This document shows positions 1 through 64,000 of a stretch of 64,000 nucleotides of DNA, piece after piece. Each line of letters starts with the position of its first letter. The first letter of the stretch is position 1. A program made the translations under genes and the position numbers. Below the pieces are notes generated by a model, which was not told the origin of the DNA, did not search any database, and saw nothing but the letters and a program-made list of their open reading frames with translations. The stretch comes from Galactobacillus timonensis (GTDB lineage Bacteria > Bacillota_I > Bacilli_A > Erysipelotrichales > Erysipelotrichaceae), in NCBI RefSeq assembly GCF_900240265.1, contig NZ_LT964739.1, positions 156,561 through 220,560 of the forward strand. The letters are read 5' to 3'.

Positions 1-1400
1 AGCTTCTCTTTGCATTTCTTCTTGGATTTCATGTGCGCATAGATGTGATAATGCCCATCCGCTCTTCTACCCATTCCGAACCCCAGATATTTGAACTTCC
101 CACCGTTGGACGCCAGATTGACGATTTTACTCTTCTCCCTGTTTACCTTCAGCTTCAGCTTCCCTTCCAGCATCGTGATACTGCCTTCCAGTATTCTCTC
201 TGCGGCCCTTCTGCTCTTGGCCAGTAGAACAATGTCATCCGCATACCTGATTTCCGGTACTCCTCTGCGTGCATACTCCTGATCAAATTCGTTCAGGTAT
301 ATGTTTGCCAGCAGCGGACTGAGATTCCCGCCTTATGTAGAGCGAGATATTATGCGGAGTTAATTCTATGACATGATCAATTGATGCATGATATGAATTA
401 AACTACTCCGCATAATGTCATTTAGAACTAATGGGGAAATCCGGATGATCCTGATTTTGCGAACAATCCACAAATGTGTTTTCTGCTGCCACTTCTGGTG
501 CTAGGAATGTAATCGCTTCAGCTTCTGACCGGTAATCTGCTACTGCACATTTCAATGTTGAGCAGATAAAATCGATCAACGGATATGCATTATGCAGAGA
601 GATTAATTTGAAAAACCTCTTAAAATGGACAAATCCGTTAATTAACTCAGCATAACGCCATACTCCACATAAGGCGGGTTATGCGGAGCTCGGCATAACC
701 CGCCCTGAGGACTACCCTGGTCTGTTTCGACGACTACTCCGTTTTCCATCACTCCGGCTTTCAGAAACTGCTTAATCAGCTTCATTACCGCTTCGTCCCT
801 AATTGTCTTTCTCAGTTCCCTGATCAGACGATCATGGTTCAGGGTATCGAAATACTTGGACAAATCCAGAACAACTGCCCAGCAATACCCTTCCTCCGCA
901 TATTCTTTTACCTTCATAATGGCCTGCTGTCCACTTCTTCCCGGTCGATAGCCAAAGCTGTTTTCCGCGAATTGTGGCTCATAAAGAGGCGCCAGCACCT
1001 GAGCTATGGCCTGCTGTACAACACGATCCTTAACCGTTGGAATCCCCAGTTTTCTCACTCCTCCATCCGGTTTCGGTATTTCCCTGCGTCTTACGGCTGT
1101 AGGGTGATAGTAGCCACCCATCATCTGTGCCTGAACCTCGGCGAAATGTGTCTCCAGCCATTCCATTGCCTCCGGGATTTTCATCCCATCGACTCCGGCT
1201 GCTCCTCCGTTCCTCCTCACACGCTTCATGGCTTCCTTCATGTTCGGGATTGAACTGATCTCTTCCATGAGGTGCTCGGCCCTGCAACTGCGCTCCCTTT
1301 CCTCGTCTTCCGAATGGCAGATGCTCGACGCTTCCGCATGCTTTTCGCATTCCGTGCTATTCCTCTGTGGACAGCCCATATTCTGGTTTTCTGTTTTCAT
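1..1400 (-). pseudogene. ltrA: Group II intron reverse transcriptase/maturase, split by an insertion
   Basis: The start at 1400 (MKTENQ) follows AAGGAG. The first part carries reverse transcriptase blocks: GGAAGVDGM, IPKPDGGVRKLGIPTVKDR, FGYRPGR, LDLSKYFDTLNHD and QGSPQGG. Reading then breaks into a foreign tail. The continuation lies at 332 down to 1: NLSPLLANIYLNEFD followed by the catalytic YADD motif (IRYADDIVLLAKS), in the same sense and exactly where the protein should resume. A 366-bp insertion therefore separates the QGSPQGG and YADD blocks, and the enzyme cannot be made in one piece. Such proteins drive intron splicing and retrohoming. The C-terminal maturase and endonuclease domains are outside the window. 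Confidence 0.88.
333..698. mobile_element. 366-bp non-coding insertion in the intron RT gene
   Basis: The insertion is flanked by direct repeats CCCGCC (327-332 and 699-704). Removing it restores the RT frame. It contains repeated decamers of the form TTATGYNGAG: 333-342, 350-359 and, inverted, near 404-414, 646-655, 662-672 and 679-698. The right end holds a near-perfect 32-base palindrome (673-704) centred on GAGCTC. No ORF of note lies inside. Paired inverted arms around a short core resemble tyrosine recombinase sites more than a classical IS end. I read it as a small non-autonomous element; the family is unknown to me. Confidence 0.6.
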
Positions 1401-1866
1401 AGCATCTCCTTTCTTTCAATCGGTTACTCAGGATTCATACTGATTCGGCCCTTCACCGCAACTCCCTTTCGGGTTTTCCGGCTACTACGGCCTCGGCTGA
1501 CTTCCGCAGAATCAGCACCGCCTTCAATGTATAGCGATGGTTCCCGTTCCCTTCGGTACTTCTGCGGATCTCCCCGGGTAAGTACGACAACTTTCGTTCC
1601 ATCTACCTGCGCCATTTATACCCATGCAATCCGTGCAGTATTGGATTTCTGCCTATATTGCGGCTTCATCCTTGCATGACTACCTCATATGGCGTTCCTG
1701 TTCGTCAGGCCAGAACTTTGCCCACGCAGTTAGTATGTTCCTGCGCATCCGGCTTCTTTCAGATTCCACCTTGCGATGGACACCCTTGCCTTCGGCTAAC
1801 GATTCCTACTGCCAAGTTCGTAGTGGTCTTTCACCACCTAGTTATCGCCCATGCCGGGCACACGAA

Positions 1867-1912
1867 CAAAAGGCCATGCAGGCACAGAAGTTATCTGTGT
1901 CCCCATGGCCTT
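1867..1912 (-). terminator. Terminator of the zinc-ribbon protein gene, used as intron landing site
   Basis: On the minus strand GGCCATG pairs with CATGGCC and an inner GACACAG pairs with CTGTG; TTTTG follows. It lies 15 bases past the stop of the gene ending at 1927, and the group II intron begins immediately after it. Confidence 0.75.
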
Positions 1913-1926
1913 GTTTGTTAATGATG

Positions 1927-3357
1927 TCAGTTAATCTCGGTTGCCAGCTGTGCCAGCGAATTATTGATGTGCGCCATCGTCTGAATGTAATAGTCATCTT
2001 CCTCCGGCGTCAGTTCGCTTTCATCCACCGCATCCAGCTTGTTCATCGCATCTGCGTACTTGCTCATGAACTCGGCATACCTTACCGCCATCGTCAGGTC
2101 AGATTTGTCATAGCTGCGCATGAAGTCACAGTATGAATCGAAGAACGCCGCATAGCTGTCCATCGCCTCCTTGAACTCCGGGCGGATGCCGGAGGCTGCT
2201 GTTGCCGTGGCTTCCGGTGTCGGCGTCGCTTCCACCGTCGGGGCGGGCGTTGATGTTGGAGTGGGGGCAGCTTCTTCCGTCGCTTCGACAGCAGGTGTTT
2301 CTTCTGCCTGCACGTCGATTTCCATCACATTTCCCATTTTCCGTCGTATGTAGACTCTAACGCCATCGGTTAAAGATCCGCTGAAGTAATCGTCATCGTT
2401 TCTGTAATCCTGATCAAAGCCGGCATCCTTTACCGCTGCCGCATAGGCCTTGAAGGCATCTTCGTCCATATCTGGAACAGTCATGATCAGACGGTCGGAT
2501 GTATCGATCTGGATATTACCGCGGGTCACAGGAGGTTCCGGAAGCTTAGCCGCAAGATCACTGATCGGCCACGTGAACTCTTCATAGTCAGCCGGTGCCG
2601 TAAGCTCAATCTCAACGGTGGAATCGGAACTCTGCGTAACATTAAGAATGTATCCATCCTGGTCCGCCGCCGCATAGGAATCAGTATCATTTTCTGCATC
2701 GACCGTGAATCCCTTGTCTTTGCAGGCACGGACATAAGCCTGATACTGTTCACCATCGAATTTCTGAACAACGACATCCAGCTCCTCATCGTCACTGGTA
2801 ATTACATACCCATACTTCGAATCCGGCTGCGGAAGACGGGCGGAAAGCTCCGTATCGGGCCAGACAAGCTTCTCCTGCTTTTCTGCTTTTACTGTGGTGG
2901 CATACGGAACCGCAAGAACCAGAGCCAAAACGATGAAGATCACTTCCGGAACCTTGGCAAGTGCCGGGACGCGATCCTCTCCCGAAAGCAGTCCCAGCAC
3001 CAGCAGCACGATCTGGGCAATCGCGATCACAAGTGCCAGCGTCTTTCCGGTGAATAATGCGGCGGCGCCGCCGATGATGGCAAGAATCATGAGGAAAATG
3101 ATTGCCTTGTATCCTTTGGTGTGACGGAAGGCACGGACAGCTTCCTTCTTCTTCTCTTCCAGGCTGTCCTGGTACTGCTGCTGTTTGAGGCTGGCTTCCT
3201 GAAGCTTCGCCTCATCTTTCACGGTAACGATTGTTTCCTTCTTTTCGTCGTCGACCGCGACATTCTTGCCGCAGTACGGACATGTCGCAATCTTCTTTCC
3301 CTCTTCGACCTGCAGCTCTGCGCCGCAGTACGGGCATTCCATCTTGATAAGCTTCAT
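1927..3357 (-). CDS. Zinc-ribbon membrane protein with DUF6591-like C-terminus
   Basis: 476 residues. The N-terminus has two CPYCG knuckles (residues about 8-12 and 26-30), a zinc ribbon. A charged linker follows (40-80), then three hydrophobic segments (about 85-160). The extracellular part has two similar blocks (about 165-250 and 260-345, each with WPxxxLxAxLPxP), a Thr/Pro-rich linker and a helical end (SGIRPEFKEAMDSYAAFFDSY) that resembles DUF6591. Its ATG overlaps the stop of the MerR gene by 4 bp, so the two are translationally coupled. The function is unknown; zinc-ribbon membrane proteins of this kind often act in envelope stress. The terminator follows at 1912-1867. Confidence 0.8.
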   Translation of the reverse strand: MKLIKMECPYCGAELQVEEGKKIATCPYCGKNVAVDDEKKETIVTVKDEAKLQEASLKQQQYQDSLEEKKKEAVRAFRHTKGYKAIIFLMILAIIGGAAALFTGKTLALVIAIAQIVLLVLGLLSGEDRVPALAKVPEVIFIVLALVLAVPYATTVKAEKQEKLVWPDTELSARLPQPDSKYGYVITSDDEELDVVVQKFDGEQYQAYVRACKDKGFTVDAENDTDSYAAADQDGYILNVTQSSDSTVEIELTAPADYEEFTWPISDLAAKLPEPPVTRGNIQIDTSDRLIMTVPDMDEDAFKAYAAAVKDAGFDQDYRNDDDYFSGSLTDGVRVYIRRKMGNVMEIDVQAEETPAVEATEEAAPTPTSTPAPTVEATPTPEATATAASGIRPEFKEAMDSYAAFFDSYCDFMRSYDKSDLTMAVRYAEFMSKYADAMNKLDAVDESELTPEEDDYYIQTMAHINNSLAQLATEIN

Positions 3358-3782
3358 AAATTTTCCCCCTCTTTCTTCTGAATGAGCTGATCCAGTTTCA
3401 TTACCTGCGTGTCGATTCTGTTTCTGGAACGGATGAGACGGTTTCTGGCGCCCCGAAGGACAGCTGCCGCATCCGCCTGCTCTTCATTGATCAGTGTCCT
3501 GATTTCCTTCAGCGTCAGACCCGCCTCCTGATAGGTGAGTATCAGTTTCAGCCGTTCAAGGGAACTGTCGGTATACATCTTTTCCTGCTGTTTTCCCTTA
3601 CGTGCCGCCGGCTTCAGCAGATCGATTTTGTCGTAGAAATACAGTCTCTTTCTCGTGATGCCGAAAGCGGCGCATACTTCATGAACACTCATCATCTGTT
3701 CGCATTCTCTGCTATTGACCTTACCCCCGTTCCCTTGGGGAACTGTCAAGCCGTGTTCGTCGCAATCTGTCATGGATTTCAT
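3354..3782 (-). CDS. MerR-family transcriptional regulator
   Basis: 142 residues from the upstream ATG (3782, with GGAGGG 8 bases before it), or 113 from the double ATG at 3695/3692. The region after MMSVHEV holds the MerR winged helix (VCAAFGITRKRLYFYDKIDLL) followed by a coiled coil. A MerR-type promoter lies inside the longer reading frame (3718-3749), which makes the shorter form at 3695 or 3692 plausible, although that start has only a weak ribosome site. It overlaps the zinc-ribbon gene by 4 bp (ATGA). No effector-binding domain follows, so the signal is not predictable. It probably regulates its own operon. Confidence 0.85.
   Translation of the reverse strand: MKSMTDCDEHGLTVPQGNGGKVNSRECEQMMSVHEVCAAFGITRKRLYFYDKIDLLKPAARKGKQQEKMYTDSSLERLKLILTYQEAGLTLKEIRTLINEEQADAAAVLRGARNRLIRSRNRIDTQVMKLDQLIQKKEGENL
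3718..3749 (-). promoter_or_regulatory. MerR-type promoter with long spacer and dyad
   Basis: On the minus strand TTGACA and TAAGGT are separated by 20 bases. The spacer contains the perfect dyad GTTCCCcaaGGGAAC (3729-3743). A 19-20 bp spacer with a dyad and a TAAGGT -10 box is the hallmark of MerR-controlled promoters such as Pmer. Transcription would start near 3710, just ahead of the ATG pair at 3695/3692. Confidence 0.7.
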
Positions 3783-3863
3783 GTGTTTTTCCCTCCATAA
3801 CAGGACCTGTTTATTTCGCGAACCCTAAAAGCCATGCAGGAAAATGCGGCGCACAAAAGAAAA

Positions 3864-3892
3864 CCCCTGCACCAGCCGGGCTGGTTCAGAGG
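3864..3892 (-). terminator. Terminator after the ABC transporter remnant
   Basis: On the minus strand an arm containing CTGAACCAGCC pairs with GGCTGGTGCAG, and GGGGTTTTC follows. It lies 28 bases past the stop at 3920. Confidence 0.75.
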
Positions 3893-3919
3893 TCACAAAC
3901 ACAATGGAAATCAGATTAA

Positions 3920-4322
3920 TCAGGAAAGCTCAACGGCACCGGTATAAAGCCCGTAGTACATGCCTTTTTTGGCCATGAGCTTCTCATGGCTGCCACGCTC
4001 GATGATTCTTCCATGATCAAGAACCATGATGACATCGGCATTGCCAACCGTAGACAGGCGGTGGGCAATGACGAATACCGCTCTGCCCTTCATCAGATTG
4101 TCCATACCGTCCTGAACAATCTTTTCGGTACGCGTATCAATCGATGAAGTTGCTTCATCAAGGATCATGACGGGCGGATCGCTGATCGCAGCTCTGGCAA
4201 TGGAAAGCAGCTGACGCTGTCCCTGCGACAGACCGCTGCCGTCGCCTGAGGAGTGCCGAAGCGGATATTGTCCATCACGGTGCCGGTGAAGAGGTTGGCC
4301 TCCTTAGCGACAAAAGGAGAAT
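3920..4322 (-). pseudogene. ABC transporter ATPase remnant
   Basis: Only the C-terminal half of an exporter ATPase domain is left. Residues matching VAKEANLFTGTVMDNIRFG lie at about 4320-4265. A gap in the domain follows, then the signature GDGSGLSQGQRQLLSIARA in another frame, Walker B (VMILDEATSSID) and the H-loop (FVIAHRLST). The 30 or so residues normally between DNIRFG and the signature are missing, and the membrane domain and Walker A are gone. The 5' edge abuts the stop of the ada-like gene at 4323. The Q-loop position reads K rather than Q. This is debris of a multidrug-type ABC exporter. Confidence 0.85.
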
Positions 4323-5384
4323 TTACTTCACTCCTTTGGAATACTCTTGTTCCATCTGCAGCAGATATTTCTTGGCTTCGATGCCCGCCGCATATCCGCT
4401 CAGGCTTCCATCTGCACCGATCACGCGGTGACATGGAATCAGAATCAGAATCGGATTGCAGTGATTCGCCATTCCGACAGCGCGCGAAGCCTTCTTGTTT
4501 CCTGTCACTTCTGCCAGCTCGCCATAGGTTCGCGTCACACCATAGGGAATATCGCAAAGATGTTCCCATACATTTTTCTGAAACCCGGTTCCTTCCGGGC
4601 GAACCGGCAGATCAAAGCTGCGCCGTTTCCCTGAAAAATACTCGTTCAGCTGCGCCTCGGTGTCCATCACGAGACTGCCCGAAGTATGATCCGCAAGAAT
4701 CCGGTCCGCCGGGATCTGATCAGCTTCCGCCCCGGCCTCCCTGCGTTCACGGGATGCCTGCTCCACACAGAGGACAGCATCCTTTGAAGCAATGATCCGC
4801 AGTGGGCCGATCGGAGTATCCAGGACGCTGCGACTGATGTTATGTGCAAAAATCTGCCGGTATCTTGCCGGGGTCATTCCTATCAGTCTGCGGAAATGAT
4901 CATAGAATTCTGACAGATTCTCATATCCCGCCATGCCGGCCGCATCCACAATCTCACTGCCGTCCTCCAGCATCTTCCGTGCCGCGCCGATTCTTACCTG
5001 AATCAGATATTCCGACGGCGTAATGTCATACTGCTGCTTGAAAACCTGCGTCAGATGCTTGCGGCTCACGCCCGTTTCCTTCATGTCTCTTTCAAGCGTC
5101 GCACGGTCATTGTAATGCCTCTCCAGCAGTTCTTTCGTTCGCTGTGAAAGTTCCAGGGCCGGATCATACTGCAGAAGATCGGGACGGCAGCGTTTGCATG
5201 GCCGAAACCCGGCCTTTTCTGCTTCTTCCCTGGTTCTGAAAAAGACAACATGATCTCTTTGGGGGAGTTTTGATTTACAGGATGGCCGGCAGTAAATGCC
5301 GGTCGTCTTCACACCGTAGAAAAACTGCCCGTCACAGGACGCATCACAGTTTCTTACCGCTCTCCACATTTCTTCATCATTCAT
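4323..5384 (-). CDS. ada: Bifunctional Ada-type activator / methylated-DNA-cysteine methyltransferase
   Basis: 353 residues, full length for the family. The N-terminal Ada zinc domain has the four-cysteine pattern (TTGIYCRPSCKSKLP and FRPCKRCRPDL, about 31-70). An AraC-type helix-turn-helix follows (about 85-180, with GYENLSEFYDHFRRLIGMTPARYR). The C-terminal methyltransferase has the acceptor motif IPCHRVIGADG (about 318-328) and ends SLSGYAAGIEAKKYLL. It removes methyl groups from O6-methylguanine and phosphotriesters and, once methylated, activates repair genes. Start ATG at 5384 with AGAGGAG upstream. The ABC remnant lies directly downstream, an old deletion junction. Confidence 0.95.
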   Translation of the reverse strand: MNDEEMWRAVRNCDASCDGQFFYGVKTTGIYCRPSCKSKLPQRDHVVFFRTREEAEKAGFRPCKRCRPDLLQYDPALELSQRTKELLERHYNDRATLERDMKETGVSRKHLTQVFKQQYDITPSEYLIQVRIGAARKMLEDGSEIVDAAGMAGYENLSEFYDHFRRLIGMTPARYRQIFAHNISRSVLDTPIGPLRIIASKDAVLCVEQASRERREAGAEADQIPADRILADHTSGSLVMDTEAQLNEYFSGKRRSFDLPVRPEGTGFQKNVWEHLCDIPYGVTRTYGELAEVTGNKKASRAVGMANHCNPILILIPCHRVIGADGSLSGYAAGIEAKKYLLQMEQEYSKGVK

Positions 5385-5512
5385 AGTCGTGCTCCTCTGC
5401 CCAGCTCTGCTCTTTCAGAGGCAACTCTACCATATGACTCATATTGTATTCTTCCAGAAAAGGCGGATTCAATTTTCAAACGCAGGACGCAAAAAAAATC
5501 CAAAGAAACAAG

Positions 5513-5548
5513 CAAAAAACCGGCCCCACATTTCTGCAGGAAACCGGC
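5513..5548 (-). terminator. Possible terminator after the lipoprotein gene
   Basis: On the minus strand CCGGTTTC can pair with GGGGCCGG using G-T pairs, and TTTTTTG follows. The stem is modest. It lies about 100 bases past the stop at 5646. Confidence 0.4.
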
Positions 5549-5645
5549 GTACAGATAGCTGTCTGCTAACGTATATGCCTACCCCTCTTCCGTGGTATTC
5601 TGGCATCCGGGTGCGGCCCGCTGAATCTGATAAATATACAGTAAT

Positions 5646-6239
5646 TTACTGTGCTGCAACGGCGATGGCTGCTCCGAGATAGGTCACCGCTTCATCGCCA
5701 GTCAACGGCTGCCCGGCATAAATGTTGCCATTGATGTCATAAACGTAGCAGGTTCCATCTTCCGGCTCAGCCAGGCCAATCACAATCGGGTCACCCGTAT
5801 AGACATCTGCACCGCTGAATACCGTAAGAGAAACGGTCGAGCCGTCTTCAGCTTCCACATCTTCTCTTTCAGTTCCATCCGCCGTCACCTGAATCGTCCA
5901 CAGGCCACTGTTGTTTGCATCAACCAGCGTTGCGTAGGTATTTCCGGACGGAGCAGTATATGTCGCAAGCACAAGCTCATCACCGTCAGCATTCTGCGCA
6001 TATACGGCGGCGGTGACCATGTCACCCGTCACATCATTGAGCGAGAATCCTTCCGAGTCTGCAGATTCTTCCGATTCCGCTGTTTCCTCTGAAGCATAGG
6101 CATCCTCTGTCTCAGCCGGTTCAGAATATGTCGCAGTGTCATCTTCCACTGCGCCATCGGAAGCGCTTCCGCAGCCCGCCGCCATCGTAGCTGCCATCGC
6201 AGCAGCCATCATAATACCCATCAGTTTCTTGTACGTCAT
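5646..6239 (-). CDS. Secreted lipoprotein of unknown function
   Basis: 197 residues. The signal peptide (KKLMGIMMAAAMAATMAAGC) ends in a lipobox-like MAAGC with the lipidated Cys near residue 23. An acidic low-complexity linker follows (about 27-65), then a compact domain (about 66-195) with TAAVYAQNADGDELVL and TCYVYDINGNIYAGQPLTG. It is anchored outside the membrane. I do not recognise the domain. A -35/-10 pair lies at 6334-6361, and an IS30 element starts 18 bases further upstream. Before that insertion the gene lay directly downstream of the sensor kinase gene that ends at 8102, so it may belong to that locus. Confidence 0.75.
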   Translation of the reverse strand: MTYKKLMGIMMAAAMAATMAAGCGSASDGAVEDDTATYSEPAETEDAYASEETAESEESADSEGFSLNDVTGDMVTAAVYAQNADGDELVLATYTAPSGNTYATLVDANNSGLWTIQVTADGTEREDVEAEDGSTVSLTVFSGADVYTGDPIVIGLAEPEDGTCYVYDINGNIYAGQPLTGDEAVTYLGAAIAVAAQ

Positions 6240-6333
6240 TCCTTCTCTCCTTTTTCTTTTGGTTCCATATCTGCCAGTCCATTCGAGCGCAGTTCTATCT
6301 GCAGATTACGAACAGACAGCAGCGGAGCCGTTT

Positions 6334-6361
6334 TTTATACTACCGTTGCCTTAGAGTGCAA
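6334..6361 (-). promoter_or_regulatory. Promoter of the lipoprotein gene
   Basis: On the minus strand TTGCAC, 16 bases, then TATAAA. Two GTGCRAAA repeats lie at its upstream edge (6356 and 6366 on the plus strand), and the IS30 element begins at 6380. The insertion separates this core promoter from a motif that is shared with another gene (see 8044-8084). Confidence 0.55.
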
Positions 6362-6379
6362 AATAGTGCGAAAAAATGG

Positions 6380-8042
6380 CTGAAGTGAAAAGTTAAATTC
6401 CACTTCAGAAGATCGGTGGAAATTAATCTTACAGAAGCGATGAACAGAGGAAAATTTGGCTCTGCGTCATCGCTTTTTGCTTGTATTTCCACTTTTTTGA
6501 CCCCAAAATATAAGTGTAAAGAGATCTAAAGAGACGCATTGAAAACCAGTGAACTTTTAGCAGTTCATTGTCGTGAAAGAGTAATATCCACTGGCGGATC
6601 GACGGCTTTCGCTAAATTATCGTATCTTTAGAACGTATGGCTTCAGAATCACTTCGTCTGGATTTGAAATGTTTTGAAGCCCAAATTCATAGAATTTCTT
6701 TGCCGTTGCCGGGCTAAGAAATTCAAGGAGCTGAAAGGATGATTTTCCATTCAGCTTTTCTTTTAGGTAAGAATCGATATTTGATGAAATGATATTGCAT
6801 GCATACTGATCGATAACACCAATCGCTTTCAGATCGCATTCCTTGGGACAGATTTCCCGAAGAAGCAGGTGCACGTTCTCGAGAGAGCCTTTCTGCCATG
6901 AAGCCATCGGGTCGCAGAAGAACATCCTTGTCCTTCGAGTTCCGTCGGATCTGATTTCAGCCTGGTTGGCGCATGTAAATTCTGTGCCTCGGTCTGTCTT
7001 AAGAACTTCAACTTCCTTGTTGAACAAATCATGTCCAAGGATTTCATCAAGAAGATTAATACCTGCAAGCATATTGAGCGATGTTTTCGTTTCGTGATAC
7101 AGGCAGAGCAGCAGATCGTAACGGAGAAACTTGAAGGTTTGAATGAATGGACCATTGGTTGGATCGTTATATACGGTATCCATCTGTACAACCCGGGCAT
7201 AAGGATTTGCGTACATGTATTCGTCGTATTCCTTACTGGTCCGGCCTTTCGTATAGGAAAGATCTTTGCGAGGCTTAAACTGCCGCTTTTTGGAGGGGAC
7301 TCTTCTCACCTGCTTTTTCAGATCAAGACAGTTGATGGGAATACCGGCTTCTGTAAACACACCGGTTTCGATATATGTATAAATAGTTTTTTCGCTCAGG
7401 CCGATCTCCGGATGGGCTTCCAGGATAGCGTAAACGGATTGTCCTTTATCAAGCAGGGGCTTGATCAGCTCACCGAGTTCCCGTATCGTGCTTGCCGTGG
7501 CGTTAACACCAGCCCGCGATTCCACGAGGGTATCACGGTAAGCAGAGTGCGCATGATCGGCATAATATCTGAACTTATCAAATCGACAGCTGCTGTATTT
7601 CGAGCACCCGTTGCAGGCCCCGGGGGAACGATCTCTTCTGGTACAGGTGAATTGAACATAGCCCTGGCATTGAATTGTGCAGATCCTGTTGAACCTGCAA
7701 TGTGCATAGGAGGCACATTCAAGAGGAAGCCTGCACTTGTATGTAAGCTCCCTGTGCAGCTTAATCTCTTTGCCGATTGTAGACTTATCCTTGCCGAGAA
7801 GATCAGCCATGGTTTTCTTACTGGATCCATTTTCGATGCCTTTTTGAATGATCTGACGATCGCCAAAAGTAAGATGCGATTGTTTATTGGCGGCTTCCAT
7901 ATAGGAACCTCCTTTCGTGAAGAAGCCGTCGACCCTACGAATATGATACAGGGAGAATGAAGGATTTAATTCAACTGGAAGTTACTGAAAGACATACTTC
8001 TACTTAGCACTCCCTGAAGTGGAATTTAACTTTTCACTTCAG
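6380..8042 (-). mobile_element. IS30-family insertion sequence, complete
   Basis: Perfect 28-base terminal inverted repeats (6380-6407 and 8015-8042) begin CTGAAGTG; each arm is itself nearly palindromic. It is flanked by AGTGCGAAAAAATG on both sides (6365-6378 and 8043-8056), which suggests a target duplication of about 14-15 bp. That is much longer than the 2-3 bp usual for IS30. One transposase gene fills it. Confidence 0.85.
6617..7900 (-). CDS. IS30-family transposase
   Basis: 427 residues, intact. The N-terminal helix-turn-helix (LTFGDRQIIQKGIENGSSKK, then KDKSTIGKEIKLHR) matches the IS30 pattern. A cysteine-rich segment follows (about 55-110: CASYAHC, CTIQCQGY, ACNGCSKYSSC). The DDE catalytic core follows, with VVQMDTVY (D), LKTDRGTEF (D) and WQKGSLENVHLLLR (E). 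It catalyses transposition of the surrounding element. Terminal repeats lie on both sides and no frameshift is seen. Confidence 0.93.
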   Translation of the reverse strand: MEAANKQSHLTFGDRQIIQKGIENGSSKKTMADLLGKDKSTIGKEIKLHRELTYKCRLPLECASYAHCRFNRICTIQCQGYVQFTCTRRDRSPGACNGCSKYSSCRFDKFRYYADHAHSAYRDTLVESRAGVNATASTIRELGELIKPLLDKGQSVYAILEAHPEIGLSEKTIYTYIETGVFTEAGIPINCLDLKKQVRRVPSKKRQFKPRKDLSYTKGRTSKEYDEYMYANPYARVVQMDTVYNDPTNGPFIQTFKFLRYDLLLCLYHETKTSLNMLAGINLLDEILGHDLFNKEVEVLKTDRGTEFTCANQAEIRSDGTRRTRMFFCDPMASWQKGSLENVHLLLREICPKECDLKAIGVIDQYACNIISSNIDSYLKEKLNGKSSFQLLEFLSPATAKKFYEFGLQNISNPDEVILKPYVLKIR

Positions 8043-8043
8043 A

Positions 8044-8084
8044 GTGCGAAAAAATGACGTATTTTGGAAAGAATGGTACTTGAC
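8044..8084 (-). promoter_or_regulatory. Conserved upstream element, copy A
   Basis: On the plus strand GTGCGAAA, a 23-base spacer, then GGTACTTGAC. The same two blocks occur at 15080-15109 with a 12-base spacer, an 11-base difference close to one helical turn. This copy lay upstream of the lipoprotein promoter before IS30 inserted. It could be an activator site, perhaps for the LytTR regulator of this locus. That link is inference. Confidence 0.4.
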
Positions 8085-8101
8085 AGCCGGAGAAAGGACC
8101 A

Positions 8102-10045
8102 CTAAGAAAAATTACCCTGCGGTTCACGTTCGTTATATTCTCCAGGAAACAGTTCCATGTAGACATCCGAAATAAACACACCGTTTTCACCGTGAAATTC
8201 AGCATCTCCGCCATGCATTTCTGCAATATTGGAAATGCTGGTAAGACCGATTCCGACCTCCTGCCTTTTGCTGGAAATATAAAATTTTCCCCACTTTCTG
8301 ATCTTTCCATCCATGCTGTTCTCCATATGGATGATCAGATTTCCCCTGTGTTCCACAGCCGAAAGACGGATAAACTTTCCCCGCTCTGTGCCTTTTTCTA
8401 CAGTGTCCGCAGTGTCGTTTCCTCCGCAGTCCAGTCTTGCCAGTGCTTCACAGGCATTCTCCAGAAGATTTCCGAATACTACGCATAGACTCTGCTCCAT
8501 ATCCATCGAAAGCATCTCTGGCAGCTGTATGTCAATATCCGTTTCTACGCCCTTTTTCTTTGCCAGAGAAGCATAGTAGGCAATGACCGCATTAACCGCA
8601 ACATTCTGCGTATAGCGAATATCGCTGTTTTTTGGAATAGCCTTCATCATCTCAGAAAGATATGCGGACAACTCCTGTGTCTCTCCGTTTCTTACAAATT
8701 CCTGCAGAACCATGATCTGGTGACGGTAATCATGACGCAGCCGACGAAGCTGCCTTTCATGGTCGAGCACCGTATCCTGATACTTCTTCTGCTCCAGGAT
8801 TTCCTGATTCATCAGCATAAGCTGACGCTCCTGCTCCTGTGCCTTGCGTCTGTACTCATATGACCTGCGGATCTGCAGCGCACCGACGATGCACATATAG
8901 AGGCAGAAAATGCCCGTGCCCAGAAGAAAATAAAACGAGCTGTCATACTCCAGGCTTCCGTTGTAATTGAGCAGTTCTGCTATAGTCCCCCAGCTCAGGA
9001 TCAGCATACCCGGAATCATCTGTCCGGCAGGCCTGCTGCGGTACCGGAACGCTTCCCATATAACACCGCCTGTAAAGACCAGGACAGAAGCGGGAACAAG
9101 GAACTGATATATGCGGGCACTCTGCGAAAACATGACCGTCCCGCTCAGCTGCAATATCACGGTCAGCGGCACCATGACGCAGAGCGCATAATGCAGCGAC
9201 TGCAATAACTTCCGGAAATGGAAATGCACATATTCCTCAAGAAACATCTCCAGCGGAACCAGGAGGCTGAAAAAACAGACATAGCTGACGATGTACCAAA
9301 GATTGGGATCATTCAGAAAGAAAAGCGCAAGATCGCAGTTGGATATGCCCCACAATCCGGTGACGGCCGTGAAAATGCCGATACAGAGCAGAATGACGCC
9401 CTCGTGGATCATCTGGATCACAAAAACCGATATGACTGCCAGAAGAATGCCCCCGATCAGCAGGACAAGGCTTTCTCCCATGACATATCCAAGCTTATGC
9501 CCATCGTACCGCAACAGGCCCGCCTGATTGGAGATCAGCGGGGCCGCAACGGTCAAGGAGCTCCGGGTCGTCGGCGAAGTGTAATGCAGCGTAATCTCCA
9601 CCTCACCCTGCTCCATGATCTGAACAAACTGGATCATCGTGCCCGGATCCTTCATGAACGAAGGACGTGTATTCTGTGCGCCGAACGCATAGACCTCCAC
9701 GCCGTTTTCATAGACAGTAACGGGGGCGAAAGCTGTGCGGATCTGCATCCATGTATCATTGGACGTATTGTTCAAAATAAATGTGACATCCACCGGCGTC
9801 CCTTGGGCAAGATGTTCCAGCTTCGTTGAAAGACTGTATGTCTTCGTCTCTCCGTTCACCGTGATTTCGGCAGATTCAATTTTTGTTACGGGGATGGCCT
9901 GTCCCGCCAGTTTTCCATAACTATGATAAGCCAGTGTGCGAAAGATCATGAAAATTGTACAAAGAATAAAAAGTCCGATGCAGATGGAATGGAAAATGAT
10001 CCCGTATCTGCCGGAAATATGAAAAGGATTATGAGAACTCTTCAC
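8102..10045 (-). CDS. Sensor histidine kinase, GHKL family
   Basis: 647 residues, GTG start at 10045 with AGAAGG upstream. One N-terminal membrane segment (about 13-33) precedes an extracellular domain (about 40-185, 7TM-DISM-like), then seven or so membrane helices (about 190-395), a coiled coil, and the cytoplasmic kinase part. The phosphoacceptor region reads RRLRHDYRHQIMVLQEF (His in RHDYRHQ), typical of LytTR-linked kinases. The ATPase has LLENACEAL (N box) and GIGLTSI (G box). The partner is the LytTR regulator at 12573-13322, with a peptidase and a small membrane protein between them. The start GTG overlaps the stop of a 39-codon reading frame by 4 bp. Confidence 0.9.
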   Translation of the reverse strand: MKSSHNPFHISGRYGIIFHSICIGLFILCTIFMIFRTLAYHSYGKLAGQAIPVTKIESAEITVNGETKTYSLSTKLEHLAQGTPVDVTFILNNTSNDTWMQIRTAFAPVTVYENGVEVYAFGAQNTRPSFMKDPGTMIQFVQIMEQGEVEITLHYTSPTTRSSLTVAAPLISNQAGLLRYDGHKLGYVMGESLVLLIGGILLAVISVFVIQMIHEGVILLCIGIFTAVTGLWGISNCDLALFFLNDPNLWYIVSYVCFFSLLVPLEMFLEEYVHFHFRKLLQSLHYALCVMVPLTVILQLSGTVMFSQSARIYQFLVPASVLVFTGGVIWEAFRYRSRPAGQMIPGMLILSWGTIAELLNYNGSLEYDSSFYFLLGTGIFCLYMCIVGALQIRRSYEYRRKAQEQERQLMLMNQEILEQKKYQDTVLDHERQLRRLRHDYRHQIMVLQEFVRNGETQELSAYLSEMMKAIPKNSDIRYTQNVAVNAVIAYYASLAKKKGVETDIDIQLPEMLSMDMEQSLCVVFGNLLENACEALARLDCGGNDTADTVEKGTERGKFIRLSAVEHRGNLIIHMENSMDGKIRKWGKFYISSKRQEVGIGLTSISNIAEMHGGDAEFHGENGVFISDVYMELFPGEYNEREPQGNFS

Positions 10046-10161
10046 GTCTGTTTTGCCTTCTTGATATCTAATATGCTTTCATGCCATTGAGCGGCAAATA
10101 CCAGTATACGACCGCTGCTGCTTTTCATCCCGCAGGGAAGCTCATGGATTTTCCTTACCAT
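10042..10161 (-). CDS. Possible 39-residue peptide upstream of the kinase
   Basis: An ATG at 10161 opens a frame beginning MVRKIHELPCGMKSSSG and ending DIKKAKQT. Its TGA overlaps the GTG start of the kinase gene (GTGA), the arrangement of translationally coupled genes. No good ribosome site precedes it, and an internal ATG exists at residue 12. It fills most of the 158-base gap between peptidase and kinase. It could be a leader or signalling peptide, or chance. Confidence 0.3.
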   Translation of the reverse strand: MVRKIHELPCGMKSSSGRILVFAAQWHESILDIKKAKQT

Positions 10162-10203
10162 GTCCAGAAATATATATTGTCTCTGACAGAAAATGCAGCT
10201 TGA

Positions 10204-12231
10204 TTATTCCGCAATTTGATAAACAGTATCGCCTTCCACCTGCATGATGACCGGTTCCGTGTCATATTCCACGCCGAAAATATCTGTAATTTCAAACATA
10301 TACATATAGTATCCGTCCCCCATATCTTCATCTTCCATGATGATATCGTCGGACCATTCTACGGCGTCAGTGTAATACCAGTTTTCTTCCTCCGAATCCG
10401 CCTGAAAAGCCGGCAAAAGGAATACGATCTCATCGCCCTCCTGCAAAGGAGTAATACCGCGGCTCGTCATGCTTCCGATCCCGTCACTGCTTTCAACGCC
10501 ATCATAGGTACCAAGCACCCGGTAGGTCTCTGTGGAATAGTCGTAAATAGCCCGGATGTTCGTCTCTTTCCCGTTGACCTCCGCCGGAATAGAATACCGA
10601 TTGTAACTTTCTGTTTCCTCGATCAGCTCTGCATTTACATACTCGCCGCCGATCGTCATCCACTGACCGAAGAAATTATCTTTGAACCTGCCGTTTTCCC
10701 AGTCGCTGTCGATATTATTATCTTCGCCGAGGTAAACAAATTCCGAAGCAGATCCATCTTCAGATCCGTCGGTCATGTACCAGAGGAGGAAATGAACGGA
10801 TTTCACAGCCTCCAGTCCGGAGGTAATTGACAAGTGCAGATAGCCATCATCACCACTCGTCTGCTCATATTGCACATCGAAATTGCTTCCGGACACCGGC
10901 TGCATATCGGTCAAGAGCTCCTGCACATCCTCCTCGGATGAACTCCACCATACGGACGAATCGTAGTCTGCCCATTCCTGGTCCCAGTCCACATCTCCAT
11001 AGGTATCCGTAACCGCTGCAATGTACTGCAGATAAGGCGTGTTGTCCGAATTCTGGATGTAGACTGACAGCTCGTCCTCTGTCACTTCGATCGGATAAAA
11101 CACCGAGATGCCATGTGAATTCTCTCTGCTGTCTCCATGTACGCTGTATACGACCGCTTCATCGATCGCCCTCAGAAGGCCGCTACCATCCGTCTGCACA
11201 TAATCCTGCGTGTTGCTGACCAGATCAGCGACATCGACCATGTTGCAGTAGCCCTCGGCATCTGTATTGCCGCCATAGGATTCCGTCTGATCAGCAGCTG
11301 ATGCCACGCTGTTCAAGGCTTCCACATCGTCGGCCGCCATCGCCATGCCGCTGGTATATTCATCAAAGGTGCGGTCCAGCATATCGACAGCCGACAGATC
11401 GATTACGGACAGCGTTGCCTCGTCCGCGCAGTCCAGGCGGAGACATTTATCCAAAAAGGCATCGCAGATGACCTTTCCCAGCGCATCGCCCTGCATGGAA
11501 GGGTCCTCCCCGATGGCGTTCAGCATCGACTCGTAGTCCCATCCCTGGCCCGGCTCCGTCTCTTCGGATGCTACCATATAATACCCGAAGCCGCTGATCG
11601 CTTTGGCTGTTTCGAAACTTGCCATCAGGCAGGCATCAAAACCGATGAAATCCAGCGTGACACCAGTATCGTTCAGAGCCGATCCCAGTTCCGGAAGCGT
11701 CAGGTTGTCACCGTCATAGAGTTCGTCATAGCATACGCCGTCCGCATTGCCGCCGCCATGATCCCACAGGATTAAACCGTAATGTTCCGAGGGATAAGTT
11801 TCTATGCCCCACTGTATAAAACCAGTCAGCGTAGACGGATCTCCCATCGAAGCCAGTTCCACGGTCTCCGCTTCCTCCAGACTGCCATCCATCACCTGGT
11901 AGCGGCCGAGTACATCTGTCTCGATACCGTCCCAGTACCATGTGGAGGTTCCACCTGTTTCCACCAGAACGTTGACATCTTCCGGAAGCACGGCACTGCA
12001 CATTTCCTCCAGATTCAGCGAGGCAAGGCCGCCGCTGCTCTCCAGATCAGACCCACACAGGTAGACCATAATCGTCCAACCGGACTCGCTGCTTCCGACA
12101 CCTGGCCCGGCATTCGTCATCCTGTTCATTGGATCTGAAACAGCGGTCTCTGTATCTGTGCAGCCGGAGAGGATCGCTCCAACCGTGAGTAGTCCTGCCA
12201 TGAGCAGTGCCGAATGTTTGGTCTTCATCAT
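10204..12231 (-). CDS. Clostripain-like (C11) peptidase lipoprotein
   Basis: 675 residues. A lipoprotein signal (LLMAGLLTVGAILSGC, lipidated Cys near 24) precedes the C11 domain: WTIMVYLCGSDLES (about 52-65), the catalytic His in LILWDHGGG (about 153-161) and the catalytic Cys in FIGFDACLMASFETA (about 195-210). A large C-terminal region (about 400-675) is beta-rich and acidic. It probably cleaves after basic residues on the outer surface. It lies 5 bases after the small membrane protein gene and upstream of the kinase, inside the two-component operon. Secreted clostripain-like enzymes can process peptide signals in clostridia, so a role in signal generation is possible but unproven. Confidence 0.88.
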   Translation of the reverse strand: MMKTKHSALLMAGLLTVGAILSGCTDTETAVSDPMNRMTNAGPGVGSSESGWTIMVYLCGSDLESSGGLASLNLEEMCSAVLPEDVNVLVETGGTSTWYWDGIETDVLGRYQVMDGSLEEAETVELASMGDPSTLTGFIQWGIETYPSEHYGLILWDHGGGNADGVCYDELYDGDNLTLPELGSALNDTGVTLDFIGFDACLMASFETAKAISGFGYYMVASEETEPGQGWDYESMLNAIGEDPSMQGDALGKVICDAFLDKCLRLDCADEATLSVIDLSAVDMLDRTFDEYTSGMAMAADDVEALNSVASAADQTESYGGNTDAEGYCNMVDVADLVSNTQDYVQTDGSGLLRAIDEAVVYSVHGDSRENSHGISVFYPIEVTEDELSVYIQNSDNTPYLQYIAAVTDTYGDVDWDQEWADYDSSVWWSSSEEDVQELLTDMQPVSGSNFDVQYEQTSGDDGYLHLSITSGLEAVKSVHFLLWYMTDGSEDGSASEFVYLGEDNNIDSDWENGRFKDNFFGQWMTIGGEYVNAELIEETESYNRYSIPAEVNGKETNIRAIYDYSTETYRVLGTYDGVESSDGIGSMTSRGITPLQEGDEIVFLLPAFQADSEEENWYYTDAVEWSDDIIMEDEDMGDGYYMYMFEITDIFGVEYDTEPVIMQVEGDTVYQIAE

Positions 12232-12236
12232 TGCTT

Positions 12237-12539
12237 TTATTCTCCACCGTCCGGATTCTGTTCTTCCAGATTCTTACGCACCATTTCCTGAAAGTCCTTG
12301 TCAAAGTCTGCAGACGCTGCCCTGCCCAGCTTTCTCATGAGAAACAGAAGCAGTACGTTTAAAACCAGCAGGAAAATTCCAGGCGCCGGTGCGCCCGTAA
12401 AGGTGGCGGCTGCACCAATCATCAGGAAGATGATAACCACGGTGTACAACACGCAGCGCAGAAAAATCAGAGAATCCTCCCAGAGGATAACCAGCTCCTT
12501 CCATATCGTCGCAAGAAATTTGTTCATCCATACCTCCAT
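12237..12539 (-). CDS. Small membrane protein in the two-component operon
   Basis: 100 residues with two hydrophobic segments (about 25-47 and 50-68) and a charged C-terminal tail (SADFDKDFQEMVRKNLEEQ). It sits 33 bases after the response regulator gene and 5 bases before the peptidase gene, so it is co-transcribed. No family is recognised. The start at 12539 (MEVWMNKF) follows GGATGATACAT; MNKF five codons in is an alternative. Confidence 0.65.
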   Translation of the reverse strand: MEVWMNKFLATIWKELVILWEDSLIFLRCVLYTVVIIFLMIGAAATFTGAPAPGIFLLVLNVLLLFLMRKLGRAASADFDKDFQEMVRKNLEEQNPDGGE

Positions 12540-12572
12540 GTATCATCCAGGCAGAAATCCCTGCTTCCGGTT

Positions 12573-13322
12573 TTATTCGTTATGATCGTCCTGTGCCTGT
12601 TTTTTCCAGCCTCCCGCAATCGAATACAGATACTGCTCATACGCACGCTTTGCGGCATAAAATCCCTGCCGATGAATATGAACATTCTGCCCATCCTCCA
12701 TGACAAAGGTCAGCAGTTCTTTGTCGATGCGGCAGATATTGGACAGGTTCACCAGATAACTTTTGTGGCACCGGTAAAAATACTTTTCCGGAAAATCCAC
12801 CTGTACTTCATCCAGTTTGCCCCGCACCACCAGCTCCTGTCCGTTTTCCACATGGATGATCAGATTTTTTCCTCTCTGCTCCACGCACTGAATGCGATCA
12901 AAGGGAACTCTCACTCGTCCCGCGGCTGTCTCACATTCATAATGAGGCTCGGATTCCTTTCTGCTGATCACCAGCTGAATGAGATCCCGGATCTCTTCTT
13001 CATCCACCGGCTTTTCCAGGTAGCGGGCCGCATGCAGACGGTACGATTCGAGCGCATAGTCCTGACTCGTTGTAGCAATGGCGGCAACGACATGCACATC
13101 CGAGTGCCGGATCTGCTCCAGCGCTTCAATGCCCGTCATGCCGCCCATATAGATGTCAAAAATGATCAGATCATACTTTCCAGGATAAAAAGCAGCAAGA
13201 AGATCCTCTGCACTCTCAAATGCTTCCACGGACAACTCGGCATACGAGTCCGATACCAGCCTGAGCAGCCTTACGCGCTCGTCTTTGTTGTCTTCACAAA
13301 TACCGATCTGAAGTTTTTCCAA
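12573..13322 (-). CDS. LytTR-family response regulator
   Basis: 249 residues, TTG start with GGAGG 10 bases upstream. The receiver domain (about 3-120) has the acidic pair after QIGICEDNKDER, the phospho-acceptor in LIIFDIYMGGMTG (Asp near 56) and YLEKPVDEEEI (Lys). The LytTR DNA-binding domain (about 140-235) has RVPFDRIQCVEQRGKNL and YFYRCHKSYLVNLSNI. It pairs with the kinase at 8102-10045 and heads the operon of regulator, small membrane protein, C11 peptidase and kinase. LytTR proteins bind paired direct repeats upstream of promoters. Confidence 0.93.
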   Translation of the reverse strand: MEKLQIGICEDNKDERVRLLRLVSDSYAELSVEAFESAEDLLAAFYPGKYDLIIFDIYMGGMTGIEALEQIRHSDVHVVAAIATTSQDYALESYRLHAARYLEKPVDEEEIRDLIQLVISRKESEPHYECETAAGRVRVPFDRIQCVEQRGKNLIIHVENGQELVVRGKLDEVQVDFPEKYFYRCHKSYLVNLSNICRIDKELLTFVMEDGQNVHIHRQGFYAAKRAYEQYLYSIAGGWKKQAQDDHNE

Positions 13323-13376
13323 AGTCAGTGTCCCTCCTTTTCCGTTTCAGGGAAATATCTGATCCTGCAAGCAGAA

Positions 13377-13412
13377 AGCGGCGACGCATCCCGGAAAGGA
13401 TCGGTCGCCGCT
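13377..13412 (-). terminator. Terminator after the DUF4190-like gene
   Basis: On the minus strand AGCGGCGAC pairs with GTCGCCGCT (9 bp, perfect), followed by TTTCTGCTT. It separates the gene ending at 13440 from the response regulator gene. Confidence 0.75.
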
Positions 13413-13439
13413 GCCCGCAACATTCTGAGAATCAGAAAA

Positions 13440-13709
13440 TTACATAAATGCCGCAATGAGTCCGCCTACCACAGCAAAGGTAAGGATAAGGAATATAATG
13501 CCGCCGATGAACGAAATGCGGCCGAAAATCTTTCCTGCAGTGCAGACACCTTCGGTGTTTCCATCTCTTGCCGCGGCCTTTGCAAGCTCCACGGCAACAA
13601 TGCCAAGTATAATCGATAGAACAGACGAATAACCGTAAAACCAGCAGATAACGCCGATAATGCCAAGTACAAGACTTACGACGGCTTTCCCGTGCGAAGG
13701 CTGTTTCAT
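13440..13709 (-). CDS. DUF4190-like small membrane protein
   Basis: 89 residues with GKAVVSLVLGIIGVICW, SIILGIVAVELAK and GRISFIGGIIFLILTF, giving two or three membrane segments with the Gly-rich pattern of DUF4190. The function is unknown. AAAGGGG precedes the ATG. A terminator follows, and the AIM24 gene lies 106 bases upstream in the same direction. Confidence 0.7.
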   Translation of the reverse strand: MKQPSHGKAVVSLVLGIIGVICWFYGYSSVLSIILGIVAVELAKAAARDGNTEGVCTAGKIFGRISFIGGIIFLILTFAVVGGLIAAFM

Positions 13710-13815
13710 ATCATAATCCCCTTTCCAGCAGCACTCCTGTGCCGCATACTAAGTGCCAGATGAATGGCGGAAAACAGATCTTAGCCCGGCATCTGGCTGC
13801 CGAATTGTTCCAGGA

Positions 13816-14514
13816 TTAATTGGAAGACTTATCCGGGAGGAACGGCTTAACGGCATCCGCCAGAGCATTGATGTTCCGCGTCTGGATCAAAATTTTGCCT
13901 GATCCGGTAAATCTGTTGACAAGGCCCTCGCCGGTTGTAAAGCCGAAAGATCCGGATGCCACTTCAATGCTGTAAGAGAGCGACGCATCCCAGGCAACAA
14001 CATGCTCGTTATCGATAGTAACGGGCTTTGCCGGCGTGCACTCTACCTCAACGAGGTCACCGTACGCAGCAATCAGCATATCGCCCTGTCCCTCCGTCTC
14101 CATGACGAACAGACCGCCGGAGCCGCCGAAGAAAGCCTGACCTAGATCCTGCTTCTGCATCTTGTAGTTTACCGAATCATCGCAGGCAAAGAATGCACCG
14201 TCATTCAGACGGTACTGGCGAGCGCCAACCTCCAGTTTAGCGATTGTTCCCGGCACCGTGGGTGCGATGGCAACCACACCATCAGCAGCTGTTCCTGTTA
14301 CCTGCGTGATGAAGATGCTCTCATCGCTGACAAGGCTCTTCGCCATCGCACTGAGGAATCCACCGAATCCCTTCTTATTGCTGTTGAGTTTTCCCTCCAG
14401 GTTCACATCCTGCATATACACCATGGCACCGTTTTCGATCTTGGCTGTTTCCCCGTTGCCAAGATGAATCTTTGCCAGCTGAAAGCCTGCACCACCCACA
14501 AGTTCAAAATTCAT
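13816..14514 (-). CDS. AIM24 family (TIGR00266-like) protein
   Basis: 232 residues, single domain. Typical pieces are GAMVYMQDVNLEGKL, a Gly-rich FFGGSGGLFVMETEGQGDML, the conserved VVAWDASLSYSIE (about 165-177) and FTTGEGLVNRFTGSGKILIQTRN. The family forms a double-psi/trp-RNA-binding-like beta fold; its bacterial role is not settled. AGAGGAG lies 10 bases before the ATG. It is preceded by the 128-residue hypothetical gene (57-base gap), so the pair may be an operon. Confidence 0.88.
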   Translation of the reverse strand: MNFELVGGAGFQLAKIHLGNGETAKIENGAMVYMQDVNLEGKLNSNKKGFGGFLSAMAKSLVSDESIFITQVTGTAADGVVAIAPTVPGTIAKLEVGARQYRLNDGAFFACDDSVNYKMQKQDLGQAFFGGSGGLFVMETEGQGDMLIAAYGDLVEVECTPAKPVTIDNEHVVAWDASLSYSIEVASGSFGFTTGEGLVNRFTGSGKILIQTRNINALADAVKPFLPDKSSN

Positions 14515-14571
14515 TTCAATATTCTCCTCTACTATGATTTTGTTTAATAGCTGTTATAGTCTGCCCGCTGA

Positions 14572-14958
14572 TTACAGATTCAGCGCATTCAGTTCATCGA
14601 CCGTCAAATCCACCAGTTTCTCAGCCTTCTTGGCATTTCCGCCGGCTGCGCTGCGCAGATTTGTAAGTCCCCCGGTCAGGTCACTCAAAATGCCATTGAC
14701 AGCCATGTTTCCGACACCAGCCGCATCATTCTTCGAAATCTGGAACTTAGCTGTCGCCGTCTTTTTGAAACCCAGGACCGGTACGATCCAGACCTGGTTA
14801 TGACGATCCAGCGGCGGGAACGTGATGATGGTCGCAAGACCGTGCTTTGTCAGCGCCGGTGCACCAGCGGAAAAGCTGTGACCATTGATCGCATCATAAA
14901 ATTCCTCAATCGTATACTCTTTCTTCGTGTTGATGTTTTTGACTTTTACTCCAAACAT
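14572..14958 (-). CDS. Hypothetical 128-residue protein
   Basis: The ATG at 14958 (MFGVKVKNINTKKEY) is preceded by the near-perfect site AGAAGGAGGAGG, so I choose it over an upstream ATG at 15006 that would add 16 residues. The sequence has a central beta-like block (ATIITFPPLDRHNQVWIVPV) and a C-terminal block rich in Gly and Ala (AAGVGNMAVNGILSDLTGG). No membrane segment or signal peptide. It precedes the AIM24 gene. The conserved element copy B lies about 120 bases upstream. Confidence 0.65.
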   Translation of the reverse strand: MFGVKVKNINTKKEYTIEEFYDAINGHSFSAGAPALTKHGLATIITFPPLDRHNQVWIVPVLGFKKTATAKFQISKNDAAGVGNMAVNGILSDLTGGLTNLRSAAGGNAKKAEKLVDLTVDELNALNL

Positions 14959-15079
14959 AACCTCCTCCTTCTGACAAAAAATATTGCAGCGCTTCTGTGC
15001 CGGCACAGTGGCTGCGACAGATTTCCTGAAGCTGGAATCATCATAAAATCCCAGTCATTCTGAAAAAAGGACGGGAAAA

Positions 15080-15109
15080 GTGCGAAAGAAGGAAAAATCG
15101 GTACTTGAC
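15080..15109 (-). promoter_or_regulatory. Conserved upstream element, copy B
   Basis: GTGCGAAA, a 12-base spacer and GGTACTTGAC on the plus strand, matching copy A at 8044-8084. It lies upstream of the hypothetical-AIM24 pair on the minus strand. A possible -35/-10 pair (TTTTTC, 16 bases, TATGAT) lies about 20 bases downstream of it. Confidence 0.4.
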
Positions 15110-15768
15110 AAAATCTGACGCAATGTACTCAAGGCCCTGTTTCTCATTCGAATACAAGTCACTGTCCGCACATATAGCCGCTGGGGAAGCCGCTTACTCC
15201 CCCAGAGGGGCATGTTGGATAGTTACTGCCGCAAGCGCACAACAGCAGCTCTTGCCTATGTGAGCTTAACAGTTTCTTTCATGAATCCGTTCGTTACTGA
15301 AAGGAAGCGGCGATGATAGATATTTTCGAACGGTCCCTGCCGGCTGGTGCTGCACTATCATTAACGCATTGGGTATTTCAGATGACATACGTTTTCCCGA
15401 GATGCTGCAGGAAGCACCCTGCGCGTATGCGTGCATACCTCTCAAAATGATTTTTCGTGTCCTGCCTATGATTCGAATCCGTTTCAAACCGGCGCAAGAA
15501 AAAAACAGTGACCGCACAAGCCACTGCTTCATATTGTTTTATAGAGATACTTTTTTCTTCATCGTGAGTGCCACCGTGAGAGCTATTGTCACTCACGCTT
15601 ATCCTCCAGCCTTCCCGCAGTGGCGGTGAAACCTTACCGTAAATCCGTAATCATCTCCACGATATTCCACTTTACAGCCGACTTAATCACAGACATCCTG
15701 AATCCGCTTTAATCCGGTTGCAAAGCTCTCCATATCTTTTAGTAATATGTTGCCGCAGCTTGTTCTCA
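15110..15768. other. Non-coding stretch without recognised gene
   Basis: I see no supportable gene. It holds a good minus-strand terminator at 15499-15526 (CAGTG/CACTG stem then TTTTTTT) with no intact gene before it. The terminator resembles the one at 16437-16465 (shared AGCCACTGC and TCATATT). This is probably the tail of a lost gene. Confidence 0.5.
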
Positions 15769-16080
15769 TTACAGCTTTGTGCGGTAATTTTCCAGTATAT
15801 GGAAAAATCCTACAAGATATACGGTTTCCCCATCCACTCTGTAAATGAACAAATAATGATGTTTCTCCAATGCCAGTTTCCGGTATCTCTTTGATCGCAG
15901 ATAGGGATCATTGCAGAAGGCAAAGGACTCTGCCATTTTCTCCAGCTTACTATATGTGTGTTCGATATCATCCAGAACAGCTCCCGCTGCGGAAGGGCTT
16001 CTCACAGTATTGACAATATAGCTGATGCATTGATCGATCTGGTGCTCTGTATGTTCCGGAATCGCGAGCTTATAAGCCAT
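15769..16080 (-). CDS. RelE/ParE-family toxin
   Basis: 103 residues. The sequence AYKLAIPEHTEHQIDQCISYI, RKLALEKHHYLFIYRVDGETVYLVGFFH is typical of the RelE/ParE fold, with conserved basic residues near 70-90 and a hydrophobic C-terminal strand. It is an mRNA interferase or gyrase inhibitor; which one cannot be told. It overlaps the antitoxin gene by 11 bp, the usual order of antitoxin first. Confidence 0.87.
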   Translation of the reverse strand: MAYKLAIPEHTEHQIDQCISYIVNTVRSPSAAGAVLDDIEHTYSKLEKMAESFAFCNDPYLRSKRYRKLALEKHHYLFIYRVDGETVYLVGFFHILENYRTKL

Positions 16081-16330
16081 AATTCTTTCTCACATCAGCC
16101 AATGCCTCTCTGGCCTCTCTGGTTTTTCCGCCCCTGATCTCGTTTTCGGAAATCTCCAGTTCACGGTAAAGCTGCTCCTTCTGATATATTTCCTCATAGG
16201 CCTCCATGCTCATCAGTACCATATCGCCATATCCATTCTTCGTCACAAAAATAGGTTCAGAACTCTTATGGCACATTTCAGAAACTTTTGCTGTATCTTT
16301 TAAATCCTTGATGGGAATGATTTGTGGCAT
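16070..16330 (-). CDS. Phd/YefM-family antitoxin
   Basis: 86 residues. The N-terminal DNA-binding part reads IIPIKDLKDTAKVSEMCHKS and PIFVTKNGYGDMVLMSMEAYEEI, the conserved Phd/YefM core. The C-terminal tail (about 50-86) should bind the toxin. GAGGTG precedes the ATG by 8 bases. The complex normally represses its own promoter; an imperfect palindrome at 16361-16383 fits an operator. Confidence 0.9.
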   Translation of the reverse strand: MPQIIPIKDLKDTAKVSEMCHKSSEPIFVTKNGYGDMVLMSMEAYEEIYQKEQLYRELEISENEIRGGKTREAREALADVRKNYGL

Positions 16331-16360
16331 ATTATCACCTCACTTTACTGTCGATCATGA

Positions 16361-16383
16361 CATATTTATACCATAATTATATG
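16361..16383. promoter_or_regulatory. Likely toxin-antitoxin operator
   Basis: The imperfect palindrome CATATaATTATggTATAAaTATG (minus strand) overlaps a TATAAA/TATAAT-like -10 region about 35 bases before the antitoxin ATG. Confidence 0.5.
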
Positions 16384-16436
16384 TATTCCGCGATGCCATC
16401 TACACTTCCAAAACTGACTTCAAATCGACGCAAAGT

Positions 16437-16465
16437 AAAAGGCAGCGGCCGCAAAAGCCACTGCC
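16437..16465 (-). terminator. Terminator after the 39-residue protein gene
   Basis: On the minus strand GGCAGTGGC pairs with GCCGCTGCC, followed by TTTTACTTTG. It lies 24 bases past the stop at 16489. Confidence 0.75.
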
Positions 16466-16488
16466 TCATATTTCACAGCAACACTATT

Positions 16489-16608
16489 TTATTCGAGCTC
16501 GATTGTTCCAGGCGCATGCTGGCAGATGGAAGGATTCCAGAAAATTGATATTTCCTCATTCTCATATGTCTTGAATCCCTGAGCTTCAAGGTCTGTTCTT
16601 CTGGACAT
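16489..16608 (-). CDS. 39-residue protein, YjdI-like iron-sulfur fragment
   Basis: The ATG at 16608 follows TAAGGAGGTTGAGCC, a strong site. The product starts MSRRTDLEAQGFKTYENE, then ISIFWNPSICQHA, and ends APGTIELE. The KTYENEEISIFWNPSICQHA part resembles the start of the mono-cluster 4Fe-4S family YjdI/Fer4_19, which continues with more cysteines; here it stops early. The last residues PGTIELE recur as a frame end at 35957. It may be a real short protein or a gene shortened by recombination. Confidence 0.5.
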   Translation of the reverse strand: MSRRTDLEAQGFKTYENEEISIFWNPSICQHAPGTIELE

Positions 16609-16771
16609 GGCTCAACCTCCTTATGCTTTACTTTTCCCAGGAAAAATCTACCAGGCTGATAGCCATTTCCTTCGTTCATGTTCCTTTCGCTGTTTCCCGC
16701 CCGCTCATATTTTTCTTTTTCTATGATTGTGGCCGGCACATCCGCTTCGCGGTGGAAGCATTATATCCTGA

Positions 16772-17527
16772 TCACCTGGTATTGTTCCTGTACAGTACGA
16801 TTCTTCCAAGCACAAGGCAGATCACCGCGATTACAAAGGAACATCCTTCTACTACAGCCAGAGATGTTATGGCTCTGTACTGATACATGGCTGCCGGTGC
16901 ATCCACCAGGGCATGAAGAAGAATCGCGACCGGATAGAGCCAAATCTGTTTCCGGTTTCTTGCCGCCGTATATACGAGCATAGAAAGACCAATGTGTATC
17001 ATCATGGCAGAAATGCGTTCAAACATGGCAATTCCTGCTGTAGCAAACGTAATGCTTTGTGCGTTAGCCAGTATTTGTGCTGTTGCCTCTGCAGTGCCGA
17101 TTTTCACTCCGCCAGCTGCCAGAAGCATGGTCAGATAAGATACTCCCAATATCAGGATTACTTCCATTCCGCCGTGCCCGATTCCATATGCAACTGCGCA
17201 GGAATTTTTGTTATTTTTGCGCAGAAGCACTTTGAATCCAAACAAACGACCGGTTTCTTCAAAAATGCCAGCCGCAAATGCCGCATACAAAGTATACAGA
17301 ACCGGCGAAGCCAGTATTTTGGATGAAACAGCATTCCGGCTTCCCAGACATACCTGATGCATAAGATTTTCCAGCACCATGGCAAACAGGACAAAACAGA
17401 GAGCTCCAGCCGCAAAGGACCAGATGGATTCTCCTGTACGCCGCTTCCACCAGATCATCATCCCGACCGGAAATGCGATAGCGAAGACAAAGGTAATAAT
17501 CAGAACAGCATTTCTGTCCATTATCAT
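16772..17527 (-). CDS. YhfC-family intramembrane glutamic-type protease
   Basis: 251 residues with about seven membrane helices. Conserved polar motifs sit in or near helices: FEETGR (about 93-98), YGIGHGGMEVILI (about 115-127), FERISAMMIHIGLS (about 170-183) and LLHALVDAPAA (about 204-214). These E, H and D residues match the YhfC/PrsW/CAAX-protease type of active site within the membrane. The substrate is unknown. ATG at 17527 (MIMDRNAV) with AAGGGAGAGC upstream. It is transcribed away from the membrane-XRE pair. Confidence 0.82.
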   Translation of the reverse strand: MIMDRNAVLIITFVFAIAFPVGMMIWWKRRTGESIWSFAAGALCFVLFAMVLENLMHQVCLGSRNAVSSKILASPVLYTLYAAFAAGIFEETGRLFGFKVLLRKNNKNSCAVAYGIGHGGMEVILILGVSYLTMLLAAGGVKIGTAEATAQILANAQSITFATAGIAMFERISAMMIHIGLSMLVYTAARNRKQIWLYPVAILLHALVDAPAAMYQYRAITSLAVVEGCSFVIAVICLVLGRIVLYRNNTR

Positions 17528-17628
17528 GATGCTCTCCCTTTACTCTTTATTGTTTCTATATCATATCATCCCAAAGCTACGCAAAAGTGAATTATTTGTC
17601 ACATTTATTGCTGACAAGTAATTTTAAT

Positions 17629-17665
17629 GTGATATATTTATAACGCAAAGTGATAAATATATCAC
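17629..17665 (+). promoter_or_regulatory. Perfect 13-bp inverted repeat operator
   Basis: GTGATATATTTAT (17629-17641) and ATAAATATATCAC (17653-17665) are exact reverse complements separated by 11 bases. The repeat covers the likely -10 region and ends 12 bases before the membrane protein ATG. It is the natural operator for the XRE protein encoded two genes on. Confidence 0.7.
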
Positions 17666-17677
17666 ACGGGAGGCATT

Positions 17678-18091
17678 ATGAATAAAAAAGTCAGTATTAC
17701 AGAATTGATGACAGAAACTGCAGTTCTTACCATTGGTTTGACATTCTACTATTGGTGCTGGGTAAGAACGGATTGGAAAGAATCCTACACGTATATTCAA
17801 AATGCTGTCGCAGGAGGGATCATATGTTTTATTTTCCTGATATCATACAGAGTCCGGAAATTTCACAAAGAACCCATCGATGAGCTTGCAAGAGCAAATT
17901 TAAAAAGATGTGACTCCATCTGTCTGAAAATATTTGCAGCAGCAATGGTTTTGACTGCATTTATTGGCGGCACATTGGGGCATGTAGCTAATACTGCATC
18001 TTTCATGGGCTGGGTTATTATGTTTTCGCTGATCATCATTTCCATACTGCGAATTATCATTTTCAAGGTAATGGATCAGAAGGGAGTATGA
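17678..18091 (+). CDS. Four-helix membrane protein paired with XRE regulator
   Basis: 137 residues. Hydrophobic segments lie at about 12-30, 42-58, 84-100 and 109-130, with a cytoplasmic loop [22 protein letters not shown]. The ATG follows ACGGGAGGCATT. Only one base separates its TGA from the next start codon region, so the XRE gene is coupled. Small membrane proteins next to a short XRE repressor are common in Bacillota; the membrane protein function is unknown. Confidence 0.75.
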
Positions 18092-18092
18092 G

Positions 18093-18302
18093 GTGGCACT
18101 TGTTACAAAAATAAAAGAATTCCGTGAAAAAGCAGGATTAACGCAGGCGGATCTTGCGGAGAAAGTTGGTGCCCGGAGGGAGACAATTGTTCATCTGGAA
18201 AACGGTAAATATAATCCCTCATTAAAGCTGGCAATGGATATCGCAAGAGTATTTGACGTTACTGTCGAGGAATTATTTACCTTCACAGACGGAGATAAAT
18301 AG
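18093..18302 (+). CDS. Short XRE-family transcriptional regulator
   Basis: 69 residues, essentially only the helix-turn-helix domain: [57 protein letters not shown]. It matches the YozG type in length and end. The frame opens with GTG at 18093, just after the preceding TGA. It likely represses its own operon through the inverted repeat at 17629-17665. The stop is TAG. Confidence 0.9.
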
Positions 18303-18682
18303 GTGGTTCCGTTTTCAGGCAAAAAGGGTGGTCGGTAAACGCCGAATCTTTTTTGAAAAATGTACACCCGATGCATAGAAAAAGTCCGGAAGCCCAGTGT
18401 TTATACCGACTATCTAAAAATAGATGGGGTTTGGGGGTGCCTCTAAGAAATCCTGGGATTGATGATCCGGGAGGAGTTAAAGAGCTGTAAACCCTCATGG
18501 GGAGGCACAAAGACCTTCTCCTTTTCGTATTTACCGATTATCATGCGGTTAGAGACATCAATAGAAAGGAAAAGGTTCAGAGACTAGTTTCCAGCCATCT
18601 CTGAACCCATAACCAAAACCATGGTTAGTGTACCACATTCACAATACAAAATTGTTAAACATCCTAATCATCTGAATGATTT

Positions 18683-19159
18683 TTGATGAAATGCAGCGAA
18701 CCTGTTTTGGATCCTGAAACAGGCCTGCCAATGAGATTCTGCGGAACTGCCAGAAGGTGCGTTAAAACGCCAAAAGGTTCTTACTGGATCTGGATTCCTG
18801 TCGCCGTCTCTTCCAACGGAAGACATCACCGTGTTCTCCCTGATTTCCTTGTCCCTTACAAGCACTACTCGGTGCAGACCATCGAATCGGCTCTGGACAA
18901 TGATCTGGATCTTGATCGTTATTCGCTTCCTTCCGATTCTTCCGTTTACCGTTGGAACAAATGGCTCGATAAGCTCATTGTGCAGCTCCGGATTTTCCTG
19001 AAGCTGGTTGATCCGCCTGATTCGCTGCTTCAACAGCTTCGTGTTCTATTCCGGCGTGATGTCCGCCGGGCTCCGGAATATGATTCTTCCAGTGGCTGGG
19101 TGGCCGGAATCAATCTCTGCCTGAATGGGCCAAATGACTTTGACTTGGGCCTTTCCTGA
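18683..19159 (+). CDS. DUF6431-like accessory protein of the ISL3 element, copy 1
   Basis: 158 residues (TTG, or ATG one codon later). It starts MKCSEPVLDPETGLPMRFCG, has RRCVKTPKGSYWIWIPVAVS and LPDFLVPYKHYSVQTIESAL, and a basic C-terminal region. The HRVLPDFLVPYKHYS core is what I associate with DUF6431 proteins next to ISL3 transposases. A Cys-containing N-terminus suggests metal or DNA binding. It ends 34 bases before the transposase start. Copy 2 encodes the same protein. Confidence 0.7.
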   Translation: MMKCSEPVLDPETGLPMRFCGTARRCVKTPKGSYWIWIPVAVSSNGRHHRVLPDFLVPYKHYSVQTIESALDNDLDLDRYSLPSDSSVYRWNKWLDKLIVQLRIFLKLVDPPDSLLQQLRVLFRRDVRRAPEYDSSSGWVAGINLCLNGPNDFDLGLS

Positions 19160-19193
19160 TCTTCCCCTATGCTGGGCTCAAAGGAGAAGATCT

Positions 19194-20609
19194 ATGTCCG
19201 AACAATCTGATAAACAGGCCATTCTTGAATTCTTTAACCTCGATACAGGCAGTGTGGAGAATGTCATCTTCCATAATGACAATGGCAGTGCGTCTGTCCA
19301 TGTTTTACTGCGGCCGGATCATCCGCCTTGTCCCGATTGCGGCTGTACCCTGCCAAGGGTTAAGGACTACATTGACAAGAAGATAAGCCACGGCGTCTTT
19401 ACTGATCGTGAGTGCACCATCTTCTATCATGCCCGCAGGTACATCTGTCCTGTCTGTCATCGAACGTACTATGAGAACAATCCATTCTGTTTCAGGAAGC
19501 AGCACATCTCCGCCCTCACGGTTGAAAACATTCTGAACGATTTGAAGATTCAGACCGAGACCTTCGCTTCCGTCGCTAAGCGGTATCACATCTCTCCCAC
19601 AACCGCTGCCTCCGTCTTCGATGCCCACGTAAAGGAGGCGCGAAGACCTCTGCCCACATTGATGTGCTGGGATGAGAACTACGCATTTTATCATCCGGGA
19701 GAGAACTCAAAATATGTGTTCGTTATTCTCGACTTTGAGTCACAGGAGCCGGTGGATATCCTGCCAAGCAGAAGAAAAGATTATCTGCTCAGCTACTTTC
19801 TCAAAATCCCAGTGGAAGAGCGAAAGCGCGTCAAAATGATTGCCACGGACATGTATAGTGAATACCGCGCCATCATACGTCAGCTGTTCCCTAAGGCCTA
19901 TCATTCCGTTGACCATTATCATGTCAGCCAGGAGCTCTCCAGAAAGGCTGACAGCGTCCGGATCAGAGTAATGAAGCAGACTCCAAAATATATTGAAGGC
20001 ACAAAAACACAAACCAACGAGTATTATCTGCTGAAGACATTCAACTGGATGATATTCAAGCGGCTGGACGCCAGAGACAAAGATGGTAAAAAGCTGTTCG
20101 ATCCCGGCCATCCAAGGAAAATGAACCGCAAGCTGAACCGGTTCCTCAATTATTACGAAATTAAAGCCATGATCGAAGCCGTTCATCCCGATTTGAAAAA
20201 GGCATGGGACCTCAAGGATGACGTTGTGGACTTCTATGACAACTGCACTTACGATACTGCTCCCCAGGAGCTGAACAAACTGATTCAGTCCTTCGCAGCC
20301 AGTGGTATTCCGGAAATGAAAGAGTTCTCCCGCACCCTGATCAGCTGGAGAGAGGAGATTATCAACTCCTTCATTGTCGTAAAGCAGCGTCATACAGTCG
20401 ATAAGGACACAGGCCAGGTGGTAGTGTCCGACATAAAACTGAATAACGGATTGATGGAGAACCGGAACTCAATCATCAAGACGATCAAGAAAGCAGCCAA
20501 CGGATATACCAACTGGGACAGGTTCCGCAGCCGCTGCCTCTATGTGCTCAGAAAGAGCTCCAAGCCAATGTTGAATCCTGTCATTCCGCCAAAGAAGGTT
20601 AAGCAATGA
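19194..20609 (+). CDS. ISL3-family transposase, copy 1
   Basis: 471 residues from ATG 19194 (MSEQSDKQ), preceded by AAAGGAGAAGATCT; a longer open frame from 19125 lacks a ribosome site. The zinc-binding N-terminus has CPDCGCTLP and CPVCHRTYY. A helix-turn-helix follows (TFASVAKRYHISPTTAASVF), then the DDE core of the ISL3 (transposase_12) type with VFVILDFESQEPVDILPSRR, MIATDMYSEYRAII and HSVDHYHVSQEL. The C-terminus has LNNGLMENRNSIIKTIKKAA (E). It overlaps the next gene by 4 bp. Confidence 0.92.
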   Translation: MSEQSDKQAILEFFNLDTGSVENVIFHNDNGSASVHVLLRPDHPPCPDCGCTLPRVKDYIDKKISHGVFTDRECTIFYHARRYICPVCHRTYYENNPFCFRKQHISALTVENILNDLKIQTETFASVAKRYHISPTTAASVFDAHVKEARRPLPTLMCWDENYAFYHPGENSKYVFVILDFESQEPVDILPSRRKDYLLSYFLKIPVEERKRVKMIATDMYSEYRAIIRQLFPKAYHSVDHYHVSQELSRKADSVRIRVMKQTPKYIEGTKTQTNEYYLLKTFNWMIFKRLDARDKDGKKLFDPGHPRKMNRKLNRFLNYYEIKAMIEAVHPDLKKAWDLKDDVVDFYDNCTYDTAPQELNKLIQSFAASGIPEMKEFSRTLISWREEIINSFIVVKQRHTVDKDTGQVVVSDIKLNNGLMENRNSIIKTIKKAANGYTNWDRFRSRCLYVLRKSSKPMLNPVIPPKKVKQ

Positions 20610-20905
20610 CTTCAACCAGCTTTCAGCCCCTGAGTCCCGAACAGGCATGGATCACTGCAGAAGGAGCCCGTTTGTATGGCAAAGAAGCAGAACAATATCT
20701 GCAGGCCAGCATTCGTTCCATGAACCGAATATGCCGCTCAGCACAGCGATTAATGCGCGGCATTGAATGTGAGCTGAAGCAGCGTAACCAAACGAGCAAT
20801 ATGACTCTGTATGCCATGAACACAGACGAGATGCTTGCCCGCATCGCCATCTATTGTGAGATGTTTCTGGACGAATACGAAGAACTTCAGGAGACGCAGC
20901 CGTAA
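20606..20905 (+). CDS. Small ISL3 accessory protein, copy 1
   Basis: 99 residues, starting in the ATGA overlap with the transposase. Predicted all-helical: EQAWITAEGARLYGKEAEQY, SIRSMNRICRSAQRLMRGIE, MLARIAIYCEMFLDEYEELQ. No known domain. Identical in copy 2. The coupling suggests it is made in proportion to transposase. Confidence 0.6.
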   Translation: MTSTSFQPLSPEQAWITAEGARLYGKEAEQYLQASIRSMNRICRSAQRLMRGIECELKQRNQTSNMTLYAMNTDEMLARIAIYCEMFLDEYEELQETQP

Positions 20906-20946
20906 CAGGCGGTCTCCTTTTCCTTTCCATTCAAAAACCGCCTGTT
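20904..20946 (+). terminator. Terminator of ISL3 copy 1 genes
   Basis: AACAGGCGGT pairs with ACCGCCTGTT (10 bp), followed by TTACC. The same hairpin follows copy 2 at about 59747-59789. Confidence 0.6.
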
Positions 20947-21030
20947 TTACCAGACGGTTTCGTGGTGGGATAAACCTTCATGGGGTACCCCGACACCCCA
21001 AGTTTTTTTACTTCGTTTTCGAGGCATCCC

Positions 21031-22458
21031 TGTCATAGTTAAATGAAAATGTCCCACACGTGATCAAATGAAAATGTCCCATTGATTTCAAGGCATTCGG
21101 GGACTAATGCATTCATCTGGAGGTGATCCAGATGAAGAAAGAAAAAGATAAAGTTAAAGCTCTAAAACTACTGGAACAAAGGGATTCGAACCCTAAGATT
21201 ACTTGTCAATGGATAGCTGATCAATGTGGATACAGCCGGAAGCAGATTGAGCGATTGTCAGCCGAGAGAAAGATAAAAGATACGTCTGCTATTCTCACTC
21301 ACGGCAATACCGGAAGAAAGCCGGTAACCACTGCCTCCGACCAAGAGATCAGGTACCTTGAGGATTTAAAGAAGACGTATCCGTCAATCACCATAGCACA
21401 GTTCAGAGACATCTATCTTGAAGATGTCATTACAAACAAAGACAAGGAAGCCGATGTTGTGAGGTATGGATTGAAGAACCGCAGCAAGACCTGGTTCCGC
21501 GATCTGTTTGTAAGGGAAGGATGGACGTCTCCTGTAGAGAAGCCAGGCCGGACAGATGGTACACGCGTCACGCATTCAACAAGAGCCCCGAGAGACCATA
21601 TGGGAGAGCTGGTGCAGATTGATGGAACGCCCTACGACTGGTTCAATGATGGCAGAGCTTACGCCCTTCATCTTGCGGTTGACGATGCCAGTACCGAGGT
21701 TCTTGCGGGATACTTCATGGCTGAAGAATGTGCGCGTGGATACGCCCGTATGATGAAGCTTGTTCTGGAGAATTACGGCATTCCGGAAGCACTGTATTCA
21801 GACAAGTTCTCAGTCTTCCGCAGCGTCAAAGCCGGAACACCAACGCAGTTTGCCAGCATGATGAATAAGCTTGGCATCACTATGATCTTCGCAAATTCAG
21901 CTCAGGCCAAGGGACGCGTTGAACGTTATAACGGTACGGCACAGATGCGGCTTCCGAATGACCTGATCCGATGGAAGGTACCCCACAACTATGATTACCT
22001 CAATGACTGGTTCAACAAGAAATACAGGCTTTACCTGAATGCGAAATTCTCATATCCGGTAAAGGATCCACATGAGCTGTTCACTCCGGTACCCTTTGAT
22101 TTCAACTATTCAGAAGTCTTCAGAGCAGAATATCAGAGGCAGATCAGGAACGATGTGTTCTCCATGGGGAACTGCTTATATACCCCGGTGACAAGCAATG
22201 GAGAGATTGTTCACCTCAGCCAGAAGCAGAACATTACTGTTTACATAGACGCAATTACAGATGAGATCTACATCGAAAGATACGGAAAACATTACACATG
22301 CATGAAGGTTGGAGAACGGAAGCGTGACAATTACTACACGGTAAGTAACGAGAAGGAACTTCAGAAGGTACTCAATGAAATGAACGCGAATAAAAACAAA
22401 TGATTGTTACGTTTCAGAAGTTTCTAACAAGATGGGACATTTTCAAAAAATCTTAACA
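21031..22458 (+). mobile_element. IS1202-like element nested in ISL3 copy 1
   Basis: The ends are TGTCATAGTTAAATGAAAAT (left) and, reverse complement, TGTTAAGATTTTTTGAAAAT (right); both continue GTCCCA. The flanks are CGTTTTCGAGGCATCCC at 21014-21030 and 22459-22475, a perfect 17-bp target duplication. The uninterrupted target is visible in ISL3 copy 2. A long duplication of this size fits the ISTde1-type branch of the IS1202 family as I know it. Confidence 0.9.
21132..22403 (+). CDS. IS1202-like (ISNCY) DDE transposase
   Basis: 423 residues from the ATG at 21132, which has GGAGGTG 8 bases upstream; a GTG three codons earlier lies inside that site. The helix-turn-helix reads ITCQWIADQCGYSRKQIERL. 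The catalytic core has LVQIDGTPYDWF (D), LYSDKFSVFRS (D) and ANSAQAKGRVERYNGTAQ (E), the pattern of IS1202-type enzymes. The C-terminal part (about 330-423) is beta-rich with NCLYTPVTSNGEIVHLSQ. Intact. Confidence 0.88.
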   Translation: MKKEKDKVKALKLLEQRDSNPKITCQWIADQCGYSRKQIERLSAERKIKDTSAILTHGNTGRKPVTTASDQEIRYLEDLKKTYPSITIAQFRDIYLEDVITNKDKEADVVRYGLKNRSKTWFRDLFVREGWTSPVEKPGRTDGTRVTHSTRAPRDHMGELVQIDGTPYDWFNDGRAYALHLAVDDASTEVLAGYFMAEECARGYARMMKLVLENYGIPEALYSDKFSVFRSVKAGTPTQFASMMNKLGITMIFANSAQAKGRVERYNGTAQMRLPNDLIRWKVPHNYDYLNDWFNKKYRLYLNAKFSYPVKDPHELFTPVPFDFNYSEVFRAEYQRQIRNDVFSMGNCLYTPVTSNGEIVHLSQKQNITVYIDAITDEIYIERYGKHYTCMKVGERKRDNYYTVSNEKELQKVLNEMNANKNK

Positions 22459-22502
22459 CGTTTTCGAGGCATCCCCAGATAAATTTAGATCGCCTTTATA
22501 CC

Positions 22503-22678
22503 TGATTCCGGACTTTCAATATTTATTCCATGCCGATAATTACGGAGTATTTATCGTTAGCTTCTATTATTTTTATTAACAATTCTTTGTTTTGAATACA
22601 CAGACTATCTCTTGTATACGAGTTTTTATCCCTTTTTTGGGTCAATTTTTGGTCATCATTCAAGCATTCTGATTCTGT
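22503..22678. other. Flank with no recognised gene
   Basis: AT-rich sequence between ISL3 copy 1 and an IS21 end. No supportable gene, repeat or hairpin is seen. Confidence 0.5.
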
Positions 22679-23164
22679 TGAATATTCTGGGCATCCTAGG
22701 GCAAGTGTTACGGATCTTCAAGGCCATTGATCCGGAGCGTCAAGGACGGGCAGTAATTACCAGTCGTTTCCGGCACCGAAGTCCTGCGTTCCGGAGCTGT
22801 AAGTCCACCTTCCTGCATGCATAACCCAGCTTGTTTTATTCCAAGACGGGTTTCGTCGTCTATCCAGGTTTCTATCCAGGTTGGTGAATGTCAGTCATTT
22901 CTGGTTCTCATTGACTTGTCGCTAAGGATAATGATCCGCTCTGCACATGCTGTGAGTCGGTCCATGATTGCTTCGGCAACTGCACCGCTTCCGAGACGTT
23001 CTCTCCAGCCGTCCTCTGCGTACTAAGAGCCGGAAATCGTTGCACTATGCCGATATCTTCCCTCAACAACATCAAGGACCTGTTCACATTGTCCTTCTTT
23101 GACAGGATAGAGGAGTCAGTCGTCAATGATTAGAAGGTCTCTGGAGTGGTACCTCTTCAGCCAG
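22679..23164 (-). pseudogene. istB: IS21 right end with istB remnant
   Basis: The plus strand at 22679 starts TGAATATTC, the same terminus as the complete IS21 at 36543-39096. The minus strand encodes the C-terminal part of IstB ending YAEDGWRERLGSGAVAEAIM and DKSMRTRND (stop 22891-22893). Upstream it contains DLLIIDD followed by TGA where the intact gene has TGG (Trp), and frame slips. Similarity to the intact istB ends near 23164. This is an old decayed IS21 copy. Confidence 0.8.
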
Positions 23165-23351
23165 TAATTATGCATAGGTTTATTCGAATCATACGCAGCA
23201 AAGAATGGCTGATCAGCACTTTCTTTTATGTACTATTCTCTGGGTTCAGGAATTCCAAACCAGTCAGATAATGCCTCTAGGATTTCTCTGGCAATTCTTT
23301 GTTTCTGATTAATTTCTTCTCTTCTATAATTTTTATTTCTTTACTCATCAT
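23165..23351 (-). pseudogene. GNAT acetyltransferase fragment
   Basis: ATG codons at 23351/23348 follow TTGGAGATGACG and give MSKEIKIIEEKK. After a frame change the sequence continues NQKQRIAREILEALSDWFGI, PEPRE, an in-frame TAG, then YIKESADQPFFAAYDSN. This is the usual N-terminal half of a GNAT acetyltransferase. It carries a frameshift and an amber codon and is cut off by the IS21 remnant. It lies 21 bases downstream of the NUDIX gene and was probably co-transcribed with it. Confidence 0.6.
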
Positions 23352-23372
23352 ATATTCGTCATCTCCAATCCC

Positions 23373-23858
23373 TCATTTCAAATCCTTAATGAAATATAGC
23401 ATTCTCATTGTTGCCAACTCATTGCGAGGCATTGAGCGCAATTCTTCTGCCGTTACCCACCTATATGCAGAGGTTTCACCTTCCTGCAGTACCACGCTGG
23501 TTTTATCAGCATCAGTCTCGCACAGATAGTCCACATATATTGATTTATGTAAGTGATGTAACACACGGCCGACTTCTGTAAGCTTATCTGCTTTAATTCC
23601 GGTTTCTTCAGAAAGTTCCCTTAACGCACAAGTCATCGGATCTTCTCCCTGAAGCGCAGACCCTCCTGCAGTGGCTTCCCACATTCCGCCCAGATGCTTT
23701 CCTGGATCTCTTTGCATAAGCAAATAAGTACCATCGGTATGTTTTACTATAATTTCACATACAAGATGGAAAACTCCGTCCGGGACTTCTTCTCCACGGA
23801 CTAAGGTCATTCCCTCAATCTTATTTAGTTTTTCATCATAAGCATCCCATATTTCCAT
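23373..23858 (-). CDS. NUDIX hydrolase
   Basis: 161 residues, complete. The Nudix box is clear: G at SALQGED, then CALRELSEETGI with the REXXEE core (about 78-100). The N-terminus MEIWDAYDEKL and GEEVPDGVFHLVCEIIV matches the isopentenyl-diphosphate-isomerase-like or YfcD group. Such enzymes hydrolyse nucleoside diphosphate derivatives; the substrate cannot be read from sequence. The ATG at 23858 follows TAGGGGATATTT. Confidence 0.87.
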   Translation of the reverse strand: MEIWDAYDEKLNKIEGMTLVRGEEVPDGVFHLVCEIIVKHTDGTYLLMQRDPGKHLGGMWEATAGGSALQGEDPMTCALRELSEETGIKADKLTEVGRVLHHLHKSIYVDYLCETDADKTSVVLQEGETSAYRWVTAEELRSMPRNELATMRMLYFIKDLK

Positions 23859-23930
23859 AAATATCCCCTAAGATTTGCAGGACGCTGTCTCGCAAATCAT
23901 TGGCATAATAGTGCAAACCGACTTCCACTA

Positions 23931-24231
23931 TTAATCACATTTATATTTATCTATAATCCTTGATTCTATGTCATCTAAGCTAGGCACAGTATTCTGCAAT
24001 TCCTTCGGAACATCATCAAATAACCTATATTCACTTACTCCTATCGGCTTAGTCATATCTTTAAGTGCATATTCTGCAACAATCTTATTCTTGTCCCTGC
24101 ATAGGATTAAGCCAACTGACGGATTATCAGCCTCACTTTTCACCTGATCATCAAGAACGGACAGGTAGAAATTCATTTTACCCGCATATTCAGGAACAAA
24201 CTTGCCAGTCTTTAGTTCTACTGAAAAAAGT
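23931..24231 (-). pseudogene. DUF1016 (YhcG-type) nuclease, C-terminal fragment
   Basis: The frame carries VELKTGKFVPEYAGKMNFYL, NPSVGLILCRDKNKIVAEYA and KPIGVSEYRLFDDVPKELQN, the C-terminal PD-(D/E)XK domain of DUF1016 proteins, with the catalytic ExK in VELKTGKF. The N-terminal half is missing. Upstream the open frame runs into unrelated sequence at the 3' end of the glycosyltransferase gene, so the junction near 24235 is a deletion or insertion boundary. Confidence 0.75.
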
Positions 24232-24252
24232 AATGCCCAGAAAACAATCCAT

Positions 24253-25644
24253 TCATTGTTGGATTCTGCGCAGCATGGAAAAATATTTCCGTTTTTGTAT
24301 TGCCTTGCCGATCGGATTAGATAGAATACCGGCTGCAACACCAATGATCCACACATATTTCCAGCTGAAAAGAAATCCGATCAGATTGATGGCGGCGATG
24401 ATTGTTGCCCAGTATATGAAGTGGAATCTCACTGTCGTTTTATTCAGCTCACCGACAACATCTAATCCGTTCGATGAATGCGGTGCATTTTCGATAAACT
24501 CCGCTGCTCCGGCAGCACCGGTACAAGAACGAAAATCTGTACTGCACACTTCTGCGGCTTTTCCGTAAGCGGCGTTGCTCAGAATCTCATGCACAGACGC
24601 CCGGATTCCGTCAATGGAATCGTCATTTAAAGCCGTACCTGCGCCGATTTCCATTACCCTTCTCGCCACTGCTTTCTGCTCACTTGTCTGGGGATAAAGC
24701 ACCATCGGTGCAGCCATATAGAGGCTTTCGGAAACGCTGTTCATACCGCAGTGCGTTATAAAAACGTCCGCTTTGGAAAGAATGTCAAGCTGATCAACGT
24801 AGGGATACACATGGATGTTGTCAGGCAGCACTCCCAATGACTCACGGTTTACAGCATTCCCGCATGAAATGACGACGTTAACATTCTGATCCCGCAATGC
24901 TTCAATGCATTTAGTGTAAAAATCCCGTCTGTCGTTGATAACGGTTCCCATGGAAATATAAACGAGCGGGCATTCCTTCGTTTTATCCGGAACGGCCTTT
25001 GAAAATACAGAGGGCCCTACAAAGGCGTAGTGGTCAGAAAAGCTTTCCGCATAGGGCTGAAACCGCCGTGAAGTATAGACGATGCTGTCCGTCTGATTAT
25101 CGCTCTGTACCAGTGACAAGGCGCCTTTCACATGATAGCCGTAGGGTTCGAGTGTTTTTAACTCCTTAGAAACCCTCGGCAGCCCGAGAATCATATCTGC
25201 CAGCTCTTTCGGCGTGTTCTTCATGTACTGTGATGACAGCTGGTTAAAGGCGAAGGTACTGGTGGAGACCACCAGTGGCACATGATGCTTCCATGCGTTC
25301 AGTTTGCCCCAGAAACAAACGGAATCCGAATAAATGACATCGGGCTTGAAGGTCTTAAACTCTTTATCAAGGAAGCTGTCCATACGAAGCGTGATCCGGA
25401 TGTCCTGCAGTGTCATTTCTGTCGTGGAAATATTCTTTAGTCCAGCTTCTTCCTGCTCCGTGAGTTTAGGAAGATACGCATCGCATGAGATAAACTCTGC
25501 GCCTGTTGCATTGATCTTATCTTCAAATTCGTCGAACGAATAGAATCGGACGGTATTCCCTCGTTCCACCAGTTCCGCAGCAACCGGTAGCATGGGATTC
25601 GTATGACCGTGCGCAGGAATGCAGAAAAAGGCGACCTTTTTCAT
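24253..25644 (-). CDS. MGT-type UDP-glycosyltransferase with C-terminal membrane helices
   Basis: 463 residues. The GT-B fold starts KKVAFFCIPAHGHTNPMLPV, with the catalytic His in PAHGHTNP. The donor-binding domain has PLVYISMGTVINDRRDFY, HVYPYVDQLDILSKADVFIT and HCGMNSVSESLYMAAPMVLYPQ, close to macrolide glycosyltransferases. After residue about 395 two hydrophobic helices follow (FIYWATIIAAINLIGFLFSW and VWIIGVAAGILS), which soluble macrolide glycosyltransferases lack. The gene overlaps the AbrB-like gene by 4 bp. The acceptor is unknown, possibly a lipid or antibiotic. Confidence 0.87.
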   Translation of the reverse strand: MKKVAFFCIPAHGHTNPMLPVAAELVERGNTVRFYSFDEFEDKINATGAEFISCDAYLPKLTEQEEAGLKNISTTEMTLQDIRITLRMDSFLDKEFKTFKPDVIYSDSVCFWGKLNAWKHHVPLVVSTSTFAFNQLSSQYMKNTPKELADMILGLPRVSKELKTLEPYGYHVKGALSLVQSDNQTDSIVYTSRRFQPYAESFSDHYAFVGPSVFSKAVPDKTKECPLVYISMGTVINDRRDFYTKCIEALRDQNVNVVISCGNAVNRESLGVLPDNIHVYPYVDQLDILSKADVFITHCGMNSVSESLYMAAPMVLYPQTSEQKAVARRVMEIGAGTALNDDSIDGIRASVHEILSNAAYGKAAEVCSTDFRSCTGAAGAAEFIENAPHSSNGLDVVGELNKTTVRFHFIYWATIIAAINLIGFLFSWKYVWIIGVAAGILSNPIGKAIQKRKYFSMLRRIQQ

Positions 25645-25859
25645 TCCTTGTCACCATCCCGCTCTTGGAATGCGATCCCGAACAATTCTGCAAACGCTCC
25701 TTTTGGGGGAATGGCGATCCCCCGCTTATCATCGCCAAGAAGAAGCAGAGTATCTCCGGGCTTGATCCCGAAGATATCCCGCGCCTGTTTCGGTATTACG
25801 ATTTGTCCTTTCTCCCCGACGGTAGCCGTCCATGCATATTTCCCTTCCGGTGCTTTCAT
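25641..25859 (-). CDS. AbrB/SpoVT-family regulator
   Basis: 72 residues with a swapped-hairpin AbrB domain: WTATVGEKGQIVIPKQARDI, FGIKPGDTLLLLGDDKRGIA. The C-terminal tail (AFAELFGIAFQERDGDKE) is charged. It is first in a two-gene operon with the glycosyltransferase (4-bp overlap) and likely controls it. Confidence 0.9.
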   Translation of the reverse strand: MKAPEGKYAWTATVGEKGQIVIPKQARDIFGIKPGDTLLLLGDDKRGIAIPPKGAFAELFGIAFQERDGDKE

Positions 25860-26857
25860 TAATATTGCCTCCAGAGTATGATTTGTATAACAAATTATAC
25901 TCTCTTCGCGCGAATATGTGTCAAAAGGAAAAGAGCGGCGGGGATTTCCCCCCCCCCCGTTGCCAAATTGTTATCATAATGTTATCAACGCTGATAACGC
26001 AAAGCAGCAGGCACTCCGAAGAATGTCTGCTGCTTCAAGTAATTCAGAATAATTCAGCACATTTTGAGTCAAAAGCTGCATTATTCCAGCTCAACATCGA
26101 ATCCGCTGCAGGTCACGCAAACAGCGGACATTTGGGGAGACTTCGACGGAACTCAGTGGAACCACTCCGGCGGGAAATTGGTACCGGAGCGACGGCGGTT
26201 TGGAACCAGAAGAAAAGAATAAGCTTATCAATTTTATTGCACTGGTTGCACATGCGATTTGAGTCCGGCAGTAAAGTCCATCAGTTGCATGACGTTTCCC
26301 TGTATTTCTATGTCTTGAGCTTTTTAAAACAGTCTGTTGATGGTGCTGTCTGTCAGGCTCGGGGATCTTTCCTAGTGCTGTATCTCTGACTCATGTGTTC
26401 TTCTTTCAGTCCCTAATCCGTCTTTGGATATTTCTTACGGTGAGGGATACGTAGTTCTTTGAGATATACTCAGCTGCAGCGATTTTTTCCCTGCGGCAGT
26501 TGTCCTTTCTCAATGTACCGTGAAGCCTTCAGAATCTTTCATCCTATTTCTGGCACCTTCGACACTTGATACTACCTTTTCATGAATGGAAAGCCGGATC
26601 ATTGCTCTTTCATACAACTTCTCACTAGATTACCCATTGAATTTTCAGCCACGCCGCTTTGGTACCGTCGCGGTCTCCGTCGAGGCGGTTCCAAAAGTGC
26701 CGACGCTCCGCGTCCGCAAACCCGCCGTTTGCGGGTCATGAACCTGCTACTATTTCGTCCTATTTACGTATCATTATGATACGCTTTTACGTTTCATACA
26801 CCTCATTTAAAAGCTGGTGTACCCAATTTGTACCCATTAGCTGTTAAATGGCATTGA
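25860..26857. other. About 1 kb without an intact gene
   Basis: Contains a run of 11 C near 25948-25958, the palindrome GTTATCAacgcTGATAAC (25981-25998), a hairpin of AGCAGCAG with CTGCTGCT just after it, and the palindrome CGTATCATTATGATACG (26766-26782). Short open stretches with coding-like look (ADIWGDFDGTQWNHSGG near 26125-26175, plus strand) and a tandem GGGTACAAATTGGGTACA on the minus strand near 26835 suggest the ends of lost integrative elements. Nothing is complete enough to name. Confidence 0.45.
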
Positions 26858-29800
26858 CTATGCTGCATTTGCATTAATCTGTTCGATTACTTTCCGGATC
26901 CCCATCCACACATTTAGGTCCGGGAAGATCTCCACGATGCTTCCATGATCTGTGAATGGTGCTTCCTGCAGAACGGACAGATCTTTCATCATCCCATTGT
27001 GAACAATATATTCCACGATCTGATTGACAAAATAGATCTGACGGCTGTCCAGATTCACATCATTCAAATACGCAGAGAATGCTTCCTTTGCCGCATTCAT
27101 ATCAAGGCCGACGATACTGCGGACAAATTCGCCGAGAGGCTTGTCCCCGTATTCCTGTTCGTACTCTTCTCTGGTGCCAACCTCACTCCAGAGCACTTCT
27201 TCCAGAATCTCGACGTCGTTTGCCGTTAATGGCTTGTTGGTTTTCAGCTTCGCAATCGTGATCATGTCCTGATGTGTCCGCACATAGTATTCTGCCTTTG
27301 CTTTATAATTGGCCAGTTCTCCATAATCCAATTCAGATTCATGAACTTCCATATTCAGGATATCGTCCGTAAAACTCGTATCGTAACGCACAGAAGGCGT
27401 GTGTATGTATACCATCAGGCCACGCAGTTCTTCCCGGATCTTTTCAAACTCATCAATCCCGGCATTTTCCAGATAATCTGTATGCAGAATCATACGGATC
27501 AGCTCAGACTTCCCCTGAATTGCCGGTATGTTGGCAATATCCGCCAAGGCTCTCACGTGTTTCATGAGATCCTTCCGGGCTCTTGCATACTTCTCCCCGG
27601 AAAGATAAGCCAGTTCTATTCCGTACATCAGCGCGTCAAAGCGGACGCTACTTGCCGTGTCAGGATCAGGCAGAATCAACGGAACAAGCTCATCCTGGAT
27701 GGTCAATGTGTCTTCATAAGACAGGGATTGATACCCTTCCGGTTCCGAATAAAGATCTACATACTTGATATGCTGCCGGACCGCAAAGTTTTCCCGGTTT
27801 AATTCCGATACCTTTCCGCACATTACTTCAACAAGTTTATCCCGATATGCTTTTAATCTCTGCGTCTGATTTTCCAATGTCTGCAGTTTATATGCGATCT
27901 GAAATTCCAGGTTAAAGACTGCCCCTTGCAATGCGATCTGATTGGCGGATGGTTTTCCCTTGTTCATCCGGAAGAATTCGAAATTCCCGCAGAAATCAAA
28001 GATATAGAATTTGTCTTTATCCTTACCGTCCACAAGTCCCGGGCAGAGCCTTGTCCCACGGCCGATCATCTGCCAGAACTTCGCCTTGCTCATCACCTTC
28101 TTAAAGAACACAAGATTCAGAATCTCCGGTACATCAATACCGGTATCCAGCATATCGACCGAAATGGCAATCTGCGGGAGTTTCCGCGGATCGCTGAACT
28201 CATCAATCGCACTCTGCGCATAATTGATCCGGTTATCAATTACTTTGGCAAAGTCATCCGGCAGATGCGGATATTCCTCATGGAACACCTCAAGGATCTT
28301 CTCTGCATGAGCATGATTTTTGGCAAAGATAATTGTCTTGCCGATCTTTTCCCCGTAATCGATCTTCAGCCCCTGTGTCATCACCGTCTGCAGAACTTTC
28401 CGAATGGTATCTTCGTTAAAGATCCAGGTGTTCAGCGCAGACGAGCCAATAGTTTCCGGAAGATTTCCATCTTCATCAATGAAATCCTTCTCGTATTCCT
28501 CTTTTTCTTCATCCGACAGTTCGTCATAAACAATACCCTGATCAATGAATTTCAGAGTTGTCTCAACGGACTGGAAGTCAACCAGATACCCGTCCTGCAC
28601 AGCTTGTGCCAGCTCATACCCATATGTCGGTACGCCGTTTTCCAGATCAAAGACCTCATAAGTATTCTTGTCAACCTCATCCTTTGGCGTTGCAGTCAGA
28701 CCGACAAGCGGTGCATCGAAGTAATTGAAAATATCCTTGTATTTGTTGTAGATAGAGCGGTGTGCCTCATCGCAGATCACAAGATCAAAATGACCGCAGG
28801 AGAAAATCTTGCCATCTTCATCTTTGGCTTCGTCGATGAGATTAATCATGGTCTGATAGGTAGAGAAGATGCAGTGCGCACCGTAATTGTCTTTCTCTTC
28901 TGTGATATTGCTGCAGGAAAGGTCCGGAAGGAGATTTACAAAGTTCCGTTTTGCCTGCACCACAAGCGAAGTTCTGTCCGCAAGAAAGAGAATGTTGCGG
29001 ATCCATCCGGCATTCATCAGCACTTTACAGAGTGCGATGACGGTTCTTGTCTTGCCAGATCCGGTCGCCATAACAAGCAGCGCCTTTCGGCGATTCTTGT
29101 TATCAAAGCTGTCGCAGACCGCTTTAATCGCGGCTTCCTGATAATATCGCCCTGCAATCTGCTTATCTACTACCACATTTCGTAGGCTTGTCCGCATGGA
29201 CAGCAGGTTAAACCATTTCTCCAAGTCGCGCTTTGACCAGATCGCTGCACACTGTCGCTCCGGATACTGTCCGTCAACTATTCTTGTATCAAAGCCATTC
29301 GTCAGGAATACAACCGGCCTCCGATGATACTGCTGTTCCAGAATATCAGCGTATAGTTTTGCCTGCTGACGCCCCTTGGACACATCCACGCAGGTACGCT
29401 TAGCCTCGATGAGCGCAAGCGGACGATGCGCATCATCATAGAGCACATAGTCCGCATATCCCTTGCCGGAAGCATTCGGCATTCCGTCAAGTTCAACTTC
29501 ATTCAACCAGTCTTTCCCCTCTGTCCAGCCGGCATCCACCAGCATGGAGTCGATGTAAATCTTTCTTGTCTTAAATTCAGAAAGATCCAGCGGCTTTGTG
29601 ACGTAACCCGGTGCCAGCTCTTCCCGGCGTCTGGTCAGCTCTTCTTTAAGCGCCTTGTTCTCTGCGATCAGTACTTTCAGATCAACTTCAGCGACATCTG
29701 ATGCCTTTTCAGAATCTGCTGCAGCTTCAGGAATCTCTGCAGGCTGTCCCAGCAGTGATTCATCATACTTACGTTCCTGATAATTTTCTCCATAGCAATA

Positions 29801-30166
29801 GGAAACAAAGTCCATAAAAAGGAACAGGTTCTTCAGACACAGCTTTGCCTGATCCAGCGTCACCGGTTTTCCGGTATGCGCCACCTGGTTTCCCATACGC
29901 CGGATAAAATCAAGACGCCGCCAAAGACTGTCATCCATCAAATCTTTGAATTCTTCCGTATGCAGGAGTGTAACCAGATTGTCCTGATAGGGCATGACGA
30001 GAGCCTTATCAACGGAATACATCCACTTAATGGCAAATTCCATGGCACGCCGGCAGTTGATAATGCTGGCTGAAGGATCAATCACCGCAATCTTCTCCGC
30101 AGAGATTGCCACTGGTGCAAATGTATGGAATTGTGGTTCTGAATTCAGATAATCAAAGTTTGTCAT
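26858..30166 (-). CDS. hsdR: Type I restriction enzyme, R subunit
   Basis: 1102 residues. An N-terminal helical DUF4145-like region (about 1-130) precedes a coiled coil, the nuclease site (YADYVLYDDAHRPLALIEAK, about 235-255) and the SF2 motor: Walker A MATGSGKTRTVIAL, DEAH in LVICDEAHRS, LTATP, and motif VI QMIGRGTRLCPG. The subunit translocates DNA and cuts it away from unmethylated sites. It ends with the C-terminal HsdM-binding helices. It is last in the Fic-HsdM-HsdS-HsdR operon, 48 bases after hsdS. Stop codon TAG. A long antisense open frame (27926-29185) is a shadow. Confidence 0.96.
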   Translation of the reverse strand: MTNFDYLNSEPQFHTFAPVAISAEKIAVIDPSASIINCRRAMEFAIKWMYSVDKALVMPYQDNLVTLLHTEEFKDLMDDSLWRRLDFIRRMGNQVAHTGKPVTLDQAKLCLKNLFLFMDFVSYCYGENYQERKYDESLLGQPAEIPEAAADSEKASDVAEVDLKVLIAENKALKEELTRRREELAPGYVTKPLDLSEFKTRKIYIDSMLVDAGWTEGKDWLNEVELDGMPNASGKGYADYVLYDDAHRPLALIEAKRTCVDVSKGRQQAKLYADILEQQYHRRPVVFLTNGFDTRIVDGQYPERQCAAIWSKRDLEKWFNLLSMRTSLRNVVVDKQIAGRYYQEAAIKAVCDSFDNKNRRKALLVMATGSGKTRTVIALCKVLMNAGWIRNILFLADRTSLVVQAKRNFVNLLPDLSCSNITEEKDNYGAHCIFSTYQTMINLIDEAKDEDGKIFSCGHFDLVICDEAHRSIYNKYKDIFNYFDAPLVGLTATPKDEVDKNTYEVFDLENGVPTYGYELAQAVQDGYLVDFQSVETTLKFIDQGIVYDELSDEEKEEYEKDFIDEDGNLPETIGSSALNTWIFNEDTIRKVLQTVMTQGLKIDYGEKIGKTIIFAKNHAHAEKILEVFHEEYPHLPDDFAKVIDNRINYAQSAIDEFSDPRKLPQIAISVDMLDTGIDVPEILNLVFFKKVMSKAKFWQMIGRGTRLCPGLVDGKDKDKFYIFDFCGNFEFFRMNKGKPSANQIALQGAVFNLEFQIAYKLQTLENQTQRLKAYRDKLVEVMCGKVSELNRENFAVRQHIKYVDLYSEPEGYQSLSYEDTLTIQDELVPLILPDPDTASSVRFDALMYGIELAYLSGEKYARARKDLMKHVRALADIANIPAIQGKSELIRMILHTDYLENAGIDEFEKIREELRGLMVYIHTPSVRYDTSFTDDILNMEVHESELDYGELANYKAKAEYYVRTHQDMITIAKLKTNKPLTANDVEILEEVLWSEVGTREEYEQEYGDKPLGEFVRSIVGLDMNAAKEAFSAYLNDVNLDSRQIYFVNQIVEYIVHNGMMKDLSVLQEAPFTDHGSIVEIFPDLNVWMGIRKVIEQINANAA

Positions 30167-30214
30167 TCACACCATCTCCTTCCTCTGGTTGTTGCGCTTG
30201 CCAAGTAGCAAATA

Positions 30215-31390
30215 TCATCCGAAATATTTTTGCATCAGACTGTTAAAGAGTAGTTGTGTTTCATCTAACGATTTCTGGACGGCAACTTTTGATTTGTCGA
30301 CTTGTCTGCAGAAATCCTCAAACTCTTCCTGCAAGTGAATCGGCGGCACAATAATCTTTCTTTGCTGAAATGTCTTAAAGTCAATATTATCTGCCGTAAC
30401 TCCTCGAACACCAGCAAGAACATCTAGTTCAATAGCTTTGAAATAGTTCCGTAAAAAGCTTGCAGTGATATTCTCTCCTGGGACAAACGCTTTCATATCT
30501 TGATTAATGGTTACAGGAACAGCGTTTATTGATACAGGAAGATCATGCTTCAAAATACCACTCCTAATAACCATTAATACGGAGCCTTCTGGAACAAGAT
30601 TTGTAGTACTGTTTGCTATTGCCTCTTCTGTAATATGGTCGATACTATCAGTAATAACATCTGACTTCATATCCTTGGGTGAAACCCACGGAATTGAGCC
30701 TTCAAAATACTCGGGGTGGCTTTTAGACGGAGTCCCACCACCATATATTCTTGAACAAACAGCGGTTAATGGATCCGTGTTCCATCCTTTGTCATTACTG
30801 ATTGGATCTCCAAACATCTCGACAAATCGGGCTTTGACAAGTTCATTAAGTGCTTTAAGCACTTTCCTTTTGCCAGTAATGATAGCATCGTTCTTATTCA
30901 GTATCGCTATAATACTCCTCTGCTCATCCACTGTTGGTACCGGAACTTCTAAGGATTTCAGAATAGAAAGATTAATGTTATTTTGCGCAACTCCGCGACC
31001 AATATTATTAACATACGTCTTTTTTGAAAGTAAATAGTAATAAATGTATTCCGGATCGATTGTTCTGCTATCCCTTACAGTCAATCCCGCTATAGCTTGG
31101 TTTGTTGATGCATCAATATCCAAAATGCCTGTTGCTCCCAACGTAGCAAATATTGAGAAAAGAATAGTACCTCTTGGGAGTAACTTAGCAGAAGACTCTT
31201 TTAATCCAGTTTCAGTAATTTTTTCCTCTGTTCCTTTTATATATTTTGAGGATAAATCACTGATTTTAACCCATGGTATTGTTCCATTTTCCCAACACTC
31301 TATTCTCGACCTTGCAGGTGTCCCCCCAGATACCACATCGCATAAATCGCTAAGCTTTTTGTAATCCATTTTCTCACCTACAAATATCAA
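30215..31390 (-). CDS. hsdS: Type I restriction enzyme, S (specificity) subunit
   Basis: 391 residues with two target-recognition domains: first about 8-165 (DVVSGGTPARSRIECWENGT, IPWVKISDLS), second about 205-370 (RIYGGGTPSKSHPEYFEGSI, PWVSPKDMKSD), each followed by a long helix (PTVDEQRSIIAILNKNDAII; PPIHLQEEFEDFCRQVDKSK). It gives the complex its DNA target. It overlaps hsdM by 4 bp at this start; MDYKKL at 31369 is an alternative. More AT-rich than its neighbours, usual for hsdS. No inverted copy is seen nearby, so no sign of phase switching here. Confidence 0.95.
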   Translation of the reverse strand: MIFVGEKMDYKKLSDLCDVVSGGTPARSRIECWENGTIPWVKISDLSSKYIKGTEEKITETGLKESSAKLLPRGTILFSIFATLGATGILDIDASTNQAIAGLTVRDSRTIDPEYIYYYLLSKKTYVNNIGRGVAQNNINLSILKSLEVPVPTVDEQRSIIAILNKNDAIITGKRKVLKALNELVKARFVEMFGDPISNDKGWNTDPLTAVCSRIYGGGTPSKSHPEYFEGSIPWVSPKDMKSDVITDSIDHITEEAIANSTTNLVPEGSVLMVIRSGILKHDLPVSINAVPVTINQDMKAFVPGENITASFLRNYFKAIELDVLAGVRGVTADNIDFKTFQQRKIIVPPIHLQEEFEDFCRQVDKSKVAVQKSLDETQLLFNSLMQKYFG

Positions 31391-32898
31391 TTTGTCTCAT
31401 CAGTCAGCATCTTCTCGAGATCATTCAGATCTTCCGTGATCTCTACTTCCAAACTTCGAATATTAGCCATTATCTCGCTTGTCGGCGGATACTCCACCGG
31501 CTTATATTCAACCTTCTTGTACTTGTTGATGGACAGATCATATCCGTTATCAACAATTTCCTGCTTTGGCACCATGAAGGACTGTTCTGTGCGTTCACGG
31601 TTCATCTCCTGATTCCGATGCTGGTAACGCTCAATAATATCCGGAATGTCGTTTGCTTCGGTCGGCGTTCTCTTATCATCCAGGCTGAAGCCATCCGCCT
31701 TCATATCATAGAACCAGACGTTATCGGTCCCGCCGTGGTTCGTCTTCGTGAAAATCAGGATTCCGGTAGATACACCTGCATACGGTTTAAACACACCGGA
31801 TGGCATGGAGATTACCGCTTCCAGTCTTTGGTTTTCAATCAGCTCTCTGCGGATTGCTTTATGCGCTGTTGAGGACCCAAAAAGTACACCATCCGGAACG
31901 ATGCAGGCACAGCGTCCGCCAACTTTCAGCATCTGGATGAACAAGTCCACAAAGAGCAGCTCCGTCTTTTTTGTCTTACACAGTTTCAGCAGGTCTGTTG
32001 AAACGATGTCATAATCAAGGCTCCCCTTGAAAGGTGGATTAGCCAGAATCAGTGTGTATTTATTCCGGTCAGGATTTTGATCGGAAAGGCTGTCCCGATA
32101 TTCGATATAAGGATTGTCAATGCCATGCGTCATCATGTTCATGGCGCCGATACGCAGCATCGTCCGGTCCATGTCATAGCCATGGAACATATGATTCATG
32201 TAATGGTCTTTTTTCACCCGGTCAAAGAAGATCTCTTCCCTGTGATGTTCCTTTTCATATTCACCCGCCGCCACGAGGAAACCTGATGTGCCACATGCCG
32301 GATCACAGATAATTTCGTCCGGTCCCGGCTGCATCAGCTCGACCATCATTTTGATGATATGTCTCGGTGTCCGGAACTGTCCGTTCACACCGGAATTCGC
32401 CAGTTTGGACAGGAGATATTCATAGACATCGCCGCGGGCATCGGTATCCTTAAGACCGCTCATCTGATGATAAAGGTCATCCATCGCGTCCACAATCTTG
32501 GATAACATCAGCGGTGTTGGGATCTTGAAGATTGCATCCTGCATGTATTTTGCATAGGCACTCGCTTTATTACCATGCAGATCTTTGATGAACGGGAATA
32601 CCATCTCCTGCATGACGGAATACATCTTCTGCGCCGGGAAATCATGAAAAACCGACCACTTGAGCTGCGATCCATCAACAATCCGGTCCCCAATCTTAAC
32701 CTCTCCGGCAAATATGCTTTCATAGGGGAGCCCCAGCATGGCGCTTTCTTTAGCGTGCAGATTATCGCTGTCATCCAGGTCATGAATGAACATAAGGTAT
32801 GTCATCTGCTCAATGACATCCAGCGGATTGGTAAGTCCTCCCGTCCAGAAGATTTCCCATAAACCATCGATTCTGTTTTTTAGTTCGCCTGTAATCAT
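31387..32898 (-). CDS. hsdM: Type I restriction enzyme, M (methyltransferase) subunit
   Basis: 503 residues. The helical N-terminal domain (about 1-150) is followed by the N6-adenine methyltransferase: SAM-binding DPACGTSGFLVAAGEY (about 199-214) and catalytic NPPF in LILANPPFKGSLDYD (about 284-298). The C-terminal part includes FIQMLKVGGRCACIVPDGVL and GVFKPYAGVSTGILIFTKT. It methylates host DNA with HsdS. The ATG follows GGAGGAAGGT, 15 bases after the fic stop. Confidence 0.96.
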   Translation of the reverse strand: MITGELKNRIDGLWEIFWTGGLTNPLDVIEQMTYLMFIHDLDDSDNLHAKESAMLGLPYESIFAGEVKIGDRIVDGSQLKWSVFHDFPAQKMYSVMQEMVFPFIKDLHGNKASAYAKYMQDAIFKIPTPLMLSKIVDAMDDLYHQMSGLKDTDARGDVYEYLLSKLANSGVNGQFRTPRHIIKMMVELMQPGPDEIICDPACGTSGFLVAAGEYEKEHHREEIFFDRVKKDHYMNHMFHGYDMDRTMLRIGAMNMMTHGIDNPYIEYRDSLSDQNPDRNKYTLILANPPFKGSLDYDIVSTDLLKLCKTKKTELLFVDLFIQMLKVGGRCACIVPDGVLFGSSTAHKAIRRELIENQRLEAVISMPSGVFKPYAGVSTGILIFTKTNHGGTDNVWFYDMKADGFSLDDKRTPTEANDIPDIIERYQHRNQEMNRERTEQSFMVPKQEIVDNGYDLSINKYKKVEYKPVEYPPTSEIMANIRSLEVEITEDLNDLEKMLTDETN

Positions 32899-32913
32899 AC
32901 CTTCCTCCCGGGT

Positions 32914-34005
32914 CTACTCTTCGTTATCCCAATTCCAGCGATACTTCGTATAACGACCGCCGCCGATCTTAATAATCTTGTTTTCCTTCTGGAGCTTCGA
33001 AAGCGTTCTCTGTATCGTAGCCTGACCGATATTCGGAAAATCTTTCTGTATCTCCGTCTTTGTAAAAGTCCCGAATTTTTTCTTAAGCATTTCTTCGATG
33101 CGCTCTGGTTTTGAAACTTTTCGTTCTTCCACAAGCTCCGTGCGTTCCATAAACTCACGGTAGGCAGCTGTGATGACGCCAAGCATATAGGTAACAAACG
33201 GCATATAGTCATTGCTTCCTTCATGCCATTCTGCTGAACTTGCCTGCAGTGCATCATAATACCCATCTTTCGTTGTCTCGATCAATTTCTCAATACTGAT
33301 ATACCTGCCTACGTAATATCCATTTTTATATAGCAGAAGAAGTGTAAGCAGTCTGCTCATTCTGCCGTTTCCATCAAGGAACGGATGAATGCACAGAAAA
33401 TCAAGAATGAACATCGGGATCACAAGCAGTGGATCAACCTGTGCATCTGACAAAATCTCCTGATATGCCCTGCACAACCGCTCCATCGCCTCTGGTGTTT
33501 CAAAGGCTGAAACAGGCTGGAATCTCACTTTCCGATTTCCATCTTTATCCACTTCCTCAATCCTGTTTTCGGAAGATTTCCAGCTGCCGCCGATTCTTGT
33601 CTCCTCAAATTTATACATATCGCGGTGGAGCTGCAGTAGCAATGCGGGCTTGATGGGAATGTGTTCATAGTTCTCGTGGATGGTGTTCAGGACATCCCGA
33701 TATCCGGCAATCTCATATTCATCTCTGGAATGCGGCGTCGTCTTATCCAGAACAATTTTCTTCAGCCGCTCATCCGAAGTGTAAATGCCTTCGATTTTGT
33801 TCGAGCTTTCCGTGCTTTGAATTTTTGCAATTTCAACAAGATTCTGCAGAACATCTGCATGCCTGGTCGCAATCAGTTCCTGTCTTCCCTTATACTCATG
33901 AATCGCTGTCAGGTAATTTACAATTTGAGGTGTAAGCAGTTTTGTCCACTTGTTCCGATAGGAGAAATCACGCATATCCCGATCCTCTATTTTGATCATT
34001 TTCAA
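32914..34005 (-). CDS. Fic-family protein with C-terminal winged helix
   Basis: 363 residues. An N-terminal DUF4172-like region carries the inhibitory helix motif (S)xxxE(G) in ESSNKIEGIYTS (about 65-76). The Fic core motif is HPFLDGNGRMSR (about 212-223). The end (about 305-360) is a winged helix: FTKTEIQKDFPNIGQATIQR. It probably transfers AMP to a target and is held off by its own inhibitory helix. It is first in the restriction operon, and its DNA-binding end could act on the palindrome at 34053-34092. Fic genes occur in type I restriction loci elsewhere; their role there is not settled. Confidence 0.92.
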   Translation of the reverse strand: MKMIKIEDRDMRDFSYRNKWTKLLTPQIVNYLTAIHEYKGRQELIATRHADVLQNLVEIAKIQSTESSNKIEGIYTSDERLKKIVLDKTTPHSRDEYEIAGYRDVLNTIHENYEHIPIKPALLLQLHRDMYKFEETRIGGSWKSSENRIEEVDKDGNRKVRFQPVSAFETPEAMERLCRAYQEILSDAQVDPLLVIPMFILDFLCIHPFLDGNGRMSRLLTLLLLYKNGYYVGRYISIEKLIETTKDGYYDALQASSAEWHEGSNDYMPFVTYMLGVITAAYREFMERTELVEERKVSKPERIEEMLKKKFGTFTKTEIQKDFPNIGQATIQRTLSKLQKENKIIKIGGGRYTKYRWNWDNEE

Positions 34006-34052
34006 ACTATTGATGCACTTAACGTATCATATGATGCAATTGAAATCAAGCG

Positions 34053-34092
34053 TTTCAATATGATCATATTTTCATAGATGATCATATTGAAA
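34053..34092. promoter_or_regulatory. Perfect 15-bp inverted repeat upstream of the restriction operon
   Basis: TTTCAATATGATCAT (34053-34067) and ATGATCATATTGAAA (34078-34092) are exact reverse complements with a 10-base centre. A third related half-site, ATGATGCAATTGAAA, lies near 34031-34045 (12 of 15 matching). Together they cover the region 25-90 bases before the fic start. This is a likely operator for the Fic or another regulator. Confidence 0.65.
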
Positions 34093-34194
34093 GGATAATG
34101 ATCAAATTACACCCCTGATATCAGCTCGATATAGAGTATGCCCCTTGCCATTCTACTGGCCTGTCTGAACGGATCTGAGAATGTCAACGCAGAT

Positions 34195-35697
34195 CTACAG
34201 GCTGGCCTCTTTTCTGTATACTTTCGTATCGGCATGGTTTATATTTCGTTCTGACGTTTCTGCTTGCTTCTCCGCAAGTTGTTTCAGAACACTGAGTTTC
34301 TGTGTCCGCGGCTTTGGCTGCTCTATATTTTTCTCATCCTGAGTGATGATTCCATCCCATTTCGCCTGTGCTCTGCGCACCTGCTCCAGCGCTTTCTTCG
34401 CTGCATGGTATTCCTGTTCTGCTTCCCATACACTGGCAAATCCGTTTGCATCCGGAATCAGGAACAGCTGATTTCGACAAAATGTGATCTGACGCTCCAG
34501 CCCATCGATCCGTTCCTGCAGCTCCTTGCATTCCCTGCGATGAAGGATGGATTTCGGCTTATGATCCAGCGCCAGCTGGACCGTTTCTTTCCGTTTCTGC
34601 AGTGCATAGAGCTTGCGGTTGGTTTTGTAAAGCTTCTGATGAACCGATTCAATCCGCATGAATCGAAACTCTGCATCGCGGGAATCCGGGTGCTCGGATT
34701 TCTGCTTTTCGTGCAATTCGAATCCTGTCCTGCTGGAACTTTTTCCTGTCTCACGAACTTCCGGTTCTTCCTTCACGGACTGCATCAGGAGATCCAGAAA
34801 TTCCTTCAGTACAGCGATCGCTCTCCTTAAGATTCCCGCCAAAAGTCCCGGCTGTGGCCCATGTATCTGCACGGATTCTGATACCTTCTGCACCACTTCT
34901 TCCCGCTTGAACGCCGTCACTTCCTCCTGGCTGCCGCCCGCATTCAAAACCTGATCTACCGTCTGGTTCCATTCCTACCGGAGCTGGTTGTCGCTTCGGA
35001 TTTCGTCCTCCTTCGGATTGTTTTTCCCGATCTTCTTTGTGGCAATGTAGGGACCAGATGCATCAAAGATCTGCAGTCTGTCCTCCTCATGCTCCACGAC
35101 CTTGTTGATCAGATCTGTGTACAGCACTTTGACATCATCGAGGAAGTTCCGGTCCTTGAACACGTCTTTTCTTCCGGAGAACCACTTGATGTCATAGATC
35201 TCACCTTTCTTTAGGATCCGGCATCCGGGTCTTATGTTGCCGTCCGCATCCAGAATTTCTTTTTTCGTCCGCACATGCCGGCCTGCTTCGTCGTAAAACA
35301 TGTTCCGGGTTGCCCGCTTCACGTCTGTTTTCTCCAGCGTGTCCCGGTCCGCAAAAACCAGATGGATGTGATAGTTGGTCATGGTCTTGTTATGGTGGAG
35401 CGCCGCCGTGCACTGCACGCCGTATTTCTGGCGGAACGTCTCCGTAAACAGCTGGAGTAGAAGGTCCGGATCTTTTTTCCTGAGACTCTCCGGAAGGGCA
35501 ATGATCAGCTCACGCCCCTCAATGCATTTTCCCGTCTTCTGATTGCTCTTCCAGAAATCATGCTGCGCCTGTTCCGACAGATACTGCCAGAACTCCGGCT
35601 TCACTGTGCTGTACGATGCATATAGATGCTCCTATCTTTTCGGGTTGCTGATGTAGTCGACACGCCCCCGAACGTCGGTCAGGCTACGATACAGAGA
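34195..35697 (-). pseudogene. MobA/MobL-family relaxase with two amber codons
   Basis: Reading on the minus strand: SLYRSLTDVRGRVDYISNPK, R, TAG, EHLYASYSTVKPEFWQYLSE, then the relaxase histidine motif in MTNYHIHLVFADRD, the block NIRPGCRILKKGEIYDIKWF, DEIRSDNQLR, TAG at 34975-34977, EWNQTVDQVLNAGGSQEEV, and a long coiled-coil tail. All pieces share one frame, so only two nonsense codons separate it from an intact gene; Gln (CAG) would fit at least the first. No start codon is seen at the truncated 5' end. A relaxase nicks the transfer origin, so this is the remnant of a mobilizable element. Confidence 0.8.
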
Positions 35698-35772
35698 ACG
35701 CTTGTCGAAGCCCAGAAGAAGCACGACGCGATCATGGATCAGATTGGACTCAACCCCAAGAATTCAGATTGA
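35698..35772 (+). pseudogene. C-terminal stub of an unknown plus-strand gene
   Basis: The plus strand reads TLVEAQKKHDAIMDQIGLNP, KNSD and TGA, followed 14 bases later by a strong plus-strand terminator. The open frame continues left into the relaxase antisense, so the real junction is near 35698. Too short to identify. Confidence 0.35.
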
Positions 35773-35785
35773 TAACCGTGTGATA

Positions 35786-35826
35786 ACAGGATGCATGTCA
35801 TGAAAATCATAGCTGCATCCTGTTTT
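35786..35826 (+). terminator. Terminator after the unknown stub
   Basis: ACAGGATGCA (35786-35795) pairs with TGCATCCTGT (35814-35823), then TTTTC. Perfect 10-bp stem. Confidence 0.75.
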
Positions 35827-35903
35827 CATTTGGCCAGTCATAAATCACAGGCGAAAATCTCACCGGAATAAGGAGTTTGTACTCAAACCGTACCCAGCGG
35901 GTA

Positions 35904-35953
35904 TAGAAAAATCCCTGTAAGCCTCATAAATTCAAGACTTACAGGGATTCGTT
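35904..35953. terminator. Bidirectional terminator hairpin
   Basis: AATCCCTGTAAG (35910-35921) and CTTACAGGGATT (35938-35949) form a perfect 12-bp stem; on the minus strand TTTTTC follows. It lies just past the minus-strand frame ending PGTIELE at 35957. Confidence 0.7.
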
Positions 35954-35956
35954 TGT

Positions 35957-36000
35957 TTATTCCAGCTCGATTGTTCCAGGAGGGTCTGTCATCAACACAT
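35957..36000 (-). pseudogene. C-terminal stub ending PGTIELE
   Basis: The minus strand encodes VLMTDPPGTIELE then TAA, followed by a strong terminator. The same last seven residues end the 39-residue protein at 16489. The 5' part is cut off by the IS66 fragment starting near 36003. Confidence 0.35.
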
Positions 36001-36002
36001 TA

Positions 36003-36542
36003 TGCTGGATGCACTGCCGCAGAGAATTCATCCGTGCAGCACGTCTTCTGAATTCATCAAAGCTCAGAGAAGAAGAACTGGAGACCTTTCCGGAATTCAA
36101 AGCGATAGAACTGATCCGCAGAATTTATGTGGAAGAGAACAAGCTGAAGGATCTGTCAGATGGAGAAAGACTCAAAGGACGCCAGAAACTGGTTAAGCCG
36201 GAAGTCGATGCCTTCTTCGGATACATGCATTCCCTGGATTCAGAGGATCCTGCTTTCAGCGAGCATCTTTCCTCTGCAATCAGATATGCCCTGAACCACG
36301 AAGAAGGACTGCGGGAGTTTCTTGATGATCCGCAGGTACCGCTGGACAATGGTTTTTCCGAACGAAGTGTCAGAAGTATCTGCCAGCTCAGGATGAACTC
36401 TCTATTCAGCTATTCCATCACCGGAGCAGAAGATAATGCGATCATCGAATCCCTGGCAGAAACGGCAAAGGCAAACCATGCCAATCCGAGAATCTACTTT
36501 CAGTATCTGATCGATCGCATGATGGACAGAAACAGATCTGCC
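36003..36542 (+). pseudogene. IS66-family transposase (tnpC), C-terminal part before IS21
   Basis: Starts inside the gene at CWMHCRREFIRAARLL (the IS66 HxRRxF block) and runs through FLDDPQVPLDNGFSERSVRS and FQYLIDRMMDRNRSA. It lacks the N-terminal two thirds, including the first catalytic residues. The frame is interrupted at 36542 by a complete IS21 element and resumes at 39104. IS66 transposase genes are normally about 500 codons. Confidence 0.85.
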
Positions 36543-36724
36543 TGAATATACCGATGTGGCGAAGCCGGGTTTCCGGTGAAACCAAGGCCACTTTTTCAAA
36601 GACTGATTTGATGTGATTCCGGGCCTCTAAGGCCACGCAGATTCGTCAGGATTCCTTAAGAAACCTTCTTTCTATAATGGCGATGAGGCTGATTGCCTCA
36701 CTTGTACGAAAGGAGGTTTTTTTT

Positions 36725-38229
36725 ATGTCAAAGTACAAGGAAATCCTGCGGCTTCTATCAACCACAGGACTATCGGGCAGACAGATCGCCAGCCAGCTTC
36801 ACGTTGGCAGGGATTCTGTGGCTGCTGCCCGACAAGCGTCGTCTTCACTGAAATTGCAATGGGAGGAGGTGAAAGACAAGAGTGAAGACGAGATTCACCA
36901 AACGCTTTTTCCAAGGGAGAAACAGGAATCTATTCAGGTAAAGCCGGACTTTAACGAAATGCTCAAGGACTATGATCGTATTCCTGGCATGACCAAGAAG
37001 GTCCTCTGGGAAGATTACGTCAAAGAGGTGCAGGCGTCAGGAGGAATTCCCTATCAGTACTCACAGTTCTGTGAGCTGTTCGCGTGGGAAGCTGCAGTTA
37101 ATAACGCCACCATGCATAAACAGCACAAACCAGGTGAGCGAATTGAAGTTGACTGGGCGGGGACGAAAGTGCCTGTCACAGATCCGGATACCGGGGAAGT
37201 TACCTATGGATACATGTTCGTTGCGGTCCTCCCTTACAGTCAGTACGCTTATGCCGAAATCCTTCCGGATATGAAGCTGGAAAACTGGATCGGAGCTCAT
37301 GTTAATATGTATGAGTTCTTCCATGGCATTACGCCTATCCTCTTTTGTGACAATCTCAAGACAGGTATTCTTTCTCACCCGGAAATGGGCGACTGGATTG
37401 AAAAACCAGCTACCGTGAAATGGCAGATTACTATGACACCGCCATCCTGGCTGCGCCGGTGAGGACTCCGAAAGCCAAGGCATCCGTGAAAGGAACGGTA
37501 GGTAAACTCACTTCAAGGATCATTGCCCGATTATATAAGCAGAAACCCGGAAGCTTTTCCGAAGCTGGCAAAATGTGCCGGGAATACCTGAACCAATTCA
37601 ATGCGACCAAATTCGAAAAACGAGAAGGATCACGACTCGAAGAATTCATAATAATTGAGAAGCCACTTCTCCACAGCCTGCCGCGTGAGCCGTATGAGTA
37701 TGGAATATGGAAATCTGCCACTGTTCAACTGAATTATCACAACGCCGTTGATTGTATGTACTACAGCGTTCCATACCGTTATATTCATCAGAAAGTACGC
37801 GCACGCATTTCAAAATATAAGATTGACATCTATTTGGGTGATTCCAGAATCGCTTCTCATACACGCTTATACCGTCATACTGGCCAGTATTCCACAAATC
37901 CGGAGCACATGCCTGCAAATCACAAACAGGCTCCGGAATGGGACGATGATCGTTTCCGTAAGTGGGCTGAGTCCATTGGGCCATCGGTTTATAAGGTAAT
38001 TAATCAGCTTCTAAAATCCTACAAAGTAGAAGAACAGGGATATAACGCCTGCATGTCTATCCTGAAATTCGCAGACAAATACACCCCTGAGCGGTTAGAA
38101 AAGACCTTTGCCAAGGCCTTATCTGTTATCACTGTTCCCCGCTATAAGGATATTAAGTTAATCCTTGAGCACTATCAAGGTGAGCCCGATCAGGAAGCTT
38201 CATTTGAAGTCAATGGCAGCCTCTTATGA
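36725..38229 (+). pseudogene. istA: IS21 transposase IstA, frameshifted
   Basis: ATG 36725 (MSKYKEIL) has AAGGAGG 7 bases upstream. The first part has the helix-turn-helix TGLSGRQIASQLHVGRDSV, RIEVDWAGTKVPV (D) and ITPILFCDNLKTGIL (D). At about 37410 the reading shifts: KPATVKW would read KPAYREMADYYDTAI with one extra T. The second part continues MADYYDTAILAAPVRTPKAK, ASVKGTVGKL (E region) and the Mu-like C-terminal domain to 38229. One missing base inactivates it unless a programmed slip occurs; no slippery run is evident there. Confidence 0.87.
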
Positions 38230-38896
38230 AACACAGGATTCCGTACCAGGAATTATGGATATGACGTTCGATGAACGCTTATCTTTTCTCGTGGATGCAG
38301 AGATGGACTCCAGAGATAACCGAAGATTGAGCAGAAGGATCAAGGAGGCACATTTCCCGGATTCCAACGCTGTAATTGAGGGCATCAAGTATTATCAGGA
38401 TCGTCATCTTAATCGTACCCAGATTACGGCTCTGGCGACGAATCAGTATATTCATAAGCCGAAAAACGTTCTGGTGACCGGTGCCACCGGCGCAGGCAAG
38501 ACCTATATTTTGGCAGCACTGGGGAACAGAGCATGCCAGCAGAACTATAAAGTTCTGTATATCCGGATGCCTGAACTGTTCAATGAAATCGAACGGGCAA
38601 AAATCGAAGGCGAATATGACAGACTGTTGAAGAAATACCACTCCAGGGACCTTCTGATCATTGATGACTGGCTTCTCTATCCTGTCAAAGAAGGACAATG
38701 TGAACAGATCCTTGAAGTCCTTGAGGGAAGATATCGGCATAGCGCAACGATTGTCGGCTCTCAGTACGCAGAGGACGGTTGGAGAGAGCGCCTGGGAGGC
38801 AGTGCAGTCGCCGAAGCAATCATGGACCGGCTCACAGCATGTGCAGAGCGGATCATGATACTCGGAGACAAGTCAATGCGAACCAGAAATGACTGA
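38180..38896 (+). CDS. istB: IS21 helper ATPase IstB
   Basis: About 238 residues from GTG 38180; a TTG at 38165 is also open, and ATG 38213 is possible. Walker A is VLVTGATGAGKTYILAALG, Walker B LLIIDDWLL, and the sensor region reads SATIVGSQYAEDGWRERLGG. The end is DKSMRTRND. It is an AAA ATPase that selects target DNA for IstA. It overlaps the istA end, as usual. Intact, although its partner is frameshifted. Confidence 0.9.
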   Translation: MSPIRKLHLKSMAASYETQDSVPGIMDMTFDERLSFLVDAEMDSRDNRRLSRRIKEAHFPDSNAVIEGIKYYQDRHLNRTQITALATNQYIHKPKNVLVTGATGAGKTYILAALGNRACQQNYKVLYIRMPELFNEIERAKIEGEYDRLLKKYHSRDLLIIDDWLLYPVKEGQCEQILEVLEGRYRHSATIVGSQYAEDGWRERLGGSAVAEAIMDRLTACAERIMILGDKSMRTRND

Positions 38897-39103
38897 CATT
38901 CAGCAAACCAGATAGACGACGACACCCGGCTTGGAATAAGACAAGCCGGGTTTTGTGCGCAGGAAGGTGGCCTTATAGATGCGGAACGCTGGACTTCGAT
39001 GCCGGAATAAACCGGTAATTTCTGCCCGGCCTTGGTGCTCCGGATCAATGGCCTTGAAGGTCCGGAATGATGGCCCTGGGAGCTCCGGAATATTCAATCT
39101 GCC

Positions 39104-39274
39104 CGCATTACAGAATCGTTTCTGAAAGAACTGATGCCCTGGAGCGATTCCTATCATGAATATGAAGCCGGTAAGAAGCGAGAGATCGTTGATTACATGG
39201 GAACCGGTCCAGACAAGCCTCCGAAGGTCCGGGTTGTGGATGGAAAGAAGAAATTGATACAGCCATCTGCGTAA
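39104..39274 (+). pseudogene. IS66 transposase, 3' end after IS21
   Basis: Joined to 36542 the frame reads RNRSARITESFLKELMPWSD, SYHEYEAGKKREIVDYMGTG, PDKPPKVRVVDGKKKLIQPS and stops at 39272-39274. This is the IS66 C-terminal tail. The downstream stretch has a CCCAGcaCTGGG hairpin followed by TTCTTT near 39312-39327. Confidence 0.8.
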
Positions 39275-39370
39275 ATCAGATTCGCCATCAAAAGGCGATC
39301 GAGCTTTACTGACCCAGCACTGGGTTCTTTAAAGTCCGGTCGCCTTCGCGCTCATTATATTGTCCTGCTC

Positions 39371-39421
39371 TTATGAAATAAGTTCACCCTGTATTAGACG
39401 CTTACGTTCGATTGATGTCAT
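39371..39421 (-). CDS. 16-codon frame with a strong ribosome site
   Basis: MTSIERKRLIQGELIS, preceded by GAGAGGAGGACAAATC, an excellent site. It is probably the start of a gene shortened by the IS66 insertion or deletion rather than a real peptide. Confidence 0.3.
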   Translation of the reverse strand: MTSIERKRLIQGELIS

Positions 39422-39667
39422 GATTTGTCCTCCTCTCAGCCATTCAGGCATCAAAAAAGACATACCCATCTGCCCGCTGCTTATGCGTAAGCATTCCGCA
39501 GAAGTTCAGCCGATTCACGGCGTTCTGATCACACACGCAGAGAAATGGTTGCGTGCGTAACTTCAATGGAATGACCTGCAATGCAGGGCTTCAAAGTATG
39601 TCTTTATCGATTAAATGATAGCATGGTTCAGAAAATATTAGCGAGATTTCAGATTTTAAATGTGAAC

Positions 39668-39970
39668 CTCCCCGCCTAAGTCCTAACGTACTATAGACGG
39701 AGCTTCCAAGGGCTTGTGTGCCCTCAGACTTCCGTCTGCTAAACGATTCGGTGACAGCACAGCACACAAGCCGAAACTTATGTACCCATCTGCACTAACG
39801 TTTCTCAGACTTATGTCAGGATCGTCAGACTGCCATAGGAAGCAGAGGGTACAAGACCCTGTTGATCTTCCACAGGTCAGCTAACGTCCTTTGGGTTCCA
39901 CTCCCGATCCCAGAGATTTTGGTCATAAGATCGGGTGATTCCATAAACAGCCCGCGGATCTACAGGGACC
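39668..39970 (+). ncRNA. Candidate structured RNA with pseudoknot (HEARO/omega-like?)
   Basis: No protein fits this 300-base stretch, but long complementary arms do. AGACGGA (39695-39701) pairs with TCCGTCT (39731-39737). GGCTTGTGTGC (39711-39721) pairs with GCACACAAGCC (39762-39772). The two interleave, which makes a pseudoknot. Further stems: GTACCCatCTGC (39782-39793) with GCAGagGGTAC (39842-39852), and CCCGATC (39903-39909) with GATCGGG (39929-39935). Size, pseudoknot and a mobile-element setting fit HEARO or other IscB/TnpB-associated omega RNAs. No IscB or TnpB gene is nearby. The class is an inference. Confidence 0.5.
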
Positions 39971-40047
39971 ACTTTATGCAAATACGGCTTTTTTAATTAC
40001 ATCAACGATTCCAGATTGTTTGCTCGTGAATTAGGAATCTGCATCAA

Positions 40048-40545
40048 TCAGGTTCCATGCTTTTTATTGACAGTAAAAGTGTATTCTTCCTTATCCCGGG
40101 TTTCATAAAATCTTCTGACACACTTCAACACGCCTGTGGCTTTGGTATATTTGTACTTTTCGTATGGTTGGTACGAATTGTCAGATGAGTTTTCATTCGA
40201 GCCTTCACCAGTGAATGAGACGTCCGGCATGGATTGTGCAAGCACCATTGCCAGCAGTGTAGGAAAATGAATTTCGTCTTTGCCTGTCTGTGTCCCGAAC
40301 CACAGGCTGATTTCCGCCTGCATGGCATCGTTTTTGCAATAATAGAAATCGAGGAAATCTTCGCAGGTTACATCGTTGGCTGGCATGATGTAGTTTCCTA
40401 TTTCAACCTGCACATCGCTCAGATTTTCCATCGCAGGCCATCCCCAATCCTGATGCTCCCTGGCGAAATCAGAAATAACCTTGGCAGCTTGTTCTGCGTC
40501 TTCCTTGTTCTTGTACTGAATTTTGAAAAACATCCATTCCCGCAT
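40048..40545 (-). CDS. Unknown 165-residue protein at the end of the VWA-MoxR cluster
   Basis: ATG 40545 (MREWMFFKIQYKNKED) follows AGGAGTAATAAT. The sequence is soluble, with an N-terminal helix (KEDAEQAAKVISDFAREHQD), a Trp-rich piece (WGWPAMENLSDVQVEIG) and a basic C-terminal end. I do not recognise a family. It lies 108 bases after the SIR2-like gene in the same direction, so it may be the last member of the cluster. Confidence 0.6.
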   Translation of the reverse strand: MREWMFFKIQYKNKEDAEQAAKVISDFAREHQDWGWPAMENLSDVQVEIGNYIMPANDVTCEDFLDFYYCKNDAMQAEISLWFGTQTGKDEIHFPTLLAMVLAQSMPDVSFTGEGSNENSSDNSYQPYEKYKYTKATGVLKCVRRFYETRDKEEYTFTVNKKHGT

Positions 40546-40653
40546 ATTATTACTCCTCCTAATGGTTCAATATACTGATGAGCCAAATGACTACGATTGC
40601 GATAAACTGTATATCGTCAAGTAAGTATCCCTGAAAATATTACAGACTTTATA

Positions 40654-41580
40654 TCAGATTATCTGTCTCAACACCCTCTCATAATATTCTTTATAGTTTC
40701 CATTGAAATGATCCGGTGTCATGATTCTGACACCATAGTTCTGCATCAGCAGTGCTTTTCCTTTACCGTAAATATCATCTTTGCTTGCTTCATAAAATAC
40801 AGTTGATGCATCCGGAAAATTCCTTTTCTTGCAGCAAAGAAGCCACCATAAATCCATTTCCGCCGGATCCATTCCGAATCCGATGATATGCACATCACCA
40901 AGCAGAAAATAATCAACCCAGCTCAATGCCTCTATGGTTTCTTCTCCATTTTTCTCTGCTATGCGGCAACGGCGGATCAGCGATGGTACATATTTTTCAA
41001 TTTCATTCAGTAGCTTTCCATAATAGTAATGCCCCATTACCATGGAAGACGGCTGCCACGCATTGCCATGAATATGCCAGATTGGGGCTGAAGCACCACC
41101 GTCAGATAAATTCTGATATTGGAATAGAAGACGGCGTATGCGATTGTCTTCTTTACGTGTCATGCACCTATGCATGCGATATTGATAGGAAGTGTAATTA
41201 TCTATAAAAGACTGTTCAATTTCATTGGAATAATTAGCAGTCAGGATTGCATCAGCACTGCCGCTTTCAAGAAGTCTAAACAAGCTGCAGCAGTCTTGAT
41301 CCAGATGAATCTGTGTCATAAGCATGCTGATTTTCTTAATGTAATCAGTCACTTTATCATTTGTAGCTGCTACGATCTGCTGTGAAAACGGAAGCTCTTT
41401 TAAAACTGCAGCAGAAATAGCCGGGTTTTCTTTCTTCCTGATCTTCTCTATAAAATCATCACAGGAAGATTGGCCCGCTGCTCTGCAGAATCCATTTCCA
41501 ATCAGAAAAACAACAGGTCTTTTCTTCAATTGAATCATCAGATGATTTTCTTCTGACTTTAAATGCTCTTTCCCGGACAT
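40654..41580 (-). CDS. SIR2-like domain protein
   Basis: 308 residues. Motifs in order: VVFLIGNGFCRAAG (about 23-36, the nucleotide loop, GNGF instead of GAGxS), ILTANYSNEIEQSF (about 111-124, the TxNYxxxIE motif), PIWHIHGN (about 164-171, the catalytic-type His) and VHIIGFGMDPAEMDLWWLL (about 228-246). This is the SIR2_2 type found in many phage-defence systems, where it degrades NAD+. ATG 41580 follows TTGAGAAAGAAC; MIQLKKRP 14 codons in is an alternative. It starts 12 bases after the LRR-BRCT gene, so it is in the operon. Confidence 0.85.
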   Translation of the reverse strand: MSGKEHLKSEENHLMIQLKKRPVVFLIGNGFCRAAGQSSCDDFIEKIRKKENPAISAAVLKELPFSQQIVAATNDKVTDYIKKISMLMTQIHLDQDCCSLFRLLESGSADAILTANYSNEIEQSFIDNYTSYQYRMHRCMTRKEDNRIRRLLFQYQNLSDGGASAPIWHIHGNAWQPSSMVMGHYYYGKLLNEIEKYVPSLIRRCRIAEKNGEETIEALSWVDYFLLGDVHIIGFGMDPAEMDLWWLLCCKKRNFPDASTVFYEASKDDIYGKGKALLMQNYGVRIMTPDHFNGNYKEYYERVLRQII

Positions 41581-41592
41581 AAATGTTCTTTC

Positions 41593-44500
41593 TCAATTTG
41601 CTTCAGCTGCAGCAGTTGATTCAGGCTGCTCTTTTATTTCAATATACTCGCATTTAAGTTCATCCGCCATTTGCTTAGCAATGGAGTTTTTGCTGCCATA
41701 TACCTTTTTTACAATAGTACCACCATAGTTATATGTATCGGCAAGAACGTTGAGATTATCTATCTTTTTCAGACTGTCTGGAATTGTTATTTCTGTTAAT
41801 TTACTGCATCCTCTGAAAGCCCGTGCATCAAAATCCGTCATACCTTCAGGAAGAACAATGTTTTTAACTCCACTTGCCAAAAAAGCAGCAGGATGTATTA
41901 CTCTTATTGAACTTGGGAGAGAAATATTTTCAAGACTACTGCATCCATAGAATGCTCCTTCTCCAATTTCAATCACTCCTTCCGGAATTTCAATTTTCTG
42001 GATGGAACAGGACTTAAAAGCACTTTCTCCAATAGAGATAACATCTGCAGGAATCACGGTATTTCTGCATCCGGCAATCAGCTTATTTGTTTTTGTTTCG
42101 ATTACCGCATTGCAGTTCTCTCTGGAATCATACACCGGATTGGCAGGATCTACAGTGATACTTACAAACTGATCTCTTTCCGTTAATGGTGCATGAATAC
42201 TATCTGTACTTGCAGGAATGCAGATACTACGGATTGACCAGCATCCATCAAAAACATCCGAACCGATATATTCAACAGTTGAAGGAATACTGACATCTGT
42301 CATCTTTGTGCAGTAATCAAATGCATTATCACCAATTCTGCGCAGCCCTTCATTCAGCTTTATCGATGTTAATTCCGTGCACCTTGCAAATGCACATTCA
42401 GGAATTTCTTCTATTCCTTCAGATAATTCAACTTTGCAGATATCTATGTTGTCTGTAAAAGCAGCTCGTAGGAAAACAGAATATCCTTCAATTCTGTCCG
42501 GAACCTGAATTTCTTTTTCTTTGCCGATGTATTTCCAAAGATAGATCTTTTGTTCATAGATAGAGAATTCATAATTCGAAATACTTCTGTAATTATCTGT
42601 ACCGAAAAGATTTTCAAAATAGTCATCCGCATGTTTCAGACATTCTGAAGCCTTGATAATAGCAACATGTTTTCCTTGCTTTCCTGGATGCATTGCCTTT
42701 TTTGTAATGGCGTTTTCTATGAATTCATAATCCGGAATAATCAGATAATCAACATCTTTTCCAAATCTGTTTTCAATTATTCCTCCTGCACTGCTTATTC
42801 TGCTTTCAACAAGTGAAATCATTTCCCTGTCTTTTTTATCCATTTCCAGAAATTCCATGACGAAGAAATGACTGTCTGAAAACACAATGGAATTAACAGT
42901 TTCCGCTTTGACGGAATTTATATTGGCTGCAGCTTGACTGGTTTTCTGTTCCTGTGCAATTCTCTGTTTCAGCTGCGGATCAGTAATTATACTTGCATCA
43001 AAGTCAGAGACAGTATGGAACTTCTTTTTATACCATCCCTTGTAATTATGCATATCATATATAACAAAGCTCCCATTTGTATAAATTCCTTCAGGAGGAG
43101 TATCAAATAATCTTACATTGCTTTTCAGGTTGCCCAGAGCAAGAAGATTTGTTACTTTGGCGCCTGCAAACAACTTGGATGGATACTTTTTCTCTGGTGA
43201 TTCCAGAACCAATGTATTGATTACAGCTCCGTTAAATGTATTATGACCTGAAAAGGATATTTCTTTTGCTAGATATAATTCTTTTAAATGCGTGCATCCT
43301 TCAAAAGCCTGTGATCCTATTTCCCGAATTGTTGTAGGAAGCGTTATGTATTCAAGATTCTCACAGCCTGAGAATGCTTTGGCTCCGATTGTTTGATATC
43401 CTTCCGGGATTGTTATGGTCCTGATATGCTTATAGTACTCAGGAGCACTGCCTGCTGTACCTGCAATGCCATTGATCTTTATGCCGCCTACCTGTTCAGG
43501 GAATACAACATTTTCCTCATTTCCATGATACCTTGAGATAAGATGTGTGCCTGCTTTCGGCTTCTTCCAGGGGTCAACGTGTTTTGGAGATGCAGCGCTT
43601 TGTGCCACAGCAATCTTTTTTCTGATTTCTTCAGCTTTTTTTATATTCTCTTCAGGTGTATATGGCTTTGTTAATGAATAACGATAATGATGCTCCTTGA
43701 AATATTTCTCTGCAGGAGAGTCTGCAATAAGCTGCCAGTTGGTTTCTTTGAATTCGCCAAAATTTCCAGTTGGATGCGAAAGGCTTTCTGGAAGCTTTAC
43801 TGTGAAACCTTCTGAATGCTCATCCGGTAAAAAAGCATCAAGATTCAGCTCTGTTATGCCTTCCTGAATATCAATCTCAACTGTATGGTAAATGTGACCA
43901 AGTGAATACGGTTCAAGTATAGAAAACCATCCAGGCACTATGATCTTGCTTACGCTGCTGTCAACATAAAAGGAATAAGAAGCATAATTTCCGATACCGA
44001 TCACATACTTGTCACCGATTTTTTCAGGGAAAGTGACAACTGAATCATTTCCGTGATAACCCGTAATCAATACACAGCCATTTTTATATTTGAAATCATA
44101 TATTTTTCTCCAGTCTGATACTTTCATTGATCGCTTAGAAGATTTATCATCCATTTTCCCAAGTGATGGCATGCTGGATGTCTTGAAATGCTCTTTCTTG
44201 TAATCCAGCAGCATTGCAGTTACTTCCAGCATTTCATGTTCTGATGCATAAGTGGTCAGCTGCTCCGCTGCCTTCTCATTGAATATGGCAAGATCGCATA
44301 AAAAGCCTAGCAGTGATATATCTTTCCGTTCAATTGCCAGCATACCAGCCTTTACAGAATACCTTTTCAGATAGGAAAGATAAAGATTCCTGAATTCATC
44401 AGAAAGCATATATGGATACTGCATGCGGACTGCAGCCATCCGCAGTTTGTTTTCAGGTTTTGAAATGACAGTGAACATGGAATCATAGCCAGCAAAATCA

Positions 44501-45465
44501 AATCCCCCATTCTTGTTGCTGCGAATTGCAAGAATAAAAGCACAGGATTTCGGCTCTGTTTCATCTTTTATTGCAAGAATGATTCTTGCAATTACTTTTC
44601 CTGTCTGATCCCGAAAACTGATCATTGCACCATCAATTCCAATTATGGAATAAGCAGATGCATATGTTTTAGCTTCTCCACTGGTCTTCCAGCGAGGGCA
44701 ATGGATTGACATCTCAATTTCGCCTCTGCAATCTTCAAAAGCATTTGCATCGACTGATTCACAGCCATCAGGAATTACAATTTTATCCTTTTTGGTGTCA
44801 GAGGTAAGCACCCGTTTCCCCTGCATCAGTACTCCTGATTCACCTGTAAGTCCATCGCATTTCTGAAAAGCATCTTGGCCTATTTTCAAGGAATCCAGCG
44901 CAGGACCGGTGATTTTCTTAAGATCATGACAGTAGCTAAAAGCACCACTTCCTATTTCATCAAGACTGTCTGGAAGATTGATAGACTCCAGACCGCTGAA
45001 AGAAAAGGTGTCTGCTTCAATCTTTTTAACGCCATCTGGAATCACGATTGTTTTTAAAGCAATGCAGCCTGAAAATGCGTCTGCACCGATTTTCTGCAGA
45101 TGTCTGGGAAGATGTATCTCTCTGAGTTTTTCACAAAGCTGGAATGCGCCGGGCATAACAGTTGTTACTGTTTCCGGCAGCTGGATCTGTTCAATGATGG
45201 TATCGGAAAAAGCACCACGACCGATTATTTCTGTTCCTTCCTGGATAATCACTTCCTGGATTGAATTATATCCTTCAAGAAGACCATCCGGAATCTTCTT
45301 TAAGCTTGCTGGAAATACAATTTTTTTAATATGCTCATTTTCACAATTCTGAAACACATCGGAGCCAATGGAGATAACTCCTTCAGGAATAATTACAGTA
45401 TCACTATCACCGTTATATTCTTTCAGGCATCCTGAACGATCTATTACAAAATCTTTGTTGTCCAT
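41593..45465 (-). CDS. Giant LRR_5 (BspA-like) protein with BRCT-like domain
   Basis: 1290 residues, no signal peptide, so cytoplasmic. LRR_5 repeats of the BspA type (GAFSxCxxLxxIxIPxxVxxI) fill about 15-260, 480-560, 645-760 and 985-1260. A helical segment near 370-430 ends EVTAMLLDYKKEHF, like the ends of the DUF4132 proteins upstream. A BRCT-like domain lies at about 862-950: FFVMEFLEMDKKDREM, SAGGIIENRFGKDVDYLIIP, KHVAIIKASECLKHAD. It starts 15 bases after the MoxR stop, with GAAGGAAGG upstream. Likely a binding or recognition partner of the ATPase. Intracellular BspA-LRR proteins of this size are unusual. Confidence 0.8.
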   Translation of the reverse strand: MDNKDFVIDRSGCLKEYNGDSDTVIIPEGVISIGSDVFQNCENEHIKKIVFPASLKKIPDGLLEGYNSIQEVIIQEGTEIIGRGAFSDTIIEQIQLPETVTTVMPGAFQLCEKLREIHLPRHLQKIGADAFSGCIALKTIVIPDGVKKIEADTFSFSGLESINLPDSLDEIGSGAFSYCHDLKKITGPALDSLKIGQDAFQKCDGLTGESGVLMQGKRVLTSDTKKDKIVIPDGCESVDANAFEDCRGEIEMSIHCPRWKTSGEAKTYASAYSIIGIDGAMISFRDQTGKVIARIILAIKDETEPKSCAFILAIRSNKNGGFDFAGYDSMFTVISKPENKLRMAAVRMQYPYMLSDEFRNLYLSYLKRYSVKAGMLAIERKDISLLGFLCDLAIFNEKAAEQLTTYASEHEMLEVTAMLLDYKKEHFKTSSMPSLGKMDDKSSKRSMKVSDWRKIYDFKYKNGCVLITGYHGNDSVVTFPEKIGDKYVIGIGNYASYSFYVDSSVSKIIVPGWFSILEPYSLGHIYHTVEIDIQEGITELNLDAFLPDEHSEGFTVKLPESLSHPTGNFGEFKETNWQLIADSPAEKYFKEHHYRYSLTKPYTPEENIKKAEEIRKKIAVAQSAASPKHVDPWKKPKAGTHLISRYHGNEENVVFPEQVGGIKINGIAGTAGSAPEYYKHIRTITIPEGYQTIGAKAFSGCENLEYITLPTTIREIGSQAFEGCTHLKELYLAKEISFSGHNTFNGAVINTLVLESPEKKYPSKLFAGAKVTNLLALGNLKSNVRLFDTPPEGIYTNGSFVIYDMHNYKGWYKKKFHTVSDFDASIITDPQLKQRIAQEQKTSQAAANINSVKAETVNSIVFSDSHFFVMEFLEMDKKDREMISLVESRISSAGGIIENRFGKDVDYLIIPDYEFIENAITKKAMHPGKQGKHVAIIKASECLKHADDYFENLFGTDNYRSISNYEFSIYEQKIYLWKYIGKEKEIQVPDRIEGYSVFLRAAFTDNIDICKVELSEGIEEIPECAFARCTELTSIKLNEGLRRIGDNAFDYCTKMTDVSIPSTVEYIGSDVFDGCWSIRSICIPASTDSIHAPLTERDQFVSITVDPANPVYDSRENCNAVIETKTNKLIAGCRNTVIPADVISIGESAFKSCSIQKIEIPEGVIEIGEGAFYGCSSLENISLPSSIRVIHPAAFLASGVKNIVLPEGMTDFDARAFRGCSKLTEITIPDSLKKIDNLNVLADTYNYGGTIVKKVYGSKNSIAKQMADELKCEYIEIKEQPESTAAAEAN

Positions 45466-45480
45466 TCCTATACCTTCCTT

Positions 45481-46992
45481 CTATTTAAGTTCCAGCTGAT
45501 CCAGCTGGCTGATGATTTCTTTCTGCCTGTCATAGAACAGAAGATCTTTATTATGCTCAAAGTATTCCTTGCATCCAAAGTGGCTGATGTAATCAGCAGT
45601 ATAGTAATTTGCTGTAAGTTCTGTTACCAGAATAAGCATCTCCTGCCCACCCTTGAATACTTCTTCTACAAAGTGGAACACATTGGATAATGCTTTCCCG
45701 CATTGATCTGCTTCTGCTTTCAATTCCTTATTTCCTTTGCTGTATTCTTTCTTGATCAGTTTGAATGCTTCAGAACTATTAGACGGCTTATCTTTGACCA
45801 ACTGCTCTTTAATTGCAGACAATGACGCCACGGCACTGTGATAAGCATGCTGCTGATCTGTGGATAAGGAAGATGCCCTTTTTGCTGTCTCAAGCTTTTT
45901 CTTAATGACACCAATGCGCTTTTCAAGCACCTCTGCTGCATCGATGTTTCTGGCAAGATCCTGCTTGGCATCCATCATCTGATGCATTACCTCCAGCTGG
46001 CTCTGCTCTGTGTAATAGACATTTCTTGCTCGAGATGATACTGCATCAATCAGCAGTCCAAGCAGAGACAGTCTTTCATCAAACGGTGCATTTTCTGCAC
46101 GCTGCTTGATCTCATCAGAAGCCTTTCCTTCCATGATCTTATCTACCTGATAATCGGACCTGTATTTGATGAACAAGTCATAGTAGATGGCAAAATCCTT
46201 GGCAATCTTGGGATTCTGAAGATACTGCTTGATCAGATCCTCATTGACAGGAATATTGTTTTTCTCGTAAAGCTTCATCATATCTGAAAGATCTGACCAG
46301 CCTCTTGCGGTTACAAAAGTCTTTCCATCTATGGTTGTCTCTATTTTATAGAAATTCTGCTTTTTGATATCCAGATAGGACGTAATGGAAGGATGAATTC
46401 CTTTCTTATAGGCATATTCCTTCCATACCCCGTAATCCGGTTCTACATCAATTCTTTTCAGACGATCCCATGTGACAATGTCATATTCACGGACAGAGTT
46501 GTTGTATTCAGGCGGGTTTCCGGCTGTTACTACAATCCATCCATCCGGCACACGGTGCCTCCCAAAGACTTTGTACTGCAGGAACTCCAGCATTGCCGGA
46601 GCAAGCGTTTCTGAGACGCAGTTGATTTCATCCAGGAAAAGAATGCCTTCTTTCATTCCCGTGTCTTCCATCATGCCATAGACGCTGGCAATAATTTCAC
46701 TCATAGTGTATTCACTGACACTGTATTCTTTGCCGTTGTAGTTCTTCTTTACAATGAAAGGAAGACCAAGTGCACTTTGTCTTGTATGATGCGTCATGGA
46801 ATAAGAAACAAGACCAACACCAAGTTCAGAAGCAATCTGTTCCATAATGGCAGTCTTTCCAACACCAGGCGGACCCATCAGAAATACCGGACGCTGCTTT
46901 TCAATCGGAATGACATATTCTCCGAATTCATCCTTTGTAAAATACGCCTTCATTGCATTCTTGATTTCCTGTTTGGCCTGCTTGATGTTCAT
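45481..46992 (-). CDS. MoxR-type AAA ATPase
   Basis: 503 residues. Walker A MGPPGVGKTAIMEQIASEL (about 39-57), Walker B GILFLDEINCVSETLAPAML (about 115-134), sensor 1 WIVVTAGNPPEYNNSVREYD and arginine region VTWDRLKRIDVEPDY. The C-terminal half (about 230-503) is a long helical extension with a coiled coil (DAAEVLEKRIGVIKKKLETA). It resembles the YehL branch of MoxR ATPases, which work as remodelling chaperones with a VWA partner. It overlaps the VWA gene by 4 bp (ATGA), so the two are coupled. Confidence 0.92.
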   Translation of the reverse strand: MNIKQAKQEIKNAMKAYFTKDEFGEYVIPIEKQRPVFLMGPPGVGKTAIMEQIASELGVGLVSYSMTHHTRQSALGLPFIVKKNYNGKEYSVSEYTMSEIIASVYGMMEDTGMKEGILFLDEINCVSETLAPAMLEFLQYKVFGRHRVPDGWIVVTAGNPPEYNNSVREYDIVTWDRLKRIDVEPDYGVWKEYAYKKGIHPSITSYLDIKKQNFYKIETTIDGKTFVTARGWSDLSDMMKLYEKNNIPVNEDLIKQYLQNPKIAKDFAIYYDLFIKYRSDYQVDKIMEGKASDEIKQRAENAPFDERLSLLGLLIDAVSSRARNVYYTEQSQLEVMHQMMDAKQDLARNIDAAEVLEKRIGVIKKKLETAKRASSLSTDQQHAYHSAVASLSAIKEQLVKDKPSNSSEAFKLIKKEYSKGNKELKAEADQCGKALSNVFHFVEEVFKGGQEMLILVTELTANYYTADYISHFGCKEYFEHNKDLLFYDRQKEIISQLDQLELK

Positions 46993-48407
46993 ATGATTCT
47001 GTTCCTTTCCTTTAATTCATCCGGTCTTAATACAAGCTTGATTGCCCAGTCCGGAACTTCAACATCATCAATTCCTTCATTCAAAAATACGAATGCTGTT
47101 TCATAATCCGGCTTGGATTCCGGATACCATCCATATCCATCTGTAAAATAAATCAGTCCTTTGAGATTAGAGAATTCATTTTCTGCAACAAGTTGATTAA
47201 CATAAGCGAATACCGGTCTGAAATCTGTTCCACCCATTCCATGGAGCTTCATAGTTTTCAAGTACTGATCAAATTCTTCCTGTGATGTAATCTTTGCGTC
47301 TTCCGTGATCTCTGCATCGCACTGGATGATATGAATATTGATTTTAGAGAAGAAGCTCTCGGTGCTTTTGAGAATATTGTATGTCTTCTGCACGAAAGCC
47401 TGCACAAGATCTCCTGAGGTTGATCCTGAGGTATCAATGGCTATGACAAATTCACGGATACGCTTTACTTCACGATACTCAAGCGGTTCAATCAATGGCA
47501 TGTTCCCATACATCTTCATACCATAGGTATAGAAGATGTAATCAAACTCATCCGGATCAAGCTTCATTACTTCCCCGCACACTGCAAACTTTTTTAGAAA
47601 AGAAGTGTAATCATATTTTTCACGGTTTACTTCTTTGAGGTTCTGCACAAGATCATAGGATTCTGATCCCTGCATTCTTTCCTTCTGAAAGGTTTCCATA
47701 TCCGTCTGCATTCTTTCAGAGATTTTCTTCCATTCCTCTTCCTGCCTGAGATTGGAAAAATATGATGTTTCTCTTTTCCCGTGAGAATTCTTTCCGGAAC
47801 TGCTGCTGTTTCCGGATACACTTCTATTGCCTCCGCCTCCTGTTATTTCTATTTTCTTTTCGTCACTCATGTACCAGATCAGATGATCATCTGCCTGAAA
47901 GAGAGGTGCATATTTTTGGGCATAAGCATCATCATAGTTCTGATCAAGAAAATAGGCGTAGATCACTTCTGCAGTCATGTACTTCACTTTTTTACGAAGC
48001 TGATTCAGATAGGATTCCTGCTTCATCTGACGTGAAGAACGTGTGCTTGATAAAGAAAGACCATTGATGATATTTTCTACTGCAATGTCACAGGAAAAAT
48101 TCCACAATGGCTGATTGATCAATGTATGCACATACATGTGCCGGAATATGCAATGAAAAACCATATGCAGATAATCCCGATTGACTGCTTCTTTCTCTTT
48201 TCTGAATATTCTGAGGACATAGCGTGGATCATAAATAAAGTAATGACCATCTGTGCATAACGTTCCGGGATATTCTTTAAATTCAAACTGGCTTAATGCC
48301 ATATCCAGAAAGCGAAGATTCACTAAAAGAGTGTTCCTGGACAGCTTTAAAACTTCTGCTGCCAGAGATCTGATCTGATTGATTTTATCTTCGCTTTTTA
48401 TTTCCAT
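46989..48407 (-). CDS. VWA-domain protein (DUF2201/YehP-like), MoxR partner
   Basis: 472 residues. The N-terminal helical part (about 1-170) carries MVFHCIFRHMYVHTLI, a degenerate metallopeptidase-like stretch as in DUF2201. A Gly/Ser linker follows (near 190-215, GGGGNRSVSGNSSSSGKN). The VWA domain starts EFVIAIDTSGSTSGDLVQAF (about 320-340) with the MIDAS DxSxS, followed by GMGGTDFRPVFAYV (T) and LIYFTDGYGWYP (D). MIDAS residues are intact, so it should bind a metal and a partner. It starts 13 bases after the DUF4132 remnant, with AAAGGAAC upstream. Confidence 0.88.
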   Translation of the reverse strand: MEIKSEDKINQIRSLAAEVLKLSRNTLLVNLRFLDMALSQFEFKEYPGTLCTDGHYFIYDPRYVLRIFRKEKEAVNRDYLHMVFHCIFRHMYVHTLINQPLWNFSCDIAVENIINGLSLSSTRSSRQMKQESYLNQLRKKVKYMTAEVIYAYFLDQNYDDAYAQKYAPLFQADDHLIWYMSDEKKIEITGGGGNRSVSGNSSSSGKNSHGKRETSYFSNLRQEEEWKKISERMQTDMETFQKERMQGSESYDLVQNLKEVNREKYDYTSFLKKFAVCGEVMKLDPDEFDYIFYTYGMKMYGNMPLIEPLEYREVKRIREFVIAIDTSGSTSGDLVQAFVQKTYNILKSTESFFSKINIHIIQCDAEITEDAKITSQEEFDQYLKTMKLHGMGGTDFRPVFAYVNQLVAENEFSNLKGLIYFTDGYGWYPESKPDYETAFVFLNEGIDDVEVPDWAIKLVLRPDELKERNRII

Positions 48408-48420
48408 GTAATATGTTCCT

Positions 48421-49175
48421 TTACCAGTTCAGCGTGAAATCACTCATCGGATCGAATTGTGAGAATTGCTGATTTTTATAATTCAGAAGAAGAGCAAGAA
48501 CATTAACTGCATGCACTTTTTCGGCTTCTGAAATAAACATATTGATCTGAGCAAATGTAAAACAGGGAAACTGATCAGCAAGCGTTACATCATCATTATG
48601 CACTCTTTCCAAGGCAGTGATGTGGTCCAGATAAGCAAGCTGATGATTTGCTCTTCGGGTATACTCTTCTTTCACACCAACCGATGCTATGTTAAATCGA
48701 TCAGTTGGATTGATCAGGTGCTTGTATCCCCAGTTAACACGATTGATTTCTATATTAAGATCAGAAAATGTGATTGAAATTTCATTGTGAAAATCACTGT
48801 CTGTTACTGTTATGCCAATCCTTTCCTGTCCAAGAAATCTGTAATATGGAATTTTACAATCAACATATCTGTCGGATCTCACATCTGCAGGATTGATAAC
48901 CGGCTCCCATATCTGCAGAAATGGCTGTTTCAAGGAATGGGCAGTAAAATATTTCAGCCATTCTTCCAAATCATTTGACATCATTTCCAGTGGATGAGCA
49001 ATCTTTACTGACGCATCATTAAGTACATACGACTTTTCATGACTGTCAATAAAACCTTCTGAATCCATTGTAAAAGTCGAATTGCCCTGCGACCACACAA
49101 TCAGCATTTCCGCATGTTTCAGTACGGGATTGTTAAAATAAATCTCTTTCCAAGCTGAAACAGTTTTTTCCTTTC
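48421..49175 (-). pseudogene. DUF4132 protein, C-terminal remnant (third copy)
   Basis: The open frame enters from the IS1595 boundary: RKEKTVSAWKEIYFNNPVLK, HAEMLIVWSQGNSTFTM, AHPLEMMSNDLEEWLKYFTA, QPFLQIWEPVINPADVRSDR and ends LLLNYKNQQFSQFDPMSDFT then LNW. The first in-frame ATG is at 49107. It matches the last 250 or so residues of the two intact DUF4132 proteins. The N-terminal LRR and middle regions are gone, and the sequence beyond the IS does not contain them. The VWA gene follows after 13 bases. Confidence 0.87.
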
Positions 49176-50344
49176 GCTAAGTTAAACGAGATTTGATGCC
49201 ACCTCATTGAAATAGCTTTAAAAAGACGTCATGTACACATGCTTTAATTTTTCACGGGTAACGTTGTACTTCACTTCCTTCAGTTTCCTGACAATCAGCT
49301 CTGTAATCTCGTTGTCAACCATACCCAAAAATCTCCGCTTGATGACAAACAGCGCCAGATAACGATCAAGGTAATACGATGCGACGCCTCGATAAAAGGC
49401 ATAGATCTTCTTGATCATGGAATGGATGCAGTTGACGGTATTCAGATGCTCAACTTTGTTGTAGCTCGCATAGCTTTCAGATGACGAATGTCGCATTCGG
49501 TTTTCTTCGCCAGATCGTCGTAAATATGCGAGCCATCTACGTACATCTCTGATTTGCATTCGATTTCATCTTCGAATCCTTCATCAATATCCTCTGCTGA
49601 TGGCCTCCCTGTTTCCGCTGTCTTATACACTTCATGGCCATTACGATCGGAAGATGTGACGATACAGACCTGCTCATGGGAAATTCCTCTGTAATGGCTG
49701 GATTCGCCTCTTCTGCGAACTTCCCGTTTGATTGACCTGGCTCCTTTCTGAGACTCAAGCACATACGTCTCATCTATTTCCACGGTACCTCCCAGCTTTT
49801 CTGTTTCTTCCCCCAGAGCTTTTTCAAGGAAACAGAGAAATTTATGGCGGTTCTCAAATACACACTGTATGGACCGGTTGAGTCTGCCTGCGGTTTTCTT
49901 CATCGGTACGCAGAGAATCGCATCCTTGCAGATCTCAACGAATTCCTCCTGTGTGATCTTGAGGTTTTGCGTCATGGTTCCGGAATCATACACAAAGCGT
50001 TTGCCACAGGATCTGCAGCGGTAGATCTGCTTTGTGGCATAGGGATTGCCGGTACGTTTTCCACCCGTATGCTTAATGTGCTCAATTCCTGCTTTTGTAA
50101 ATCCGTCGGCACAATGGCATTTAGGACATACCTCCGGCTCGGTCCCGGCAAGCTGAGCATTCAGATTCGCCATGTCATTGACGACACGGATGACGCGATC
50201 CTGCTGGGAATCAGTGAGGCTGAAAAACTTACAAAGAACATCGGGAACTCTCATTGTTGTCCTCCATTTTTATGGCTTCTAATGACAGTTTCCTACTTGA
50301 GGGTTACAAAAACGTACAGTGAACCAAATCTTGTTTAATTTAGC
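49176..50344 (-). mobile_element. IS1595-family element, copy 1
   Basis: Inverted ends GCTAAGTTAAACGAGATTTG (left) and GCTAAATTAAACAAGATTTG (right, reverse complement). The left end is shared with copy 2 at 63415. No 8-bp target duplication is seen (TTCCTTTC against GTAAAGTT), and the gene on its left side lost its 5' part. The element therefore marks a deletion rather than a clean insertion. Confidence 0.85.
49218..50254 (-). pseudogene. IS1595-family transposase, frameshifted
   Basis: Starts MRVPDVLCKFFSLTDSQQDR at 50254. A zinc-finger N-terminus (EVCPKCHCADGF, YRCRSCGKRFVY) is followed by the ISXO2-type DDE core (GGTVEIDETYVLESQKGARS, MYVDGSHIYDDLAKK). Near 49474 one C is missing compared with copy 2, so ECDIRHLKGYASYNK becomes AMRATTKLSI. 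The C-terminal part (KVEHLNTVNCIHSMIKKIYA) continues in another frame to 49218. Probably inactive. Confidence 0.9.
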
Positions 50345-50412
50345 GTAAAGTTTTACTGCTGGAGATCAATCAATATTGATGGCATCTTTGCTTACTTAGT
50401 TCATATTGCCAG

Positions 50413-53253
50413 CTACCAGTTCAGTTCAAATTCATCCAACGGATCTGAAGTTCCGTATTTCTGATTCTTATATTCAAGCAGAACTGCTGATGCATTGACG
50501 CATTTGTTTTCACCTGCATATTTGATGAATTCATTGATTTGAGGAAGCGTAAATTCATTAAGTATCGGTTTAAAGCTAGCATCATCTTTATGGATCAAAT
50601 CGTAAACAGCTATTTTGTCAAAATAAGCTATAAGATGATTGACCTTTCGGGTAAATTTTGAAAATTTGAATGAGTCAATGCTGAATTTATCTTTTATGCT
50701 GTAATTCCAATCCAATCTGGTAATCCGGACATTACAGTCATCAAAGGTTATTTCGATATTTCCTGACTGTTTTTCTGCGTGTATGCCATTTTTTTCCTGA
50801 TTGGCAAATCGATAATATGGAATTGATAAATCTGAGTAGCGATCTGCTTTAATCACTGAAGGATCACATACAGGCTCCCAGATCTGAAGGAATGGCTGCT
50901 TTAACTGATGAGAAGTAAAATATGTTTTCCATGCATTCAGATCAACTGGCTTCATCTCAGTTGGATAAGCTACAGCGACAGGCTCTTCTGCAATTTCATA
51001 AGATTTTTCATCAGAAGTTACAGCACCATGATCAGTTACTGTAAACGTTGCTTCACTCTGTTTCCATACGATTAAACGTGCTAAGTGATTCAAAACAGGA
51101 TTGTCAAGATATGTTTTAGCCCAGCTTTCTGGTGTTCTTTCGCTTCCACTGAGAAAATCCTTGAAAAGTGCATCGGACCTGTACTTATATATATCTTTTA
51201 CTGCTTTCTTTAATTTTGCAAAATCAGCTGCTGCATCAGCATATTTCAGTGGATCTGCACCTTTTTTGGGGAGTGATTTAGCGGTTTTGCCATTCGGAAG
51301 TTCTATAATGAAACTTAAATCATTCTTCAGGAATGCGACAACTTTCTGATTACCAAGATCGTACTCTTTGCGATCATCCACATTCAAGCCTGTATCCGAT
51401 ATCATATCGCGCAGTTCATCAACACTTTTATTCCTGGCTTCTGCATATTTATCAAGTTCATTGTATTTATCCGCAAACATAATTGCAGAACGTGTATCGC
51501 TCTCACGCACTGCTTCACGGAATACAATCATCGCACGGGAATTTCTTCCGCTGGAGTGAGTCGCAAGCTTTGGAGCGGCAGCGCACATTTTTTTCATCAG
51601 ATCCTCATCAGCATACCTGCAAAGCGGATAAGCCAGATAGCACTGCTTGATTCCTGCGAATCCATTGCAGATATACTTATCAGCCAGATCATTCAGGGCC
51701 TTGTGGAAACATTCATGATCCAGAAGCTTTATAACTGAGCTGGCACTCCGATCAGTACATAAAAGCCATTCCAGCACATAATAATCAAGCTTATTTCCTT
51801 TGCTGTCATATAGCTCAGGCAGATCAGAAGGTCTTAACAGGAATTTTGAATAAAGCTTTTTACCAAGTTTTTCCAGATCGATCTTTTCTGACTTCATTCG
51901 ATCAAGAACCATATTTTCAACTATATTGGTCTGTCCCTTAAGTTCTTCTTCACTATAAAATTTTTCTTTCAATGCCCTGTTTTCATTAAAGCGTTTCTTT
52001 AATGAGCCATCTGTATCATGCTTTATTATTAATTCGTATGCATCTTTTACATAATCATCAGATAGCTTTTTATAATAAGTTTCCAGATACCACATCAATC
52101 CTTCAAGATGACTTCTGCCGGGATCTTCCGATATTTTTTCAAAAATCTTCTGTCCTAAAGGAACGATGTCACCAGAACCGATACACTTTTTAAAAAAACT
52201 CTTAAACTGGAATTTATCATTCATCAATTTAACATAAGTATCTGCTTGCTGTTCCAGACTCAGTGATTGCCATATTTTCTTATCTGCTAAAATACATGTT
52301 TTTATATCTGCATCACTCAGCATGTCAAGAAAATCGGATACAAATGGAACCAGCTTACTGGGTAAATACAAAAAATTATTTTCTGCCAGGCTTACTCCAT
52401 CATGAATATCAACTGGCATATCACATCCATATAGTTCAAATTTCTCTATGCCACTGCACCAATTAACTAAATTTTTTCCTAGTTTTACATTTTTTCCTTG
52501 AATTATAACTGTTTTTAAATTGTTGCAGCCGCTAAAAGCATAATCCCCAATTATCTTCACTGATTCCGGAATGATGATTTCCGTGATTAGGTGATTCTCA
52601 TAAAAAGCATGGTCCTTAATTGCAGAAACACCTTCTGGTATTTCAACTTTTGGATTAATGCCTAAATACTTTACTACTGCATTATTACGAATGATAAGAC
52701 CGCTTTCATCTTTATGCACTGTACATCCCAGCAAACAATCAGAACTGACAAATACTTTTGAAAAATCAAAATCATAATCCGTCTTTATTTGAATCTCCCC
52801 ATTATTTGCGAAAGCGCGGCTTCCGATTGTTTTTACTGAACCAGGTATATAGATGCTGCTGATTCCCTTATCTTCAAATGCTGTTGACTGGATATCTGTT
52901 ACACCATCTGGTATTCGTACATCGACATTATCTCCAAAATATTCAATTAGATGATTATTTATTATTACAAATCCATTTTCATCAGCCAGTTTGCTGCACC
53001 CACTAAATGCTCCGTCCATTATGCGAGCAGACAGATTTGGAAGAACTACGCTTTGCAAAGATATACTGTTTTCAAATGCATGAAAACCTATTAATTTCAA
53101 GCTGGCAGGAAATAGTACAGAAGTTATATTGCTGTTTTTAAATGCGTCCGATGCTACAATTACAATTCCTTCCGGTACATTTATACATGTTGAATTTCCA
53201 TGATAACCTGTGAGAATTTTTCCGGTTTTATCTGTTTCAAAATCACTTGTCAT
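50413..53253 (-). CDS. LRR_5-DUF4132 protein, copy 2
   Basis: 946 residues, no signal peptide. BspA-type LRRs cover about 1-290 (NSNITSVLFPASLKLIGFHA, FSGCNNLKTVIIQGKNV). A helical middle region with HEAT-like character follows (about 300-690). The DUF4132 domain (about 700-946) has LARLIVWKQSEATFTV, VAYPTEMKPVDLNAWKTYFT, QPFLQIWEPVCD and DRYSDLSIPYYRFAN, and ends LLEYKNQKYGTSDPLDEFEL then NW. DUF4132 is known from MolR/YehI, encoded near the YehL MoxR and YehP VWA genes in Escherichia coli. It begins 50 bases after copy 1. I infer a client or effector of the MoxR-VWA pair. Confidence 0.85.
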   Translation of the reverse strand: MTSDFETDKTGKILTGYHGNSTCINVPEGIVIVASDAFKNSNITSVLFPASLKLIGFHAFENSISLQSVVLPNLSARIMDGAFSGCSKLADENGFVIINNHLIEYFGDNVDVRIPDGVTDIQSTAFEDKGISSIYIPGSVKTIGSRAFANNGEIQIKTDYDFDFSKVFVSSDCLLGCTVHKDESGLIIRNNAVVKYLGINPKVEIPEGVSAIKDHAFYENHLITEIIIPESVKIIGDYAFSGCNNLKTVIIQGKNVKLGKNLVNWCSGIEKFELYGCDMPVDIHDGVSLAENNFLYLPSKLVPFVSDFLDMLSDADIKTCILADKKIWQSLSLEQQADTYVKLMNDKFQFKSFFKKCIGSGDIVPLGQKIFEKISEDPGRSHLEGLMWYLETYYKKLSDDYVKDAYELIIKHDTDGSLKKRFNENRALKEKFYSEEELKGQTNIVENMVLDRMKSEKIDLEKLGKKLYSKFLLRPSDLPELYDSKGNKLDYYVLEWLLCTDRSASSVIKLLDHECFHKALNDLADKYICNGFAGIKQCYLAYPLCRYADEDLMKKMCAAAPKLATHSSGRNSRAMIVFREAVRESDTRSAIMFADKYNELDKYAEARNKSVDELRDMISDTGLNVDDRKEYDLGNQKVVAFLKNDLSFIIELPNGKTAKSLPKKGADPLKYADAAADFAKLKKAVKDIYKYRSDALFKDFLSGSERTPESWAKTYLDNPVLNHLARLIVWKQSEATFTVTDHGAVTSDEKSYEIAEEPVAVAYPTEMKPVDLNAWKTYFTSHQLKQPFLQIWEPVCDPSVIKADRYSDLSIPYYRFANQEKNGIHAEKQSGNIEITFDDCNVRITRLDWNYSIKDKFSIDSFKFSKFTRKVNHLIAYFDKIAVYDLIHKDDASFKPILNEFTLPQINEFIKYAGENKCVNASAVLLEYKNQKYGTSDPLDEFELNW

Positions 53254-53302
53254 ATCTAAACATTTCTTTCTTTTGCTGTTTAATGCTAGTTATAATCTTT
53301 GC

Positions 53303-56300
53303 TTAATAATCTAAGATAAACTGATCCATCGGATCATAATCTTTAAAATTTTTATTCTTATAATTCATGAGAACCACAATTGAGTTTGCTGCCTTGCAGG
53401 CATTTGCTTCATCAATCAGATCCATGATTTGCTGCAGCGTGAAACCGTTTAAAATTGATTCATTGATATCTTCATTTTTCCGAATACGTTCCCTCAGCGT
53501 CCACATGTCGAGAAGATAAAGAATGTGATTATTTTTTCTTGTGATTTTTGAAATAGTAACATTTCCAAGAGCAACCCTTTCATCCTCTGGAATCACATGT
53601 CTGATCTCATGAATGCAGTGATTATCAATTGACATATCATCCGTTGTAAAATACCGCTTATCATGGAAATCTTCATCATGGAAATGAATGCCATGTTCAT
53701 CTGCATTTTTCACACGATAAGATGGAATTCCCATGCCTGCATACCGATCAGGTTTTATGTCCTCAATATGATGCACACATTCCCAGATCTGCGGGAATGG
53801 CTGTGCAAGATTGCTGGCTGTGAAATATTTCTGCCATGCTTTTATGTCATATGAAGTCATTGCTAGGGGATGTGCCACTTTAACTGCTGACTGATTCAGC
53901 TCGTATGGTGTTTCATCAAATGTAATGAATGATTTATTTTTTATTGTAAATGTATCAGTTCCCTGAGCCCAGACAATACGTTTAGCAATGTTCCGTAGAA
54001 CCGGATTATCCACATATGATGATTTCCACTGATCTGCCTTCCAGACCGTTTCATTCAGAAATGATCTCAGCAGGATATGCCTGCGATCAGAAATCACACT
54101 TTTTATATTTTTTCGCATTTCACTGATATCTTCTTTTGCTTCACCATACAGTACAGGATCAGTTCCTTTTTTAGGAATTGATTTCAGTTCTTTCTTTGTG
54201 GCTGGATCATATAGATTTACCTTCAGGTCATCCGATATGCAGACTTCAACCTGCCTGCTGCCAAGATCTAATATTTTCTTACCGTCTTCATCCAGTCCGA
54301 AATCAATCAACTTATGGTCAATAATTGTATCGATATCAGTATTTCTGATCTTTGCATAGTATTTCAGATCATACTCATTTGCATTTTTGCTGATTTGCAG
54401 CAATGCAGCTTTTGTATCGCTCAGCAGCAATGCGTTTCGAATCAGCATCAGGAAACCTCGTCCTCCACGACCGGAAAAACCTTGTTTATTCACCGCTGCA
54501 ATAAGCCGTGCAATCTGTTTTTCATTTCCATATCTTGCATAGGAGATCAAAAATGAACCATGGCATTTTTTGAAGCGCTTTCCATCCGAGCTGAATCTCA
54601 GCTCTCCGTACTGAATTTCAAAACGGTCCAAGAGATCGCTGAATTCTTCCTGATTCATTTCAGCTTGAATACGATCAGCATCTTGGGAAAAATCAAATCC
54701 CAAGTTCAGGGTTTTATATTCGTCAGCAGTTGCCGCAATACTCTGCTTCATCTGCCCGCTGTACGAAGCAAGAACAAACACAAGTGCCTGCATTGAGCAT
54801 AATTGACCATTCCTGTAATGAATTGGGCTCAGACCAAGCTGGTTTGTTCTTCTTACCGCATCCGGATCAAGTTTGTTCCAATTCAACTTCACAGAAGTTT
54901 CCAGATGGTCTTCATCAGCAGAGCTTTGATTATTCCCTGAATTCTTATTATCTTCGGCTTTTCTATCTGCTGGAGATATTTCGCCAGATAGAAATCTGTG
55001 AAATATTTCAAGATCTTCACCGTTTGCATTTGCTCCAGCAGCTCCTATGAATTCTGAGGCATCTTTTTTATATTGACTCAGTAAATCATTCTGCTCACAC
55101 GCAGAAAGAGTATTTACAACATTCGCAATTACATCTGAAAAACTGATTCTCTGATGCTGTATTTCCTGTACAAGCAGATTGTTTTTTCTCTTTCCCTCCA
55201 TATACAGAGCAAGCTTACTTGCATTGAAAACAGTAAGATTGCTCATATCTATCTGAAGACTTCTTCTTACTGGATCAGGCTTTGCCAATCCATCTGCAGA
55301 TAGTTTTTCTATATCGATGAACCATCTGCCTATTTCAGCTATATCTGAAGTGTTTCCTGCATTTGTATTGGAATCTGTTAAATGATAAGTTACTTTTCCA
55401 GTAAATATGTGATTGATTACAGCTTCAGGCTTTTTCAGAAACTTCTGGAAGGCAGAATTCTCGGTAAACATTTTTACTGCATCGCTTTTTCTATTAAGCA
55501 TGAAATCATAGAATTTTCTAAGATCCGCAATACTGAAATTCTTTTGATTTCTCAGGACAAATCCGGTCGCATTCGATTCATAGCAATAGACTTCTGCACC
55601 TTTTTCATGCTGAAGAATATTCATGATTGCTTCAATAATTTCATGTGGGTTGAATGCAGTACTGTTCCAGTTTACTGTTTCATTCCGGCTCACGCCGCTC
55701 ATATAAACTGCTATTTGAGCAGCTTCATTGCTATCATGTGCTGACAATTCATAACGCTCCCTGTCAGACTGAGGCAGGCGTAAGATAGTTTCAGAAAGTT
55801 TATTCTGAGCAATATAGACACATTCATTGTCCCATTTAGAACCAGCTGCTGTTATAATACATAAATCCCGTGATGGCAGAACAGACGAAATACTGCCATC
55901 TGCGTTTTTTATAATCAAGCTTCCACTTCTGATTGATATCCTTTCGTTATCCGTATAATCAATACTGGCAGGATCACATGTAAAAGCTTCACATCCGATT
56001 TTCTGCAGACTTTCAGGAATAATAACTTCAGTCAGTGGACATTTATAAAAGCATCTCTGTCCGATTTCTTTTAAACCGTTATTGAAAATTATTGTTTTTA
56101 AGTTCGCACAACCATAAAAAGCACTTTCTTCAATGACTTTGAGTGACTCAGGAAACACTATGTTTTCAAGAGAAGTACATTCTGAAAATGCCGCTGTGCC
56201 GATCTTTTCTATTCCTTCTGGTAAAAGAATAGTTTTCAATGAGCTGCAGTTTCCAAACGCTCTGCTTCCAATGCTCTTGACACCGGATGGAATTACAGCC

Positions 56301-56533
56301 TCAGTCAAAGCAGTATCACCAAGCAGAGCATTTTCCGGTATCTTTTTCATACCTTTTTCAAATGTAACTCTGCGAATACTTTTCCCAAGTATGCCTGTTG
56401 TTCCATCAAAAGTACTGCCGTCAAAATAACCGATTGCTACGGTCTTTATGTTTTTTGGAAAAAAAACCTCAACGGCTTTCCCAGTATATTTTGTAAGAAA
56501 ACCATTTTTGTCAGTGATAAACTCATTATTCAT
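53303..56533 (-). CDS. LRR_5-DUF4132 protein, copy 1
   Basis: 1076 residues. LRRs lie at about 20-195 (FDGTTGILGKSIRRVTFEKG, FGNCSSLKTILLPEGIEKIG). A long, variable helical middle follows (about 230-830) that differs strongly from copy 2. The DUF4132 domain (about 835-1076) has AKRIVWAQGTDTFTIKNK, VAHPLAMTSYDIKAWQKYFT, QPFPQIWECVHHIEDIKPDR and ends VLMNYKNKNFKDYDPMDQFI then LDY. ATG 56533 follows ACAGGAGAAACTTCAGCA. It appears to be the first intact gene of the cluster, although a remnant of another copy precedes it. Conserved ends with divergent middles suggest different partners or targets. Confidence 0.85.
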   Translation of the reverse strand: MNNEFITDKNGFLTKYTGKAVEVFFPKNIKTVAIGYFDGSTFDGTTGILGKSIRRVTFEKGMKKIPENALLGDTALTEAVIPSGVKSIGSRAFGNCSSLKTILLPEGIEKIGTAAFSECTSLENIVFPESLKVIEESAFYGCANLKTIIFNNGLKEIGQRCFYKCPLTEVIIPESLQKIGCEAFTCDPASIDYTDNERISIRSGSLIIKNADGSISSVLPSRDLCIITAAGSKWDNECVYIAQNKLSETILRLPQSDRERYELSAHDSNEAAQIAVYMSGVSRNETVNWNSTAFNPHEIIEAIMNILQHEKGAEVYCYESNATGFVLRNQKNFSIADLRKFYDFMLNRKSDAVKMFTENSAFQKFLKKPEAVINHIFTGKVTYHLTDSNTNAGNTSDIAEIGRWFIDIEKLSADGLAKPDPVRRSLQIDMSNLTVFNASKLALYMEGKRKNNLLVQEIQHQRISFSDVIANVVNTLSACEQNDLLSQYKKDASEFIGAAGANANGEDLEIFHRFLSGEISPADRKAEDNKNSGNNQSSADEDHLETSVKLNWNKLDPDAVRRTNQLGLSPIHYRNGQLCSMQALVFVLASYSGQMKQSIAATADEYKTLNLGFDFSQDADRIQAEMNQEEFSDLLDRFEIQYGELRFSSDGKRFKKCHGSFLISYARYGNEKQIARLIAAVNKQGFSGRGGRGFLMLIRNALLLSDTKAALLQISKNANEYDLKYYAKIRNTDIDTIIDHKLIDFGLDEDGKKILDLGSRQVEVCISDDLKVNLYDPATKKELKSIPKKGTDPVLYGEAKEDISEMRKNIKSVISDRRHILLRSFLNETVWKADQWKSSYVDNPVLRNIAKRIVWAQGTDTFTIKNKSFITFDETPYELNQSAVKVAHPLAMTSYDIKAWQKYFTASNLAQPFPQIWECVHHIEDIKPDRYAGMGIPSYRVKNADEHGIHFHDEDFHDKRYFTTDDMSIDNHCIHEIRHVIPEDERVALGNVTISKITRKNNHILYLLDMWTLRERIRKNEDINESILNGFTLQQIMDLIDEANACKAANSIVVLMNYKNKNFKDYDPMDQFILDY

Positions 56534-56622
56534 TGCTGAAGTTTCTCCTGTTCTAATAGAATGGAAAATTACCTATAGCTCGGAAAACTGATTTTTATCT
56601 TCATCTGCTTTTCTTATGTCAA

Positions 56623-56676
56623 CTACCAGTCAAGTACAAACTGATTCATCGGATCATACTTCGGAAAATTCTGGCT
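56623..56676 (-). pseudogene. Last codons of a fourth DUF4132 gene
   Basis: The minus strand encodes SQNFPKYDPMNQFVLDW then TAG, matching the DUF4132 endings KNKNFKDYDPMDQFILDY and NQQFSQFDPMSDFTLNW. Everything upstream is replaced by AT-rich sequence and an IS200 fragment. The array once held at least four copies. Confidence 0.75.
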
Positions 56677-56879
56677 TATTAAAAAGGAAGAATTAATTAA
56701 TGGAGTATTTTTTTACGGTCTAAGCTTCTTCTAACATTTATTGACTTTAAAAAGCTACAAAGTCATGACCACCAGCTCTGCTGGTGGTTTGCGCATATCC
56801 CTCCGGGATTCATTTCTTCCATCGCCTAAAGGCGAGGTCTAATCGACCATTTTTTTACAGGCTGCTTCCTAAAGGAAGC
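56677..56879. other. IS200 right-end region with hairpins
   Basis: Holds ACCACCAGCtctGCTGGTGGT (56769-56789) and a CGCCTaaAGGCG hairpin (about 56825-56836), then GCTTCCTaaAGGAAGC just before the tnpA stop. IS200 ends carry subterminal hairpins recognised by TnpA. The exact IS end is not visible to me. Confidence 0.5.
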
Positions 56880-57250
56880 TTATCCCTCAATTCGATCTGA
56901 ATTTTCCTGTTCCGTTATATACTTCTTTATTGTCTCTTCGTTCACGTTTCCAACGGTTTCGCAATAGTATCCTCTTGCCCAGAAATGTCGTCCGTATTTG
57001 TCACGCTTTTCCGGATGCCGATCGAAGATCATCAGTGAACTCTTTCCTTTAATTCGTGACATCGCCGTCGATATACTGATCTTGGGCGGAACTGATATAT
57101 ACATGTGAACATGATCGCTGCATACTGCCCCTTTGATCAACTTGATTCCTTCTATTTCACATACTCTGCGTAAGATTTCGACAACATCCCTCCTCAGCTC
57201 TCCGTACATTTTCTTGCACCGATACTTCGGAATAAATACTACGTGATAAG
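56880..57250 (-). pseudogene. tnpA: IS200-family transposase TnpA, 5'-truncated
   Basis: The remaining part reads YHVVFIPKYRCKKMYGELRR, the HUH motif in CSDHVHMYISVPP, YGRHFWARGYYCETVGNVNE and a final EETIKKYITEQE with the Tyr helix. The first 20 or so residues are missing; the apparent start lies in the left end of the ISL3 element (PKPHLFLDS fused to PYHVVF). The missing 5' part is not found on the other side of the ISL3 copy. Confidence 0.88.
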
Positions 57251-57525
57251 GACTATCTAAAAATAGATGGGGTTTGGGGGTGCCTCTAAGAAATCCTGGG
57301 ATTGATGATCCGGGAGGAGTTAAAGAGCTGTAAACCCTCATGGGGAGGCACAAAGACCTTCTCCTTTTCGTATTTACCGATTATCATGCGGTTAGAGACA
57401 TCAATAGAAAGGAAAAGGTTCAGAGACTAGTTTCCAGCCATCTCTGAACCCATAACCAAAACCATGGTTAGTGTACCACATTCACAATACAAAATTGTTA
57501 AACATCCTAATCATCTGAATGATTT

Positions 57526-58002
57526 TTGATGAAATGCAGCGAACCTGTTTTGGATCCTGAAACAGGCCTGCCAATGAGATTCTGCGGAACTGCCAGAAGG
57601 TGCGTTAAAACGCCAAAAGGTTCTTACTGGATCTGGATTCCTGTCGCCGTCTCTTCCAACGGAAGACATCACCGTGTTCTCCCTGATTTCCTTGTCCCTT
57701 ACAAGCACTACTCGGTGCAGACCATCGAATCGGCTCTGGACAATGATCTGGATCTTGATCGTTATTCGCTTCCTTCCGATTCTTCCGTTTACCGTTGGAA
57801 CAAATGGCTCGATAAGCTCATTGTGCAGCTCCGGATTTTCCTGAAGCTGGTTGATCCGCCTGATTCGCTGCTTCAACAGCTTCGTGTTCTATTCCGGCGT
57901 GATGTCCGCCGGGCTCCGGAATATGATTCTTCCAGTGGCTGGGTGGCCGGAATCAATCTCTGCCTGAATGGGCCAAATGACTTTGACTTGGGCCTTTCCT
58001 GA
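57526..58002 (+). CDS. DUF6431-like accessory protein of the ISL3 element, copy 2
   Basis: 158 residues, same as the copy at 18683-19159 (starts MKCSEPVLDPETG, ends PNDFDLGLS). It lies 34 bases upstream of the transposase start. See copy 1 for the domain argument. Confidence 0.7.
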   Translation: MMKCSEPVLDPETGLPMRFCGTARRCVKTPKGSYWIWIPVAVSSNGRHHRVLPDFLVPYKHYSVQTIESALDNDLDLDRYSLPSDSSVYRWNKWLDKLIVQLRIFLKLVDPPDSLLQQLRVLFRRDVRRAPEYDSSSGWVAGINLCLNGPNDFDLGLS

Positions 58003-58036
58003 TCTTCCCCTATGCTGGGCTCAAAGGAGAAGATCT

Positions 58037-59452
58037 ATGTCCGAACAATCTGATAAACAGGCCATTCTTGAATTCTTTAACCTCGATACAGGCAGTGTGG
58101 AGAATGTCATCTTCCATAATGACAATGGCAGTGCGTCTGTCCATGTTTTACTGCGGCCGGATCATCCGCCTTGTCCCGATTGCGGCTGTACCCTGCCAAG
58201 GGTTAAGGACTACATTGACAAGAAGATAAGCCACGGCGTCTTTACTGATCGTGAGTGCACCATCTTCTATCATGCCCGCAGGTACATCTGTCCTGTCTGT
58301 CATCGAACGTACTATGAGAACAATCCATTCTGTTTCAGGAAGCAGCACATCTCCGCCCTCACGGTTGAAAACATTCTGAACGATTTGAAGATTCAGACCG
58401 AGACCTTCGCTTCCGTCGCTAAGCGGTATCACATCTCTCCCACAACCGCTGCCTCCGTCTTCGATGCCCACGTAAAGGAGGCGCGAAGACCTCTGCCCAC
58501 ATTGATGTGCTGGGATGAGAACTACGCATTTTATCATCCGGGAGAGAACTCAAAATATGTGTTCGTTATTCTCGACTTTGAGTCACAGGAGCCGGTGGAT
58601 ATCCTGCCAAGCAGAAGAAAAGATTATCTGCTCAGCTACTTTCTCAAAATCCCAGTGGAAGAGCGAAAGCGCGTCAAAATGATTGCCACGGACATGTATA
58701 GTGAATACCGCGCCATCATACGTCAGCTGTTCCCTAAGGCCTATCATTCCGTTGACCATTATCATGTCAGCCAGGAGCTCTCCAGAAAGGCTGACAGCGT
58801 CCGGATCAGAGTAATGAAGCAGACTCCAAAATATATTGAAGGCACAAAAACACAAACCAACGAGTATTATCTGCTGAAGACATTCAACTGGATGATATTC
58901 AAGCGGCTGGACGCCAGAGACAAAGATGGTAAAAAGCTGTTCGATCCCGGCCATCCAAGGAAAATGAACCGCAAGCTGAACCGGTTCCTCAATTATTACG
59001 AAATTAAAGCCATGATCGAAGCCGTTCATCCCGATTTGAAAAAGGCATGGGACCTCAAGGATGACGTTGTGGACTTCTATGACAACTGCACTTACGATAC
59101 TGCTCCCCAGGAGCTGAACAAACTGATTCAGTCCTTCGCAGCCAGTGGTATTCCGGAAATGAAAGAGTTCTCCCGCACCCTGATCAGCTGGAGAGAGGAG
59201 ATTATCAACTCCTTCATTGTCGTAAAGCAGCGTCATACAGTCGATAAGGACACAGGCCAGGTGGTAGTGTCCGACATAAAACTGAATAACGGATTGATGG
59301 AGAACCGGAACTCAATCATCAAGACGATCAAGAAAGCAGCCAACGGATATACCAACTGGGACAGGTTCCGCAGCCGCTGCCTCTATGTGCTCAGAAAGAG
59401 CTCCAAGCCAATGTTGAATCCTGTCATTCCGCCAAAGAAGGTTAAGCAATGA
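58037..59452 (+). CDS. ISL3-family transposase, copy 2
   Basis: 471 residues from the ATG with AAAGGAGAAGATCT upstream (MSEQSDKQ). Identical to the copy at 19194-20609: zinc knuckles CPDCGC and CPVCH, and catalytic segments DFESQEPVDILPS, MIATDMYSEY and LNNGLMENRNS. Intact. Two identical copies imply recent movement or gene conversion. Confidence 0.92.
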   Translation: MSEQSDKQAILEFFNLDTGSVENVIFHNDNGSASVHVLLRPDHPPCPDCGCTLPRVKDYIDKKISHGVFTDRECTIFYHARRYICPVCHRTYYENNPFCFRKQHISALTVENILNDLKIQTETFASVAKRYHISPTTAASVFDAHVKEARRPLPTLMCWDENYAFYHPGENSKYVFVILDFESQEPVDILPSRRKDYLLSYFLKIPVEERKRVKMIATDMYSEYRAIIRQLFPKAYHSVDHYHVSQELSRKADSVRIRVMKQTPKYIEGTKTQTNEYYLLKTFNWMIFKRLDARDKDGKKLFDPGHPRKMNRKLNRFLNYYEIKAMIEAVHPDLKKAWDLKDDVVDFYDNCTYDTAPQELNKLIQSFAASGIPEMKEFSRTLISWREEIINSFIVVKQRHTVDKDTGQVVVSDIKLNNGLMENRNSIIKTIKKAANGYTNWDRFRSRCLYVLRKSSKPMLNPVIPPKKVKQ

Positions 59453-59748
59453 CTTCAACCAGCTTTCAGCCCCTGAGTCCCGAACAGGCATGGATCACTG
59501 CAGAAGGAGCCCGTTTGTATGGCAAAGAAGCAGAACAATATCTGCAGGCCAGCATTCGTTCCATGAACCGAATATGCCGCTCAGCACAGCGATTAATGCG
59601 CGGCATTGAATGTGAGCTGAAGCAGCGTAACCAAACGAGCAATATGACTCTGTATGCCATGAACACAGACGAGATGCTTGCCCGCATCGCCATCTATTGT
59701 GAGATGTTTCTGGACGAATACGAAGAACTTCAGGAGACGCAGCCGTAA
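59449..59748 (+). CDS. Small ISL3 accessory protein, copy 2
   Basis: 99 residues, overlapping the transposase stop by 4 bp; same as 20606-20905. Helical, no known domain. Confidence 0.6.
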   Translation: MTSTSFQPLSPEQAWITAEGARLYGKEAEQYLQASIRSMNRICRSAQRLMRGIECELKQRNQTSNMTLYAMNTDEMLARIAIYCEMFLDEYEELQETQP

Positions 59749-60003
59749 CAGGCGGTCTCCTTTTCCTTTCCATTCAAAAACCGCCTGTTTTACCAGACGG
59801 TTTCGTGGTGGGATAAACCTTCATGGGGTACCCCGACACCCCAAGTTTTTTTACTTCGTTTTCGAGGCATCCCCAGATAAATTTAGATCGCCATAGTGAT
59901 GTGACCTTTGGCTTCCGGATTTTCTTGTGGGGCAGTATGACAGAAGAGATGATCCTCTGTCATCGATCTGGCAGGAGTGCTGCGTCAACGACTTTCCTCC
60001 GTA

Positions 60004-61479
60004 TTATTTATCTAATGAGGTATCCTGCTTGCCGCTTTGTTTACTGTATGGGCCGCGCTTCTTTCCGGTAGAAGTATGAACGTCTTCGCGGCTGCGAGGT
60101 ATCGCAAGCATTGGTTTCTGCTCACGTGTTGCCCAAAGGATTCTGTTGCGGGTGTATTCGAAATTACTGACGCCTCTGGATTGTCTTTTGAGATCCTTTG
60201 GCAGGACGTTAAATCCCTCCATGGGGCCGTTGGACAGTCGTGTCATCATCTCGTTAGAGTTCTTTCTGTCAGCTCCGGAGATGTAGGTAAAAGAGTTGAC
60301 GATGTTGTCATGATACGTCTTCAGAGTGACAGCAATCTCCCTGAACATGGAGAGATCACTGTTCTGATAAGTATCAATGATCTTATTCAGATCTTCCGAA
60401 GCTCCTTCGGGATCGTTGACGTGTCTCTTATTGAATTGGACATACAATTCTTTGAGGTCACGAATCTTCGAAAAGTTCTTGTCCAGTCCCAAGAAATTCT
60501 TCTCATAAACGTAGGGATCAAAGTAATATTCATTGCCGCGTTTTGAAGTACGCCAGCCAGCCGTGAAGTCGATGTCATCATGATTTTTCAGAAGGAAGTA
60601 GTCATAACGTCTCAGATAAGTGACCTCGCGTGATTCACGCATCGTCTTATGGCTTGCGTTATTTCTGTAATTCTTTTCTTTCAGTTCCTTTCTGTCGAGC
60701 TCCTGATATTTCTTCATGACCATGCGAATATACTGCCTGATCCGGTTGATGATCAGCTGAATCACATGAAAACTATCAACGATCGCAATGGCATTGTAGA
60801 AGTATCTCTGCACGTAATTGATATATGGCTTGTACATATCGCAGATCAGATACTTGACGCCTGCACGCTCTTCCCTCGGGATATTGAGGAAGTATTCCTG
60901 TGAAGTGCTCTCATAGCTGTTTGGCAGCATATCAATCACCTGACCGCTCTTGAAATCCATGATTACCAGGCTGTACAGATCTCTACGGTCATATACCATG
61001 TGAACCTCATCCACACAGATCGCCTCCGTGAATTTCAGGCGGGGCATATTCACGTACTGCATAAATGTTGTCATAACATAGGTATCTGATACATTGAAGC
61101 GTACAGCAACCTGCCTGGCCGTGACATGCAGGTCTTTCATCTCATTTACGATCATGATCGGGACCAGCGAGGTGTTCTGCTTGTAGTCCTCCAGAAAATT
61201 GAATCGGTCGTGCGTATAGAAATTACAGTTTCGGCAGTGCCACTTGCGTTCTTTGACGTGCAGAATCAGCTTATAGCCGTCCTGCATGACAGGGTGGTTT
61301 ACCTTTCGCACACGAATACCTTTAGATTCCATCCGGCATCCGCATTCAGGGCAGAACATCACCTGATCTTTCTTCTGCAGAGTGACCTCAATAGTGTCGC
61401 TGCTTATCTGAACATCGGTGACGTCTGCAGAATCATCACCAAGTCTCAAAATCCTTGTTATACTTTCTTTGTTAATCAT
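60004..61479 (-). CDS. ISL3-family transposase, second type
   Basis: 491 residues, intact. Zinc knuckles FCPECGCRMESKG and WHCRNCNFYTHDRF, helix-turn-helix HVTARQVAVRFNVSDTYVMT, DDE core AICVDEVHMVYDRRDLYSLV, YLICDMYKPYINYVQRYF and VDSFHVIQLIINRIRQYI, and LSNGPMEGFNVLPKDLKRQS (E). It is clearly different from the 471-residue ISL3 enzyme. ATG 61479 with AAGGAGCG 5 bases upstream. The left end of its element may be lost at the border with ISL3 copy 2; the right side carries repeats at 61608-61671. Confidence 0.9.
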   Translation of the reverse strand: MINKESITRILRLGDDSADVTDVQISSDTIEVTLQKKDQVMFCPECGCRMESKGIRVRKVNHPVMQDGYKLILHVKERKWHCRNCNFYTHDRFNFLEDYKQNTSLVPIMIVNEMKDLHVTARQVAVRFNVSDTYVMTTFMQYVNMPRLKFTEAICVDEVHMVYDRRDLYSLVIMDFKSGQVIDMLPNSYESTSQEYFLNIPREERAGVKYLICDMYKPYINYVQRYFYNAIAIVDSFHVIQLIINRIRQYIRMVMKKYQELDRKELKEKNYRNNASHKTMRESREVTYLRRYDYFLLKNHDDIDFTAGWRTSKRGNEYYFDPYVYEKNFLGLDKNFSKIRDLKELYVQFNKRHVNDPEGASEDLNKIIDTYQNSDLSMFREIAVTLKTYHDNIVNSFTYISGADRKNSNEMMTRLSNGPMEGFNVLPKDLKRQSRGVSNFEYTRNRILWATREQKPMLAIPRSREDVHTSTGKKRGPYSKQSGKQDTSLDK

Positions 61480-61607
61480 CGCTCCTTCGTCGTTGACTCA
61501 GCAATCACCATGATAGGAGCGAAAAAGAGTGGCTGGCAAGGTATATCCCCGCTGGTCACTCTTTCCTTTTATTCTTGAAATATGTCAATAAAATTCAAAT
61601 GAATCCC

Positions 61608-61671
61608 GGTCCCCCAAAGTTGAATTCAGGAGGTCCCCCAAAGTGGTCCCCCAAACTTCACTCCCCCAAGG
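61608..61671 (-). repeat. Tandem GGTCCCCCAAA repeats at the end of the ISL3-type element
   Basis: GGTCCCCCAAAG occurs at 61608-61619 and 61632-61643, GGTCCCCCAAAC at 61645-61656, and a relaxed ACTCCCCCAAGG at 61660-61671. Spacing is 24, 13 and 15 bases. They probably are transposase-binding sites at the element terminus. Confidence 0.55.
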
Positions 61672-61954
61672 ATTTTGGAGACCCCAAGGAGAAGAGAGCA
61701 GGCTTGATTAACCGGACCTGCTCTTTTCATTGCTTTTTGCTGATCTCATTGCTGACTGAATGTCAATTTCTGGTAAAATACTCTTAAGAAGCAAAAGAGG
61801 AAATAATCCATCTCTGCTAATAATAGACAGATGCTTGTGATGTGTGTCACTCTGTATTTCTTTTATCAATTATAAGTTATGGAAATGAATTCAGCCTTAT
61901 TTCAGTTGAAATGTGCCCGTTCTGATTTTACAAGATAAGGAGGATTAATACGAT
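61672..61954 (+). promoter_or_regulatory. Leader region of the BRCT-LRR gene
   Basis: A hairpin GAGCAGGcttgattaaccggaCCTGCTC followed by TTTTC (about 61695-61721) looks like a plus-strand terminator. After it TTTCTGGTAAAATACTC near 61769-61784 could be a -10 region. AAGATAAGGAGGATTAATACGAT precedes the ATG at 61955, a strong ribosome site. Confidence 0.4.
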
Positions 61955-63194
61955 ATGGGAACAGGTTTCATGAGTAAGCTGCCAAGGATCTTTGCTACGG
62001 TGGAGGGGTTGAATGCAGCAATGAAGATTGTGCAGCAGGATCCAGATGCCGGATGGCTTTTCGGATGGGGATCCGGATGAATATGATCCGGATAATGATC
62101 AGTACAATTATTCAGAGGACATGTTCTTTGATCCTCCTTATGAAAAAATGGCTGACACCTGGGACATGACCGAAAGGAAAAAGGTTGGGAATTCTGATCA
62201 GTTGCATAGTTGTGCGGGAAAGAAGTTTGTCATTGCAGGTGAGATGAAGCACTTTCAAGGTAGAGATGGAATTGTGGAATGCATTACTGCAGATGGCGGT
62301 AAGGTGACAGAAAACGTAGGTAAAAAAACAGATTATCTCGTTGATAACATCGATGGTTATTCAGCCAAAAGAGAAAAAGCGAAGAAGCTCAATGTGCCTG
62401 TCATTACTGAAGATAAATTTATTGAAATGTTCGGCGGTTCAGAGAAAGTAGTAGATCAGAAGAAGGTTGATATTCCGAAACCAATAACAAGGAATGGCAT
62501 TATTTTCGAAGAATGGGAATACAATCTTTTGAAAGACGGAACTGTCCGGATTGTGAATTATACAGGGCGGCACTCGACCGTTAAAATTCCATCAATGCTG
62601 GATCATAAAGAATTATCTGAAATAGGGCCGGATTTATTCAGTCTGGATGATCATGATCGCACCCGAAGGATTCCTCGGGAAAAACGGAAAAGTCTGGAGC
62701 CGATCAGAAAAGTGTATATTCCCGGTTCTGTCAAAAAGATTGGAAGAAATGCATTCAGCTGCAATCCTGTAAAAAAAGTTCTGATGGAGGATGGAACCGA
62801 AGAAATCGGAGCATACGCTTTCAGCGGCTGCCAACTAGAATCTATAAAGCTTCCGGGTACACTGACAATTATCGGAAAAGGCGCTTTTGAAGGTTCACAG
62901 GGGATCAAGCAGTGGAATCTTCCGGAATGTTTGAAAGTCATTGATGACGACGCATTCCAGTATTCGAGCATTTATGATGTTTATATTCCTTAGTCAGTTA
63001 AAAAGATTGCAGATAATGCATTTATAGGAGCCCCATTCGAATGGGACGAGGATGGTTTTCCTGTATTCGATGAGGATGAAGAAGGAAACGAAATAGATCA
63101 TTTTACGATCTATGGAAAGCCTGGCAGCAAAGCAGAGGAATATGCAGAAAATAATGGTTTCTCATTTGTACCTGCAGATCACTGTCCATTTTGA
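61955..63194 (+). pseudogene. BRCT-LRR_5 protein gene with frameshift and amber codon
   Basis: ATG 61955 after AAGGAGG gives MGTGFMSKLPRIFATVEGLN and AAMKIVQQDPDA. Near 62050 one extra G shifts the frame; the other frame continues DGFSDGDPDEYDPDNDQYNY. A clear BRCT domain follows (about 62215-62440): KKFVIAGEMKHFQGRDGIVE, ADGGKVTENVGKKTDYLVDN, VPVITEDKFIEMF. LRR_5 repeats then run to VYIP, an in-frame TAG (62991-62993), and SVKKIADNAFIGAPFEWDED through KPGSKAEEYAENNGFSFVPA to 63194. The BRCT domain resembles that of DNA ligase LigA. Domain make-up parallels the 1290-residue protein. Confidence 0.8.
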
Positions 63195-63215
63195 GCATTT
63201 TAAAAAGGAGAAAAT

Positions 63216-63407
63216 ATGTTCTGGAATGATAATGATTCTGATAATTCATTTATCGATGTAGAAGAGCTTCGTAGAAGACTGAAAGATGAATACGGAACAG
63301 CTGCATATGCAGGCAGTGGTCCTGCAGCATTTGCGGACATGATAAACGTTGACAATATGAGTGATGAAGAAGTTATACAGGAAGCTGAAAAAATTGGAAT
63401 CATATAA
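63216..63407 (+). CDS. Small acidic protein after the BRCT-LRR gene
   Basis: 63 residues: MFWNDNDSDNSFIDVEELRR, RLKDEYGTAAYAGSGPAAFA and a helical end DMSDEEVIQEAEKIGI-like. AAAAAGGAGAAAAT precedes the ATG, a strong site, 21 bases after the LRR gene end. Probably co-transcribed. No known family. IS1595 copy 2 begins 8 bases after it. Confidence 0.65.
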   Translation: MFWNDNDSDNSFIDVEELRRRLKDEYGTAAYAGSGPAAFADMINVDNMSDEEVIQEAEKIGII

Positions 63408-63414
63408 AATAAAC

Positions 63415-64000
63415 GCTAAGTTAAACCAGATTTGATGCGAGCTTTTGGAAATGCTTCTATAAAGCGGTCATGTACACATGCTTTAATTTTTCACGGGTAA
63501 CGTTATACCTTACCCCCTTCAGCTTCCTGACAATCAGCTCTGTAATTTCGTTGTCAACCATACCCAAAAATCTCCGCATAAAGACAAACAGTGCTAGATA
63601 ACGATCGAGGTAATACGATGCGACGCCCCGATAAAATGCGTAGACTTTCTTAAACATGGAATGGATGCAGTTGACGGTATTCAGATGCTCAACTTTGTTG
63701 TAGCTCGCATAGCCTTTCAGATGACGAATGTCGCATTCGGTTTTCTTCGCCAGATCGTCGTAAATATGCGAGCCATCTACGTACATCTCTGATTTATATT
63801 CAATTTTTTCTTCGAATCCTTCATCAATATCGTCTGCTGAGGGCCTTCCAGTTCCGGCTGTCTTATAAACTTCATGGCCATTACGATCGGAAGATGTGAC
63901 GATACAGACCTGCTCATGGGAAATTCCTCTGTAATGGCTGGATTCGCCTCTTCTGCGAACTTCCCGTTTGATTGACCTGGCTCCTTTCTGAGACTCAAGC
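63415..64000 (-). mobile_element. IS1595-family element, copy 2, runs off the window
   Basis: Starts GCTAAGTTAAACCAGATTTG, the same end as copy 1. The rest, including the other terminus, lies beyond 64000. Confidence 0.85.
63457..64000 (-). CDS. IS1595-family transposase, C-terminal part in window
   Basis: The frame is open from the right edge: QKGARSIKREVRRRGESSHY, GISHEQVCIVTSSDRNGHEV, MYVDGSHIYDDLAKKTECDI, RHLKGYASYNKVEHLNTVNC, RYLALFVFMRRFLGMVDNEI, ending KHVYMTAL. Unlike copy 1 it has no frameshift at HLKGYASYNK, so it may be active if the rest is intact. Confidence 0.88.
   Translation of the reverse strand, partial: LESQKGARSIKREVRRRGESSHYRGISHEQVCIVTSSDRNGHEVYKTAGTGRPSADDIDEGFEEKIEYKSEMYVDGSHIYDDLAKKTECDIRHLKGYASYNKVEHLNTVNCIHSMFKKVYAFYRGVASYYLDRYLALFVFMRRFLGMVDNEITELIVRKLKGVRYNVTREKLKHVYMTAL

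Follow-up and report, generated by a model that had tools for sequence, protein, structure and literature searches.

A 64,000-nucleotide stretch of Galactobacillus timonensis DNA (the window) carries a dense run of genes that raises the question of what a MoxR-type ATPase, a VWA protein and a series of LRR proteins might do together, and whether they form a conflict or defence system, as the original prediction had it. The single minus-strand run on which that prediction was built was recovered gene by gene, all on the minus strand, with Pfam assignments complemented by a profile of a shared helical module. From high to low coordinates, it comprises LRR-DUF4132 protein A (53303..56533, 1076 aa), LRR-DUF4132 protein B (50413..53253, 946 aa, C-terminal end EFELNW), the remnant of a third DUF4132 protein (48421..49176), the VWA partner (46989..48407, with DUF2201_N and a VWA domain), the MoxR-type AAA+ ATPase (45481..46992, 503 aa), a 1290-aa protein arranged as LRR, helical module, LRR, BRCT-like and LRR parts (41593..45465), an AbiH/SIR2_2 protein of 308 aa (40654..41580) and an ORF of 165 aa (40048..40545). 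The gaps, in order from the 165-aa ORF, are 108, 12, 15, -4, 13, 1305 and 49 bases; the gap of 1305 holds an IS element, and that of -4 bears out the four-base overlap proposed for MoxR and VWA. The 165-aa ORF found only its own cluster among 5.8 billion proteins and had no match in the fetched related loci. Its membership is doubtful and it was left out of the system.

A MoxR scan of genome contigs returned 118 relatives, of which the closest 80 were kept as loci; their ORFs were called by a custom script (codon score plus homology), with the loss of some genes. Among these best 80 of 118 loci, a VWA protein was found in 71, an LRR-like protein in 68 and the module in 67. A module protein, VWA and MoxR are consecutive in 45 of the 80; in 9, VWA and MoxR are separated by one to six module proteins. 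The nine loci lacking a VWA call include L035, where the gene picker lost a gene that is present in L098 of the same genome, and several in which MoxR sits at a contig end. The expected co-occurrence in other genomes thus holds for MoxR-VWA with LRR and is rare for DUF4132 and SIR2, DUF4132 being found in just four of the best 80 of 118 loci (L001-L004) and SIR2 in two (L001 and L003). We therefore regard LRR-VWA-MoxR as the core, and DUF4132 and SIR2 as additions in the loci nearest the window.

Module and MoxR also travel together across genomes. In the class of G006 (391 genomes), the module occurs in 18, MoxR in 24, both in 18 and neither in 367 (p 3e-26; 5e-25 without the seed genome), i.e., MoxR is present in 18/18 module genomes versus 6/373 genomes without the module. 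The family of Negativibacillus (G004, source of L004; 197 genomes) gives 30, 35, 25 and 157, respectively (p 6e-19), with 5/30 module genomes lacking this MoxR and 10/35 MoxR genomes lacking the module. These Fisher values overstate independence because the genomes are related, and the family, order and class samples are centred on genomes known to carry the system. Module matches lie within 15 kb of MoxR in 24/26 cases in the class sample, 23/46 in the family sample and 54/68 in the 29 genomes that supplied loci; in four of these 29, the module is absent at E 0.01. Those dispersed module proteins that were examined resemble LRR proteins. In L132, from one of the five family-sample genomes with the module and without this MoxR, a module-LRR gene is placed between ruvC and ruvA-ruvB (Pfam), and gene sizes together with a RuvB-like match make the same placement probable in L133 and L134.

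The window MoxR matches AAA_5 and bpMoxR, the latter at 30.4 bits against a Pfam cut-off of 27, and has the P-loop GPPGVGKT, while its partner matches DUF2201_N and DUF2201. In the four VWA sequences inspected, the residues of a MIDAS-type site (DxSxS, T, D) are in place. The HExxH-type site reads HxxxH, devoid of Glu, in 65/65 aligned VWA proteins (430-540 aa, window protein included), which makes peptidase activity unlikely. The pair had been likened to YehL/YehP, a likeness that sequence comparison did not detect (best blastp E 0.38 for MoxR and 0.13 for VWA).

The feature linking the partners of this pair is a helical module of about 86 residues, common to the LRR, LRR-DUF4132 and LRR-BRCT proteins and often ending in F-x-L, a region over which Pfam has no match in the window proteins at E 0.1. 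Its profile was built on the C-terminal regions of 46 core LRR proteins and iterated over 1171 predicted proteins (loci plus window), settling at 94 proteins. These include LRR proteins, LRR-DUF4132 proteins with the module at the C-terminal end, the 1290-aa LRR-BRCT protein with the module in the middle and two DUF6273 proteins (in L014 and L015) in which Pfam found no LRR. The first profile, made from core LRR proteins only, matched the DUF4132 tails weakly (E 0.0002 to 4.5), so the module link between LRR and DUF4132 proteins rests on intermediates. In the window, all on the minus strand, the module spans residues 342-427 of the 1290-aa protein (44185..44442, domain E 1.3e-20), residues 882-932 of protein B (50458..50610, 9.4e-10) and, weakly, residues 1030-1063 of protein A (53345..53446, 3.4e-4); the DUF4132 remnant retains it as well (1.7e-6).

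Of the 99 LRR-like proteins in the best 80 of 118 loci, 86 carry the module and 13 do not. F-x-[LI] occurs within the last eight residues of 56/65 proteins with a C-terminal module versus 86/1171 ORFs overall, those 56 included, counts that are not independent because many of the proteins are orthologues. In the 29 proteins with an internal module, which include the 1290-aa one, other sequence follows and there is no F-x-L end; this end may simply be inherited along with the module. Among relatives of the window DUF4132 region, the module falls within 40 residues of the C-terminal end in all 120 listed of 304 (domain E up to 0.1), and 117 of the same 120 end in F-x-[LIMV]. The structural model of the core LRR protein of L024 (pLDDT 91.5) consists of an LRR part followed by six C-terminal helices, with its last six residues below pLDDT 50; in an alignment of 41 sequences, L324 never varies and F322 almost never.

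The assignment of DUF4132 held in profile searches, both long proteins matching LRR_5 and DUF4132 (6e-23 and 2e-27). The two copies described as intact are so; in place of two remnants, tblastn found one, the C-terminal piece with the module at 48421-49176 (44% identity to B). This remnant is cut by an IS1595-like element (49170..50350, minus strand) that breaks up the array; its transposase is divided between two reading frames, and its inverted ends lie near 49170 and 50350. The module is not a general trait of DUF4132. Neither E. coli YehI (nothing under E 0.1) nor 16 other DUF4132 proteins of the family sample (nothing under 0.8) carries it, and an F-x-L-type end is, by eye, absent from all of them. 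These 16 controls are what remained of 19 matches after leaving out L152, the system's own LRR-DUF4132 protein with module, and the fragments L153 and L155. Homologues of YehL, YehM, YehP and YehQ adjoin 10 of the 16 control genes, and thus DUF4132 accompanies MoxR-VWA sets of two kinds. At L159, a module-LRR gene lies between YehM and YehL homologues.

The 1290-aa protein matches LRR_5, and the BRCT-like domain attributed to it (residues 859-924; 42694..42891, minus strand) is borderline in Pfam: it falls below the cut-off in the full-length protein (0.012) and barely exceeds it when the piece is searched alone (21.4 versus 21.3 bits). BRCT is clear (1.3e-7) in a further LRR-BRCT gene of the window. 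The LRR proteins diverge faster than the pair they accompany, with mean identities of 78.5% for MoxR, 76.5% for VWA and 56.1% for LRR over 435 pairs chosen at 75-85% MoxR identity. Similarly, L006 and L007 share 95% of MoxR and 92% of VWA residues, and their best LRR matches reach 56-75%. N-terminal hydropathy maxima of the window LRR proteins range from 0.91 to 1.49 over 15 residues in a simple scan, with no clear hydrophobic stretch, and these proteins are therefore probably cytosolic.

Taken at the level of sequence, the conserved LRR-VWA-MoxR order, the shared module, the co-occurrence of module and MoxR, the Glu-less VWA protein and the faster LRR divergence suggest that the pair remodels proteins, its clients being cytosolic LRR proteins of the BspA type that bear the module. 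The VWA protein would dock the helical module, often via its C-terminal F-x-L end, and MoxR would spend ATP remodelling or releasing the LRR protein, whose repeat surface would read a target. The window lineage would have multiplied these clients, fused them to DUF4132 and BRCT, and gained a SIR2-type effector with predicted NADase activity. Module matches away from MoxR, modules in genomes without it, MoxR genomes without module, the LRR-like proteins without module, the lack of an F-x-L end at internal modules and the weak first-profile matches to the DUF4132 tails speak against this reading, which we hold to be evenly balanced between right and wrong. A more elaborate version, a further kind of MoxR-VWA machine that would amount to a bacterial LRR-receptor system, is tentative, and we lean against it: a fixed MoxR-VWA motor with a dead peptidase-like domain might serve multiplying cytosolic LRR sensors through an exchangeable module, with DUF4132, BRCT, DUF6273 and SIR2 as swappable outputs.

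The client reading has to be weighed against a housekeeping chaperone, i.e., a MoxR-VWA pair that matures or assembles an LRR-containing complex and has no conflict role, with DUF4132 and SIR2 as later additions. The genes around the core would fit such a function, since common gene clusters flank the best 80 of 118 loci: ABC transporter ATPase (28), GntR (22), NifU-like (18), DHH/CBS protein (17), M24 peptidase (15) and HSP90 (13). Each cluster was named by Pfam from one representative, and the clustering is single-linkage, a method that may inflate the counts of large families, ABC transporters for instance. MoxR proteins have moreover been characterised as chaperone-like in the accessible part of PMC3893208. 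An LRR divergence about twice that of MoxR and VWA is harder to reconcile with housekeeping, as are the tandem, differing LRR arrays, with up to six modules per locus. A purely housekeeping role is possible, and we judge it somewhat less probable than an even call.

The same flanks bear on the defence question. In Oscillibacter-type loci, the trio often keeps common chromosomal flanks, a point against a defence system that is purely mobile and against a conflict role there. Of the original proposal, a recurrent MoxR-VWA set with LRR partners is upheld; the chromosomal setting of these core loci counts against a dedicated defence system. Points for a conflict role are the fast LRR divergence, the tandem LRR arrays, the TIR and BREX contexts of SIR2 relatives and the type I restriction genes, a set of which lies in the window at 26858-32898. 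It is this evidence on both sides that leads us to keep the client machine at even weight and to consider a conflict or surveillance role for the window version conceivable, if not quite probable.

In the specific mechanism considered for the window, LRR and BRCT parts would sense phage, MoxR-VWA would transduce the signal and SIR2 would deplete NAD+ and kill the cell. The SIR2 assignment was upheld in the profile search, just above the Pfam cut-offs (AbiH 31.8 versus 30.9 bits; SIR2_2 26 versus 24.5 bits), and the 308-aa protein has no sequence match in the PDB up to E 1. N116 and H171, presumably the catalytic residues of the SIR2-like domain, do not vary across the 121 aligned rows (two of which are the window protein), so that an intact active site is plausible. 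Favouring the sensing model, 12 bases separate the gene from its LRR-BRCT neighbour in the window, and it adjoins LRR genes in L001 and L003. Four of the eight neighbourhoods of its relatives were characterised, and the contexts of three also point to conflict: in L184 and L187 the relative directly follows a TIR-TPR-DUF6273 gene, and in L189 it lies between PglX-like and BrxC genes, inside BREX. In L182 it is near PLD and helicase proteins. SIR2 is, on the other hand, no regular member of the system, as its presence in only 2 of the best 80 of 118 loci indicates. Among 245 genomes of the order of G003, nine have a SIR2 relative and 21 have MoxR, and only G003 has both; in the fetched stretches of the other eight loci, neither module nor MoxR was found nearby, and none of the 120 SIR2 relatives listed (window protein included) bears the module. 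Its gene contexts give SIR2 the look of an effector that moves between conflict systems, and the phage-sensing chain is unlikely. Least probable of all is a chance pile-up of SIR2, BRCT and DUF4132 genes beside the LRR-VWA-MoxR core of an IS-rich region, to which the several transposase-like ORFs around the locus (named by eye), the orphan ORF at its end and the IS within the array would lend themselves, and against which stand the LRR-DUF4132 fusion in four further loci, two of them with SIR2, and the short gaps and one overlap.

If the client reading is right, the MoxR-VWA pair acquires a definite set of clients, recognisable by a common tag, and the functionally uncharacterised domain DUF4132 becomes tied to two kinds of MoxR-VWA without significant blastp similarity to each other. 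Were the module a direct handle, it would predict which proteins are expected to bind the VWA partner, and should the LRR repertoire serve as sensors, common gut bacteria would have an LRR surveillance system. The set, found in gut bacteria, may be a sensing or quality-control machine to which the window version adds a possible suicide enzyme.

Parts of the locus recall known systems and depart from them. The window proteins share LRR_5 repeats with BspA/TpLRR proteins and differ in carrying the module and in having no strong N-terminal hydrophobic stretch in the simple hydropathy scan. With AbiH/SIR2-type effectors, the 308-aa protein has in common both Pfam matches above cut-off and the conserved N116 and H171, whereas the window-type gene sits in several different contexts and its activity is a predicted one. 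The E. coli set yehI-yehK-yehL-yehM-yehP-yehQ (DUF4132, MoxR, VWA, SWIM) likewise places DUF4132 beside a MoxR-VWA pair; YehI, however, has neither LRR nor module, the MoxR and VWA proteins are not significantly similar to ours by blastp, and none of the eight window proteins matches SWIM (YehQ) in Pfam at E 0.1.

The broadest comparison is with the MoxR-vWA ternary systems. In their available parts, Kaur et al. 2020 (PMC7159879) distinguish four subsystems, VMAP, iSTAND, FtsH and beta-propeller, and a 2021 paper adds iSTAND2 and TERNS3 (PMC8195603). In the accessible text of the former, LRR turns up once, among the references, and SIR2 is absent; that of PMC10907252 has MoxR ternary systems, with no mention of LRR or SIR2. 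A MoxR-VWA set with LRR partners was not found described in the accessible portion of the open-licence literature. At the level of Pfam, which remote versions may escape, the eight window proteins have no match to VMAP, iSTAND or FtsH, and the window VWA protein, unlike that of the beta-propeller subsystem, has no propeller family at E 0.1. To the extent that these systems are covered by the text available, the third component here differs in being a BspA-type LRR protein, and the setting in being gut Bacillota; the window P-loop, GPPGVGKT, is another point of difference. The likeness lies in an adjacent MoxR and VWA, the former passing the bpMoxR cut-off in the window, joined by a third component and variable partners. 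EADs, which recruit through a shared domain according to the accessible part of PMC7159879, offer the closest working analogy to the module.

Genes for LRR proteins with the helical module of ~86 residues, common to the LRR, LRR-DUF4132 and LRR-BRCT proteins of the system, also occur in other settings. The genomes of three comparison loci (L132, L133 and L134) lack the window's MoxR and carry a module-LRR gene, which is flanked by ruvC and ruvA-ruvB in L132 (by Pfam) and probably in the other two (judged from gene sizes and a RuvB-like match). At L159, such a gene (17861-18532, minus strand) has homologues of YehM and YehL of a yeh-type set on either side, and two module-LRR genes of L085 are directly followed by a gene (6556-11769) whose 1738-aa product combines a TIR with a SecA-like domain.

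The module is absent from the second BRCT-LRR gene of the window (62028-62993, continuing at 62994-63191, plus strand), which is broken by an in-frame stop and matches BRCT (1.3e-7) and LRR_5 (4e-20). On the minus strand, a partial second copy of the transposase of 49218-50254 lies at 63460-63999, and PADLOC profiles identified a type I restriction-modification set (R, S and M) at 26858-32898.

VWA and MoxR genes of locus L003 flank an RNase_T-type exonuclease gene (6581-7120, plus strand), whose product is possibly another accessory effector. SIR2/AbiH relatives of the window SIR2 are directly preceded upstream by TIR-TPR-DUF6273 proteins at two further loci (L184, 3279-10063; L187, 6226-9871), and a relative in L189 (9076-9978) sits inside a BREX set, where its neighbours are a PglX-like gene on one side and a BrxC gene on the other.
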